The position numbers and the translations under genes were made by a program. A stretch of DNA of 64,000 bases from Nereocystis luetkeana (lineage: Eukaryota > Sar > Phaeophyceae > Laminariales > Laminariaceae), in contig JARUPZ010000003.1 in the NCBI GenBank assembly GCA_031213475.1, positions 11,971,580 to 12,035,579 of the forward strand, read 5' to 3'. This document shows positions 1 to 64,000 of this stretch, in pieces; the first letter of the stretch is position 1; the number at the start of each line of letters is the position of its first letter. The notes below the pieces were generated by a model. It ran no database searches and was not told the origin of the DNA. It worked only from the letters and a program-made list of their open reading frames with translations.

Positions 1-352
1 ACTACGCTGTGCTGCTATAATATTTATTGTCGGACGGCAAGCATAATAATATCTAAAACGATAATTGATTGATTCGTAGAGGTCAACACACTCTTTGGAA
101 ACAAAAACGCGGTACATGCACATGAACAGAACACGGCCTCCTCGCACATCATCAGGTACGCACATAATCAGGCTATATCATACCACAGACAGGTACTATT
201 AATACAGCAACAAATAGCGGTATACAGGTACGTTGTAAATTCAATTGACAAAAGGGACGTTGAAAGAAAGAAGTGCCTGCGAGTATTTTTATTTTTCGTC
301 TGTTTTACCGCGTCAACTACTGACGTTCCACAACCCACACCCCAACATGCAC

Positions 353-400
353 GGTAATATGGTAATATGGTAATATGGTAATATGGTAATATGGTAATAT
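353..400. repeat. Tandem repeat, 8 bp x 6 (GGTAATAT)
   Basis: Six perfect head-to-tail copies of GGTAATAT. Confidence 0.95.
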
Positions 401-444
401 CATGACTCGATATATATATATTTTTTATTTTCGATCTTCCTTGG

Positions 445-447
<3 letters not shown>

Positions 448-475
<28 letters not shown>

Positions 476-795
476 CATCCCATTCATTATCTTCGCACAT
501 CTTCTCTCTCTCCTTCCAACTCGTAACTCAGATCCGGGGTCATATAGCAGGCTCTTCTCCCCCCTTCCCGCTACGGTACGTGCCTTCATTTTTTATCGCG
601 AGAAGATTTCAGCATTTTCTTCCCTCGTCGACTCGCATCGAATTGTGCCTACCCACGCTGCAAGGCGCTCTCAACAATTGAATCCTTTTTTTTTATTTTT
701 GCAAATAAAGTCAAAGTCCGACCCTCCTGGGGCTCGAACCCAGGACTCAAACAAGTAGAATTCGAGGTTAACCACTTGAACCACCGGGGCGACCG
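448..795 (-). mobile_element. tRNA-derived SINE, full-length copy 1
   Basis: Read on the minus strand it starts GGTCGCCCCGGTGGTTCAAG (A-box region), has a GGTTCGAGCCCC B box, then a ~240-bp body unrelated to tRNA, and ends in a ~28-base poly-A (poly-T on +). The same unit recurs at least seven more times in the window. Such elements are transcribed by RNA polymerase III and moved by LINE proteins. Confidence 0.93.
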
Positions 796-799
796 GCGT

Positions 800-1616
800 C
801 TCTGTCGTATGGTAAATAATATCTGGTCTCGTATGTATGTACCAGGGTATCCACTTCCTGGCCGGGTTGAGTTCTGGTGTACCAAGGGCGTACATAATTT
901 TTTTTGACCACGAGCCATAAAACCCAGGAACAAAGCCTTGGAGGAGTGTGAGTGAGTCTCAAGGCGTGGAGAAGGGCGACACATATCATTGGGTGAGACT
1001 TCAGGATGGGGTGCTTGTGTCTTCTGCTGTACAGAAGGAGCTCCTCTACTGGTAGACCCCCGGACTCCTGCCTTCCTTCGCTTGTGGCCTGGCTTGGCCA
1101 AATATGTTTTTTCTGTATATTCCCGGTTTATATTCTCCAGCCTTTTCGATGTGCAGTACACGCCCCCTGCTGAGATGCAGCAGTTTCAGCAGAGTGCTTG
1201 TGTCATCCGCAGCGAGTCCGTCGCGCGTGCTGTGCGTTCCTACGGCAGACCCAAACGTTCTGTAAGTTCTGTAAGGTCGGCGGCATGGATTGGTGTGATG
1301 AGATTGTTGTGACTCGACCAGGTGTGCTCTTTGCCTTTTTTGGCTTGTTCCAAGCGAGTTGTCGTTCCGCCCCACTCCCTCCCCAATGAGAGACGTGACA
1401 GAGGCGCAATGCTAATCGACCTTTGACGAGAGAGCATGGAACACCAGCGACAGCTACAGGGTGGCTCATGGAACATTCTCAACATTCAGTGAGCTTGAAT
1501 CACAAGCACGAACATTGCCTTACTGCTGTTGCTGTGCTGAGCCTGTGCCAACTTTCCCATTGGTGCAAACCACTGCACGCGAAACCTGCTTCTTTCAGGT
1601 CGCAGAATTCGCCTAG
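800..1616. other. Unassigned stretch upstream of exon 1
   Basis: No coding region or repeat recognised. It should hold the missing 5' exon(s) or promoter of the exchanger gene unless these lie outside the window. Candidate frames here lack a convincing signal peptide with a donor in phase. Confidence 0.4.
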
Positions 1617-1720
1617 CTTGGCATGGGGATCTTTATTGACCCCGACAGCCTGCCTGAGGATGCCGGAGGGTTCGTGCAGCTCATGTTCCTGACCGCCGTA
1701 TACGGTTATATTCTCTTCAG
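1617..1720 (+). CDS. Exchanger exon 1 (first recognisable exon)
   Basis: Encodes [12 protein letters not shown] followed by a membrane segment ending AVYGYILF, the usual lead-in to the first exchanger repeat. The donor is TTCAG|GTTTGT and the exon ends with two bases of a Ser codon completed by exon 2. An in-frame TAG at 1614-1616 closes the frame upstream, so the start is either an acceptor at 1616 (chosen) or the ATG at 1623. Relatives carry a signal peptide before this point, so at least one earlier exon is expected; I could not identify it. Confidence 0.75.
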
Positions 1721-4700
1721 GTTTGTCGTCCATCATCTGCAGCATGACGCAACTTTGCCCATCTATGTTTCGGTCCATGGGAGCAGCCATGGCCTTCATA
1801 GATCAATGGGGAACGATCGACCCGCATCCAAGTTGCAAATCCACTGCACTGCTCCTGCTTCTGTATCGCCCGTGGATATATCCGGATGACCAATGCCGCA
1901 AGTGTAAACGGCGCCATGCGCCCTCCTTCTATTAATCAGCTGATCAGTACCTGGTACTATTATGTTAATATTTAATACTGTTGTGTTTTCACATCGCTAC
2001 AACATAATGCAATCCATGGTCGCAGGACATATACCAGTACTCTTTAATACTCGCCTGACTCAACAACTGATCAATTATATAATATGTATCCCGTCTGTCT
2101 GCAGCGCGTCCAACATGATATCGGACGGCTCGGAGCTTCTCCTGCTTGTTCCTGCTGTTGCCGGTCTGGTGGGTTCGGTTGTGCTGCCGGTTTTGGGTGC
2201 CGTTCCCGACGGCGCCATAGTCCTCTTCTCGGGGTTGGGCGATGACGCGCAGGAGCAACTGTCCGTCGGCGTCGGTGCTCTCGCGGGATCGACCATCATG
2301 CTTTTGACCATCCCCTGGTGAGGGTGTTTCTTTGTTTTCGTGTGGTGTCTTGGAAGACTGCTTAGCAGCTGGCTGTGTGAACCCGACGTCGGTCAACGTA
2401 CCTGATGTAAACAGCCATTGCACTACGTAACCGTTCTGTTTTATCGAAAATCTGGCTATTACCGTGAGTGCTCCGTTTCTTCGTTGCTTTGGCTGGTGCG
2501 TACCCGACTGATCTAGCCACAACCGACCACTTGTGTATAGTAGTAAATACTATTATTAATAGTAATAATACCAGGTACGTACGTACTGCTGTAGTCCTTG
2601 TAGGATTGTGTAGAGGCTATTGATACAAGTGCTGCAGGTAGGGCTGTGGGCTGTGAGCTGGCTGACTTGACGAAACTATTCAGTTGGCTATATATTAATA
2701 TTAATAGTTACTGCTGTAGGTCTGAGAGGTACGTACGAGTATGGTATCCTTTTCTGCCCAGGGCTGACCTGTTGGCGCCACATTCTGCGTGTACTTCCTT
2801 ACCAGGTACCCTGGTATGTATTTATGTATTTATTTATGTATTTATGCACTCTGTTTACTTACACCAGGTACCGGGTGTAAAATACGTTTGTCGGGAATGA
2901 TGGCTACAGGACATATTCAGTTGCCTTGCAATGCTTGCTGTAATCTTCCCCCACACGGCACAGCAGTGCACATGGCACACCCGGCGACGCACCAGCCTCG
3001 AGAGTTCAGCTCCCCAGAGCACCGTGAACGCGATAGAAATGAGTTCATACGGAATATCCGCGAACTACGATATGATTGTTTTCAAGTTTTTCATTTGTTC
3101 TCCCTGAATCCGGAAAATAAATAATTGTTATTATTAATATTTTCATACCAAACGCACGACTATTAGTTACACACTCGTAAAGCTGTTCCCATCGGAGCTC
3201 CTACGTTTTATTTTCGAGAGAAAATGGTGCCCAGCTGCGCAAGAACACACGGACGGTACGAGTACGTACGAGTATTAATACGACTGCAGCAGCAGTGGCA
3301 TTCGGACCCGTGGTGCTAATTCAGTCTAGAGAGTTTTTTTTTTGATTTAAATACTCAGTACTATAATAAATACATGCCATCTTGTTGTTGTTGTTCTCAC
3401 ATATTAACTCATCGCCACAATACAATGCAGTCCGTGGTCACAGGACAGGCTCCAATAACCCTGGAGTAGAAATACCTCGGTAAAAATAAAACAAGCAAAT
3501 AAGAGTACACATGATAACTGAAGCACATCTACACCTCCGACAAAACATTAAAAGGGAGGTCCGCGCACGCACGTATCAGATACATGCGGTACGCTGTACA
3601 AGTCGCCACAGAAACCGAGAAGACCACGTACACATTAATACCCAGAAAAAAATAGACAGGATGAAAATAACAACTCGACGTCGAAAAAACGAAATCAAAA
3701 TCGAAAATTATCACAAATATTTAATCCTAAAGGAAAGAGAGAGAAAAAAAGTTCAAGTCAGGCGAGGAAGCAATAGAAGCAAGAAATCAAAAAAGGGAAC
3801 ACACAAGAGAATGCGCAAAAATTCGCAGATTGCAGGCTCGCACTGTTCGCGAGGGGTGTAGAACAGAGATACGAGCAAAAAGACAAACATACGTACTCGT
3901 ACTCCGCCACTAGAACACCTGGGAAGCAAAAAAGAGACTACGAGTATTATTAATAATGAACTTATACCAGGTATGAAACGAAAAGGAACCAAGCAAAGCA
4001 TAAAACGAAAGCAGATAGCAAAAAAGCACAAGAACAAAACGGAAGATACAAACAGAGGCACAAAGAGGTACAAACGGGAAAGAAGGAAAGATGAAAGAAG
4101 GGACGAAAAAGGGACAAAAACGGGCGGGGGGGAAAGATGTAAGAGTCGACGAGGGAAGAAAAAGCCGAAGCTTTTTCGCGATAAGAATGCAAGCCAGGAA
4201 CACGCTTCCTATGGGCACGTTTAGAAAAAAAAAAAGTTCCCAACTTTTGGAAAAGCCCGAAAAAACAAATCTGGGGCCGACGTTGAGCCAACATCGGCTT
4301 GAGAAAAACTCAGGCCGATCTTTGGTTCGAAGCGACGAGATTCCGAGTCCTCGACAGACATCGATCGACAAAACCAACGACTGCGTCATGAATTCTGTAC
4401 GGAGTGCGCTCGTTAGGAGCTCCGACCCACCCTAGGGTCACGGTCTTCACACCATGGTCGGTGTCATGTGGCGGGAGCTGACCAGGCGCATGATGAAAAA
4501 ACAATTGGTCGCTGGTGTGCACAAAACAGAAGACAAAACTTCTCCATCCGTCTCGAATGGCGAAAAATAGGCTTTTTTTTTAGGTTTGGGAGGATACCGT
4601 AGGACGCCGCCGGCAATCTCTCGCCCCCTAGACCATGGATCCACCTTATATCTTCGAGGCCGTCATCTACATTCGTTGGCCTTGCCGGACACCGAGCGGG

Positions 4701-7700
4701 TTGGCCCTGGGCTGAGTCTATGTTGAGATCGAGCGTCGATCGTCGCACGAGCTGGTTTCTATCAGCATGTTGAATTTGCAAGCAGAAGAACAAATTGCGC
4801 CGCCTGCAGCCGTTTGGGGAAGAAAAAACAATACATTTGTATTTTTTTCCCACAGCGGCGGACGAGGAATTTTTCGGCTGTTCTTTGAAAGCGATGTTTG
4901 AAAAAAAACTTTTGGACTTCGCGTTTCCATTGGCATAGGTCTAACACCAGCGGGTACTTTATCAATAACAGGGAGGAGAGAAAATAAGAAGGAAGACAGG
5001 GTAGCCCGAAAAAAAACCCTGGCTAACACTCCCTCCCCCCTGGCGGGCCGAAAAAATAACTCGACTTTTTTTTTTCTGAAAGGACTTTATTAGCTGACAC
5101 GCGTTGACAAGCTTTCAACGTCACCTTCCCTAATTACACTTAAAGTAAGCTCTTGTGCTTCGTATAGTACAGCTACGTAGCGCGACGTGCTTGTTTTCAA
5201 TCGATTTCACGGCGACTGTCATGACAGAGATTCGCCCAATGTACACCATGTGCAGCCTGCGTGGCCTGCCGTTTGTGTTGTTCACATTAAACCGTCTTTC
5301 TACCCGTCGGCATCCAGCACACTCAGTGTCCATGCCGATTCTCCAACCCTGTTAACAGAGAGATACCTGGTACATGTTAGTTATGTGCCTGTACAAGACT
5401 ACGACACAGCATGTTCGACGCAGAGATACTACTAGTAATACTGCGCTACCCCGTACATTGTTACGTGCGCAGAGGAGTCATTGCAATGCCATGTCTCTAG
5501 AATTTAAGCTTTGGCGCAGACACGGGTTGTGCTGGATGGATGTCGACCGGTTTAAAAAACGGTCTATGTGAAGAACAAACAGCACAGGTGTCATCGTACT
5601 GGATACGGCAGGCACACATACGCATTCCATGAATAACTTGTGTGGAGAGGGAAAAAAAGCAGAAGGAACAAAGAAAATCAAATCGAATCGAAAAAAAAAC
5701 AAGAAAAGGGTCGTGCCTGCGCGAAGGAGATGTGGCAGACATTTTTTTTTTTTTTTTTCGCTCATCCCATTCATTATCTTCGCCCATCTTTTTCTCTCTC
5801 TCCTTCCAACTCGTAACTCAGATCCGGGGTCACATAGCAGGCTGTTCTCCCCCCTTCCCGCCACGGTACGTGCCTTCATTTTTATCGCGAGAAGATTCCA
5901 GCCTTTTCTTTCCTCGTCGACTCGCATCGAATTGTGCCTACCCACGCTGCAAGGCGCTCTCAACAATTGAATCCTTTTTTATTTTTATTTTTGCAAATAA
6001 AGTCGAATGTCCGACCCACCTGGGGCCCGAACCCAGGACTCAAACACAAGTAGAATTCGAGGTTAACCACGTGAACCACCGGGGCGATATATCACAAATA
6101 AAAGAAACAAGTCATACCACAACGTGTAAAAAACCGTGTGAGTTCTTGCGTCATGTATATATATATTTTTTTCTTTATTATTATTTTTTTTCTCTTTCGT
6201 CTTGTCGTCTTTGTTTTTGTTTTCTCTTTGATTGTTTCCTTGCGTTTCTCTATTTCATAGAATGTGTATGTCGTGCCTGGCGTACCCCTTTAGAACCGCA
6301 GTCCCGTTCTGGGGACAAACCAGTCAAACTTCGAGTAGTTTGTCCCCAAAACGGGACTGCGGTTCTAAAGGGGTTAATATTAATAGTGTGATGACATGGC
6401 ATTGCATTGCCCACTGCTGTGCTTACTGCATGCCTGGTACGTGGCAACGTAGTATCTCTGTGGCGTAGCTTTGTGACCACAGAACTTGTATCTCTTTCAT
6501 GTTCTAGGATTGAAGAATCGGCACGGACACTGGTTGTGTTGGATGTCGACGGGTAGAAAGAACGGTTTAATGTGAAGAACACACACAGACACACATGTGT
6601 CAGTATGTGATTTCAGCCAGCGCCGACGGGAATCATTTCGTACGCAAGGCAGAAGGTTGTGGTCTTTGCAAGCTAGAAATGCATGTGGAGCTGGAGCATA
6701 TACTCGCAGGAACATCTGCTGCCAATTTTGTTAGAATCAGACAAGATAGAGAGTCGCCGAACTTCGTGCACTTCTTCCATGAAGAACGCCAGTCAATGCA
6801 AGTCGATGCCTATGTGGAAGTTGTCTCGTTGCTGTTAAGTGTGTCCTAGCCTTGACCCGGAAGAGCTCACCTGAACAGAATTTCGAACCCAATACTATGA
6901 TAGCCGACACCAGAACGCGGAAAAGTACACCTCCTTGCTCTACGTCAACAATGTACTTCCTCGATTGTTCTCGTAGAGAATCGGCGATGCAGAAACACCC
7001 AACCACTCGTTACTCGTTAAACACGGCAGAATAGTCTGGATCTTACTGCTGTGGGTATCAACGTTGAATTGAGTATGTACCCGAGATTGACTATTCCTCC
7101 GACCACTTCCTCTTTGCCACGTCGAAGCTGATAGTCATGCGAAGCCGTCCCCAAAGTTTGTTCCACATCGGCAAATCCACGATCTTCACAATCCTGGCCC
7201 TTGTGGCAGTGGCTATTCAGCCAAGCCTGCGTACTGAAAGGGGCCGCTGTACCTGCTGCTTCACCCTCCGCAGAGCTCAAGGCCCGTGGTGTGTGCGTGT
7301 TGGCTTGTGCACCGCGGCGTGTTCGTCGGCAGGGGTGTAGGGGAGAGTCCCGCCGCGTTTTTTCGGTTTCAAACCGGTCATTCCTCATTCCTTATTTCGC
7401 CCGCGAAAGCATCTGGTTTGTTTATCTATAAATTAGTCCAAGAATATGTATGTAGGATTTGGTAGGGATTTCTTGGGCAGGGGATGGTTGCCTGGTACCC
7501 CCCCTAGTAAAAAAACCAAGTATGAAAAATGAAGTGTTGGTCTTTTTTTTTTTTTTTTTTTTTTTTATCCTCCGACGGATTGGTAAAAATAAAGCTTAAG
7601 CTCACCACACTTCCACGTTCGTGTCGTGTGTCAATTTAGCCCAGTTGGGCACGTTGACCCGACCTGACCCCCGAGAGGAGCAGGTGCGGTGGAGATAGCC

Positions 7701-10700
7701 ACCCGGGAGAGTCATCTCTCCCGGGTAGTGTGGGACTTGCGTTTGCTCACCCACCAACAAAAACCAAGGCTATGAGGCCTTCCCGCCGGACTCGGACCAG
7801 TTACGGTCCACCCTACCCGTTGGGGCGTTGGTCCGAGTTTTTTTTGCCGGGCCCCCTTGGCTGGCTCGTTTTCGTGGATGTGGGTGCCCTAAAATACACA
7901 AAGAAATGAGTGAAAATATAAACGTTTTATTAAGTTGAAAACCGACTGATTTCAAACGCCTGCCGGGTTTCCAAACACCGCGGTTCACCGATTTTTCTTC
8001 ATCCGGTGCCCATCCCTTATTTGGGGGCAGTTAGCGCCCCGTTGGCGGATTCCGTTTCCTGGGCGTTCTCTGTGCTGTCGGTTGTCGCGTGGGTCGCGTG
8101 GGTGTCTTGTACTGCCGTCCGTCTGGGGACTGGTCGAAGCAGGCGAGCAGCCCGAGTCGCTTGTGGACTTGACCTCCCCAAGGATCTACCGGTATTAATG
8201 TATTAATAGTTGCTGCTACGCTTATACTCGTATTGCAAGTCTATAGTATCCGCGCTCCACGCGAATGATAGCTGATATCAGAAACCAGCTACTGCTACTC
8301 GTACCGCTGTACCGGGCAGGTACCGAGAGGCGGAGGAATTGCGCGTGCGTGCAAGGCTATCATATTTTTGTACTGGTAGGTAAATTCGGTTGTATGTATG
8401 GCAGGGGTTGTTGTAGATACGTATGAATATGGCCTACATGGCACCGAATGGGATCAGGGTCAGGGTGCCAGGTGCCAGTGGGCCTCTGCCGGCTCTGGCT
8501 CAGCAGATTGCCGCTAGATTTCTGTATCACCAGTATTAAATATGAATGATAAGCTACTAACTGGGAGCAGGGCGGGCCGACTTTGACCCTCCGTGATTCT
8601 TCTTTATTATTATTTAATATCAATAGTTACTTCACCTTCTATTTTTCTTCCTTCTTGTCGTTATGAAAGGTTTTGTTGCGTTCGCGGGTGGATAACGAGC
8701 CTGCTTTGTTTTCTTTCTATCGTCTGACTCATCCTCTCCGGGGGTAGGGCATCATGTTTGACAAGAGCAGGAAGGAGAAGGCAGACAGGCTATTATTATA
8801 TATGACAGATATTCTATTTATAACAAGATACCAGACCGACTATTACTATTAATAGGAGGAACAAGATACCAGACCGACTATTACTATTAATAGGAGGTGG
8901 AATCTGTGCATGTTACCAGTACTCATGCTACACACTGCTGCGGCCGCCTGGAGGGATGCTCTATGCTACGAGTACTTGTTTTTTGTGCTGTCTTTCGGTG
9001 GTTACCTGGATTTTGTCGTCGTTCTTATCAATAGTCGTTCTCTATCTGGTGGTATCATCGTTTTTTTAGCTTTTTATTGATATTCTTGTTTTTTCGTTTT
9101 ATTCTTTCGATTTTGTTTGTTTGTTTGTTTATTCTTTCGATTTGTTTTTCGTTTTTTTCGTTTTCTCTCTTTCATAGAGTGTGCATGTCGTGCCTGTCGT
9201 ATCCAGTATAATCACATGTGTGTGTGTGTGTGTTCTTCACATTAAACCGTTCTTTCTACCCGTCGACATCCAGCACAACCAGTGTCCGTGCCGATTCTTC
9301 AATCCTAGAAGAGATACAAGTTCTGTGGTCACAAAGCTACGCCACAGAGATACTACGTTGCCACGTGTGCTGTGTGCACTGCAGTGGGCAATGCAAAGCC
9401 ATGTCATCATACTAGATACGACAGGCACGACATACATAATCTATGAAATAGTGAAACGAAAAGAAACAATCAAAGAGAAAACAAAAACAAGGTAGACAAA
9501 TCGAAAGAGAACAAGAAGAAAAATGAAAGCAAAATCTACGAGAAACAATCTGTCGTGCCCCCCCCCCGCAGGCGAGGTGGCCAATACTTGAAAAAAAACG
9601 AGCTGGAAAAAAGAAGAAATAACAAAAAACACCACTGCTTGTGAACAGAGAAAGACAAATAACCAAGGAGGAAGTAACAAGGAAAAATAACAAAGGGGAA
9701 ATAACAGGCAGACCAAAGCCCAAAGCACCTTCCAGGTGGCGGCAGCAGCTTGTGGTACGAGTAGTATAGCCAGGTTCTCCCTGCTAATCCGCCTGGTACC
9801 TTGCTACCCAGACTGCCGTCTCCGCCCTGCGTTCGTCAACTATGCCCAGCCCCTTGGCGTCAGACAATACGAAACGAGCAGAGCAGGTTCGTCTTCCAAC
9901 CACGCCACACGGCTCCTTCAGTACGGCTTATCAATCAGAAAAGGAAGAGGAAGAGAAAAAAATATATGAAAATCACGGAGAGTCAGCGCAAGAAAGAAAA
10001 AAAAACGAAAACAAGAAGAGAAGACAGGGGAAGACCACGTTCGAACCAGCTGCACCGGTTGGTAGCACTAGTAGTATGGTCATGTTCTACTTTCTAGTCG
10101 ACTTGGTGCCTTGCTACCCTGTCTGCCATCTCCTTCCTACTTTCGTCTACCGCAGTTTCCCTTCTACCCCTCCTGTCCCCCCTCCCTCTCCGCACCCTCG
10201 GTCGGGCTTTCTGCCACTTCTCCTGTTGCCCCCTCCCCCCCCGTTCCCTTGGGCACCATCCACGGCGGATGCGCGGCGCTGCCTACTGATCTCAGCCTCA
10301 GCCTCGTGCCACCTCACCATGAACCGTTCGGCTGCTTCAAGGATCCCCCGGTACCACTTCCCCACCTTTTTGGCTGCAGTGGACCACAACGCGGTCTCAA
10401 CTCCAAACACCAAAGGGGCAACTTCCGTTGACCCTTCGGTGGCTCGGAACTCCCTAAGGTCTTCGACTATGCATCTATGCCAAGTCTTACACTGTCCGCC
10501 TGGTCTCGGGTTCTCCCAACCAGCTATCGTCCCGAACATTACCCGACTGGGTAATCGCTCCTTGCTTTGCCGTGCCACGCCCCCCGCGAAGAAGAGCCGC
10601 CGTTTACGAATGGTCGTTTCGATGCTCTCGCAACGTGTCATCTTGAGGGCCTTCGCGTACGAGAGGGTGGCATGATCAGTATGAAGTCGGCGCTGGAAGC

Positions 10701-13700
10701 CAATGACTCGCAGCAGGACTTGGTGGTGAGCCGTCCGAAGCTTGGCAAAGTGTTCCGCTCTGAGGGTCCACGTCACACACCCGTACAGCAGGGTCTCAAT
10801 CACCTCGGCCTTCAGCATTCGGACTTTAAGGCTAAGGGGGGCGGTCGTCCTATCCTACAACTCCGGGCCGAACCGTTTGAGGCATGCTCGCATGAGGCGG
10901 ATCCGTCGGTCGATTTCGAGCGAGAGCGCAGCGTTTTCGTGGATAACGCCGCCTAGGTATAATAACTGGGTCGTCTGCTTATACCTTTGACCTGCCGCTT
11001 CGATGACGAGCGGTGGTGCGAGGGTTGTCCGGTCTGGTGTTTGTAGGACCATTGTCTCAGTCTTCTTTTCCGACACCGTGAGGCCTGCTGCTTCGAAGAT
11101 AGTCACGATGACTGTCATCATTTTTGCGAGCCCTTCAGCCGACTTCGAGACAATTCCTGCATCATCGGCGTACAACATGCCCCATACAGACCTTCGCACG
11201 CACGCCAACGGCTCCTCCTTCCCTGTTCGAACTACTCCAGCTTCACAGAGTTGGACCAAATCCCTTACAATGGCTTCGTCTTGGCTGAAGCGTACTAGTA
11301 CGACGTGTAACGCAGCAGCGAAGAACACGTTGAACAGTAACGGTGATAGTACACAGCCTTGCCGCAGCCCCTGCGTGACATCAAACCATTCCGAGAGCTC
11401 GCCGTCATCCGTACGCACGCGAGCCCGCATGCCATCGTGGAAATTACGGATAATTCTCAGCATCTTGGTTGGTACGCCAAAGCGTGTGAGTACCTTCCAT
11501 AACAGCTCTCGGTCGACAGAGTCGTACGCTTTCTGCAGATCGATGAATCACACGTATAAGGGGATTTTCCTCTATCGTCTGAGCTCTTGCAGCCGGCGCA
11601 CGACGAACAACATATTAATCGTTGATCGTGCGGGGCGGAAGCCGCACTGTTCCTCGGGGTATAGTTCCTCGGTCTCGCAGTAGTTGCTGAGGCCCAAATG
11701 CCCGTCGCCCCGGTGGTTCAAGTGGTTAACCTCGAATTCTACTTGTTTGAGTCCTGGGTTCGAGCCCCAGGTGGGTCGGACTTTGACTTTATTTGAAAAA
11801 ATAAAAAAGGATTCAATTGTTGAGAGCGCCTTGCAGCGTGGGTAGGCACAATTCGATGCGAGTCGACGAGGGAAGAAAAGGCTGAAATCTTCTCGCGATA
11901 AAAATGAAGGCTCGTACCGTAGCGGGAAGGGGGGAAGAGCCTGCTATGTGACCCCGGATCTGAGTTACGAGTTGGAAGGAGAGAGAGAAGATGGGCGAAG
12001 ATAATGAATGGGATGAGAAAAAAAAAAAAAAAAAAAGGATGGCAAGAGGGTGCCTGGTGGTGAAAAAAAACGTGCACATCTCGAATATTCATTCACAACT
12101 ACTGCTGGATGTCGACGGGTAGAAAGAACGGTATGTGTGTGTTCTTCACATAACACCTTTAGAACCGCAGTCCCGTTTTGTGGACAAACTACTTGAAATT
12201 TGAGTGGTTTGTCCCCAAAGCGAGACTGCGGTTCTAAAAGGGTTAAACCGTTCTTTCTACCCGTCGACATCCAGCGCAACCAGTGTCCGTGCCGATTCTT
12301 CAATCCTAGAAGAGACTCGTACAAGTTCTGTGGTCACGAAGCTACGCCACAGAGATACTACGTTGCCACGTATGCAGTAAGCACTGCAGTGGGCAATGCA
12401 ATGCCATGTCATCATACTAGATACGACAGGCACGACATACGCAATCTATGAAATAGTGAAACAAAAAGAAACAATCGAAGAGAAAACAAAAACAAAGTAG
12501 ACAAATCGAAAGAGAACAAGAAGAAAAATGAAAGCAAAAACTATTAATGGGAGAAACAATCTGTCGTGCCCCCCCCCCCCGCAGGCGAGGTGGCCAACAC
12601 TTGAAAAAGAACGGGCTGGCAAAAAGAAAAACTAACAAAAACACCACTGCTTGTAAAAAGAGTCAAGACACAGAACCAAGGAAAAAAAATGAAATAAATA
12701 ACAGAGGGAAAATAACAAAATAACAAAGGGAAATAACAGGCAGACCAAAGCCCAAAGCACCCTCCAGGTGGCGGCAGCAGTTTGTGGTACTATTAATAGT
12801 AGTATAGCCAGGTTCCCCCTGCTAATCCGCCTGGTACCTTGTTACCCAGACTGCCGTTTCCGCCCTGCGTTCGTCAACTATGCCCAGCCCCTTGGCGTCA
12901 GACAATACGAAACGAGCAGAGCGGGTTTGTCATCCAACCACGCCACACGGCTCCTTCAGTACGGCTTATCAATCAGAAAAGGAAGAGAGAAATAAATAAA
13001 ATGAAATCACGGAGAGTCAGCGCAAGAAAGAAAAAAACAAAACAAAAAGAGAAGACAAGGGAAGACCACGTTCGAACCAGCTGCACCAGTTGGTGGCACT
13101 AGTAGTATGGTCAAATTCTACCTCCTAGTCGGCCTGGTGCCTTGCTACCCTGTCTGCCATCTCCTTCCTACTTTCGTCTACCGCAGTTTCCCTTCTACCC
13201 CTCCTGTTCCCCCCCCTCTCTGCATTCCCTTGGTCGGGCTTTCTGCCACTTCTCCTGTTGCCCCCTCTACCCCCATTTCCTTGGGCACCATCCACGGCGG
13301 ATGCGCGGCGCTGCCTACTCATCTCAGCCTCAGCCTCGTGCCACCTCACCATGAACCGTTCGGCTACTTCAAGGATCCCCCGGTACCACTTCCCCGCCTT
13401 TTTGGCTGCAGTGAACCACAACGCGGTCTCAACTCCAAACACCAAGAGGGCAACTTCCGTTGACCCTTCGGTGGCTCGGGACTTCCGAAAGTCTTCGACT
13501 ATGCATCTATGCCAAGTCTTACACTGTCCGCCTGGTCTCGGGTTCTCCCCACCAGCTATCGTCCCGAACATTACCCGACTGGGTAATCGCTCCTTGCTTT
13601 ACCGTGCCACGCCCCCCGCAAAGAAGAGCCGCCGTTTACGAATGGTCGTTTCGATGCACTCGCAACGTGTCATCTTGAGGGCCTTCGCGTACGAGAGGGT

Positions 13701-16700
13701 GGCATGGTCAGTACGAAGTCGGCGCTGGAAGCCAATGACTCGCAGCAGGACTTGGTGAGCCGTTCGAAGCTTGGCAAAGTGTTCCGCTCTGAGGGTCCAC
13801 GTCACACACCCGTACAGCAGGGTCTCAATCACCTCGGCTTTCAGCATTCGGACTTTAAGGCTAAGGGGGGCGGTCGTCCTATCATACAACTCCGGGCCGA
13901 ACCGTTTGAGGCATGCTCGTATGAGGCGGATCCGTCGGTCGATTTCGAGCGAGAGGGCAGCGTTTTCGTGGATAACGCCGCCTAGGTATACTAACTGGGT
14001 CGTCTGCTTATACCTTTGGCCTGCCGCTTCGATGACGAGCGGTGGTGCGAGGGTTGTCTGATCTGGTGTTTGTAGGACCATTGTCTCTGTCTTCTTTTCC
14101 GACACCGTGAGGCCTGCTGCTTCGAAGACAGTCACGATGACTGTCATCATTTTTGCGAGCCCTTCAGCCGACTTCGAGACAATTCCTGCATCATCGGCGT
14201 ACAACATGCCCCATACAGACCTTCGCACGCACGCCAATCAATGGCTCCTGCTTCCCTGTGTGAAGAACACACACACACACTGCTGTCAGGACCAATATTA
14301 GCCTTGCACGTATTAAATACCTGGTACGTGCAGTTTCTCCACTGGTGGCTAAAGTATCTGTGGTACTACTGTACCTGGTACAATGGATGAATTTTCGAGA
14401 ATTCATCCAACTCTGCAGCCGGCTTCCTGTTAATAGGTGCCGTGGTTCGCGTGTCTACTAAGATTAATTTCGTGGGTTCGAGCCTCACCGAGTGCACACT
14501 CGTAACATATGTACGTAGGGGACGTTTTCTTGCTCAAAAATTGATGCAGAAAGCGCGACAGCGTGAGTTTTTGATAAGAATATAATATTAATATTAAGTA
14601 GCAACATTCGATGGAAATCGACGAGCATTGGGTGGGAGTGGGAATGCTGAACCCTATGCGTGATAAAGCTTAAGGCACGTACTTTTTTTTTTTTTTTTTT
14701 TTCCATCCCATTCATTATCTTCGCACATCTTCTTCTCTCTCTCCTTCCAACTCGTAACTCAGATCCGGGGTCACATAGCAGGCTCTTCTCCCCCCTTCCC
14801 GCTACGGTACGTGCCTTCATTTTTATCGCGAGAAGATTTTAGCCTTTTCTTCCCTCGTCGACTCGCATCGAATTGTGCCTACGTACTGGGGGGAAGGGAC
14901 GACACCTATGACCACGGCTGTCCAGAAGATCGCTGAGGGTAAAAGCCTCCTATGGAAGGTAAAAGTGATGATGAAACAAAAATATGAACGAAGAATAGGA
15001 AATAAAGACCACATCTACTTTTGTGTTGTAATTTGTAATTTGCATTCCTAATTCCTACGTACAAGGTATATTTATATATATATATATATTTTTTTTTTGC
15101 TCATCCCATTTATTTTCTTCGCATCTTCTTCTCTCTCTCCTTCCAACTCGTCACTCAGATCCAGGGTCACATAGCAGGCTCTTCTCCCCCCTTCCCGCCA
15201 CGGTACGTGCCCTCGTTTTTATCGCGAGAATCTTTCAGCCTTTTCTTCCCTCGTCGACTCGCATCGAATGGTGCCTACCCACGCTGCAAGGCGCTCTCAA
15301 CAATTCAATCCTTTTTTATTTTTATTTTTGCAAATAAAGTCAAATGTCCGACCCACCTGGGGCTCGAACCCAGGACTCAAACACAAGTAGAATTCGAGGT
15401 TAAGCACTTGAACCACCGGGGCGACCGTATATATATTATACCTGGTGGTTTATACTTTGTACTTTGTGGTGTTTCATCCCAATTATTGTGTTCGCCCCTG
15501 TTGTCGTTCTTGAGTCGTCACTATTACGGGGGGCCATAGTTAACAGGACCAAATTTTGTCAGTAAAAATGGTTAAACATACTGGTTTTTATGTATACCAT
15601 AGGTCCTGTTAACTATGGTCCCCCGTAATAGTAACTGAGATCCGGGGTCAGACAGCAGTAGGCAACGTGTCGTATGTTGCGTACGTTCTTCACATTAAAC
15701 CGTTCTTTCTACCCGTCGACATCCAGCATCCAGCACAACCAGTGTCCGTGCCGATTCTTCAGAGAGGTATGTTCAAGTTATGTGGTCACCAAATTACGCC
15801 ACAGAGATACGAACACGTTCTTACGAATGCAGTAGGCACAGTAGCAGTAGACAATGCAATGCCATGTCATCCTACAGCAGTGGTACTGGATATAGCCACG
15901 GCATACACATTCTATGAAAAGAGAAAACGAAAGAAAACATGAAAAAACAAGAACAAAAGGAGACAAATCGAAAGAAAAAAATAAACGAAATAGAAGGGGA
16001 AACTGTCGTGCACCTCCCGCAGGGGATGTGGCAAGGCACTTGGAAATAACGAGCTAAAGAAGACCACTACTTGTAAGACCTATGCCAACGGGAACGCCAA
16101 ATATTAAGAAAAACTTTAAATTTCAAAGATCCCCTCCAGAATGTTTTAGAGCACGCTTCCTATGGGCACGTTTAGAAAAACGAAAAGTTCCTAACTTTTG
16201 GAAAAACCCCACAAACTCAGGCCGATCTTTGGTTCGAAGCGGCGACATTCTGAGTCCTTGACATACATCGATCGACAAAACCAACGACTGCGTCATGATT
16301 CTGCGCGGAGTGCGCTCGTTAGGGGCTCCGACCCACCCTAGGGTCACCGTCTTTACACCATGGCCGGTGTCATGTGGCGGGAGCAAACCAAGCGTATGAT
16401 AAAAAACAATTGGCCGCTGGTGTGCACAAAACAGACGACAAAACTTCTGCATCCGTCTCGAATGGCGAAAAATAGACTTTTTTTCAGGTTTGGGAGGATG
16501 CCGTAGGACGCCGCCGGCAAGCTCTCGCCCCCTAGACCATGGATCCACCTGATATCTTCGAGGCCGTCATCTAGAGTCGTTGGCCTCGCCGGACACCGAG
16601 CGGGTTGGCCCTGGGCTGAGTCTATGTTGAGATCGAGCGTCGATCGTCGCACGAGCTGGTTTCTATCAGCGTGTTGGCAATTTGCAAGCAGAACATACCA

Positions 16701-19700
16701 AATTGCGCCGCCTGCAGCCGTTGGGGGGAAAAAAAAAGAAAAAACCAAACATTTGTATTTTTTTCCCCACAGCGGCGGTACGAGGAATTTTTCGGTTGTT
16801 CTTTGAAAGCAATGTGTTGGAGAAAAAAAAATTGGACTCCGCGTTTCCGTTGGCATAGGTCTAAACAGAGTAAGACGAAGAACCAAGGGAAAAAATATTA
16901 ATAGTATTAAATAGGCTCTTGTCTCTTCTCTCCTACGGTACGCGCGTTCCCTTCATTTTTATATTTACATCGCGAGAAGCTTTCAGCACTGCTGTCTTCC
17001 CTCGTCGACTCTCGTCGAGTTGTGCCCTCGAGTATCACTCTTGTGTTAATAGGCGCTCTCGACAGCAATTGGTGTCATTCCAGAATAAAAAGTTCCGTAC
17101 GGAGTCTCGAACCCCCGACATCAACCTTTAGAGTATTTATGTATTATTAGCACTCTTCACGGTTTACTGCTATAGACCATCGGGCCGATACGTACTTGGT
17201 GTCTTGTGCTGTACTGGTATTACTCTCTACAGAGAGCCCAAGATACCCAGCAGTATCCCATTTGTTAGCTAATCAAGTGCGAAATCCAAAAATTCGTACA
17301 AACGAGTAAGTACGACTTTTGAGCCATTTATAGGTACACTTAGTATTGCACTCGGGAAAAGGGTGTCTGGCCCTCCCTCTCATTGCGGCCAGCCCCCGAT
17401 CGTACTTATTATTGTTGGCTTAAAGGTTCCAGGAAGAGAAGTGGCGAAAATTGGGTATACCCGATGACTTTGTGGCCAAAATCGGGTACATTTCTTTTTC
17501 AGTGACCGCGAAGGCCCCAGAACGCCATCTCATTGGTCAACGCCGGCCACCACCCGATGCTGGCCACTTTTGCGCCGGGTATACCCGATTTTGGCGACCA
17601 AACACCCAAGAAGTACCTTATTATTGTACCCACCTACCCGAAAATGGCCAGACTATTCGACCACAACGACCAACCACCACCTTGGGACTCATGCCTCTCG
17701 TCCCGACGAAGGCGGGCAAGAACCATCTGCGTATGCCCATGACTAGGTTAGTTCTATTAATAGACTCGTTCATTCGCTTTCTCTCTGCTGTAGTACCGAA
17801 CCAACCGCACACAAACCACCGCTCTCCCTCCCTCTCGTCTCCTATCCCAGACCAAAGTTAGCACAGCCCTCTCTCTCCCCTTCTCTCGAACCAAAAGCAA
17901 CCTAAGCACAGCAGCATTATTAATAGTGGTGACGGGTCATGAGCAACGCCACCAACCTCGTGACAAATAAGGTGCTATCCAGACACAAAGAGTGGGCAGC
18001 ATAATCTCTTCTTACTTCTGGTCACCCGCTGGAATTCTTGCGTACAACAGGGTGTGTCCCACGCTATTTTCAGTACTAAAAATTTGAATTTTCTGATTTT
18101 CGTCCAGCCCTTCAGCCTGAAATTATCAGCAGTCAAGTTCGTACGGGTAATTGTAGTCGCGTTGTAGTCATGACGCATATTTTTGGCACGCACGCGCCGG
18201 GTTTTGTTCGGTGCTTTGGGCAGCATACGTATCCGGAATAAAAGCATCCGTATACGAGTAAATTGCGCTGCGTGTCGTCAACTATTGATACCTGGTAGTT
18301 AATAGTTGACGATACCCAGCATTAGTTCGTCCGTCATCGCCCAACTTTTCAGTACCTGTTGCCTTGCGGGACATATTTTTCGTATTGTTTCCCGAGGCGT
18401 CATCATCTCATGAGGACCGTATCGTGTCGCCACGATAATTGGCTCCATCATTTACGATACGAACAAGACACATTTTTACTAGTAAAATAGTACGAGTAGA
18501 CGAATGCTTTTATTCCGGATACGTATGCTGCCCAAAGCACCGAACAAAACCCGGCGCGTGCGTGCCAAACTATGCGTGATGACGACAACGCGACAACAAT
18601 TACCCGTACGAATTTGGCTGCTGAGAATTTCAGGCTGGAGGGCTGGACGAAAATCAGAAAGTTGCATTGTTAGTACTGAAAATAGCATGGGGCACACGCT
18701 GTTGTACACAAGAATTCCAGCGTGTGACCAGAAGTAAGAAGAGATGATGCTGCCCACTCTTAGTGTCTGGATATCACCTAATTTGCCACGAGGTTGGTAG
18801 CGTTGCTCATGATCCGTCACGAATATTAATAATGCTGCTGTGCTTAGGTTGCTTTTGGTTTGGGAGAAGGGGAGAGAGAGGGCTGTGCTAACTTTGGTCT
18901 GGGATAGGAGAGGAGAGGGAGGGAGAGTGGTTTGTGTGTGGTTGGTTCGGCACTAGAGCAGAGAGAAAGCGAATGAATGAGTCTAGAATTAATCTTATCA
19001 TGGACATCACGCAGATGGTTCTGGCTCTTCTTCGTCGGAACGAGAGGCATGAGCCCCAAGGTGGTGGTTGGTTGTTGTGGTCGAACGGTCTGGCCATTTT
19101 CGGGTAGGTAGGTACATTAATCGGGTACCTCTTGAGGGGATTTAGCCAAAATCGGGTATACCCAGCGCAAAAGTGGCGAGCATCGGGTGGTGGCCGGCGT
19201 TGACCTATGAGATGACGTCCTGGGGCCTTCGCGGTCACTGAAATAGACAGGTACCCGATTTTGGCCACAAAGTCATCGGGTATACCCGATTTTGGCCACT
19301 TGTCTTCCTGGGAGATGTCTCTGTCTACTCACTACTCAACTGTCAGATTGGGTTTCACGTATTTTTGGCTTCAATTGTACCTATAAATGGATTATACGGC
19401 GTACAGAACTCAATTAAAAACTTTTCTGGCAAAACTGTAATACGCCGTCCACGCGGGACCGTTGGAAGCAGGTGGACCGAGTTGTCAACCAAAAACGAAG
19501 TCATTGTGCGAAATCACGTTTTGTGGGGGAATGTGGATCGTAATCATATTTCACTATTACATACTGGTACCTGGTACCTGATATTTACAGCAACGATGTC
19601 TAGGGACAACATTTTCACCCCTCGACAGACAGCAACTTCGCCTCGACATGCCTTGACTGACACCAAGCTGCTTTGTTTAGTATAGTAGTATGAAATACTC

Positions 19701-22700
19701 GGCCCCACACCCGTGACAGCGCACGTTTTGCTTTGCTTGACATGTCTCCTGACATCTTTGATTCACATAGTACGGCACACTCCGTAATACGTACCAGGTA
19801 ATAACGTAATAGCCCAGTAGAAAGCTTGGTTGTTGGCTGGGAGAAGGTTGCATACTTGGCAGGAAAGAGCAAATATGTTGGGAGACATATCATGCCAGTC
19901 AAAATGTGCGCTGTAAGGGTGTATGGCCGAGTGTTCCAGACTAAAACCTACCTGGTAGTAGCTTGGTGCGAGTCAAGGCATGTCAAGGCAAAGTTGCTGT
20001 CTATCAAGGGGCGAAAGTGCTGTCCCCTGACATCTTTGGGGAAGAACCCCTTTTTGTAGGTCTAATACAGCTTGACCCTTTTAGGACCGCAGTTCCGTTT
20101 TGGGGACGAACTACTTGGAACTACTTGTAGTGTGGTTTGTCTCCCAAACGGGACTGGAGTACTGTAAGGGTTAAAGGCCATAAATAGGTGTAGCCCATAG
20201 CCCAAGTTGAATATTATAGCCACAGGGGGTTATTAATACTTGTACCTGGAACCGTTCAGCCAACGTTAGGTACTATCGGGCGCTAGCCAATCAGAGAGAG
20301 GCCACGAAGCCTTTCCCTTCGTGCAATATTTAGTGTATCTAGAAACGGCTCAACACGCGTACGGAGGTATACTTACTTCGGCTTACGTACGTATATTGTG
20401 ATATTTCGAAATTCGAATTGGTATCGTAGGAGTACTCGTGGTGTTTTTTCATACGTACCTGGTATCTGATACAGTCCATTTTTTATTTGCAACTGATTAT
20501 TAATAGTCGAAGAGTGAACCACCAAGTATTCGTTTTCGATGACAAATTCAAAACACCAAATTCAACCAAGGAAAGTCTTCTTGGACGTGTTCGCCGAGAC
20601 ATGGTGACACCCTTGAATACCTTGATGCGTATTGAATCTTTGCGGAGGTTTTGTGTTTGGCGCCTCAAGCCGACCCTCCGACCCGAACCCTAAGCCGAAC
20701 CCTATGCCAGTGGCCAGTGCTCGGTTGCTGTGCGCGGAAAGACTCTATGAATAGGCCTCGGGATGCTGCGACTAGGAAATACCAGTGATGGCAGCTACGG
20801 GAGTACACCTAACTTCCCGTAATTAGATTGAGCCGTCCGTTTTTTTTTTTTCACCTTGGTAATAGTTGAGCCCGATCCACCCCCCCCCCCCCCCCCCTGT
20901 TTTCTATAGTCGAAGCCCCCGCACACAGCGTGCAACACACAGCAACTGCACACAACCACAACACACGGCACACAGCACAGCGGGAGACGTCATGTACAGA
21001 ACATCTATCCACAATGTGTGCACGGCTGTCTCAGTTCCTTTTATGTTTTTTTGCTGTAAAAAAGCTTGTTAAAGGCTTGAAACAGCGCCTTCCGTACATG
21101 CTGTGGAAATCCGGGGATGATTCATTTTTGTCCCCGGTTTTATACCGTGATTGCCGTCCGTATTTTTTTTAATTGCTGATTTGCCGTAATTACGCGTCCG
21201 TAATTGTTTCAATCTCCCGTAGTTGCCATCACTGGGAAATACTATAGGGTGTTTGAGCGGCATATAATACACCTCAACCAATCAGCGTGCCTACATATCT
21301 ACCTTAGGAAGATTCTTACTATAAACCCTTGACTCCTGCCTGTGGTTGCCTCAATTGTTGTTTCGCATTTTGGAGTTGTCCATCTCGACGTGGCATGTTC
21401 CACGTAACCGAATCGAGCCACGCAAATTTGTGAGGTGTCTTCAGAAGCGAGAAGCCGCCATTGCGATAGCTACATAGGACCACCGGACACCGGACAGTTT
21501 CCATTTCCCAGACAACTCCATTGAGTGGACGGTCTCTGAATTCAACTGTGTCAGGGGCGATTTCGATAAATAGACAGCCGCCGCCGCCGAAAGAAATTGT
21601 CAGAACAATTTCAATTTATAGACAGCCTCCCAAATCTGTTCTCGAAATGGCCGCTCATGACACCCGCATTTTTGGGGACATACAGTCAGCAGTATAGAGT
21701 TTTACATGCGCCTGAAATTCGTATGATATACTCGTACTATTAATACTGTATATGTATAGTTATGTTCTACACACAAAAAAGTGGAACGTTCTTTTACTCG
21801 TTGAGCTTACCGGTATGTAGGGTGGAGGCAGGCAGTAGGCAGCATGCCTTTGAGGCACGCAGCAGGCGTTTCAGGCACTTGTATATATATAGATGAGCGT
21901 CCGCAGTTTTTTTTCCCTTGGATAGGCACGATATAAATCACAAATGCCTGAAAGAAAAAACGTGCCTATCAATTTGTCATATACCGAGCATGCCTTAACC
22001 CCTTTAGAACCGCAGTCCCGTTTTGGGGACAAACTACTGGAAATAAGACTGGTTTGCCCCCAAAACGGGGCTTCGGTTTTAAAAGGGTTAAACATTTTGC
22101 CGTGGACATGTTTGAAACCTGTTGAGTCCCCCAACGTACACCCTGTACTAATTTTAAGTAACTTTGCTCCAATGGGTAAATGCCTATCTTGTAGGTACTG
22201 TGGTTGTATCTGATTTTGGGAGTTCCGGCGTAGCGGCGTTATTGAAAAGTGCCTGCAAGGCCTCTTACGCGTGCCTGTCCGTGCTCTAAGAAAGATAGGC
22301 AAGACAAGCACGAAATCCGTGGTCAAGGCACGCCTCTTCCACAAAATGTTCAGCCATTATTTCAGGCAGGTCTTAAAGGTGGGGGCCGAAGATGAGTAGA
22401 CCCTACTCTGTATCCTATATATACCCCCTTTTCCCCTGAGTTTAGGAGTTTCCGTCTAACGGCGTTATTTTCATGTGCCTGCAAGGTCTCTTCGAATTCC
22501 GTTCGTCTCCTGCCGCAAGATACGTATTCAAGAAAAGGATGTTCAGACACGGTCTTTCAGAAAAGATGGTTGAAGCATGATTTCAAGCGCGCGGTGGTAC
22601 TGGACCACACTCTGGACAATGGGCAATGACCCCTGTAATAGCGAAATATAATATGGTGCAATGGACGGGTCTACCGCCGTCGGCAAAGGTTATCGATTGG

Positions 22701-25700
22701 CACGTTTCTCCATCTATTGTCGTCGGCAACGCTTGTCAACAGGTTATATACGTCCGCAACATTTTATTCAGGCAGGAGCGTGCTGCAGTACCTCGGTTGA
22801 AAGCTATTGCCACCGACAATGGCTATCGCTATTAATAGATCGATTGCAGTTGCAGTCGACAATGGCTATCGATAGACACATTTCGTTACCTATTGTGACC
22901 GGCAATGGCTATAGATTGATGCACTTCCTAATCTATTGTGATCGGCAATGGCTATCGATAGAGACAGTTTATAATCACGTGTGGTCGGCAATTGCTATAG
23001 ATGGACACCGCTTACAATCTTGTGGTGGGCAATGGCTATCGATAGACACCATCACCCACCTATTCCACACCTGCAATGTACTCTGATTAATAAAGCAATA
23101 CCTGGTATATTATATCGTGACGCAGCCCTGTATGTGTAGGTGATACAGTAGACCATTGCCGCTACACAATGGCCCCGAAGACGTGCTTTTCAACGGTCAT
23201 TGTCGACCACAATGGACCGGCCGCGCTGTGTATCGATAGACATTGTCGGCAACAATCGGTTTCGATAGTTCGGGCGATGGCCCGTTTAGCATCATGGGAC
23301 AGATGACGTATGAAGTGCTTATACTCTGGACAATAGAAAACAAAAACCTGGTAAACACTGCCGCTACAGTAGTAGCCCCGAAAAAGCGCGTATCAACGGA
23401 CATCGCTGACCACCATAGACTGGCAACGGTTTGTATGGATATACTTTGTTTACCACAATAAACTGGCAACGCTACGCTATCTACGATAAGCATTGAACAC
23501 AGTAGACTGACCACGCAGTCTATCGATAGATATTTTCAGGGAACAATATATTTTCGCCAATTGACACAACATGCCAACGCTGGAGTGACAACATTGTCCA
23601 TAGATGGCCGTTGTCCCGAACTATAGATGTTGGGGAAGCAACCGCGATAGGCATCGTAGACTTTGTTTTAAAGAACCAAAAACAGCCTTTCTACGAGTCT
23701 CGATAGCTATTGCCGCCAACATAGGCACGCAATTACGTCCATCAATAACCATCGTCACTCACAATAGACTAGTGGACGTGTTTCCGCGATAGGCTATTGT
23801 CCAAGCTTCTTGTATACCGCGGAATGGAGTAAATAATGTCGATGACCATGGTTGACGACCGCCGACGATTCTATTGCCGCCAACAATAGATACGCGATGG
23901 TGTCCAACGATAGCCATCGCCACCCACATTGGCGTTTTTCCACAGTGTACTACGTGATTGCCTAGTGTATATCGTGGAATGAGTGCGAGCTATCCTCGAG
24001 ATGGCTGTCGATCTATCGACGGATAGCTTGCACAAACTGTGGTAGCGGGCAATGAGCATCGATACATGACTTGCACAATTTATGGTGGCCAGCAATTGCT
24101 ATCGATAAACACATTGCACAGTAGTCTACTGCTGTGGCTGGCAATGGTCATCGATAGATACGGTTTACCATGTACTTTTTGCTCGACAATGTCGACCGAT
24201 CGACAGATCACCAGTCTAATGTCGACGACAATGTCTATCGATCGACAGTATTACCAGTCTATTGCCGACGACTATATGTATCGATAGGTTTCCCCCCCTC
24301 GTCTCGTTCATTGTCAAAGGAATAGACAATTCAATAGACGATAATGTGTCTATTGTCCAGGGGGTGTAAACTGGACACTGGACGGTATTGCTCCCAAAGC
24401 GTCGAAAATACCTACCTGGTGCCGTGTCGTATACCAGGTATATGCCTACTATAATAATGAGGGACCCATGGTTCTCTCTTGCTTTTTTTTGTTTTTGTTT
24501 TTTTTGCTCATCCCATTATTATCTTCGCCCATTTTCTTCTCTCTCTCCTTCCAACTCGTCACTCAGATCCGGGGTCACATAGCAGGCTCTTCTCCCCCCT
24601 TCCCCCTTCCCGCTACGGTACGTGCCTTCATTTTTATCGCGAGAAGATTTCAGCCTTTTCTTCCCTCGTCGACTCGCACCGAATTGTGCCTACCCACGCT
24701 GCAAGGCGCTATCAACAATTGAATCCTTTTTATTTTTATTTTTGCAAATAAAGTCAAAAGTCCGACCCGCCTGGGGTTCGAACCCTGGACTCAAACACAA
24801 GCAGGATTCGAGGTTAACCACTTCAACCACCGGGGCGACCGGCCTTTGACGGCAGTAGACACCGCAATAGGCAATTACTTTTACATCAGTAGAATCAATG
24901 AGTTGTCTATTGTTATAGTTGGAAATTGTCTGCACAGCAGTAGAGGTTTCGGGGACTGCCTCTTAATATCCAATGATACGATGTGCGGGCAATAGAATAG
25001 AGCGACTGCTGTCTTTTCATTGGATTTATCCGGACAACGTGGTCCGGAAACTGTCTCATGAATTGGAAGTGTCACGACAATGGATTCGGCCAATACCACA
25101 TTAATATGAATAGTACTCTGCAACATATTTTATTTCCCATACGCAGGATAGGGAAATTGACTGCATTACACTATTGGTTCTACAGTCTAGATAGGTGGGC
25201 GTCTACTAAATGGAAATTATCGAGCAATTGATTTTGCAGACTGTCTGTGACGTGAGAATTGTGCGGAAAACTGATTTCGGACTCTTGCGAATTAGTTATA
25301 AATTGGAAATGTCCGGAAAACTGGTGTTGGATACTGCGTATTAATTGGAACCGTCTAGACTACGTAGAGATTGCGGAGGCTGCCAAGTAATTGGAATTAT
25401 CCGGACACGAAGGTTTACCGGGTTTTGCTATTATTCATTTAAACTGTGCGAAAGGAAAGCAGGGCTGCTGCTGTGCGGTCGATTCCAGCGAGCTTTACAG
25501 CAGTGCAAGTCTAAGCGTAGGCCTTGTCTTGAGCAAATGCGGCACACCCCAGCTTGTCAACTTTGAGGCCAGGGCGCTGAGCCCACTATTTTTTACGTCA
25601 AGAGATGTTTTTCATGTTTCGGAAGTTCACCCGATTTTACGTTGACCATCGAGTCACGGGTTTTCAATGGACGAGGCCTTTATTCAAAGTCTCTACGATA

Positions 25701-28700
25701 CCCTGTAAAATGAGCCCGATGGTGCATGTATACCTAGACTCCAGCCGATGCCAGGAGCGAGCTCACCGCGCCAAACGCCACATGTTCCAAACATGACCAT
25801 CATGCGACAACACACATATTGCGCAGGTTCCTTGCGACAGTGGGCGGGCGTGTCAATATCGACGCGGAGTCTGGTCTGGCGGTGTACAAGCGGCCTGCGG
25901 GTTGGGTCGGATGGACCAAGCTCACCCCAGGAGGCTCGCTGAAGCATAATCTCTTCAACACTGGAGTCACCGGCAGCCCGCAAGTGCGGAAAGGAGGGAA
26001 GCTTATGATGATCACTTCCATCAGCTACTTGATAATTCAGGCGGGTTTCGATGCGGGCTCCAGTCGGTACCCACATGTTATCAGTTTTGCATTTTCGCAT
26101 TTTTTCAGTTTACCGTTGGCGCTTTTACGGGCATGTCGGTAGATTAACCAAACTGTCCTAAGACGCGCTTTTGAGCCTCTGTTCGTTTGTGACTGCCCGA
26201 AGATCTGCGTTTGAGCCTCTGTTCGTTTGTTTAGCGACTTACTACTGTAGTCACACTGCTGCGTCATACGATCCATGCTGCTTCCTGGACGAAAAGAAAA
26301 ATCCGAGGGTGTGTTCGGTTGGGTATACCGGTGCCCGGGGTGTTTTTGGTGGGCCTTTGTACCAAACTTGCCGAACTGTCGGATACCGGTACTGTCTTGA
26401 AGTCGCACCGAATTTTGGCAGGTGTCGGGTACCGGTACTGTCTTGAAGTCGTACCGAATGATATCGGAGCATGCGGTGGGGTGTTCAGGCCGCACCGAAC
26501 TTTACCGGAGTGGTTGGGTAGGATGTTCAGGCCGTACCGAGCTTTATCGGAGTGTTCGGTAGGGTGTTGAGGCCGCACCGAACCTTACCCGAGACGTGGG
26601 TAGGGTACTTCACCTTACCGAGCAAACACCCCCGGTGAGTCTAGCTTGGTACGTGCCCTACCGAACACACCAGCGAAAAAATCGCTCGTATCATACCAGC
26701 ACGATTAAAACAACTGTTTTTTCTTCCATTTACAGTCAGTCGTAGTGCCAGGCGCGGTTTGTAGTGCCAGTACCGTACCCAGTATAGTATGTCTTGCGCT
26801 GTTGTGTCATTCTCGTCTTGGTTTTTGGGTCGTGGTACAAAACGGTACAGGCCCGGAACCGACACGACATGCTTTGAGTTGCTTCAGGTCATCGTCGGGC
26901 CCAAGCGTTACTGGTGAACTGGGGTATAAGTCGTCGTGGCTCCTTTTTTGCGGCATGTTTCCATCTGCCATTTATGTATCCCTCTACTATTATACCTTTT
27001 TCTCTACGAGGTAATGTTCGTGTCGCACTGGTGTGCATATTATACCTGGTACTCGTTTACACTCATGTGTACAATAATATAAGCATACGTACGTATAATA
27101 CGATACGGCGATGCGACACGGCCGAAGCAGCAGTCCTTCACCTTTCAGCACGGCGCTTCATCTAAACACTACTATTACTGCTGTAGCAGCCGTAACCGGA
27201 CACACGTACGTACGTATGATGTATGACTACTGCTTGGACACCAGCACAACTGGCTGTCAGTATAGCAGAACTATTAATATTGATGGAATTACACCAGCAC
27301 AACAACTGCTGTACGAGTACATTATGGTATATACACGGCCTGAGTCAACGGTGCGCCTTCGTTGACAAGCAGTGCTGTGGTGCATTGCAGTCTTTCCACC
27401 GGTAGTGTATTCGGTGGCATGCTGAAAGGAAACGCTCTTGACGACGAAGGAGATGCTTGATCTTCAATGTTGATGCACTTCGAGGTAGACGGCGATCTAC
27501 GAACTGGTGGTGATTGCATACTCCGTATACGCATGGCTTCGATGCACGTGAATACGCCAAACAACTGCGCGGTCATTCCCACGATGTACAGCAGTAGTTG
27601 CTTTGACTAGGAAAAAAAAAGTCGAAAGTAGTGCAGGTGCTGTACGTATTTCCCAGTATGGTGATGCCTACCGGTGTACGTACCAGTGCGGTCAGTGCCT
27701 CATGTAAATAACTCTGTTTTAGCTTTTCAGTTATTTGTCCACCCCTTCGACTGTTGGATGTACCGCTGTACTACTACTGTATCCCTTGCCCTTCATTGGT
27801 CGTAGCAGAGTTTTCTTTTCTTGCTCTCACTTTCCAGTACATTATAGCTGGGTTATTCTTAGCAGGTGTTTGATAGTACCAGTTTATACCAGGTGCATAG
27901 GTAACAGTCGCCTTTTTTTGCCGATCGGGTATGGTGAGCACTCAGCACTTGTAGTCAGCGCTTCCTTAGCTCGTCGACTGACGTCGAGTTGTGCACAGCG
28001 AAAACATCCTTCCCACATGCTCACTCTTTATATGCCAGTATATGCATATTCTACCTGGTGCGACGTCCGGGATTCGAAGCCAAGCCACGAAGAACCAACA
28101 ACATCCAGGGTTGGTGGTTACCCCGTTACGAGGCTATTATAGATGATGATGCCGCTTAGGCCACGTGGGCGACCACTACGCTGTTAACATACCGGCACTT
28201 GAAGCTACCTGGTATACGATGATGACGCGTAGTGCGACCGATGATGCTTGTTCCAACTAGACTAGGTTGTTGACACCCTTCCCCTCTATGCACACGCCTT
28301 GGATTGCTCTCCTGTTCCGCGGCAGGGACCCGCGTTCTTCTTGACGGATGAAACGGATGCCCAAGTGTCTAAGGCTGAGTCGACTTTCGCGCTGATCGGC
28401 CTGATCACGTGCTCGGTGCTCTTCGTCGGATATCTGTTGTACCAGGTGTGTCTTAGTCATCGTTATGCCAGCGTAGATCCTAAAACGTACGTTCATGTCA
28501 TATCAATAATTCAGTTCTGTTCGTGCTACGTAGGCGTTTTCCTTTGTGCGCACGAGTAGTTGGGTGGTGTTGTGCTGCCTTCGTCGCCGCCCTCCTGGAG
28601 CGGATGGATCCCTTTTTGTCTTTCGTTTACGACGCTGGATCTTTTTGCGCAAAACTAAGCCTGACGCTCAAGGAACCGCTGACATCGCACAATGCGGTCA

Positions 28701-31700
28701 CCCGTCGTGCGCCATCTACCCTCGACGTTGCTGCCATCTCGGACTGTCTTGTCTGTGGTGAAAACATGCTGTAGTGGGAGCTGTCTCGCACTGATAATGA
28801 CCAGGTTCTTGAGGACTACATGGAGGAAGTACGACGCGAAAAAATCCTAAACGGGGAGATCTCTCTGCTTGGCGTCATGCAGGTTAGTTGTTGCTACTTT
28901 GTTACCTCGACTCACGTAGACGTAATCATATCTTAATTCTGTGAGTAGTACGAAACGCTACAGAGTAAACACTGTTACCTCGACTCCAGTAGACGTAGTA
29001 ACATTTCAAGTCTGAGCATTTACAGCACTTCTGTACAGAGAAAATACTGCTGCCGTTGTCGCACGTTGCAAGCGTATGTATAGTCGGTGGTCTTGCGGAG
29101 GTGAAACAGGTCGACAGGTAAATTACAAACGGAAACAGAAACTCAAGCAGGGCCCTATACTACAGCTACTGCTGCTGTAGGATGGTCTCCTGAGATATAT
29201 GGTATATGTTTTGTCAGGCAGTGCCGCCCGTCCTTTGGTGTGAGCACGGAAAAGACTCAAACATGACATGCTCTGTGTTACGACAATTCTGTGTGTTGCA
29301 GAACACGTTGCTACTATTTACTACTCATGTATGTGGCTTATTGTAGCGCTTGTATGTACCTGCAAAGATTACAGCCGAAAACAATCCCCGCGTTTCTAGT
29401 TTGACCATGAACACCATGCATTACTTGCATGCTCGTACTGCCCACCTGGAAGCGTTTCCGTCTGGACTGCTCCTATTCATGATACGCGAGTCTATTAATC
29501 GTACATCGTACTGCTGCTGCTGCTGTGGCAGTTGTGGCAGTTGTATCCAACGCCACAAGTGTCAGAATTGATTGATGACACACTACAAGTATTATTAATA
29601 ATTCGAAGTGGTACTCGTACAGCAGTTTATACGTTCCGAATCTTATAGGTTAACGGATGAAATTATTCTACAATACGAATCACGATACATCAAGCGAGGA
29701 CCTTTAACAATCTGGGAGAAGGGATCTTTAGGTTGGTGGGCTGTTGGGGTGTTTTGGTTCCTGTTGGGATCAAGGTACAGGCGAAGACCCAACCCAACCC
29801 CTGACTCTACCCCTAACCCTAACCCTGACCCCAAACCGCAGCCAAAACGGGTCAAAACTCGCCATAAACGCGGCTGCGCCGCGTTTGCATCGAACCAGGA
29901 AATTTCTCAGTTGCGGACGACGATTCCGAAGTGCAGACCACGCTACACATTTTTCAAGTAAAAAACATCCCTAAAGATCCCTTCTCCCAAACTGCTAAAC
30001 CTACTCTCAAGCTCTACTGCTGTACCAGGTATAATATATTCCAAATATATACCAGGGTATGTTTTGGTGGTTGCTCTGGCCAACACGACCCTACCCCAAG
30101 CTTATATCACCCTGCCCGTAACCCCGGCCGCGACCCGTTCCAGGTTGTGTTCCTATTAATATTACATACTATTAATATCACTATTAATAGGTATGTTGTG
30201 TATGTGTGACGTGTGGTTGTCGCGCCGAAAAAAAAAGGAGGTTGGGATTTGGCGTATTTGTAAAACCCCCCAAAAAGGTCAACCGAATGTGTCTGGCTTT
30301 CTAACATTGCCTGTTCGCTACAGTCATCATGAAGACCATACGGGACTCTGAGCTTGGAATTTTCCTGGGATTCTGCTTTTATTGATACCTGGTATTAATA
30401 GTTTATGCGGGTCAAGCACATTTTTCGACAAAGTAGTAAACTACCTATTAATATTAATAGCGCTTAAACGTTATTGGTGATGAAGCGGAAGTGCTCTCGT
30501 CGTCGCCCGGCACCTGTGTAGTGGTGAGTACTGTATTAATAGAGGACTTGTTGCTATCCCCCTATTAATAGTATATTATATTTTGTGGTGTTGGCAGCGA
30601 AACTCGATATGGTTGCTCACTTTCTACGACCATTAGCAGCAGCAATGGGTCCCACTTACAGCAGTAGATTCATGGCTGACTTCTGTGCAACGCTGCAACA
30701 CTGCTGCAGCATGGATCGATTTGAAGTATCGGGGTGCCGATGGTATGGTTGATTTTCATCAGCAGAATCGCTCAATGCCAAGCTCTCTTTTTTTTGCCGC
30801 CTCTCCGTTGCTGTTATTAGACTTATACCACGGTAGTGCTGGTATAAATAGGAGACAAATACCTCTGTTCATAGTACTACAGCAGTAGTATTAATATACA
30901 CCAGGTGTATAATATCACCATTAGAATAAGATGTACCAGTACGCCGCTGTGTTGGACAAGTCTATTCGATAACTGCCCTTAGATGCGGTATATTATACTG
31001 TCTTGTCTGTCTGTGAAGCTCGCGTCGTTTCCTCCCTGGGTTTCCTGCCGTTGTTCTCTGCTTCTGTGCGTGGCTTCGTCTTCGATGGCTCTACTCAACG
31101 GCTGGGATGGTTCGGACGGTTTGGGGCTTGTCAGGCGGAGCTGAGCACCACACCTTGCACCCAGGAATCGTCAGGCTACCAGGCGATGGAAGGGGTGAGG
31201 GCCCCATTATGGACTTATCGCCAACACCTGGTACCTTTTCCCTAGGGTGTCAACCCCTCGACACATTTTTGTCGGGGGAGGAATTTATCATCTATACCCT
31301 GGTATACACCTGGCTGGGGTCTGGGGTCATCCGCGGATGGATGTAAACGATGAAAATGTTGAATGTTTTATTGGAAGTACAGCAGTAATGGCACCTTAGA
31401 GGTGGCAGACTGCAACATTCACGGCCACCTCAGGATCGCTGCGATCGGCCATGCGCGCAGTTTTGTCTCCAGGAAGTCAGAGCAATTGTTGTCTCACCCG
31501 TGATTAGTTTGCCTTTTTGATAGTCTGGCTTGCAGCTGGTACAACAGCAGCAGTAGTGTTGTCGTGCCCCGCGACGAAGGAGTAGGTTTGGCTGCAGCAT
31601 TGAGCTAAACTGCAAGTAGCGAGTGATGCTGTCGAAGCGGTTGCTTGCATGCATCTTCGAAGAGATGCGGGGAGATATGTATGGAAACACCTCCTGTCGG

Positions 31701-34700
31701 ATACAGGATCATGATACATACATACATACATACATACATACATACACGCATACTTGGGGGTATTGATGGCGTACATAAGGTACTCGCACGGACGTATGGG
31801 TACAACAATCGAGTTTTACTTGTGTCTACCTGCGTTTCGGTTATAGGTTGGCCTTGCGCTGCCGGAGAAGTCAATGCGACGCCTGGAGCGTCTGCTGCGG
31901 CCGTTCTTCGACAGATACGACGACGACTCCAACGGACAGCTAGACATACAGGAGTTCTGGGCGGTTTTTCACGACCTGCAAGAGCATGTTCAGATATCGG
32001 TGAGTGTGCGCTGCTGAACCATCAATGTGGCCATGTTAATGGAATATATCAATGGAGCACACAATCGGGGTGCGAGGGCGGTCGGTGCACCTTGCGACCT
32101 ACTGTAGCTCAATCTAGGAATGATTTGTGGGAAACTTACTGCGCTCTGTCTTCGCGTTTTGGGCAGCCAGCCCCTAGGTATATCTACTGCAGCCGCTCCT
32201 GTCGATAGAATACGTCAGAACATTACGGCGTGCCGCGGTCATGTGGGCATAGGCACTCATAATACATTAGTGTCTACCTGGTAGTCTCTAGTCCCTGAAT
32301 AGGGTGTTGATCACTTACGTCTGACCCTTTTTCCTCTCCATGTGCATGTCCGGGTGTTTGCTCCCTTGTGCAGGAACTGAGTGTCATATTCGAGGAAATC
32401 GACACGGACCGGTCCGGGCTAATCGACTTCGACGAATTCGTCACCGGCGTCGCCAAGTTCGTGCTTGAAAAGTCGCCGAACGGCAGCAACAGGTACTACC
32501 TGCTGTATATTGTAGAACACACCATGCGCTACGTACGCGTAATATACTGTAGAAATATAGCATGTTCGCAGCAGATGGGATTTCTTTTGGTGCACGATAA
32601 TATGAGATAATATGGCCTTTTCGCCTTGAAAACCGCTGCGTTGCGTCTGTCTCATAAGAGTACCCCATGATAATGCTCCAGTGCGGGCTTGCAGAGGCTT
32701 GTGCTGGAAGGAGGTAGGCGAGCCTACGACTGCAGTGTTGATCCATGTTGCGTTTCTAGAGCTGTAGATACCACGGTGTGATGTTGCAATCGTACGTCGC
32801 CCGAGCTACACGTTAACACGAGGTTACTCGTTGTCAAGAGAGCGGCTGAACTGAGCGCTTTCCACCCCAAAGCCTTGTTTGTTGTTTGTATTTTTGTATC
32901 CATCATCCAAAGACTGTGAAGTGTAACAGCGCAGTTGCTATTATTAATGCGCGTGCGTCTCATCGATTATATTCTCTTCTCGTCATGTAAACCCGTTGTG
33001 GAAGACATAACCCCGGTTTTTTCGTATGGATAGGATATTATCTGCACGGTGTACGTAAATGGTGTTGGGATGCCTTCCGGATGGGATCTGAATGACTCGA
33101 TTTTGCTCATGTCTGCGGAGTGTGCTCTGTATGATACGGCTCTTGTACAACATACCATGCCGCCAATTACAGGATTTCGATTATGTAGATCGGGATCTGT
33201 CCGATATGTAGTACCGTGTACACTCAGATGACGAGCGTGACTACTCTCTTGTCCGACCAATTTTGTCAGGGACGCCAGTACGCCGCATGTGGAGGAAGAG
33301 GACTGCGACGGTGACGGCGACGAGGAAGAACACGAGGAGGTGCGATCGATGGATCATACCACGGTATACTGTCATGCTATGATACCAGAGCGCGCATGCA
33401 TCATGCACCATGCCAAAACATGGGAGAACGTGCAGACGACTTTGTCGACTCGATTCGACGAGTGTCCCGTGTGTTTGCGCAGCGAGTGACTTGACGTCTG
33501 TCCCGTGCGTTGGTGCCGCCCATCGGGTACGAGTTATTTCATACCATACTCGAAACATATACCATATCATACGACACCGAGCTTGTTTCCACGTTCGACT
33601 GCGGTTGTACGAGGCCAAGCCAATAATGCAAGTTTGAGTGAAACTCATTCGCACGGCGCCAACAACTTCGGCTGGCTGAAGCCGAAGTTTACTTGATTGT
33701 AGAGGCATGTTATGACCGCCGAATACACCACCAACCAACGCGCGCGAGTTGACGACAGTTATAAATGTCCTGCTGCGCAAGTTCCTAGCGACAGCATTGC
33801 TATCTGCTCAATAGTTGCTTCTTATTGTTGCCGTCCCTGGCTTTCGTTTCGTTTCCTTTCTTGTTTTGTGTCCGGAACTGCTGTTGTGGCGTCATGACAG
33901 ATGCCAGAAGATTTAGTGCACCTCGACCCGCACGTCCAACAGTACCATGTCAAAATGCGTGCGGCCTGGCTCATGGCGGTCGGAACAGCACTGGTGCTCG
34001 TTTTCTCAGGTGAAGCAGGAGATACTTTTTTGAGCAGGGGGTTTGTTGATGCGCAGGGCTCAGGCAAGGCAATCAGACTACCCCCGCCTGACCGCCTGTG
34101 GATACCTGTTGGAGTTGAATTAACTGTGGTGGGGTCATGATATATGGCAAGATTGACGCCACAATTGCGCGCTCCTATCAAGTGTGAAGCGCCGGGGGGG
34201 GGGGGGGGGTACCGTATGTGGCGTCCTATGATATATAGCTTCTGCAAACCTGTCTGTTGGTCCAGCGGTACCCTCCCTGGCACTGCCTGGGCATGAGCGT
34301 TATCGGCGAGTCAACGTCTGGGATATGTCGCAAGGCTACATTACTACTCACCAGGTATTGTACAACCGACATGTGAAGAAGGCCACGCAACACAAGGGCG
34401 GTTGAGCATCGATCGAGCACGGGGTGGTCTCTCCCTTCTTCTTGTGTCTTTATGAATTAACTGTAAAGCTGTTTCTCGTTCACTCACGCGCGCGGCGTTT
34501 TTTTTGTCCTTAGATCCGATGGTGGACGTGTTGGGATCCGTGGGCGACCGCACCGGGGTATCTTCGTTCTACATTTCTTTCGTGCTGGCGCCACTGGCAT
34601 CCAACGCCAGCGAGCTGATCGCCGCCTTCAACTACTCCCTCAAGAAGACTAGCCGCACCATCGTGATCTCCTTTGCGGCCTTACAGGTGGGCGACATCGA

Positions 34701-37700
34701 CATTAGCATCGACATGGACATGATACTCGTACCTACCGGTGGTATTTTTTTATATACAGTAGTTTGTATGACTGTAATAACTGGCTATTAATAGTAGCAG
34801 GGTTCGCGATGACGGCCGGCGCAACCTGGACTTGGCCCTCGCTGTGTGTAGTACCTGGTGCCTGGAAGCAGTGCTCGGCGTACTTTGAATACTGTACCTA
34901 GATGGTACTGTTAGTAGTATTTGAGTACGATATTTTGAAGGAAAATGGTGCCTTGAGAAACGGATTACCAACGCAAGAGAGACTCCAGCGACTGCACGAT
35001 CGTCGATGGCGGGTTCTGGCGTATACCTCGTGATCCTTTGCGGCCGAGCTCCCCAACTGATCGTCATGGGTGCATGCTGAGGGTGCATGCTGTGGTTGCC
35101 GATGCCGTTCCTCCCTTCCTCCCTTCCTCCCTTCCTCCCTTCCTCCCTGTGCTTGCGGCGGTACCTATTCTTGACCGGGGGGGGGGGGCACGTTTTTGCT
35201 GTTTTTCATGATGCAGGGTGCGGCTTGCATGAACAACACGTTTTGTCTGGGGGTGTTCATGTTCCTGATCTACTTCCGTAGCCTAGCATGGGAGTTCAGC
35301 GCGGAAACAGTTACCATCTTGGCTGTGCAGGTGTGTCGGTACTCAATACGGTGGGTGTTTTTACGTTTTAGATTGCTTCCGATGTGGGGGGATACATTAA
35401 TATATTATACTATATACCAGGTACCTGATATTTATGACCAGGCCATCTCTTAGAGGAGGCTATCAAAACCCGAATCATCGGCGGCCCGAATGTTTGCATT
35501 TTTACGACGTACGCGTCTCTGATTTTAGAACGACCAAATCAGCGTTGCTCTTCTGAGAATACCGTAGGCCTTACAGTGACCAGTCAGAAGCACCTCAACC
35601 TTTTCTTTCTTTTCTTCAGGGGCGTAGTCCCAAGTTTTGACACAGTGTTCGCAGTTTCGGATTCAAAAACCGAGAAATTGATTTTCAGTTTTCAGATTGT
35701 ATAGATAACCTGTCCGCCTGAAAAAAGTGGCTGTTCTGGTGAAACCGGCATTTTATCGCTGAAAATCTATTCCTGTTATTTTTTCCATCCGAAATTGACA
35801 ACACCGTCAAAAATTGCAACTAGTGTACCCGTGTACGCCTCTGGAGATAAGAAGAATGTATCTGGGTGCCTCTCACCGGTTGGCCTGAGGTATTTATGAG
35901 AAGAGCAAGCTTGGTTCGGTCGTTCTCCGAGTCGAAAACGCGTGTAAATGCAACATATTGCGCCCAATTGCCGGGTCTGAATAATCTAATCCCCTCCTAA
36001 GATACCAGGGCATGCCTATTTGTTGACTGTTATTCACTATCATTCGATATTGTTCACGCGCTGTCATCGCAATTCACACACAGCTGTAGACTTCGAGTGG
36101 TGCATCGTTCAATGGCCATATCAAAATTAAAAGATCGAAGTTCGCCGGATTACGCTTGGGGTCTATTTTATTAACCGCCTGGTATATTGGTATGGTTTTT
36201 CGCGGCCGGCAGCTCGCGTTTCTAGATGGTGCTGTTATTAATAGTGCTCACTAATGCCATGTGCTGATAGAAACGAAGCCACGTACAGCAGTAGTGGGTA
36301 GGGGGGAGTAGCGCCCGCTTTGTGACCCCGGATTTGAGTTACTACCGGGAGGGAGCTGGAGAGTATGTAGGGCGAGAATAATAAATGTGATGGAGAAGAA
36401 GGAAAAAAAGTGTTTTAACCACACAGTATGTAAGGCATGCTGGCTTAGCTGGCCGTAGAACCGCCCAATTTCAACCCATACACCACACATGATAAACCTT
36501 TAATGATGTCTTTCATTTAGAGCCAAGCCAAGCCGAAATTGATCCTGAAACGACGCTCCCTTTTTTTCCCCTAGTTTTGCGCAACGCCGAGAGCACCCAG
36601 ACTGGCTCTGAATGCCCTCTGAACCTGCTCATTGGGCGGAGTCGGCGCAGGCGATTCGATTTAGGAAGGCCGCCCATCTGGTGATCATGCACGACTCGAT
36701 TGGACTATGAAGCGTACGTGACAGCTATCGTAGCGAGGATCGCGCACGCTGCGCTCCACCCCCTGACGACCCTGATAGACTGAGAGATTGGTGTTTTCGT
36801 GCACTTGGCTTTTATAGGCCTCGCTGGTGCGAAAGGTATCCCAGGTATATACCGGCATTTGCCTTTTTTTCATTTTGATGATTCGAGAAATATGTTGCCC
36901 TCGGAGAGCCGGCCGACCTTTGGGTAAAGCAGAAGTCATGTCATGTTGGCGTGGGAGTTTAATTATATCCATACATGAGTTGTTGGTGCAGCGTACGCCC
37001 CCTCAGTATGTCGCCCGAGCCGTCATTGACTACTTGGTCGGTCGATTGTTGCAGTACCGCTGTAGTCTAGTAGCAGCCTCGCCGGTTACGATATCGCCTG
37101 GTACAGACCAACACGTTCCGGCCTCTGGCGCCTACCGTATGCCTGTTAATACTGTATCAATAGCGAAACTCCATGCCGGCGTGAGGTGCCAACAGCTCCC
37201 ACGGCAGAGATTGTCAACGGAGATGGCCGCTAATCGAAGGGTTTCGTCCCTTTATTACCGGAGCAGCTAACAGTAACAGAGGTTTATTCGTTTCCCCGTG
37301 TATATTGTGTCAACCCTCTTGTTTCCCAACAGGTTGCTGTACACTCATTGTACCGGTATGTGCAACCATGACCTCCACCTCCACTGTTCACAGTGATAAC
37401 TGGTGTAGATACTGCTGTGCATGCCTTATCGCTAATACCTTTAATATTACGAGGTGCGATATACCTGGTAACCCGGGATGCGTGTCACGGCCACAATGAC
37501 AACCTGGTATCTCTTGCCGTCAATAACATGTTTCTCTACCAAGTATCAGGTATTGTACCATGTACACGGAATATAAAACAAATAGAACAACTCGAGGTAG
37601 TGTGAAATTAATGAATTTATACTAATAATTGAAGACGTTTCATTCATCATTGACTTCCATTCCCGAGGCAGAGGATATGGTCCGTATATGTATCAATAGC

Positions 37701-38539
37701 AACAGTAACAGTGCCGGTATTATCACCGCTGCGGTACTATACCAATGGTACTTCCTGCAATGCTATTAAAACGACATTATTAATAGTAGAAATGTCTTTT
37801 CTTGGACGTTGTTGTTGTACGACGATGGCGATTGTGCGCTCAGGCTCGGGCTCGATTGTTTTTTGGCCCGGCATAACGCCTGCTGCAGCCCTCCATAACG
37901 CGTAAGCTAGATATGTAGCGCCCAGCGGGCTTGACTTGCTTTTGCTCCAGCTGTATCAGCATCGGGTGGTCATGCAGCCGAGTGCACACTCAAGTACAGC
38001 AGTTCCCGTCATTTTTTTTTTCTTTTTCATGATACTGCTGTGATATTGTGAGCACACTTGGAAGTACGGTGGTAACCTCGGGAAAAGTCACTGGGCCCAC
38101 CGACCTTAGATACGAATGAGCACGCTTATATCGTGTATCGTGTATCGTGTATCGCGTATCGCGTGGATTGGGTCGAACCTCTACGAAAGGGACTGTCGCT
38201 GCAAGTAACTTTTCACCAGGTATATATCGACGTGATTCGATCTTGGTTTGGAACCGCCCGCCCTTTGTTTGTGGCAAGCAATTCATAACTGTCCCATGTC
38301 AACAACCGATGCGCTTTTTTCCCATTTTTTGTGGGATGCTTATACGTACTGTATGCATTTTTACTGTTTCCGCTTATGGTTGGTCCGGTGACCTGTTTCG
38401 CTTCCGTGTCTTGCAGGCGGTGATGGCGGTAGTGTCCTTGCGAACTACACACAGAGTCGTGGATGGCCTGGCTGTGCTATCCCTGTACCCGCTGTCTCTT
38501 TTGTTGGTGATTGCTTTGGAGTCCATTGGCTGGGACTGA
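1617..38539 (+). CDS. EF-hand cation/Ca2+ exchanger (NCL/CAX-like), 12 exons, 5' end missing
   Basis: The exons join in phase to 539 residues (numbered from the CTT at 1617), ending in TGA at 38537-38539. The first exchanger half (about residues 20-217) has the motif [15 protein letters not shown] followed by [19 protein letters not shown]. Two canonical EF-hand loops follow: [12 protein letters not shown] in exon 6 and [12 protein letters not shown] in exon 7. After an acidic linker comes the second exchanger half, with [11 protein letters not shown] and [10 protein letters not shown]. This order matches plant NCL proteins, which move Ca2+ against Na+ or H+ across the vacuolar or plasma membrane with the EF-hands as Ca2+ sensors. 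The ion pair and membrane used here are inference. Plant relatives are somewhat longer and start with a signal peptide, which is not seen here. About 1.6 kb of coding sequence is spread over 37 kb. No neighbouring gene is recognisable, so there is no context evidence. Confidence 0.9.
2105..2317 (+). CDS. Exchanger exon 2: first Na_Ca_ex repeat
   Basis: The acceptor is a pyrimidine tract ending in CTGCAG at 2104 and the donor is CCCTG|GTGAGG. The 70 full codons run from [13 protein letters not shown] to STIMLLTIP and contain the signature [15 protein letters not shown] with a following acidic DDAQEQ. The last Trp codon is split: TG here, G in exon 3, 23.5 kb away. This is the most strongly conserved exon of the gene. 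Confidence 0.93.
4196..4946. repeat. Unknown interspersed repeat R, copy 1
   Basis: Runs from CACGCTTCCTATGGGCACGT to GCATAGGTCTAA and matches 16148-16865 in the same orientation at high similarity. A minus-strand frame with [20 protein letters not shown] is shared by both copies, but it is interrupted elsewhere and not recognised. The left flank (about 4140-4195) looks like a piece of the SINE body. No terminal repeats were seen. Confidence 0.75.
5275..5500 (-). mobile_element. LINE 3'-end fragment (diverged)
   Basis: Begins (on +) GTTCACATTAAACCGTCTTTC, the reverse complement of the LINE 3' end. It has gained CTGGTAC at 5364-5372 relative to the other copies (see findings). A second, + oriented scrap of the same end follows at about 5520-5580. 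Confidence 0.75.
5742..6087 (-). mobile_element. tRNA-derived SINE, copy 2
   Basis: Complete: poly-T (poly-A on minus) at 5742-5758, the common body, and a tRNA-like head ending CACCGGGGCGAT. Confidence 0.92.
6170..6604 (+). mobile_element. LINE 3' end, interrupted by MITE A
   Basis: Matches 47580-47890. It runs from the T-rich stretch through GTATGTCGTGCCTGG, is broken by a MITE at 6283-6377, resumes at GTGATGACATGG and ends GTGAAGAACACACACA. The AC-repeat tail is the LINE's 3' terminus. Confidence 0.85.
6283..6377. mobile_element. MITE family A (piggyBac-like), copy 1
   Basis: Near-perfect palindrome of about 90 bp. TIR CCCCTTTAGAACCGCAGTCC, spacer of ~15 bp, mirror arm, then TTAA on the right. 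It is inserted in a LINE 3' end. Confidence 0.85.
7701..7726. other. Perfect hairpin, 11-bp stem
   Basis: ACCCGGGAGAG, loop TCAT, CTCTCCCGGGT. A second stem CTCGGACCA...TGGTCCGAG lies at 7791-7837, before a T-run. On the minus strand an AATAAA lies at 7925-7930, downstream of weakly coding-looking sequence (8200-7985). Together these may be the end of an unrecognised minus-strand unit or an old element. Confidence 0.4.
8823..8897. repeat. Tandem duplication, ~37 bp x 2
   Basis: ACAAGATACCAGACCGACTA plus TTACTATTAATAGGAGG occurs twice in a row. Each unit contains the CTATTAATAG word. Confidence 0.9.
9216..11703 (-). mobile_element. LINE, 5'-truncated copy 1 with RT
   Basis: Minus strand. A reverse transcriptase begins near 11690 with [13 protein letters not shown], then [17 protein letters not shown], the [14 protein letters not shown] motif and the catalytic YADD (11152-11172). 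A C-terminal region follows with [15 protein letters not shown]. The frame is broken: a stop lies just before FIDLQ, and the open stretches 11463-10855 and 10818-10147 are in different frames. A 3' UTR with a C-run leads to the end GTGAAGAACACACACA. There is no endonuclease domain, so it is 5' truncated, and a SINE abuts the break at 11704. It cannot be active. Confidence 0.92.
11704..12036 (+). mobile_element. tRNA-derived SINE, copy 3
   Basis: Complete: head GTCGCCCCGGTGGTTCAAGT, B box GGTTCGAGCCCC, body and a ~19-base poly-A. It abuts the truncated 5' side of LINE copy 1, in opposite orientation. Confidence 0.93.
12134..14243 (-). mobile_element. LINE, 5'-truncated copy 2 with RT
   Basis: About 95% alike to copy 1 by eye. 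The RT YADD is at 14181-14201. The frame 14237-13599 holds the RT palm and thumb, and the C-terminal part continues in another frame to 13125. The 3' end at GTTCTTCACA (12141) is split from the rest by MITE A copy 2. The 5' side breaks off after the RACVRRS region and joins a stray AC-repeat LINE end at about 14258-14280. Confidence 0.92.
12151..12246. mobile_element. MITE family A, copy 2, inserted in the LINE end
   Basis: Same palindrome. The LINE reads TTCACATTAAACCG elsewhere; here it is TTCACATAA, MITE, then TTAAACCG, so the element landed in a TTAA and duplicated it (left copy now TAA). Confidence 0.88.
14420..14490 (+). other. tRNA-like sequence fragment
   Basis: GGTTCGCGTGTCTACTAAG and GTGGGTTCGAGCCTCACC resemble the A- and B-box halves of a tRNA, but no complete cloverleaf could be drawn. 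It is probably a SINE or tRNA-pseudogene remnant. Confidence 0.35.
14683..14883 (-). mobile_element. tRNA-derived SINE, copy 4, head missing
   Basis: Poly-T plus the 3' body up to GAATTGTGCCTACG, then a sharp break. The next ~120 bp (14886-15008) matches the interior of MITE C copy 1. Confidence 0.85.
14886..15008. repeat. Fragment related to MITE family C interior
   Basis: ATGACCACGGCTGTCCAGAA ... GTAAAAGTGATGATGAAA matches 44790-44890. Confidence 0.7.
15089..15426 (-). mobile_element. tRNA-derived SINE, copy 5
   Basis: Complete copy, poly-T to CACCGGGGCGACC. Its A-rich tail abuts a TA microsatellite. Confidence 0.92.
15522..15630. mobile_element. MITE family B, copy 1
   Basis: TA-TTACGGGGGGCCATAGTTAA on the left, mirrored by TTAACTATGGTCCCCCGTAA-TA on the right. 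About 105 bp, TIRs ~27 bp, flanked by a duplicated TA within C-TA-G. Tc1/mariner-type target. Confidence 0.88.
15685..16082 (-). mobile_element. LINE 3'-end fragment
   Basis: GTTCTTCACATTAAACCGTT at the start and the GCAGGGGATGTGGCAAGGC / CTACTTGTAAG region at the far side match the LINE 3' UTR. It carries a TACAGCAGT gain near 15882 relative to the other copies. Confidence 0.85.
16148..16865. repeat. Unknown interspersed repeat R, copy 2
   Basis: Same-strand match to 4196-4946, ending at GCATAGGTCTAA. The right flank (16916-17130) is a diverged SINE. Confidence 0.75.
16916..17130 (-). mobile_element. Diverged tRNA-SINE relative
   Basis: Shares CTCCTACGGTACGCGCGTTC, the CGCGAGAAG / CCCTCGTCGACTC body and a GTCTCGAACCCCCGAC B-box-like end with the common SINE, but at much lower similarity. 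Confidence 0.6.
17429..19312. mobile_element. Foldback element D, ~1.9 kb with ~0.8 kb inverted arms
   Basis: The left arm (17429-~18262) from CCAGGAAG through GGGTATACCCGATGACTTTG is repeated in reverse at ~18489-19312, ending CTTCCTGG. The arms differ by scattered substitutions and small indels. The ~225-bp middle is unrelated. No coding capacity is recognised. A non-autonomous DNA transposon (foldback) is the simplest reading. Confidence 0.8.
19595..20034. mobile_element. Foldback/MITE element E, 440 bp
   Basis: Left GATGTCTAGGGACAAC...CCCCTCGACAGACAGCAAC is mirrored on the right by GTTGCTGTCTATCAAGGGGC...GTCCCCTGACATC. The arms are ~140 bp with some mismatches around a ~150-bp centre. 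Confidence 0.75.
20072..20174. mobile_element. MITE family A, copy 3 (diverged)
   Basis: TTGA-CCCTTTTAGGACCGCAG ... AAGGG-TTAA. The right arm is more diverged than in other copies. Confidence 0.75.
21995..22091. mobile_element. MITE family A, copy 4
   Basis: TTAA on both sides of CCCCTTTAGAACCGCAGTCC ... AAAAGGG, with a clear TTAA target duplication. Confidence 0.88.
22640..24330. repeat. Degenerate array rich in CAATGGCTATCGATAGAC
   Basis: Dozens of imperfect units such as GGCAATGGCTATCGATAGAC and ATTGTCGACCACAATGG recur every ~40-60 bp on both strands. A related pattern (GGAAATTGTCCGGAAAACTG) continues after SINE copy 6 to about 25440. No frame is shared. It behaves like an old satellite. 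Confidence 0.7.
24483..24841 (-). mobile_element. tRNA-derived SINE, copy 6
   Basis: Complete copy with an interrupted poly-T, inserted in the degenerate array and splitting it in two. Confidence 0.92.
25827..26040 (+). CDS. Exchanger exon 3
   Basis: The first G completes the split Trp, then [20 protein letters not shown] continues the family pattern to the membrane segment [10 protein letters not shown]. The 71 full codons end at phase 0. The only donor in phase with exon 4 is CAG|GCGGGT, which makes intron 3 (26041-28325) a GC-AG intron. A GT four bases further on would break the phase. The exon also contains the [13 protein letters not shown] stretch typical of this loop. Confidence 0.88.
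26041..28325 (+). other. Intron 3, GC-AG type
   Basis: 2285 bp. It contains an irregular repeat of ACCGAAC/GGTAC-rich units (26290-26640) and, on the minus strand around 27890-28180, a tRNA-like sequence with A- and B-box-like stretches that looks like a second, older SINE type. A minus-strand frame near 27322-27582 is open but unrecognised. Confidence 0.7.
28326..28445 (+). CDS. Exchanger exon 4
   Basis: 40 codons, [13 protein letters not shown] through the membrane helix [20 protein letters not shown], phase 0 at both ends. The acceptor is CGGCAG at 28325. An alternative acceptor at 28265 is also in frame and would add 20 residues, but joining ...YLIIQ to GPAFF fits the family better. The donor is TACCAG|GTGTGT, one base away from the dispersed word TACCAGGTA. 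Confidence 0.85.
28775..28882 (+). CDS. Exchanger exon 5
   Basis: 36 codons starting WELSRTDND and ending LLGVMQ, phase 0, with acceptor GCTGTAG and donor ATGCAG|GTTAGT. It corresponds to the cytosolic stretch between the first exchanger half and the EF-hands. It is charged ([10 protein letters not shown]) and probably helical. Confidence 0.8.
29711..29992. repeat. Small inverted-repeat element with telomere-like hexamers
   Basis: CTGGGAGAAGGGATCTTTAGG at the left is mirrored at the right as CCTAAAGATCCCTTCTCCCA. Inside (29795-29840) lie CCCTAACCCTAACCCTGACC-type repeats. MITE-like in size. Confidence 0.6.
31714..31746. repeat. CATA microsatellite
   Basis: About eight CATA units in intron 5. 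Confidence 0.95.
31847..31999 (+). CDS. Exchanger exon 6: EF-hand 1
   Basis: 51 codons, [20 protein letters not shown] and onward, phase 0. The EF-hand loop [12 protein letters not shown] has acidic residues at positions 1, 3 and 9, Gly at 6 and Glu at 12, so it should bind Ca2+. The acceptor is GGTTATAG and the donor is ATATCG|GTGAGT. Confidence 0.92.
32374..32492 (+). CDS. Exchanger exon 7: EF-hand 2
   Basis: Acceptor CCCTTGTGCAG. 39 codons plus two bases; [20 protein letters not shown] continues to [11 protein letters not shown]. The loop [12 protein letters not shown] is canonical. With exon 6 it makes the paired EF-hand unit. The final Arg codon is split (AG + G) with exon 8. Confidence 0.92.
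33270..33339 (+). CDS. Exchanger exon 8: acidic linker
   Basis: One base plus 23 codons: [20 protein letters not shown] and three further residues, so more than half acidic. The acceptor is TTTTGTCAG and the donor is GAGGAG|GTGCGA. It lies between the EF-hands and the second exchanger half. Both flanking phases fit, which is the main support, because the sequence itself is not conserved enough to recognise alone. Confidence 0.8.
33901..34009 (+). CDS. Exchanger exon 9
   Basis: Starts [14 protein letters not shown] right after CATGACAG and ends in the membrane helix [16 protein letters not shown]. The donor is TCTCAG|GTGAAG. It ends at phase 1, and the next Asp codon is completed by exon 10 (FS-DPMVDV), a family motif that opens the second exchanger half. 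Confidence 0.9.
34514..34686 (+). CDS. Exchanger exon 10: second Na_Ca_ex repeat
   Basis: [20 protein letters not shown] then [20 protein letters not shown]; the [10 protein letters not shown] core is the alpha-2 repeat signature. The acceptor is TTGTCCTTAG after a T-rich tract and the donor is TTACAG|GTGGGC. It ends at phase 0. Confidence 0.95.
35217..35330 (+). CDS. Exchanger exon 11
   Basis: 38 codons: [20 protein letters not shown] then [28 protein letters not shown] completes the second exchanger repeat and is followed by a membrane helix. The acceptor is CATGATGCAG and the donor is GTGCAG|GTGTGT, phase 0. Confidence 0.95.
35331..38416 (+). other. Intron 11, 3086 bp
   Basis: Mostly unassigned. 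It contains a SINE fragment (about 36298-36410), a region (36580-36850) with coding-like pieces I could not assign, and a 7-bp GTATCGT-type tandem near 38127-38160. Confidence 0.75.
36298..36410 (+). mobile_element. SINE 3' fragment (diverged)
   Basis: GTGACCCCGGATTTGAGTTAC, then GGAGGGAGCTGGAGAG and an AATAAATG / GATGGAG end before an A-rich tail. It matches the SINE 3' body. Confidence 0.7.
38417..38539 (+). CDS. Exchanger exon 12 with stop codon
   Basis: 40 codons plus [23 protein letters not shown] then the last membrane helix [20 protein letters not shown]. The acceptor is GTGTCTTGCAG and phase 0 matches exon 11. The ending is what the family shows (a short basic turn, then a final helix). 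Confidence 0.93.
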   Translation, partial: AVMAVVSLRTTHRVVDGLAVLSLYPLSLLLVIALESIGWD

Positions 38540-40255
38540 ACCTCCCGCGCGTCATCGGTTTTGGCGGGCGGCCTTGCCTTGCCTGGTACGATACTGGTAC
38601 ATGGGTATTATATTATGTATGATTGATTGGCACGGTGTTAAACCGTCCATCGTGTCGCATGTGGGTAGTGTGGAGTTGCTTCACCAATGCTTGCGCGGTC
38701 GTTCTCGCAGTTTGCTCAGCGCAGCTTTAGAACAAAAGCGGCGTAGGTGGGCCCAGAGCCTAGTAGGGTCCGCTCATCGTCTTTAGTAGCTAAGTAGCTT
38801 ACGGCGACCACACACATGGATGTGCTCCCTTTTTTTTTCTCGGGATTTCTCGCCCTCCTTCTGCCGTCAGAATTACCTCGCTCACGCTGTGTGGAAGCGC
38901 GAATGTTGGCGTGAACGTCGTGACAGGACAGAGCGTTTGGTTCTTGAAAGTTTCGTGTTTTGGTGATGCCGATAGGTAGACTAGACGTTTTACGCGCGCA
39001 AAATACCAGTGGTTTGTTTTTCCGGGCCGCACCAAGGTGGACTTATCACAATTTTTTCATTGGTACTGATTGTACTGTGTTAGTACGCCGTACAGTCCCG
39101 GCGACAATGCCGCGCATTTTTATTCAGGAAATATCTTTGTTGCCAGCGGAGTTCGTTCAATATTCGACCGTGTTGGGTGGTGAGGGTGCTCGTGTATACT
39201 ACAGTAGTGTATGTGCTCGCAGTTAGACTCCATCTTGGCTGTTCGGCAGTTTGAAAGGGGGGGCTGGTGGTGGACTTGTCTGAGCTGGGTGTGGTATTGG
39301 TGACGGCAGAGTTGCGGCGGAGGGTTGAAACGGTCGGCCCGTCTTAAAGGGAAAACCTCGTCGAAGGGGAGGAAACCACAGCAGCGGCAGAGCTGCGTTG
39401 TTTGTTGTTTTGTGTTCGGAATTTCATTTATTGGCACGTCGATGGCGTCGGAGTTGCAAGTGTGCAGTATGTGGCGGAGATTTTCCGTCCCTTCTTTGTT
39501 CGGAGAGTGAATCTGGATGAGCCTTTTGGGGTATGATACGGTTGGCGGCATGGTGTCATCGTCGGCCGGAAGGCAGGCAACAAACCAAAGACGTCACGGT
39601 TTCGAGTACACTAGCCGCTGCGCGATGCCTTCATCTTCCCCTCCATGTTCACTGCATACGTGGATGGACGTATTGATTTTCTACCGGAATCGCCAGGGTG
39701 CCACGACCAGGCTTTGCGGCAGTTATGTCATAGGAGTCATGAACGCAGAGAGACCAGTTAAATTACGACGTGGATCGGCGTGGGGGATGGCAGGGGGCAG
39801 GAGGACGCCGTACGCGGCAGGGGCCCAATGTGGACATTTTTGTTGTGCCTGGCTCCGTCACGTCTGTGAGGATCAATACTTTTTTGTTCTGGTGGCTTTT
39901 TTAGCTGCACAACGAGTATAATATGGATGGATTGCAAGCTACCAGGTACCAGGTATTATTAATAGTTTTCGCCTTGGCTTTTATTTCACCCCCTCCGCTC
40001 CGGAGAAGACGGGCGAGACACACTAGTCGAGGTTACTCCAAGAAAGAACGCAAACAAGGACGCCACGTAGTATGATGTTAACCATAAGTTGTGTGAACTG
40101 TTGAAGCCGCTTCCGGAGTGAGACAGAGACGTCGTTTCATCCAGAAATACTGGGGGATTTTTCTATTCGTTTTTGGCGGTTTCAATTCGCTTTCGTTTCG
40201 TTTCCCTTGAGACACATGCATCCACATATACCATGTATGACATTATACCATGTAT

Positions 40256-40294
<39 letters not shown>

Positions 40295-40686
40295 GTATAT
40301 ATATATTTATATGCGTAGGGCTACTCTTCAAGCAGACGATTCCTCGCCATTTCCCACGGTTTGTGCCAGTATACAGCAAGCAACAAGAAATAATTGTGAG
40401 GCGATGTCGTGCCATGATTACACTTGTCAAAATTGCCCTCTCTCCCACGCTTTATTCCCACCAGCATCATGTGGTACTGTACGACTAAGTGAAAGTTCTC
40501 TGGTGCATTCTACCATTGATACAACGTTTGTGGGGTGTAAAAATCGTACAAATTTATAGGGCTGCGATGGAACGTTGGTTGCAGCGGACTCTTCGGGTTT
40601 CCTTGTGGAAGGCTTCTTTCATATACGGGGTGCGCATTTCTCGGTGCTCGCTGAGAGTTGGATAGAGAACAGAGATATTTTTAATT
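38540..40686. other. Unassigned intergenic stretch
   Basis: Downstream of the exchanger stop. No gene recognised; an AT microsatellite lies at 40258-40292. A + strand frame at 39517-39921 is open for 134 codons but has no recognisable domain and unremarkable composition. Confidence 0.5.
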
Positions 40687-40935
40687 TTTTTTTTCTTCTG
40701 TTTCGTTTCTCTTCCCATCAATCATGTTCGCCCTCTTCTTTTCTCTCTCCCTCCTACTTTTAATAGTCGTAACTCGGATCCGGGGTCACAAAGTTCGGCC
40801 CTTTTCTTCTCCCCCTTCCCCACTACGGCTCGTTCGTGCCTTCAGTCTGCTCGCGAGAAGACTTAGGCCATTTCTTCCCTCTTTGCCTCGCGTCTTACTG
40901 CTACAACCCATTAGCCGGGAAGTCCGGCTACAGAG
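40687..40935 (-). mobile_element. SINE fragment (diverged)
   Basis: Poly-T, TCTCTCTCCCTCCTAC, then GGATCCGGGGTCACA and the GCGAGAAGACTTAGGCC body. It lacks the tRNA head. It has gained TTTTAATAG between ACT and CG relative to the standard SINE. Confidence 0.75.
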
Positions 40936-41301
40936 CAGTACCTCGCAGCCCTAGACATTTAGGAAGTATTCCAATAAATTTGAGAAGTAGATGCCAGGCA
41001 CGAGTCTACGAAGTATCTCAGGTATGGTCTTGTTGCTTACTCGTAGATTGAAGCTTTGATTAATTCATACCAGGTACCAGGTAGTTGAGAGCTGACTGGA
41101 CTGCTGTGGAAGTTAGTTGCTGGTGAAATATCATGTGAATATGTTATCTCAGATACATCATACTACAGCAGTATCATATGACTCGTACAGCAGCTGTCGT
41201 ACGGACTATCGTATTATATGATATTATCAGATGAGTTGAGGTATGATGAGGTGAGGTATGAAGTCATTCTTAGTGGGGGAGATGTGTTGCGGGAGCGCGT
41301 C

Positions 41302-41398
41302 TTAACCCTTTTAGAACCGCAGTCCCGTTTTGGGGACAAAACACTCAAATTTCAAGTAGTTTGTCCCCAAAACGGGACTGCGGTTCCAAAGTGGTTAA
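41302..41398. mobile_element. MITE family A, copy 5
   Basis: TTAA-CCCTTTTAGAACCGCAG ... GTGG-TTAA, with TTAA on both sides. Confidence 0.88.
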
Positions 41399-41399
41399 C

Positions 41400-42530
41400 A
41401 ATCAATGCCCTGTTGCAGCGAACCGCTGTAACAGATGTAACGATCTGATCAACAAAAAATGGCATTTTAGTTGTTTGCAACGAGCGCTGCTTGCTTGCTG
41501 TGTAACGTTTTTTTCAATCGAACATGATCTAGTTGTTTGCAACAAAAGCGCTACTGACTGCTGTATCTGTGGTTTGAGTTTTTTTCGCTTTTTGCTGTTG
41601 TTGGAGTTTCACAGGGGGGCAGCATCTTTGTGTGGGGACGAGGGGACGATATTAATCTGTTTTATCATCCCTGCACATGTATACATCTCAAACCTCTTGG
41701 AAGGCCGGGGGCATCCTGCTACATATCGTAGGAAGATTGTGTGTTTTCGTTTTCACCCCATGGGTGCCATCATGATGGATTGATCGATGGATGGGCGGGA
41801 AAACGGGATTGCCTGGCGCATACAATTTTAATACTACTGATACTATTAGTATCATTGTTATTAGTATTATTGTTATTCCTCCCGTTCCGGCAATGTGTAG
41901 GTAGACGTTTTTGTATTATGAGCTTATGAGCTTCAACGTTGATAACTCAAAAGCACTCCGAAAGAAGAAAACCACGGAAGGAAATAAAAGGAGGCTTACG
42001 CTGGGCTCACGCATAAAGTCTAACTCCCTTTTGTACACACGCCCGGCTTGGGCTCCGTCTTTGTACTCCATATTTTTGCCGTCCTCGCTCCTTCCTTCTC
42101 ATTCCTTACTCTTGCTTTCTTCTCGTGCGTTTTTTGTTCAATCAGATACATACATCGTACCTGTTATGTAGGATTCAGTGGTTTTTTACCGCGCGTCGTG
42201 GGCTGGCCGTTTTTCTCTCTCTAGTATTAATGTTTAATTAACCATACTGCCGGTTATGTTTTCCCGTTGACCCCTCACGCTACGGTAGTACGAGGTAGAC
42301 TCTCCTCTTACCTGGCTGGTAACCCGTCCCTGGTACGTGTTTCCCGGACATATAATATGCACTATGGAACTATACTCACTGCTGTCGGTTGCCGGTTCTT
42401 CTATTATTATGATGAAGGTCACGTGGTGTTGTGATGTTTGATTGGGCCCCCTCCCTATCTATGGAATAGAGTTATTCATTGAAATATTCGTATCTACTGC
42501 TTGCTGTCTGGGGAGAGGGGGGTAGAGGAA
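41400..42530. other. Unassigned stretch
   Basis: AT-rich intergenic DNA with no recognisable gene. It contains short T-rich stretches and isolated TATTAATA-type words. Confidence 0.4.
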
Positions 42531-42532
42531 CA

Positions 42533-42642
42533 CTATAACGGGGGACCATATTAAATAGGACCTACGGTACACACATAAAACTATATATTTCGCTATTTTT
42601 ATCAACAATATTTGGTCTTATTTATTATGGCCCCCCGTAATA
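42533..42642. mobile_element. MITE family B, copy 2
   Basis: C-TA-TAACGGGGGACCATATT on the left and GGCCCCCCGTAA-TA on the right. The interior resembles copy 4. Confidence 0.82.
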
Positions 42643-42839
42643 CGACTATTAATAATAATCTTCTACCTTCTGGTGCTCGCTGCTTTTGTCCCCTCCGTAT
42701 TGCCGGCACATTTGGGCATGCATATGGGATATGGGTTATGGGTTGTTTGTTGCCGGCCAACGGCTATTATTAATAGCCTTCCGCGACATTTTCATTTTTT
42801 TGTTCCTCCTCGGGTCGCGATCCGATGTACCATCGGATC

Positions 42840-42945
42840 ATCGGCCCCCCCTGTGATCTGTGATTGTTGTTGTTGTTGTTATTGTTCTCACATTAACTCT
42901 CTGACGAAGGAGTCCGTGGTCACACAAAGGTGCTGGAGCCCTAGG
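42840..42945. repeat. Repeat shared with 3369-3475
   Basis: TTGTTGTTGTTGTT-type run, TTCTCACATTAACTC and GTCCGTGGTCACA match 3369-3475 in the same order. A related TGCAATCCATGGTCGCAGGA lies at 2008-2027 inside intron 1. Possibly a 3' end of another retroelement. Confidence 0.5.
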
Positions 42946-43554
42946 AAGATCCGAAAAACAAAAAAAACGAAAATTCGGCTGCCTCAAAATACACGAGACG
43001 GAAAAAGCGCACACAAGATAAAACCAATGTGCAAAACTGAACTAACATGGCCGCGGGTATATCCTCTCAACTATAACATAACAGAGTACCCCCGTTCCCA
43101 CCACTAACCAACTCGTGGCTGCTGACTACAGCGGATGCTGTCTGAAGTGCTGCCTGCACCGTACGAAACGCACGGTAGTCGTGAAAACGAAAGAGGAACA
43201 CACCTGCCTGCTATCTGGAGTGCTGTCAGAGTGAAGACTCGCGGATATGCAGTGAAAAAAGGAGCAATCGAACCTTACTACCACACGAATATCAACGATC
43301 GCCATCTCTTCCTGGACTGTCTGACACAAAAAGGTGCAGCACAGTTATGATACCACGTCCCTGATAATTGCGTAGGTTATTCCCCATGAAGGGTATATAC
43401 CCACTGGTAACTGGTAATGCAATGAGCGGGTCTGAGATGAGCGTCTCGGTATAGTTATAGATTTTCTCTTTTTTCGATTACCTGGTACCAGGTATCTCGT
43501 ACGCGCACCTGATATCATACGTAGATATCATGTACCAGGTACACGTATTATCCG

Positions 43555-43877
43555 GTCGCCCCGGTGGTTCAAGTGGTTAACCTCGAATTCTACTTGTTTG
43601 AGTCCTGGGTTCGAGCCCCAGGTGGGTCGGACTTCGACTTTATTTGCAAAAATAATAAAAAAAAGATTCAATTGTTGAGAGCGCCTTGCAGCGTGGGTAG
43701 GCACAATTCGATGCGAGTCGACGAGGGAAGAAAAGGCTGAAATCTTCTCGCGATAAAAATGAAGGCACGTACCGTAGCAGGAAGGGGGGAGAAGAGCTAT
43801 GTGACCCCGGATCTGAGTGACGAGTTGGAAGGAGAGAGAGAAGAAGATGGGCGAAGATATTAAATGGGATGAGCAAA
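43555..43877 (+). mobile_element. tRNA-derived SINE, copy 7
   Basis: Complete head and body; the A-tail is nearly lost (GATGAGCAAAG). Confidence 0.92.
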
Positions 43878-44471
43878 GATATTTATATACATATTAATAA
43901 TAGTCGTACGTAATCTACTCTTGACTGCTGCTGTATAATGTATCATACCAAAGTTGCTGTTTCATGCGATATGAAAATGCTGTGTTGCATTCGCTGAGTT
44001 TGATCTCGTCCACCGCCAAAATCGCGAGCGGCTTCATCGCTCGCGCCCGAGCCTTGCACGCCTACGATATATGGATATAGCCGCGATCTCACGAACATGG
44101 TACATAGAGTGGAGGTTCTTCTGCTTGACGTTATTCCCGAGTCTGGGTCAAGCAAGGTGTCAAGCAAGGTACGAGCACTATTGATGCTGTTAATGCTATC
44201 AATACTACTAATACTATAATAATCACGAAGTCAGACCCCTTAACGGCCCAATCACTCGAAGTCAATGCGCCAAAAAGTGGTGGGTACATCACATCGTAAT
44301 AAGTACTACCAGGTACTACTGGTATAGAGGAATACTAGACGTATAATAGGTTAGCATACCTGGTGCTCGTATTAATTTTTCATGCTGCCTGTAGTGCCAA
44401 GTGCCATATCCACTCCTATATCATACCATGGGTAGCATTTACATTGGGGGCGAACGTTTGGAAAAAAAGCC

Positions 44472-44570
44472 TTAACCCCTTTAGAACCGCAGTCCCGTTT
44501 TGGGGACAAACTACTTGAAATTTGAGTGGTTTGTCCCGAACTCGGGACTGCGGTTCTAAAAAAGGGTTAA
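44472..44570. mobile_element. MITE family A, copy 6
   Basis: TTAA-CCCCTTTAGAACCGCAG ... AAAGGG-TTAA, with TTAA on both sides. Confidence 0.88.
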
Positions 44571-44608
44571 GAGAAAGGTAACAAAAGCAACAAAAAAAGG
44601 TTAGCTTA

Positions 44609-44956
44609 GGATCATTCTTATCGGAGAGCGTTTTTTCCATAATTTCCACAGCGTATGTATGTGTCAATATACAGGCGTTCTGTCACTAGTCATGAAATTC
44701 TCCAGAAGAAGCAAAAAATCCAGTTCGTTAAATTTCACGTATTTTGAAAAAAAACAGGAAAAACGTACCGGGGGGTCGAAGGGTATAGACACCTGTGACC
44801 ACGGCTTGTCCAGAAGCTCGTTGAGGGTAAAAACCTCCTACGAGTTATACACCGGTACCTAGTAGGCTGGAAAGTAAAAGTGATGATGAAAAAAAAAAAA
44901 ATGCGCGAAAAAAATGTCGAAACTGTTGGACGAAAGCTCTCCGATAAGAGTGACCC
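44609..44956. mobile_element. MITE family C, copy 1
   Basis: TIR GGATCATTCTTATCGGAGAG on the left, CTCTCCGATAAGAGTGACCC on the right, ~350 bp. The interior shares GTTCTGTCACT and GTGAAATTCTCCAGAA with copy 2. Confidence 0.8.
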
Positions 44957-45675
44957 CCACCTCCACCACGTGTTGTCTGTTTTTGTTTTTTGTTCTGATA
45001 TATTACGCGGACGGACGTAGGGTCAATGCACTGAAGGAATAAGGGTTTTCAAGTCGCTCGCACTCGCATTAAAAGTGCGAAAAAAAAAGAAAGTGTGCCA
45101 CCAGTTGCCGACTACGAGTACAAGTCAAGCAAGTCTCCGGGATAAAATAACGCGGGAACAACATAATACGAAAAATGGAACGCTACGTACATTAACAGCA
45201 CTAGTACTACAAAACTACACATAAATCGTTTCTTTATACTACCGATAGTATCAGCACTATTAATACTATTAATAGTAGTATCATAACTACTGACTCTAAT
45301 ACTCGTACTATTGTACATACGTTTCGGACCGAGGGTGGCCGTTCCAGAAGGGACACTACTACTGCTGCTCTGCTGTAGGAAGACTATTTATTATCATCGT
45401 CCATCGTGCCCTTCTTCCAGCGCTCTACACTCTACATACGACATGGTACACTACAACAGCAGCATGATGAACAATTTTGTCCTTTTGTCCTACGTACGAC
45501 ACATACATATGATACAACATTTATAAATGAAAATATATGTACCATGCATACATGGTATGATACAAACGTGTCTCGAGGATCTCCAACAAAAACGTCAGCG
45601 CTGGTGCATGTCCTGTGGCAAATAAATGGTATCATAATACATCATATATACCTACACACACTACCTACCTGTCGA

Positions 45676-45724
45676 CGGGTAGAAAGAACGGTTTAATGTG
45701 AAGAACACACACACACACACACAC
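45676..45724 (+). mobile_element. LINE 3'-terminal scrap
   Basis: GTCGACGGGTAGAAAGAACG through GTGAAGAACACACACAC, only the last ~50 bp of the LINE with its AC tail. Confidence 0.8.
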
Positions 45725-45915
45725 TACCTACCGGCGTACGGGAATTCTATTATTTTATTTTTTGGCGGTTCTGTCCCCTCCACTCATGTGCGATGGAGAA
45801 CTCTGTCACATGTGGTCCACTACTATTAATAATAGCCTGAAAACGATCGCCATCATTTTTTTGTAGGAGATAGATGGTGGCCACAGGCGACGGAGCAAGA
45901 AGGGGATGCTGTTAG

Positions 45916-46155
45916 GTTCATTCTTATCGGAGAGCGTGTTTTCCATAATTTCTAAAGTTTGGAAATAATTGGAGACATGTATCAATCTACGGAGGCGTTC
46001 TGTCACTGTTCGTGAAATTCTCCAGAACCGAAAATATTAAGTTTGTTAACATTCCAATATTTGGAAATAATTGAACAGGAAATTATGGAAGATTGAAAAA
46101 TTGCGCAAAAAAATGTCAAAAATTTGGAAAAAAAGCTCTCCGATAAGAATGACCC
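45916..46155. mobile_element. MITE family C, copy 2
   Basis: TTA-GGTTCATTCTTATCGGAGAG ... CTCTCCGATAAGAATGACCC-TTA, 240 bp, with a possible TTA target duplication. Shorter inside than copy 1. A SINE follows 11 bp away. Confidence 0.8.
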
Positions 46156-46166
46156 TTAGCCAGAAG

Positions 46167-46495
46167 GTCGCCCCGGTGGTTCAAGTGGTTAACCTCGAAT
46201 TCTACTTGTTTGAGTCCTGGGTTCGAGCCCCAGGAGGGTCGGACTTTGACTTTAATTGCAAAAATAAAAAAAAAGGAATTCAATTGTTGAGAGCGCCTTG
46301 CAGCGTGGGTAGGCACAATTCGATGCGAGTCGACGAGGGAAGAAAATGTTGAAATCTTCTCGCGATAAAAAATGAAGGCACGTACCGTAGCGGGGAGGGG
46401 GGAGAAGAGCCTGCTATGTGACCCCGGATCTGAGTTACGAGTTGGAAGGAGAGAGAGAAGAAGATGTGCGAAGATAATAAATGGGATGAAAAAAA
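46167..46495 (+). mobile_element. tRNA-derived SINE, copy 8
   Basis: Complete: GTCGCCCCGGTGGTTCAAGT to a short poly-A. Confidence 0.92.
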
Positions 46496-46765
46496 TATAT
46501 ATATACCAGGTATATATATAATGCAAGAAATAAACGTAAATGAGCGCCCAAATGTTGGAAATATCTCTATTAGGAGTAGAAACGGAGACTCGGTCTCCAA
46601 AGGGATGCGCGGTCGATGGTCAAATGACTACAGGGCAAGCAGCAGCAGATGAGTACGCCCCCCCCCTGACTCCTACCGGATTGTGTTGTTCTTGTATAAA
46701 TATCATTTCCACTTCCTACCTGTTAGAGATACACTCTATCTAGCCACTGAGCTTAACTTCAGCGC

Positions 46766-47085
46766 TGACCGATCGCTCAGTGGTTAGGCTATATACCAGG
46801 TATGTCTAATGAAAGCACAATCCGGGGTCCACTGGCTTCTAAGCCGGGATCTCGGATTGACTCGATCAAGAGTCGCAATCCCTTTGGTCAGCATTGCCCC
46901 GAACAGCAAAGGGGTTGCGACCCTTATTATTGCCTAGAAGTGAGTACCATGAATTTCAGTATACTCCCCCGCAATTTCAACGACTTTATGGAAAAATGGC
47001 AAGCAGGACGTCGGAGAGATTTGAACCCCAGGTTGTAGCCAGCGCTGACGGTTGGTTAGCTCAGTGGTTAGGGCGTATCTCTTAA
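46766..47085. repeat. Duplicated tRNA-like A-box sequence
   Basis: AGCGCTGAC followed by GCTCAGTGGTTAGG occurs at 46766 and again at 47041-47072, the second as GGTTGGTTAGCTCAGTGGTT. GAGATTTGAACCCC just before it resembles an inverted B box. No full tRNA folds here; a SINE remnant is likely. Confidence 0.5.
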
Positions 47086-47278
47086 CACTCTCCGCTTTTG
47101 CGAGACTACTAGGACGTATCTCTTAACACTCTCCGCTTTTGCGAGACTACTAGGACGTATCTCTTAACACTCTTTCGCTTTTGCGAGACTACTAGGACGT
47201 ATCTCTTAACACTCTCCGCTTTTGCGAGACTACTAGGACGTACCATCTCTTAACACTCTCCGCTTTTGCGAGACTAGT
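47074..47278. repeat. Tandem repeat, 41 bp x 5
   Basis: The unit starts GTATCTCTTAACACTCTCCG and ends ACTACTAGGAC. Copy 3 has one extra T and copy 5 a CCA insertion. The first unit continues directly from the tRNA-like sequence, so the array grew from it. Confidence 0.92.
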
Positions 47279-47390
47279 AGTAGTATACGGTATAGGCCCG
47301 CCAACGAGCAACAGTTACGTAATCTGACCAAGCCTTATTAGAGCCTTATTATAACAGCATCCTTGAACAACCTTGAGCATATACTACTAC

Positions 47391-47890
47391 TGCCTGTTAT
47401 TTCCCCTTTGTTATTTTTCCTTGTTACTTTTTCCCTTGGTTCTTTGTCTTACTCTGTTTACAAGCAGTGGTGTTTTTTTCTTATTTTATTTTATTTTTCT
47501 TTCTTTTCTCCAGCTCGTTTTTTTTCAAGTGTTGGCCACCTCGCCTGCGGGGGGGGGGCACGACAGATTGTTTCTCCTAGATTTTCCTTTCATTTTTTTC
47601 TTTTTCTCTTTCGATGTGTCTACCTTGTTTTTGTTTTCTCTTTGATTGTTTCTTTTCGTTTCACTATTTCATAGATTGCGTATGTCGTGCCTGTCGTATC
47701 TAGTATGATGACATGGCTTTGCATTGCCCACTGCAGTGCACACTGCACACGTGGCAACGTAGTATCTCTGTGGCGTAGCTTTGTGACCACAGAACTTGTA
47801 TCTCTTCTAGGATTGAAGAATCGGCACGGACACTGGTTGTGCTGGATGTCGACGGGTAGAAAGAACGGTTTAATGTGAAGAACACACCCA
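47391..47890 (+). mobile_element. LINE 3' UTR and end
   Basis: Matches the 3' parts of the two long LINE copies: CCTGTTATTTCCCCTTTG, the CACCTCGCCTGCGGGGGG run, GTATGTCGTGCCTGTCGTAT and the end GGTTTAATGTGAAGAACACA. Only ~0.5 kb is retained. Confidence 0.88.
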
Positions 47891-48157
47891 CCCACTATAT
47901 ACCAGGTACCCAGGTAGGATTTAGTGCAGCGCTCGCCGCTGAGAACGATTCTTGGTCCAAGTTTCTTAGCGCCCCCCAAATAGTTGAAGCCTATATCAGA
48001 TCCTTTCTCACAAATATTCGTGCGACTATACTGTATGCAGGGGAGGCGTTGGGAGTAGCGTATGTGCCCCCTGCCAACTCCTCTCGTGAATTTGTTGGAC
48101 TGACCGAGGCTCTTCATGCTATTTCTGGTAGTGTTCTTCGTACAACCCCGAATGCAC

Positions 48158-48273
48158 TATTACGGGGGACCATAGTTAATAGGACCTATGGTATACATAA
48201 AAACCTATACCTGGTATATTTTACAATTTTTACTAACAATATTTGGTCCTATTAACTATGGTCCCCCCTTATA
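48158..48273. mobile_element. MITE family B, copy 3
   Basis: C-TA-TTACGGGGGACCATAGTT ... GGTCCCCCCTTA-TA-G. It contains a CCTGGTA gain relative to copies 2 and 4. Confidence 0.87.
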
Positions 48274-48751
48274 GTTGTTTTCATAGTCTATTATACTAAC
48301 CGATACGTCCCGCACTCGTGTGAATCCTTGTCTGTGCCTTGTTTCGGACACGCGCTTTCGGCAACAGCAGGTCAGGTGTGCTATCATAGCGTCACCCCGA
48401 CCCAGCTCACGCTTCCCCCGAACCCCCACCCTTGGCTCCCTCCCGCCTTCCGTCACCGTTACATAGCAACCCCCATGTCAACGCTCCCCTCCCCGCTGGT
48501 TCCCGCTATCTACGCGTGCCCGCTGAATGACCTACCACATCACCGCCTTGGCTCTCGTTGGGCCTGAAGGCAATAACTCCGACCAATTCCAAGCCTATTC
48601 ATTGCTTGCTGCTCGTGATTTAAGTTTAGTTCCACCATTTTCAATTTCTCCGTCACCGCCGCCTCTTTATGTGTCTACAGTAGTTTTACCGCGGAGCAAA
48701 AAGGCACTCCATCCCAAACTGTGCGGACCATTAAAGTGGTCATACGACATC

Positions 48752-48860
48752 ATTACGGGGGACCATATTAAATAGGACCTACGGTACACACAAAAAACCC
48801 ATATATTTCGGTATTTTTACCAACAATATTTGGCCCTGTTAACTATGGTACCCCGTAATA
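48752..48860. mobile_element. MITE family B, copy 4
   Basis: TTACGGGGGACCATATTAAA ... TACCCCGTAA-TA-G. The left TA has become CA. Confidence 0.85.
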
Positions 48861-50149
48861 GTACCCAAACGGTCCTTACATTTCCGCACAGAGTGATATA
48901 CTGTATTCATATTAAGAGTAATATTATACTGCACTGAATGTTCTATCAGCTCCCGCCCCCCATCTACGCGCACAACCAACATCCTTTCCCCTTGCATGTC
49001 TGGCGTTTTTTTACCCACATCCTTCACTTCACCTCGAACACCCTTTCTGGAATGTACCGGGTACTGTATGCTGTAGCCGATGCCGCCACCCGTCCCTTGG
49101 CTTACCCTCTCGCAGACAGATTTGGTAACATTCCTGCCGCTTATCCTCTCCCGGGTTCTGCACCTACAGCTACAGCACACCTACCTGCATGTCTTGTTTC
49201 GCTCTTTGTTATCGCGAACCGCTGACTCTTTTACGATATTCTCTTCTTTTCCGCGCCATCTCCACCCCACCACGGCCGCAATAACGCATTCAGAGTATGC
49301 TTTGAGCCATCAGAGGGCCGCTTCCCCCCTCCTTCTGTGCCTTTCCCTTGACTCTACCCGTCCGACTCGCTCATCTCCGTCGAGATTCAGCTCACAAAGT
49401 TGCAGATTTTTTTACACGTAGTTACGCTATTAACAGGGGTGGCAGGTGGAATGACCGTACTGATGATATGGTGTGTTTCGTGTGTTTTGTGTGTTTCGTG
49501 TGTAAGAGACAGGCCGAGATGGTGCGCATGCCCTTTTTCCCGTTTCTCCTCGTCTTCAGGACATCCCTAGGCCGCCCGTAAGTTTTCTTACCTCCGCCCC
49601 CTTTGTGTCTTAACCAAGGTCGAGACTTTACCACCACCTCGTATAGATCAACCCCTCGGTTCATGCCGACCGCCAAATTCTTTAACGTTTTCGCGCGCAT
49701 TTAATAAACCTCTCAGCCTTCATAGGTATTTGGTGCTGCGATGTTAGGGCTACTTGTTACTGAGGGGAGCCATTCGCGTGTTCGTCCGCTCATGAGGGTG
49801 TGCACGATAGCATTGCGGGTTTCCGAGTATAGCAATATTGGCGCTTCACCCGTGCGACTCTGATCAAAGAAAGGGTGCGACGGAGCGACAGATATGAATG
49901 GATGTAGCTCCAGAGTTTGTATGTCATGGAGATAGTATAACTGGTAGGCGACCATGCCTGCAGTGAAGTGAGAAAAAAAATTCCATGTATTTGTTCTACT
50001 CCTTTTGTCGTTACATACGTATTTGGTAGAAACGGAATACGTGGTACGAGATAAGTCACCGCGCGTGGCCATCATGATCATTATCCCCATGATGATGATC
50101 ATTATAATCCCCCATGATGATCATGACCCCCACGTTTAGTGGTCCCCAA

Positions 50150-53100
50150 TGCTACGCTGGGATAACGTGAGAAAAATAAGAGCGAGTGGTCATTTTTATT
50201 GAATAACGTCGAACAGTCCTAATTGCGGCAGTGCTGCGACAGTGCTGCGGCCTGGTGACTTGGGCACTAGGCGTCGACGTGCCCGAGCTGTGATGGGTAT
50301 GGAATACAAATTCGACACAATTCACGAACAGGCTGGTGCCTTGCCGTGCATAACTCTCAGACACAAGGGATCCTCGCTGGCGTTCATCGAGCCCCACGCT
50401 GCTTGAAGCCAGACGAAGGCCTGCGAGGCCGCGACCAAACATTGGGAACGAGTTACAGTATGGCTTCTAGGTTGCGGGGCGGCTTCGGGCCATGCACTCC
50501 ACTCCCTCCGTTCGGCTCATGGTATGCATACCGTAGGCGTGAGTAGGCCCGTCGGCTACCATGCCGTTTCCCGTCTTGCTTGGCCGCGACAGCTTGATGC
50601 TCTAGAAGCAAAAAGGGAAACTTGCTACCGGTGCCTGCACACCACCCACTGCTCGACACGTTTAAGGACAAATCGTTCACCCCGTACCACTCTATTCCGG
50701 CGGTGCACTCGGGTTCGTCAAAGAGCCACGGATTGCGGGCGGTGAATTTCAGTCCGGTGCGGTACGCGCGTTTTTTACGCCGCATGATGATCATCGCCCT
50801 CACCTTTCATTCCAATGAGGTCAACATAACCCGCTTGACCGTTGCTTTCACCGGCCACCAAATAGGTAGGTGACGAACAAGTTTTCGACACGAAAGTTTT
50901 TGCCGCCAGCCTACGTTTCGCTTTCAGACGTAACCTGTCTCCAGCACAGCCTTCATCTCCTCGTTGAGCGCTTCAGGCGCACAGGTTGGGCTTGTGAGTA
51001 ACGCAGCATGCCTTGTTGCTCTGACACCGTCAGATGTACCCGCCTATAGGTCACTCTCGAACCTAAAAAAAAAGTGCTAGAGTTTTTTCCTTCATCTTAC
51101 CGCGTAGTTGTCGAAAAAAATGTCTCCCTCGCCACCAAGTACCAACTTCGTGCCATCGACGACGACACCGTTCTCCTTGTTTGACGACTACAGTTAGCAG
51201 CTTTACCATTGACCTTCTCCAACGACGACATCCATCCCCATCGTCGCCCACAACCCGACCGGCTGGCGGATGCGGGTGTACCTGGTACGTCCCAGTGTAG
51301 ACTAACCCTTGCTTTCTGCGCTGTTGCAGTCACTCCTCCTTTTCTTTCCAAGCGGGCTTCGCCCACACCCTCATGATGCTAACACGTTTTTTTCTGGTGG
51401 TTGGTACGGATGGTTCTTTCTGCCTGTCAGTGGCTTCGTTGCTGCCTCAAGTACCAAATGCCCCAAGGCTGCTTGTCAAACGATCGGTTGGCCTACTCTC
51501 CACCTGCCACTTCCCTACTATCCTGGCGTGGCGCTCAGCGTCACGTGGTTTGGATGTCGATCGACACTACGCCACTGAGTAGCGCAGACACTATCTTCTT
51601 CGAACTTTATCGACAGTGTGCCAACCTGTGCGCCGCGCCCGATGCTCGACTTTCCGCCACTGCTATAAATACTGCTGCCGCCACTACTACTATCCAATAC
51701 ATCTCTCTACGAGGCTACCGGGTTTCACATCTTGCCGGCAACGAACTGCTCGATTTTTTCCAGCATGTTCTGCCAGCGCGTACCGTATAAGGCTCTCGCC
51801 GTATCACCATCGGTTTGCACCCCCCCCCAAGCCCCAACGACGGCACTCAGCGTGTGACCCATGATATGACCGGGACGCTCATGATGACGGTCAAAGGAGA
51901 GCTTCTGGATTGGGATGTAGAACCTCTTCATGCCGAGTTTCCAAGGTGCCTTCCCGGTTACGCGGTTACGGTACTGACCCCCCCCCTACTAAAGTGCAAA
52001 TGCTCGCCGTTCTGACAATATTTACGCAACCCGAGGTTATGCATTACTAGCACCCCGACAAAGGAGGATACCAAAGCTTGGACCGCGACGAACTGGCCCA
52101 CCGCAGCCTCGCCACCAGCTTTCCCACACCACTGTCCAAAAAGAGCGGGCGCTGACCGCTTCCCGCCTGCACCGCTGCGACTCAGCGATCTTGGACGTCC
52201 TACGCCAACCCCCACCTTTCGATGCGGCCGGTTGAGTAAGGGTGTGTATACCTCTGCTGACCCCGTTCCCAACATTCCCGGACGCAGCTGTGCTCGAGCC
52301 AAAGCTTTCCGTCACTCAGAATAACTGATCAAGGACCTTCGCTGCCCGCACGACGCGCGACACCCCCCATGGCCGATGACTTCAGCATAGCCCCCATGTC
52401 CTTCGCCTTCCGCCGACATGCGCGCCTCTGTCGGCCCATACAAACCCTGTAGGAACCCCGACGAAGTGACCGACACCCCCTATGATCTGCTGACGACACC
52501 ATTACGTATTCCCCCCCCCAAAACGCCTCGAGATTAAAAAGACCATGGTCCTCTGCGGTTTGAGGTCTTTGTTTCGTTCATCGATGTTCATGCACGGAGC
52601 TTACTGGGTAGGCGTCCCCAGACTGTGAACTCGACCTAATATTTAACAATACAATACCTCCAGCGATAGGTGGTCGCTTCTTTCAACATGACACCGAGAG
52701 ACCATCTTCTACCGCGAAATTTATATGGCTGCTGCCCAATGTGATTGTCGCAGTCGAAATACTAACATTTCCGTTCCTCTCTGTTACACCGCCCAGGCTG
52801 TTGAGCAGGGGCCAGTTTTTCCGCCATGGTTTAGTTTCCGACACGAAACATTTTCGTTTTTGGTGGGCACCAAACAATTCCTCTTTAGCGCTCCACTGAT
52901 CTTCAGCCTGGGGATTTCCTCGACATATTTTTCTCTGGTCAGTACTGATCCCGTTCTCCGTTGATTAAAACGCGTCTATGGAGTCCCTACTGCGTCCCGC
53001 CACCTCCAGCGTCCCCGACCTACACGACCGCATTCCTGTAGCCGATGCCGGGCACCCCCTCTGTCTGCACAGCCCCCTCCTCTCTGGCCAAAGGCGTCAT

Positions 53101-56100
53101 ATCATAAACTCACTGTGCGCCTTGACCAGCTTCGATCACCTTCGGAACCGCTTTTCGCGTTCGATCTTCAGGGTTCCGGTTGGTCGCAGCCGTTACTCCA
53201 TGTTCCAGGCGATGTTCTCTGTGAAGTAAATCTCCCATTTTTTTTCTCTTCCTTCACCCAAGACCGAGTTTGGGGACATTGCTCCCTCTCGTCCTTCAAG
53301 GTTTCCGTGCCACCCGTCAGCGCCCCGGTCACTTCTCAGCCATGACGCAATAACCCACCTCAACAGGTTCGCGCCACCCCGAACCCGTTCCTTTCCGCCG
53401 TCTGTACCCAACATGTAACCTCTCTGTACTCCAGGCTCCTGGCTGGTGGTGATCCCAAGGAATATTCGGAAACACCCACGTCGCTGTTAACTAGCTCTGC
53501 CTTCCTCGGCTAGCTCCCTGTCCCTGCGTCGACGAGATATATGACCACAGTAGCTCGGTAAAGGTCACCTACTTCCCTGTTCGATCGGGTGTCTTGGTTC
53601 CACCAGATGGCCATCAGTGAGGACCCCACCCCCGTCAACGCCTTGTACACGCTATGCGGCTGAACGCGATTTTTCGAGAGGTTCGTCATGCCGCAGGGCA
53701 GGGGCGCCGTGCCCAGGTCGTTCTGTATGGTGACCAATGAGGTCATCGAAGGCTCCAAACGCGTTGCGTTCTAGTGTACGTACCTCAACGACGTTAATGT
53801 CGTTGACCCCGACCTCGCTTCCGAATTCGGGAACATCCAAACCTTCTTCCAACGCCTATAGAAGCGCATCCTTCAAATCTTACCTTGCCAAGTCCAACTC
53901 GTTGCCACAATTCGGCGCCACCCACGCAGATTCCTTGGGTGAATTATCTCCCTCTCTGCCATTCACCTCCATGTCGACAAGGTCGCCGCTTTCACCGATA
54001 TACCCAAGTAAAAAAACGTAAAATACCCACACTCTCTCCTTGGCGAGCTTTCCTACAGTAGTACGGAAAATTCCCAGCGAACGCGTCCACTCAAGGAAGG
54101 CGTTAGGTTCGTCTGTATGCCGGCTAGAGAGATGATCGGCAGGCCGCTTGTACATGACCTCGCCACTCCATCGGTTTTTGGGTTTCGATTAGTGGAACTC
54201 CATCGCCGACAACTACCGCCCCCTCTCTTTATACTGCGACTTCAGATGAGAATGGCTTCGGCGTCACGCTCGAGCAGGAGCAACCGAATGTCTCGGTGGC
54301 TACCTGTAGGCTGCCAATTCCACTCGTACACCGATCGCCAGGAATCGCTTTTAGCACTGGCTGGAGTTTGTCTTCGTCCCTGCTAAGCTGTGAAATACCG
54401 TGAAGGCACTGCCAACGGTAACGCCGATTTTCTCTCCCGCTTTCGGCATGCAGCGACCGACCTCGGTCGCTCTGACCCAGCGCTCGATCGCCCTTGATTC
54501 AGCGGCCTCACCAGCCCAGACACTCTGGGTGTCTATACCACACAAGATTGCAGTCATACCCCCTGCGATACCTCCTCGCCGGGTATCAGTTTGAGTACGC
54601 TTGTTCTTCCACCCTACTATCTCACCATTGTTCCACCGCTCCCCCAAACGATTAAGGCTTCGCTGACTGTAGCCGCCACAGACCGGGTATAGACGCTGCC
54701 AATTTGGGTCGTATTCTCTATAACCTGTGTTCGCTCAAGACTCCGTCGCCGAACCGCCAGCCAGCTCCGAGAAGGGCACCATGGACACTGGTGCTCCTCC
54801 TGGCTTGACATATGTTCGGCCCATTGTCTCCGCATCGTCCACCTCTTGCTCCGCGAAGCAAGCCTTCACTCGCCCTTCTTCATGTGTCTTCTCGGACTCG
54901 CCAAACTTCTGCCGGCCCTGCTGGACCCCCCTGGACCACAGCCGATAATGAACTTGGTCACCGGGCACCTGCGGCCGTGTTTCTGAGAACATCTATCCCT
55001 CGCCGCCGCTCATCTACTAGCTGTCTTCTAGTCCTCCACGAGAAATTTATACTTATATATCTTGCTGTGCCCTTCAACACCCTCCGCTGCCCTTACCACC
55101 GACATGGCCACGACGCCCTCAACCGCCTCCCGGAGACTACTGCAATCCACGCATACAATTGAGTAGTTCAACACCCTGCCTTGCGCGGACTGCACGAGCC
55201 ACACTTCGAATAAAAAAAACACGCTGTCGAGCTCGATGACAACCTCCACTTCCACGCCTAAGCGTTGAGTCCTTGGCGCATATCATCCCTTTTGTACCCG
55301 TGAGCAACGCACTGAGCCTTTTTTCTCCGCCACTATCATGTACCTGTATCTGTGATGCCTTCCACCACCGCCGACCAACTTCATGGGTTTCGTCCCGGAG
55401 TCCCATCGCCCACAACCATCCGACTTCTGAGAGTCACTGTGAAAGGTCAGTTCCACTCATCGAAGACGATACCGTTGTCATAGCTCGATTGCTGTCTACA
55501 CTATCGACGCTTTATGACGGCTGCGCCCGCCGCGCGAGCGAACGCCACCGATTGCCCTCTCGTATTCGTATCCCAGTATTGATGCCTCTGTCAATTCTGT
55601 CAACTTGCCATGACACGACTACAATGTCTGCCACTCGGGTATTACGCGGAAGCTCAGCATACGCATGTGTGTTTTTTTCTGACGACTCGGCATGTATTGA
55701 CATGCCCATCCATTGGTGGCTTTCTCTACTACCTCAAGTGCCAAGCGTGCAAGACCATGTGTCGAGAAACCCGCTGACTTGATATTTCCGTGCCGGACTC
55801 CTGCCTCCTACTTCGTGCGGCGACGTGTACATCCTCTTCTTCACTAGCCGCTTCAGCGGCCGTGCCGACATGTACGTCGCGACCGTTGTGGCCCTATTCG
55901 CTGGCCTTGGTACCGTCGACATCGTCATCGACCCCTACACTCTTGTCTGGGAGTACCAGGATGCGCTCATTTTTTACTACGGAATGCAGCTATACATCGA
56001 AATTCCCGCGCCATCGACGAGTGCAATGTCATCAACAAGTTTAGCATCAGCTCTTTCCACCCCAGCACCATCGTCAGCGTCGAGCGCGTCAACCACATGA

Positions 56101-57000
56101 CTTCTCGAAGGCTCGAAAATAGTAATATAAAGTGAGTGTCATGTCCCACTTCCCACGTCGGGATTGTCTAGAACAACTCCATCAACACCACGACAGGGTT
56201 GACCCCACACGAACTAAACAGGGGCATTCTTCCACGCCACGGCCGTCGAGCTCCCTGACATTGCAACCTCGCCACCGACCCTTTACAATGCTCCTGCCGT
56301 ACCACCCCCAAACACTACCACGCCCTTCGCCAATCTCACCATTTCGTTGTCGACGACTGCGCGTGTATCTACACTGCTGTTGGCGCCACCCATGGAGGTG
56401 CTAAGCAAGGCACCGATATACCTATATGATCATGGTAAACAAAACAAAAAGCTGGACTGGGCCTTCCAAGGTTTTCGCCGTGGACTCCAGCACCAGTCTC
56501 TGAGACTGCGTCAATAGAGGGCCTTCCTCCATAAGCAACAATCTCCTATACGTCGATGCGACTTCCGACATGCCTGGACAGGACTACAACCGCCGCGGCC
56601 CTTTCGTTCCACGTAATTCCTGCCAAAACCCGGACGACATATGCCCCGGTGTCTACGGCCAACCTCACAAAAACACGCCTCCAACGCCTTCACCACATCT
56701 TCCCCCCCCCCTGCAACGTTACTCTCAACAACATGTTATGTTATCCCCACCCAGCACCTTGAGATCGAACAGACAGACAGCAACTAATAAAAGTGTAGTT
56801 CGCGACCATGTCGGTGTCATGGCCGTCATGTACGAGATTCGCTAGGCCGGACTACTCAGCGCTCCAAGTGAACCAAAACTCGGCCAGTTGTACTTCCGGT
56901 ATCACCTATTTCGTTAATTGTCCGGCACGACGATGAAGCTTTGTCGAAACAATCACGCGATAACTCAATGCGCACAGGCGTTGCCCTTGTAAACAAACGC
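50150..57000 (+). mobile_element. Ty3/gypsy-type LTR retrotransposon, decayed fossil
   Basis: Badly broken remains on the + strand with many breaks (well over ten). In order: reverse transcriptase-like sequence at about 53.5-53.9 kb, an RNase H-like end at about 54.2-54.5 kb (a short NADFLSR stretch is typical of the family) and integrase-like sequence at about 55.7-56.9 kb. This order fits Ty3/gypsy. Gag and protease may lie in 50.2-53.4 kb but were not recognised. I could not find paired LTRs, so the ends are guesses. The heavy decay suggests an old insertion. Confidence 0.72.
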
Positions 57001-57783
57001 GGTCTTCCACCGTTTTAATACTCACCCCGGGTTAACACGTCACCCATCTCTCCGATCTCTGACTCCGACGCTGCAAAGTTGCCGCTCTGCCTAAAGAAGT
57101 ATCTGGTCGTAACAGCAGGAACAGTTTCCATCGCGCATCATCGAGCACTCGCTCGAACAATCAGTTCTACGTAGTTCGTCATCTCACTCCTCGACGACCC
57201 CGGCTTGATCAAGAACAATATTCAACCTGCATGGTGTTCCAATGGATGGAACATCAAGGAAGGACCCTGGTATCTTCAACGTAACACGCGTGGGCGGGCA
57301 GCTCGCGGTTCATCGCGGAATTTAGACGTCTCTCTCACCCCCTTGGCCAGCCTTCCGCAGCTGCGAGTACAGTAGTCGTTTGTTTTTGATCCTGTGTTTT
57401 CTGTGTGGTCCGCGCTTCCAATCTGATCGTGTTTTGTTTGGCGCGAGTGAGGGAGTGAGTTGTGAGTGTTCTTTCAGCCCACCATCGCGGGCTTACCTTG
57501 CCTCCTTTTTGTCATAGGCCACCACTTCTTCCCCGCAGCCCCCTCACGGCAGGCGCACTTGTGTCTTCTGCGTCTGTCTACGTATTTGCCTACTGTACCA
57601 GTTTTGACCTGCAACGACACCACGCTACGAAGTCTCTTTAGGTCCCACTATTTCGACCCTTCTTCTAACCTTCGTTGCATGCCCTACGTTTTTGTTCGGC
57701 TTGCCACAAGGAATTTTCTCCCCGTCCTTTCCTTTCGCTTTCGTCGCATCAGTACTTTCCTTCTCCTAGCCTGGTTACCATCG

Positions 57784-57788
<5 letters not shown>

Positions 57789-57828
<40 letters not shown>
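57789..57828. repeat. TA microsatellite
   Basis: About 20 TA units. Confidence 0.95.
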
Positions 57829-57829
<1 letters not shown>

Positions 57830-58218
57830 CACGCGTATCACTATGGGCAGATGGACGTAGTTATTTCGAGTACGCGACCAACCCCCAAATTAGGATACCG
57901 GTGCGATGGTGGCACGGAAACTATACAGTAATGACACGGTACCCCACGAAATCCTCTTTTTGAGGTATGGGATCCTGCGTCGGTCTATGGCCCTAGTTCT
58001 TTGTTGCACTTTTGAAGAGCCGCATCTTCGATCCTTTTTTCGGTTATCGGATTGTATTGTTGCCCCACTTTTCATCGCTGGGGAGTCTACATCTACTCCG
58101 ACTCGAGTGGGAATAAAGAGGAACTTGCACGTGGCTAAAAATGGATAAATGAGCTATGGTCTTCTTGTAGTAGTCCTCGGTAAGGAACGCTTTTCGCTGT
58201 CACTTACCCAAGCGAACA

Positions 58219-58287
58219 TGATGCCTGATGCCTGATGCCTGACGCCTGAAGTCTGATGCCTGACGCCTGATGCCTGATGCTTGATGG
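58219..58287. repeat. Heptamer tandem repeat (TGATGCC)
   Basis: About nine units of TGATGCC with variants TGACGCC and TGAAGTC. Confidence 0.92.
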
Positions 58288-58885
58288 GTACTAGGACCGG
58301 GGACAGGGCTGCTGCAGAGAACGTTTGTGTAAAGCCAGAGTCACAAACACAAGCCGCGCGTGCGAAGGGCACCCTCACCGTGTGTGCATACCACGCCTAT
58401 ATGATGCATTATTACTGTTTCCGAAGTACATCACTGGACTGTTTTGCACCCTCAAATAGCGCACCGCACATATCGGCACGCTAAAGCTTGTTGAGTTCAT
58501 GCATAGACTACTACCTGGGTGAGCTTAGTCCATATCAGTCCGGAGGTCACACACGTGAGCCGTCGTATCGCGTCAAGTCCGTCACCCTTCTTCCATATAG
58601 CTGGTTCTTGATAAGAGCAAACGATAGGGCAAGGAAAGGAATGGACAGGGTGGGGGTTACGAACTTCCTGGTTGAATGCGCCGCTGCCACCGTAACCGTA
58701 TCGGGCATGCTCTAACCGGAAACCCTGCCTAGGCCCACTGAACGAGTATAGCACGGTCGTAACATCCCCCCAGCTGGTTGGCCGACGAAATGCTAGCCAT
58801 GCGATACGCCAGAAGGTGGACCCAATACATAGTTAATTCTACGCCAACATAGACTGAGGGGCGTGGCGTCGGGGCCATCATTACC

Positions 58886-58939
58886 CCTGAACTCAGCAGG
58901 AGAGCCTGGGGCCAGCATCGGGCTCCTGTTGAGTTCAGG
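58886..58939. other. Hairpin, 17-bp stem
   Basis: CCTGAACTCAGCAGGAG pairs with CTCCTGTTGAGTTCAGG with one mismatch around a 20-base loop. Confidence 0.8.
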
Positions 58940-59689
58940 TGTTGGGTGTGGAGGTGTGGAGGTGTGGATTACCTACTCTTTTCGTGCCTCATAGAGGGGA
59001 AAACCCGGCCTTCTTACATGCCCGTCTAGGCAAAACCTACTGAGCACGCACCTAAACCGCAAAATCGCGAGCGGGACGAGCTGGACACTCTCTTCGTGGA
59101 GGACCTGCCTGGACGCCCATCACGCGCACCTTGTTCGCCATTTCCTACTGAATCTAAATGGGCGGCCACGCCGCTCGAATCCCTCTGAAACTATTCAGCA
59201 TCGCATCTACCGTAGCTGCGAATATATATATAGGCCAGCTAGCCTTCTGCGCGTTGACACACACGCGCAACAGTTATTTCAAACCAACCATTTACATGGA
59301 CAGCGGGTTGTTGTTGGATGCTCGTCGGATTTTTTTGGGGAGGACTTGGGCCTTGGGGGTTGGAGGAGGCTGGGCCAGGAGAACAGGGAGGTACATCTAC
59401 TGTATTGGTAGTGTTCGCTGTTATTTTTGTTGTTGGACATTGTTTCACGCCACTGCTTTTCGTCATCTGGATTTCTGTCAAAGTGCCAGTATTGGCTATT
59501 GGTACTATATATAATATTTTCCATCCAATAATGTATCTGTCGTGCATGTTCCATTCTGGTTTGCATCGAATATCTTCTCATATCGCAGTAGTAACCCCTC
59601 TTCTATCACTCTGAACCAGTAACAAGTATCCCACTTTCCTTCTTTGAAGGCTCCTACTTACGCTTTTCCTCCCTTGGCGAACCCTCGTT

Positions 59690-60253
59690 TACCCTAGTCC
59701 TCGTCAGTGTTTCACCCCTCGCTCTCCTACGTGACAGCCTGACGGCCCCTCAGTGCCAGTTTGCACCGGTGCACTCGGCGTGAGATCGCGACCTGGGCGG
59801 TCACGGAGATTACTTGGAAAAGATGTTCTGTGCAGACATATTTCCTCGCCAGTAACGACCCGTCCCTCCCGTCCGACGATGCTTGCTGCCACCTGGTCGA
59901 TCAGGTCGCTGCCTTACTTTTCAAGGCGCCCAAAGCTTTCGACCGCGAGGGAGGTGAGTTTATAACTGCGTTCGCCGAAGGACACTTGTCCCGGCCGAGC
60001 GTAGTGTGACTGCACTTGCACTCCTCATATTTGGAAGCAACCAACCCGTTCTGGATAGCGCTGCCTGCACACACGTGACCGACTGCCTGTATAGGTCTGC
60101 ATACGTAACGTCCAGGAGTATCACTTTATTGCGATACTCCGGTGCCGTAACATCTTGGACGCCTCCCTTCTTGATCACAATGTCCATGTCCATTCGGAGG
60201 TCGCCGTCGGCGTTGGAGGGAGCCCCGCTCTCCACCTGGTGGCGGATCGACAT
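59690..60253 (-). pseudogene. Retroelement ORF fragment (C-terminal, LINE-like?)
   Basis: Minus-strand stretches DIVIKKGGVQDVTAPEYRNK then VILLDVTYADLYRQ, and further on DQVAALLF-region text on the opposite strand to AASIVGREGRVVTGEE. I associate the ...RNK.LLLDVTYADPQ... pattern with the C-terminal part of transposon ORFs common in algal and oomycete genomes. The exact family is uncertain. It is interrupted and isolated. Confidence 0.4.
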
Positions 60254-61480
60254 ACGTCTAGAAGTTCAGGAGAGCGCGTGTACCAGGGGTAGGTGCTTGT
60301 TGACCTGCGCTCCCAATCGATGTATATTGGCATTCACTCTGCGCACTGTCGGACGGCAAATACAAACATATTATATGTTCTCCCTGTTTTACATATTCAA
60401 ACTATTAATTGAAGCTTCTGCGGGAAGAACGCTCCGCCGCGTCTGACAGTTACTCCTCGATTTCCTCTGTTTTGTCTTCTGCATTATTACAGAGACGGGC
60501 TTATCTAATACCTGGTACATTGTATCTTGTAGTTAATTTCACCAGGTGGGTGCGCGATGGGCCATGTCGAGTCTGAAGCGCGGGTTTCGCCCTCTTGGCA
60601 ACTCATAGCAAGCCATAGTATCACGCGCGGGACAAACCTTGGTCGTGACTGAAACGATGGTCTCATCCTCACACCAGGTAGTAAGTAAGTATATCAGTCA
60701 TGGATGAACAATTTTTGGCCGCGCCTGTGGTGCTGTGGCCTCACCCTGATATGATACCAACCCCTACACCAATGCTAGCGCGCCACTGCTTTGTGCGTGA
60801 TACCCCCTTGCCACACCATGAATCCAGTTGCTATTTATGCCGTTAAGACATAACCACCTATTGACATCCCGACCCTTTACACCGCATCCCATCTTGCCGT
60901 CGTACCACCCCCCCCCAGCGGGCTGGCAAGAAAACACAACTCCCAACCCCAAACAACCTGAACACAATCCCCGTGAAATCAAGAGAAAATATCATGGGTT
61001 TCCCGAGAAATGAGCAGCGCCGTAGACCACCCTGCGTGCCCGGCGGGGAGCACACTTTGATGCATACACGAGCAGTACCAGGTATATTAGATTGTTACGA
61101 GGAGCTTATTATAAGCACACACTCACCTTGCTATCATTAACATTAAGTGTGAGTATCACACGAGGACGCAGTGTTTCTTGGCCACCAAATAGTGTGTACC
61201 CGCGGGCAGCCGGCTCCCTTTGGTGCAACCATTGGTAACATACTCGATGGAAATATAACCCCGTTGTCGCTGCGATTTTGTTTTTTCCTCAACCCCAGTT
61301 GGGGGGACAGAAGATGCACCCCACAGATTGCTATATGGTACATATATACCTGGAAGGCTTTACCGCGTACTCGTAGTGCACTACGAACCCTGATCCCACG
61401 GCTGACAGGTGGGATGGCGGTTAGCGCTCACGGCCTCCGGCGGCTACCTCGGAGGGCTGGTTAAGTTTTCTGCACCTTGT
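60254..61480. other. Unassigned stretch
   Basis: No coding region or repeat recognised apart from isolated TACCAGGTA-type words and a short C-run near 60909. Confidence 0.4.
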
Positions 61481-62440
61481 GGATGGGAGCAGGGTACCTC
61501 ATAGGGCCAGATTCGGGTGGGATCAGGTCCGGGTAGAAGCAGGGTGCCAAGGGGGAGCGGGGAGTGCCAAGAGGGAGCAGAATAGAGGTTAGCCCCTTAG
61601 GGTACCCGCCACGAACGGGTACCCGCCAATTTTCGGAGGCCGCCCTACCCGCCGGGTACTGCCAAGTTGACGACCGGATAACCGGGTACCCGCATTTGCT
61701 CCGGGTACCCGGGTTTCGACATTTGTTCTTCTTGTTTTAGTGGCACGACGAAGGGAAATAGAGTAGAGAAAAAACACAACACTGACTGATACCGAAATGA
61801 TCAAGTAAAACAAAGAGTTTCGTTTTTCTATTCGATACTCCGGCAGCCTAATATTGCATTCTAGCATACGAAGCCCTTTTGCGTATAGGCAGGGCTGTAT
61901 GTGCTACACATGTACAAAGTTATTACGGGGGCTCGTGCAGTTGGGGGCTTGATTAAAATTGCACAAATACGAGGACGAAGGTCAACGACCCCCCCCCCCA
62001 TGGAAGCAGTATCCGTCAGCGTTGAGTGTTGTTGTTGAGTGTGTAGTGCTCATTTGGGACGGTTTTCTGAAGATATTATGTAAAAAGAATGAACCGGGGT
62101 TCCGCGAAACGGGCGGATACCCGAAGGCACCCGAGTGCTCGCTGGCATCCCTAAGTCTCTACGAGCATGTTGCGTACCGATTACACGTCCGTATCTGTCA
62201 ACGTCGAGTGTTGAGGAATGTGTGGAGCTCATTTGAATCAGTTTTAGAGAGTTCATATAGGAGAATAATGAACCGGGGTTCATCAAAATGGGCGGGTCCC
62301 CGGGTCCCCGTGGCGTCATTACCCGCAGGGCCCAAATACCCGCGGGTATTGATGTCGGACCCTACCCGTGGGTCCGACGGGGTATACCCGCCGGGTACCC
62401 GGGTAATAGATGAAAGAGGCCAACTTCTCGGGTAGGGTGT
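61480..62440. repeat. GGGTACCCG-rich repeats and a ~160-bp duplication
   Basis: Many GGGTACCCGCCGGGTACC-like units (61590-61710 and 62290-62405). Between them a unit of ~160 bp (GTTGAGTGTT ... AATGAACCGGGGTTC ... GGGCGG) occurs twice, at about 62030-62115 and 62198-62298. No coding sequence. Confidence 0.65.
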
Positions 62441-62444
62441 TCTA

Positions 62445-64000
62445 CTCTGTCCCCACCAAGACCTGATCCCAGCCGGATCTGATACTATTTGACACCTTTC
62501 TTCCGCCTACAAGGGGCAGAAATATAATCGGCAGAAGCCGCGAAAGGCCGTGAGCACGAACCTCAAATCGAGAGCTCGAAGCGCGAACCGTCATCCCACG
62601 TGTCGACCTTGGCATCAGAGTTCTTGGTTCTTGGTGCACGACGAGTACATATCAGTACATAGAAACTGCACTCGTTCGACCGTCAGGCGCCGATTCCGCA
62701 GGGGTGGGACCGACGGCTAGAATCTTGAAAGGCCCGGTTCAGTTGAGCGAAAGCTTCGCTTCAAGGACCTTAGCGTCAGTGCCGGCTTGGGTCCCTTGTC
62801 GGATGGTAGAGGAGGTGTAGTAGATCCATGCCTAGCCTCCTCGAGTCCCTTTCAGGACAAACCCGCTTCCTATAGGATGCATACTTTCTTTTGGTTTACC
62901 CGGCTTTCGCCTTGCAAGTTATAGAGGTGTGGGAGTGGGTTGTGAAGCGCCGTATCTTCGACCCATTCCTCACATTTGTTTGGATGGATTTTGTACCCTC
63001 CTGTTTTCTATGCATCTGCACATACAGCCCTTTTCAAGGTGGGCTAGTGTCATGGCATCCTTAGTATCGCGTTTCTCTCCTCTATTGTCGACGAGGCGTG
63101 CCACGTAAATAAATTATACAACCCCTCTGCTCTCAGAACCCTCTGAGAGCAAGGAAAGTGGGAATCATCAAGACAAGACATCAAATTCTGTGAGTAATGG
63201 CCCGCTTCTAGATCGACCTGCATTTCGGGCCAGCCCCATTCTGCCCTTTTTGTCATCCGGTAACCGGCCTTTCCCTTGGCATACTATCAAACGTACCTGG
63301 TACCAGGTATATAGCAATGTATGGTGGCACATCTTGCATCTTCCCAACTGGGGGTACGAATTTTCTTCGGTCGCCGCTTCTTATACATACTAATACTTGG
63401 AAATGAGCTCTCATTGATCAAAAGTAAGTACTCCCAGCTTCCCCGTGTTTGTACATTTTGAATCAAGCCCATAACTACTGTACATGAGCCCCCGTATTAA
63501 TTGTGACTCACTTTTAGCTCTTACTACGTCCAGAAAACCCCCAAGAACATGCATAGGCGCAAGGGTGTGTTGTACACTATTTATGCAAGAATGCAAGCAC
63601 AGGCGGCTGGAGTTTTGATTCGAAAAACGAAACTTTTTATAGAGGAAAAAACAATATTTTGTCGTCGACATAAAGTCAAGTAACAAGCAAGATTATTTTA
63701 TTCCCGTACACTTTATAACGCATGATCAGGCGGCTGGACTAAGTATTATGAATACTATTAATATTTTATTATCAAATCGAAAAACGAAAAATAAACTATT
63801 AATACTTATTTACCAGGTATATACTCGTAGCTCTATTAAAAAAACATTACAACAACCATTAACATTATCAACTGCTGTGGCGACTGACGCTTTATTCCCT
63901 TGATGCCCAATCGTTTCGGCATCGGACAGTACGACTGTGTAGTACGAGTAGTATGTTTTTCTCTCTACTCTATCTCCACTTCTCGTGCCTGAAACAACAA
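62445..64000. other. Unassigned stretch
   Basis: Nothing recognisable. A minus-strand frame at 63686-63411 is open for 91 codons without a known domain. The end of the window is AT-rich with TATTAATA words. Confidence 0.4.

Follow-up and report, generated by a model that had tools for sequence, protein, structure and literature searches.

The palindromic word TATTAATA recurs in a stretch of Nereocystis luetkeana DNA (contig JARUPZ010000003.1, positions 11,971,580 to 12,035,579; 64,000 nucleotides, hereafter the window) that also holds copies of a short transposable element, MITE B. A preliminary description of this DNA proposed that the word is the footprint left when MITE B is excised. Is this the source of the word, or does it have another?

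MITE B: copies, ends and target site

The element at 15522-15630 was confirmed as a real MITE with inverted ends, which begin TTACGGGGGRCC, and TA on either side. It reads C-TA-TTACGGGGGGCCATAGTTAACAGGACC...GGTCCTGTTAACTATGGTCCCCCGTAA-TA-G and gives CTAG once closed up. By self-comparison we found four copies in the window, of about 105 bp, TA-flanked and with TTACGGGG inverted ends; a profile built from these four detected no fifth window copy above the inclusion threshold. The copies at 15522..15630 (both TA included) and 48158..48273 have the target C-TA-G (ACTAGT), so that the C-TA...TA-G context claimed for them earlier is borne out by their flanks. Terminal inverted repeats are present, with arms of 34 and 31 nt that are 94% complementary at 15522 and 48158, and the copy at 48158-48273 contains TACCTGGTA (48208-48216), absent from the other copies. 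In the remaining two the inverted repeat is about 27 bp, TTACGGGGGRCCATAGTTAAYAGGACC with a few differences, and neither has a full CTAG: the copy at 42534..42642 is flanked by AC-TA on the left and TA-CG on the right (C-TA...TA-C), and that at 48751..48860 by CA replacing TA on the left and TA-GT on the right (C-TA...TG-A on the minus strand). No transposase with TTACGGGG ends was detected in a scan of ten reading frames of the window, the sole Pfam match being a reverse transcriptase. At 61921-63497, a TA-flanked stretch is bordered by inverted ends that resemble TTACGGGGGCTC and are separated by 1.57 kb. It may be a defunct MITE B relative; it was rejected as autonomous parent, its sole listed frame of at least 110 aa (61953-62435, 160 aa) being without a Pfam match.

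Further copies came from a scan of GTDB with the MITE B end pattern, which returned 14 loci: four (L003, L004, L013 and L014) hold true copies, and the other ten were judged by reading to be chance matches. All four come from MAGs with the names g2_MAG or g3_MAG; two of these MAGs are Saprospiraceae, one is a Phycisphaera and one a Flavimaricola. Their contigs add 11 copies, two of them without the left end, for a total of 15 including the window; a 26-base match in G003:C278 that the profile did not take up was left out of this count. MITE B lies there in contig ends where the base composition departs from that of the host-like part. Stretches with window MITEs at such ends are L032 1-2000, L034 1-4000, L037 1-1250, L038 7400-7898 and L073 11500-12562, while L035 and L036 contain little beyond MITE B itself and G004:C61 also carries the window SINE and MITE A. 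We consider these stretches in bacterial MAGs to be probably contaminating kelp DNA. A kelp microbiome study describes bacteria of these groups together with kelp DNA in its assemblies (PMC9238374), and we infer that the four MAGs derive from that study.

The bacterial families to which G001, G002 and G004 belong were searched as well (398, 51 and 394 genomes, respectively, the sets of 398 and 394 being drawn from larger groups), and MITE B was found in no genome beyond the four MAGs. Matches to CTATTAATAGT and TATACCAGGTAY in the four MAGs lay mostly on contigs without window similarity; among the returned loci L044-L072 such similarity was confined to the known G004:C61, and CTATTAATAGT gave 5 matches in G001 and 18 in G003 vs. 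5 and 9 for the backward control. In the four MAGs the LINE-region query matched SINE and MITE A stretches and detected no LINE. When IMG/VR was scanned with patterns taken from MITE B, MITE A and the SINE, no match was obtained; the LINE reverse transcriptase gave four pattern matches, none of them a relative.

Considering all two-sided copies, 11 of the 13 have a clean duplicated TA target at each outer end, after by-eye shifting of the ends in three copies, a one-sided copy among them. The claim that MITE B targets CTAG was correct for part of the family: a full CTAG occurs in 4 of the 13 and not in the rest. The copies are described better by AC-TA or TA-GT flanking one or both sides, a rule followed by 12 of the 13 (flanks entered by hand, three ends shifted by eye beforehand) with L036 as the exception. 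A literature search judged by titles and the abstracts shown found no paper describing the family or its scars, and a full-text search for words including TATTAATA found nothing related by title.

Abundance of TATTAATA and its gain at TA

As counted over the window, TATTAATA occurs 44 times, compared with 0.89 expected from dinucleotide shuffles and 0.58 under a second-order model, the latter being the top ratio of all 256 palindromic 8-mers. The preliminary description called it the commonest word, which is accurate for over-representation among palindromic 8-mers and not for number; TTTTTTTT, CCCCCCCC, TATATATA, ATATATAT, ACCAGGTA and CTATTAAT are more numerous when both strands are counted. 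The 44 words amount to about 350 bases, about 0.5% of the window. The scars record numerous events and occupy a small share of the sequence, and to call them a major class of noncoding sequence was too strong. One-mismatch neighbours of the word are also in excess (79 vs. about 18, summed), so the scars have seemingly accumulated over time; 17 of the 79 are TAATAATA, perhaps a microsatellite. Between 45.8 and 63.7 kb the word is missing across 18 kb despite CTAG being there. A 41-bp tandem repeat of about five copies, with CTAG at its unit junctions, lies at 47069-47280.

To describe the change that produces the word, window repeats were self-aligned and copies with the word (once in decayed form) were compared with copies without it. 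At four comparable places the alignments present TATTAATA as a 6-bp gain at TA, from TA to TA-TTAA-TA, with one or more CTAG comparators at each. The word at 12791..12798, in a LINE copy, faces ACTAGTAG in the LINE-internal repeats at 10049 and 13080 and TACGAGTAG, which is not CTAG, in the other full LINE copy. The decayed scar TATTAATG at 12542..12549 in the LINE faces TCTACGAG (9.2 kb) and TCTAGGAG (47.5 kb). The earlier claim of a gain at CTAG in the LINE therefore stands in that both places have CTAG comparators, with the qualification that each also has another with CTAC or CGAG. The word at 17755..17762 corresponds to TTCTAGAC in an inverted duplicate near 18.98 kb, and that at 6378..6385 to TATCTAGTATG in copies near 9.4, 12.4 and 47.7 kb, a fourth copy (15.9 kb) being diverged there; the local change at 6378 is compound, because MITE A directly adjoins the word. 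For the remaining TATTAATA no unoccupied copy was found in the window at indels of 3-14 bases and flanks at least 75% alike, and both members of the pairs 8847/8885 and 17918/18824 carry the word. We conclude that TATTAATA is very likely a transposon excision scar.

Other TA-bounded words are also frequent. The leading ones are TCA, CAG, CCG and GAC with three inner bases; TTAA, then ATAG, ATAA and CGAG with four, of which ATAG and ATAA overlap TATTAATA or TA runs; CCWGG and TTWAA with five; and CAGCAG with six. The CCWGG, CTCG, CAGCAG, CAG and TCA words look like scars of other families, two classes having unoccupied copies: the CCTGG-class scar TGCCTGGTA at 6431..6439 has one near 12.4 kb (GCATACG), and a CTCG-class 4-bp gain before TA at 12316..12321, with the left TA missing, has two. 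A CCWGG gain is also seen within MITE B at 48208 and, by reading, in the MITE B inverted repeat of L034 (GGTCC-TACCTGGTA-TTAACTATGG). In the whole window (e.g., at 39940-39955, 43479-43494 and 63294-63309) TACCAGGTA/TACCTGGTA reaches 39 occurrences vs. 0.75 expected; it is also found in tandem (TACCAGGTACCAGGTA), as if a single TA had been struck repeatedly. Of 43 TA-flanked inverted pairs, none was recognisable as a parent element with CCAGG ends. The 9112 host-like MAG bases, with boundaries chosen by eye, show the excess again: they contain five TATTAATA where 0.2 would be expected, one of which overlaps a MITE B terminus, together with four CCWGG (0.08 expected) and one CTCG (0.23 expected). 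Taken as a 3′ overhang, the top TA-bounded word of inner length 3-6 self-pairs at 2/3, 4/4, 4/5 and 4/6 positions, respectively, and in the AT-, CG- and GC-bounded control sets no top word self-pairs at more than two. This comparison was made by eye on the top four words per list, with TA runs excluded and no statistical test, and self-pairing GATC and GGTACC do occur among the top four control words.

Flanks, a shared SINE position and rival sources

We compared the flanks of the word with those of MITE B. Across all 44 words, 29 of the 88 TATTAATA half-sites have GT facing outward, as do 14 of the 28 MITE B half-sites (15 copies), vs. 5.6% for any TA. With two duplicate copies dropped, 26 of 42 TATTAATA have at least one AC/GT side, compared with 415 of 3778 TA. 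Corresponding GT counts are 5/78 for CCWGG, 5/42 for CTCG, 12/54 for CAG and 1/50 for TCA half-sites, and CAGCAG has an AC/GT side in 5 of 10; the preference is thus not unique to TATTAATA, because CAGCAG and CAG lean to GT too. Under flank models, the eight MITE B half-sites of the window scored 11.3 with the TTAA scar (trained without the two duplicates and without half-sites beginning TTA, a neighbouring scar), 7.4 with CAGCAG, 3.4 with CAG and 1.6 with CTCG, and negative with CCWGG and TCA. None of 200000 random TA quadruples reached 11.3 under the TTAA-scar model. These scores support the view that the flank preference of TATTAATA fits MITE B better than do those of the five other scar-like words tested.

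Near relatives of the word behave differently. TATTATA (+5; 33 vs. 8.7) and TATTTAATA (+7; 7 vs. 0.41, two of the seven within MITE B) are enriched, with outward GT at 4 of 66 and 0 of 14 half-sites; as the GT flank is absent, they do not obviously come from TATTAATA-type sites. For the +4 form TATTTA the count is 4 of 94, a background level. Longer MITE B remnants (at least four bases of one end and at least two of the other) numbered zero in all combinations, few being expected.

A SINE-like family brings MITE B and a scar to one position. Its copies, of about 340 bp, contain a stretch that looks tRNA-like by eye, and ARAGORN detects no tRNA in them. They lie at about 450-797, 5742-6087, 11700-12036, 14683-14882, 15089-15427, 24483-24843, 43552-43877 and 46166-46495, and diverged copies at 36266-36409 and 40687-40894. 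In L034, MITE B (425-536) is inserted inside the SINE; closed with one TA, the SINE reads CTCTCTCCCTGC-TA-GTCGTAAC and has the length of eight window copies of type CTCTCTCCTTCCAACTCGTAAC. Nine window copies are without insertion there, the ninth (36.3 kb) being diverged, and a tenth (16.9 kb) stops short of the place. The SINE at 40.7 kb reads CTCTCTCCCTCC-TA-CTTTTAA-TA-GTCGTAAC and carries a TTTTAATA-type scar, TACTTTTAATA at 40755..40765, a 9-bp gain at CTAG at the L034 MITE B position. MITE B and a scar ending TTAATA-G hence occupy the identical CTAG of one SINE family. This scar has three extra bases relative to the exact word. Because the SINE copies are different loci, what the common position indicates is a common target rather than removal of the particular MITE B seen in L034. 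The check suggested earlier, i.e., to find empty CTAG, MITE B and scar at one site across orthologous loci, is nearly matched by this SINE; the scar is a 9-bp gain rather than the exact word, and the copies are paralogous.

In our view the probable origin of TATTAATA is the excision of MITE B, mobilised in trans by a transposase of the IS630/Tc1/mariner type. The excess of the word in the window and in the MAG stretches, the gain at TA, the flank fit, the self-pairing of the scar words and the SINE position argue for this proposal of the preliminary description. Against it stand the inexact SINE scar, the small share of full CTAG targets, the absence of longer remnants that could identify the source, the GT leaning of CAGCAG and CAG, the enriched near relatives that lack this flank, the self-pairing control words and the negative transposase scan of ten frames. 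An unlikely, though not negligible, source is another TA-inserting family with ends TTAA or TT and the same target preference, unrecognised in the window and possibly a sister or the autonomous parent of MITE B, whose footprints would lie at ACTAGT-like sites. No base in the scar singles out TTAC, TTAA self-pairs at 4/4 and the other scar words nearly so, and 44 words face four MITE B in the window, all of which suits such a family. Yet among the 43 TA-flanked inverted pairs surveyed (14-base arms with no more than 2 mismatches and a spacing of 40-1500 bases; 51 in the reversed-sequence control), those beginning with TT are scar pairs, MITE B itself, pairings of parts from different MITE B copies, or pairs in one large inverted duplication (17918/18831, 18065/18684). 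MITE B, in turn, accounts for TA, TT/AA and the target preference without extra assumption and shares the SINE position with a scar.

A second hairpin family, MITE A (about 97 bp), lies at 6284-6377, 12151-12246, 20071-20174, 21995-22091, 41302-41398 and 44471-44571, with relatives in L034 and L073. Ends resembling TTAACCCYTTTAGAACC and mostly TTAA borders mark it, by eye, as piggyBac-like; it is a family distinct from MITE B. That TATTAATA is the target or a leftover of this TTAA-bordered element is hardly conceivable and was rejected: its ends are TTAA and one of six copies abuts the word (at 6284, as if the TTAA of the scar had served as its target), but the other five lie outside it. Since piggyBac integrates at TTAA and its excision sites are repaired footprint-free (PMC7351741), MITE A would be unable to turn CTAG into CTATTAATAG. 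It is also very improbable that selection maintains the word as a regulatory or structural motif, or that AT-rich drift produced it as a side effect. The palindromic form and wide scatter of the word would suit such an origin, but it appears as a discrete insertion relative to paralogous copies, sits in the LINE and other repeats, and is accompanied by an excess of one-mismatch variants, as expected of a decaying neutral mark.

Proposed excision route and comparison with known systems

Tc1/mariner-type excision leaves 3′ overhangs of terminal bases. If TATTAATA is the MITE B footprint, MITE B would be a non-autonomous element on which an IS630/Tc1/mariner-type transposase acts in trans, inserting at TA with a preference for AC-TA or TA-GT (best ACTAGT) and duplicating the TA. 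Upon excision the first bases of the TTAC ends would stay as 3′ overhangs on both flanks, and host end joining would seal these as TA-TT-AA-TA, with a net gain of 6 bp. TTAA could arise from a 2-nt stagger with both overhangs retained, or from a 4-nt stagger (TTAC) in which the inner TA would pair and the unpaired 3′ C would be trimmed and replaced. We favour the 4-nt stagger, because the product looks uniform and TATTTA, the +4 form of typical Tc1 size, has background flanks only. Overhangs in this superfamily are usually 2 to 3 nt long, and 2 nt has been described for ISY100.

We tentatively suggest, with somewhat less than even confidence, that in this algal lineage several TA-inserting families (scars TTAA, CCWGG, CTCG, CAGCAG, CAG and TCA) have been excised so often, and resealed so uniformly via self-pairing overhangs of 3 to 6 nt, that the resulting scars rank with the most over-represented noncoding words and outnumber the surviving elements (44 words vs. 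4 copies). At 4 to 6 nt, such overhangs would exceed those usual in the superfamily. If the scar reading is right, a genome keeps a readable tally of transposon excisions. Each scar class could be assigned to a family through target preference and overhang, with repeats supplying the unoccupied state, and even where genetics is lacking the sequence itself would yield excision rates, the lengths of overhangs and the habits of end joining. It would also be a warning that an over-represented palindrome may be a scar and no motif.

Tc1 of Caenorhabditis elegans targets TA, and the present system resembles it in this target, in a small end-joining insertion and in one dominant product. It differs in the net gain, which here is +6 (TT plus AA) with the +4 form TATTTA at background, whereas a +4 scar is reported as the typical (78%) somatic footprint of Tc1 (PMC13148408). 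Like Stowaway MITEs and Osmar (plant Mariner), MITE B is short and TA-flanked. The Stowaway terminal consensus is CTCCCTC..., in contrast to the TTACGGGG ends of MITE B, which place it outside that group. Stowaway/Osmar footprints are described as 1-4 bp of terminal sequence inside two TA (PMC1925063), the sites that the Stowaway-like 14T32 vacates in yeast as repaired mainly by NHEJ (PMC4561436), and, among 94 putative excisions of all superfamilies in rice, only 8 as leaving the two target copies and nothing else (PMC4423477). Footprints of Stowaway/Osmar varied, while here one word is far ahead. From piggyBac-like TTAA elements MITE B is set apart by its flanks, which are TA and not TTAA. 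It shares the TA duplication with IS630 and ISY100, and IS630 reportedly prefers TA within CTAG; those are bacterial insertion sequences with a transposase gene, and MITE B is a hairpin of about 105 bp in a eukaryote.
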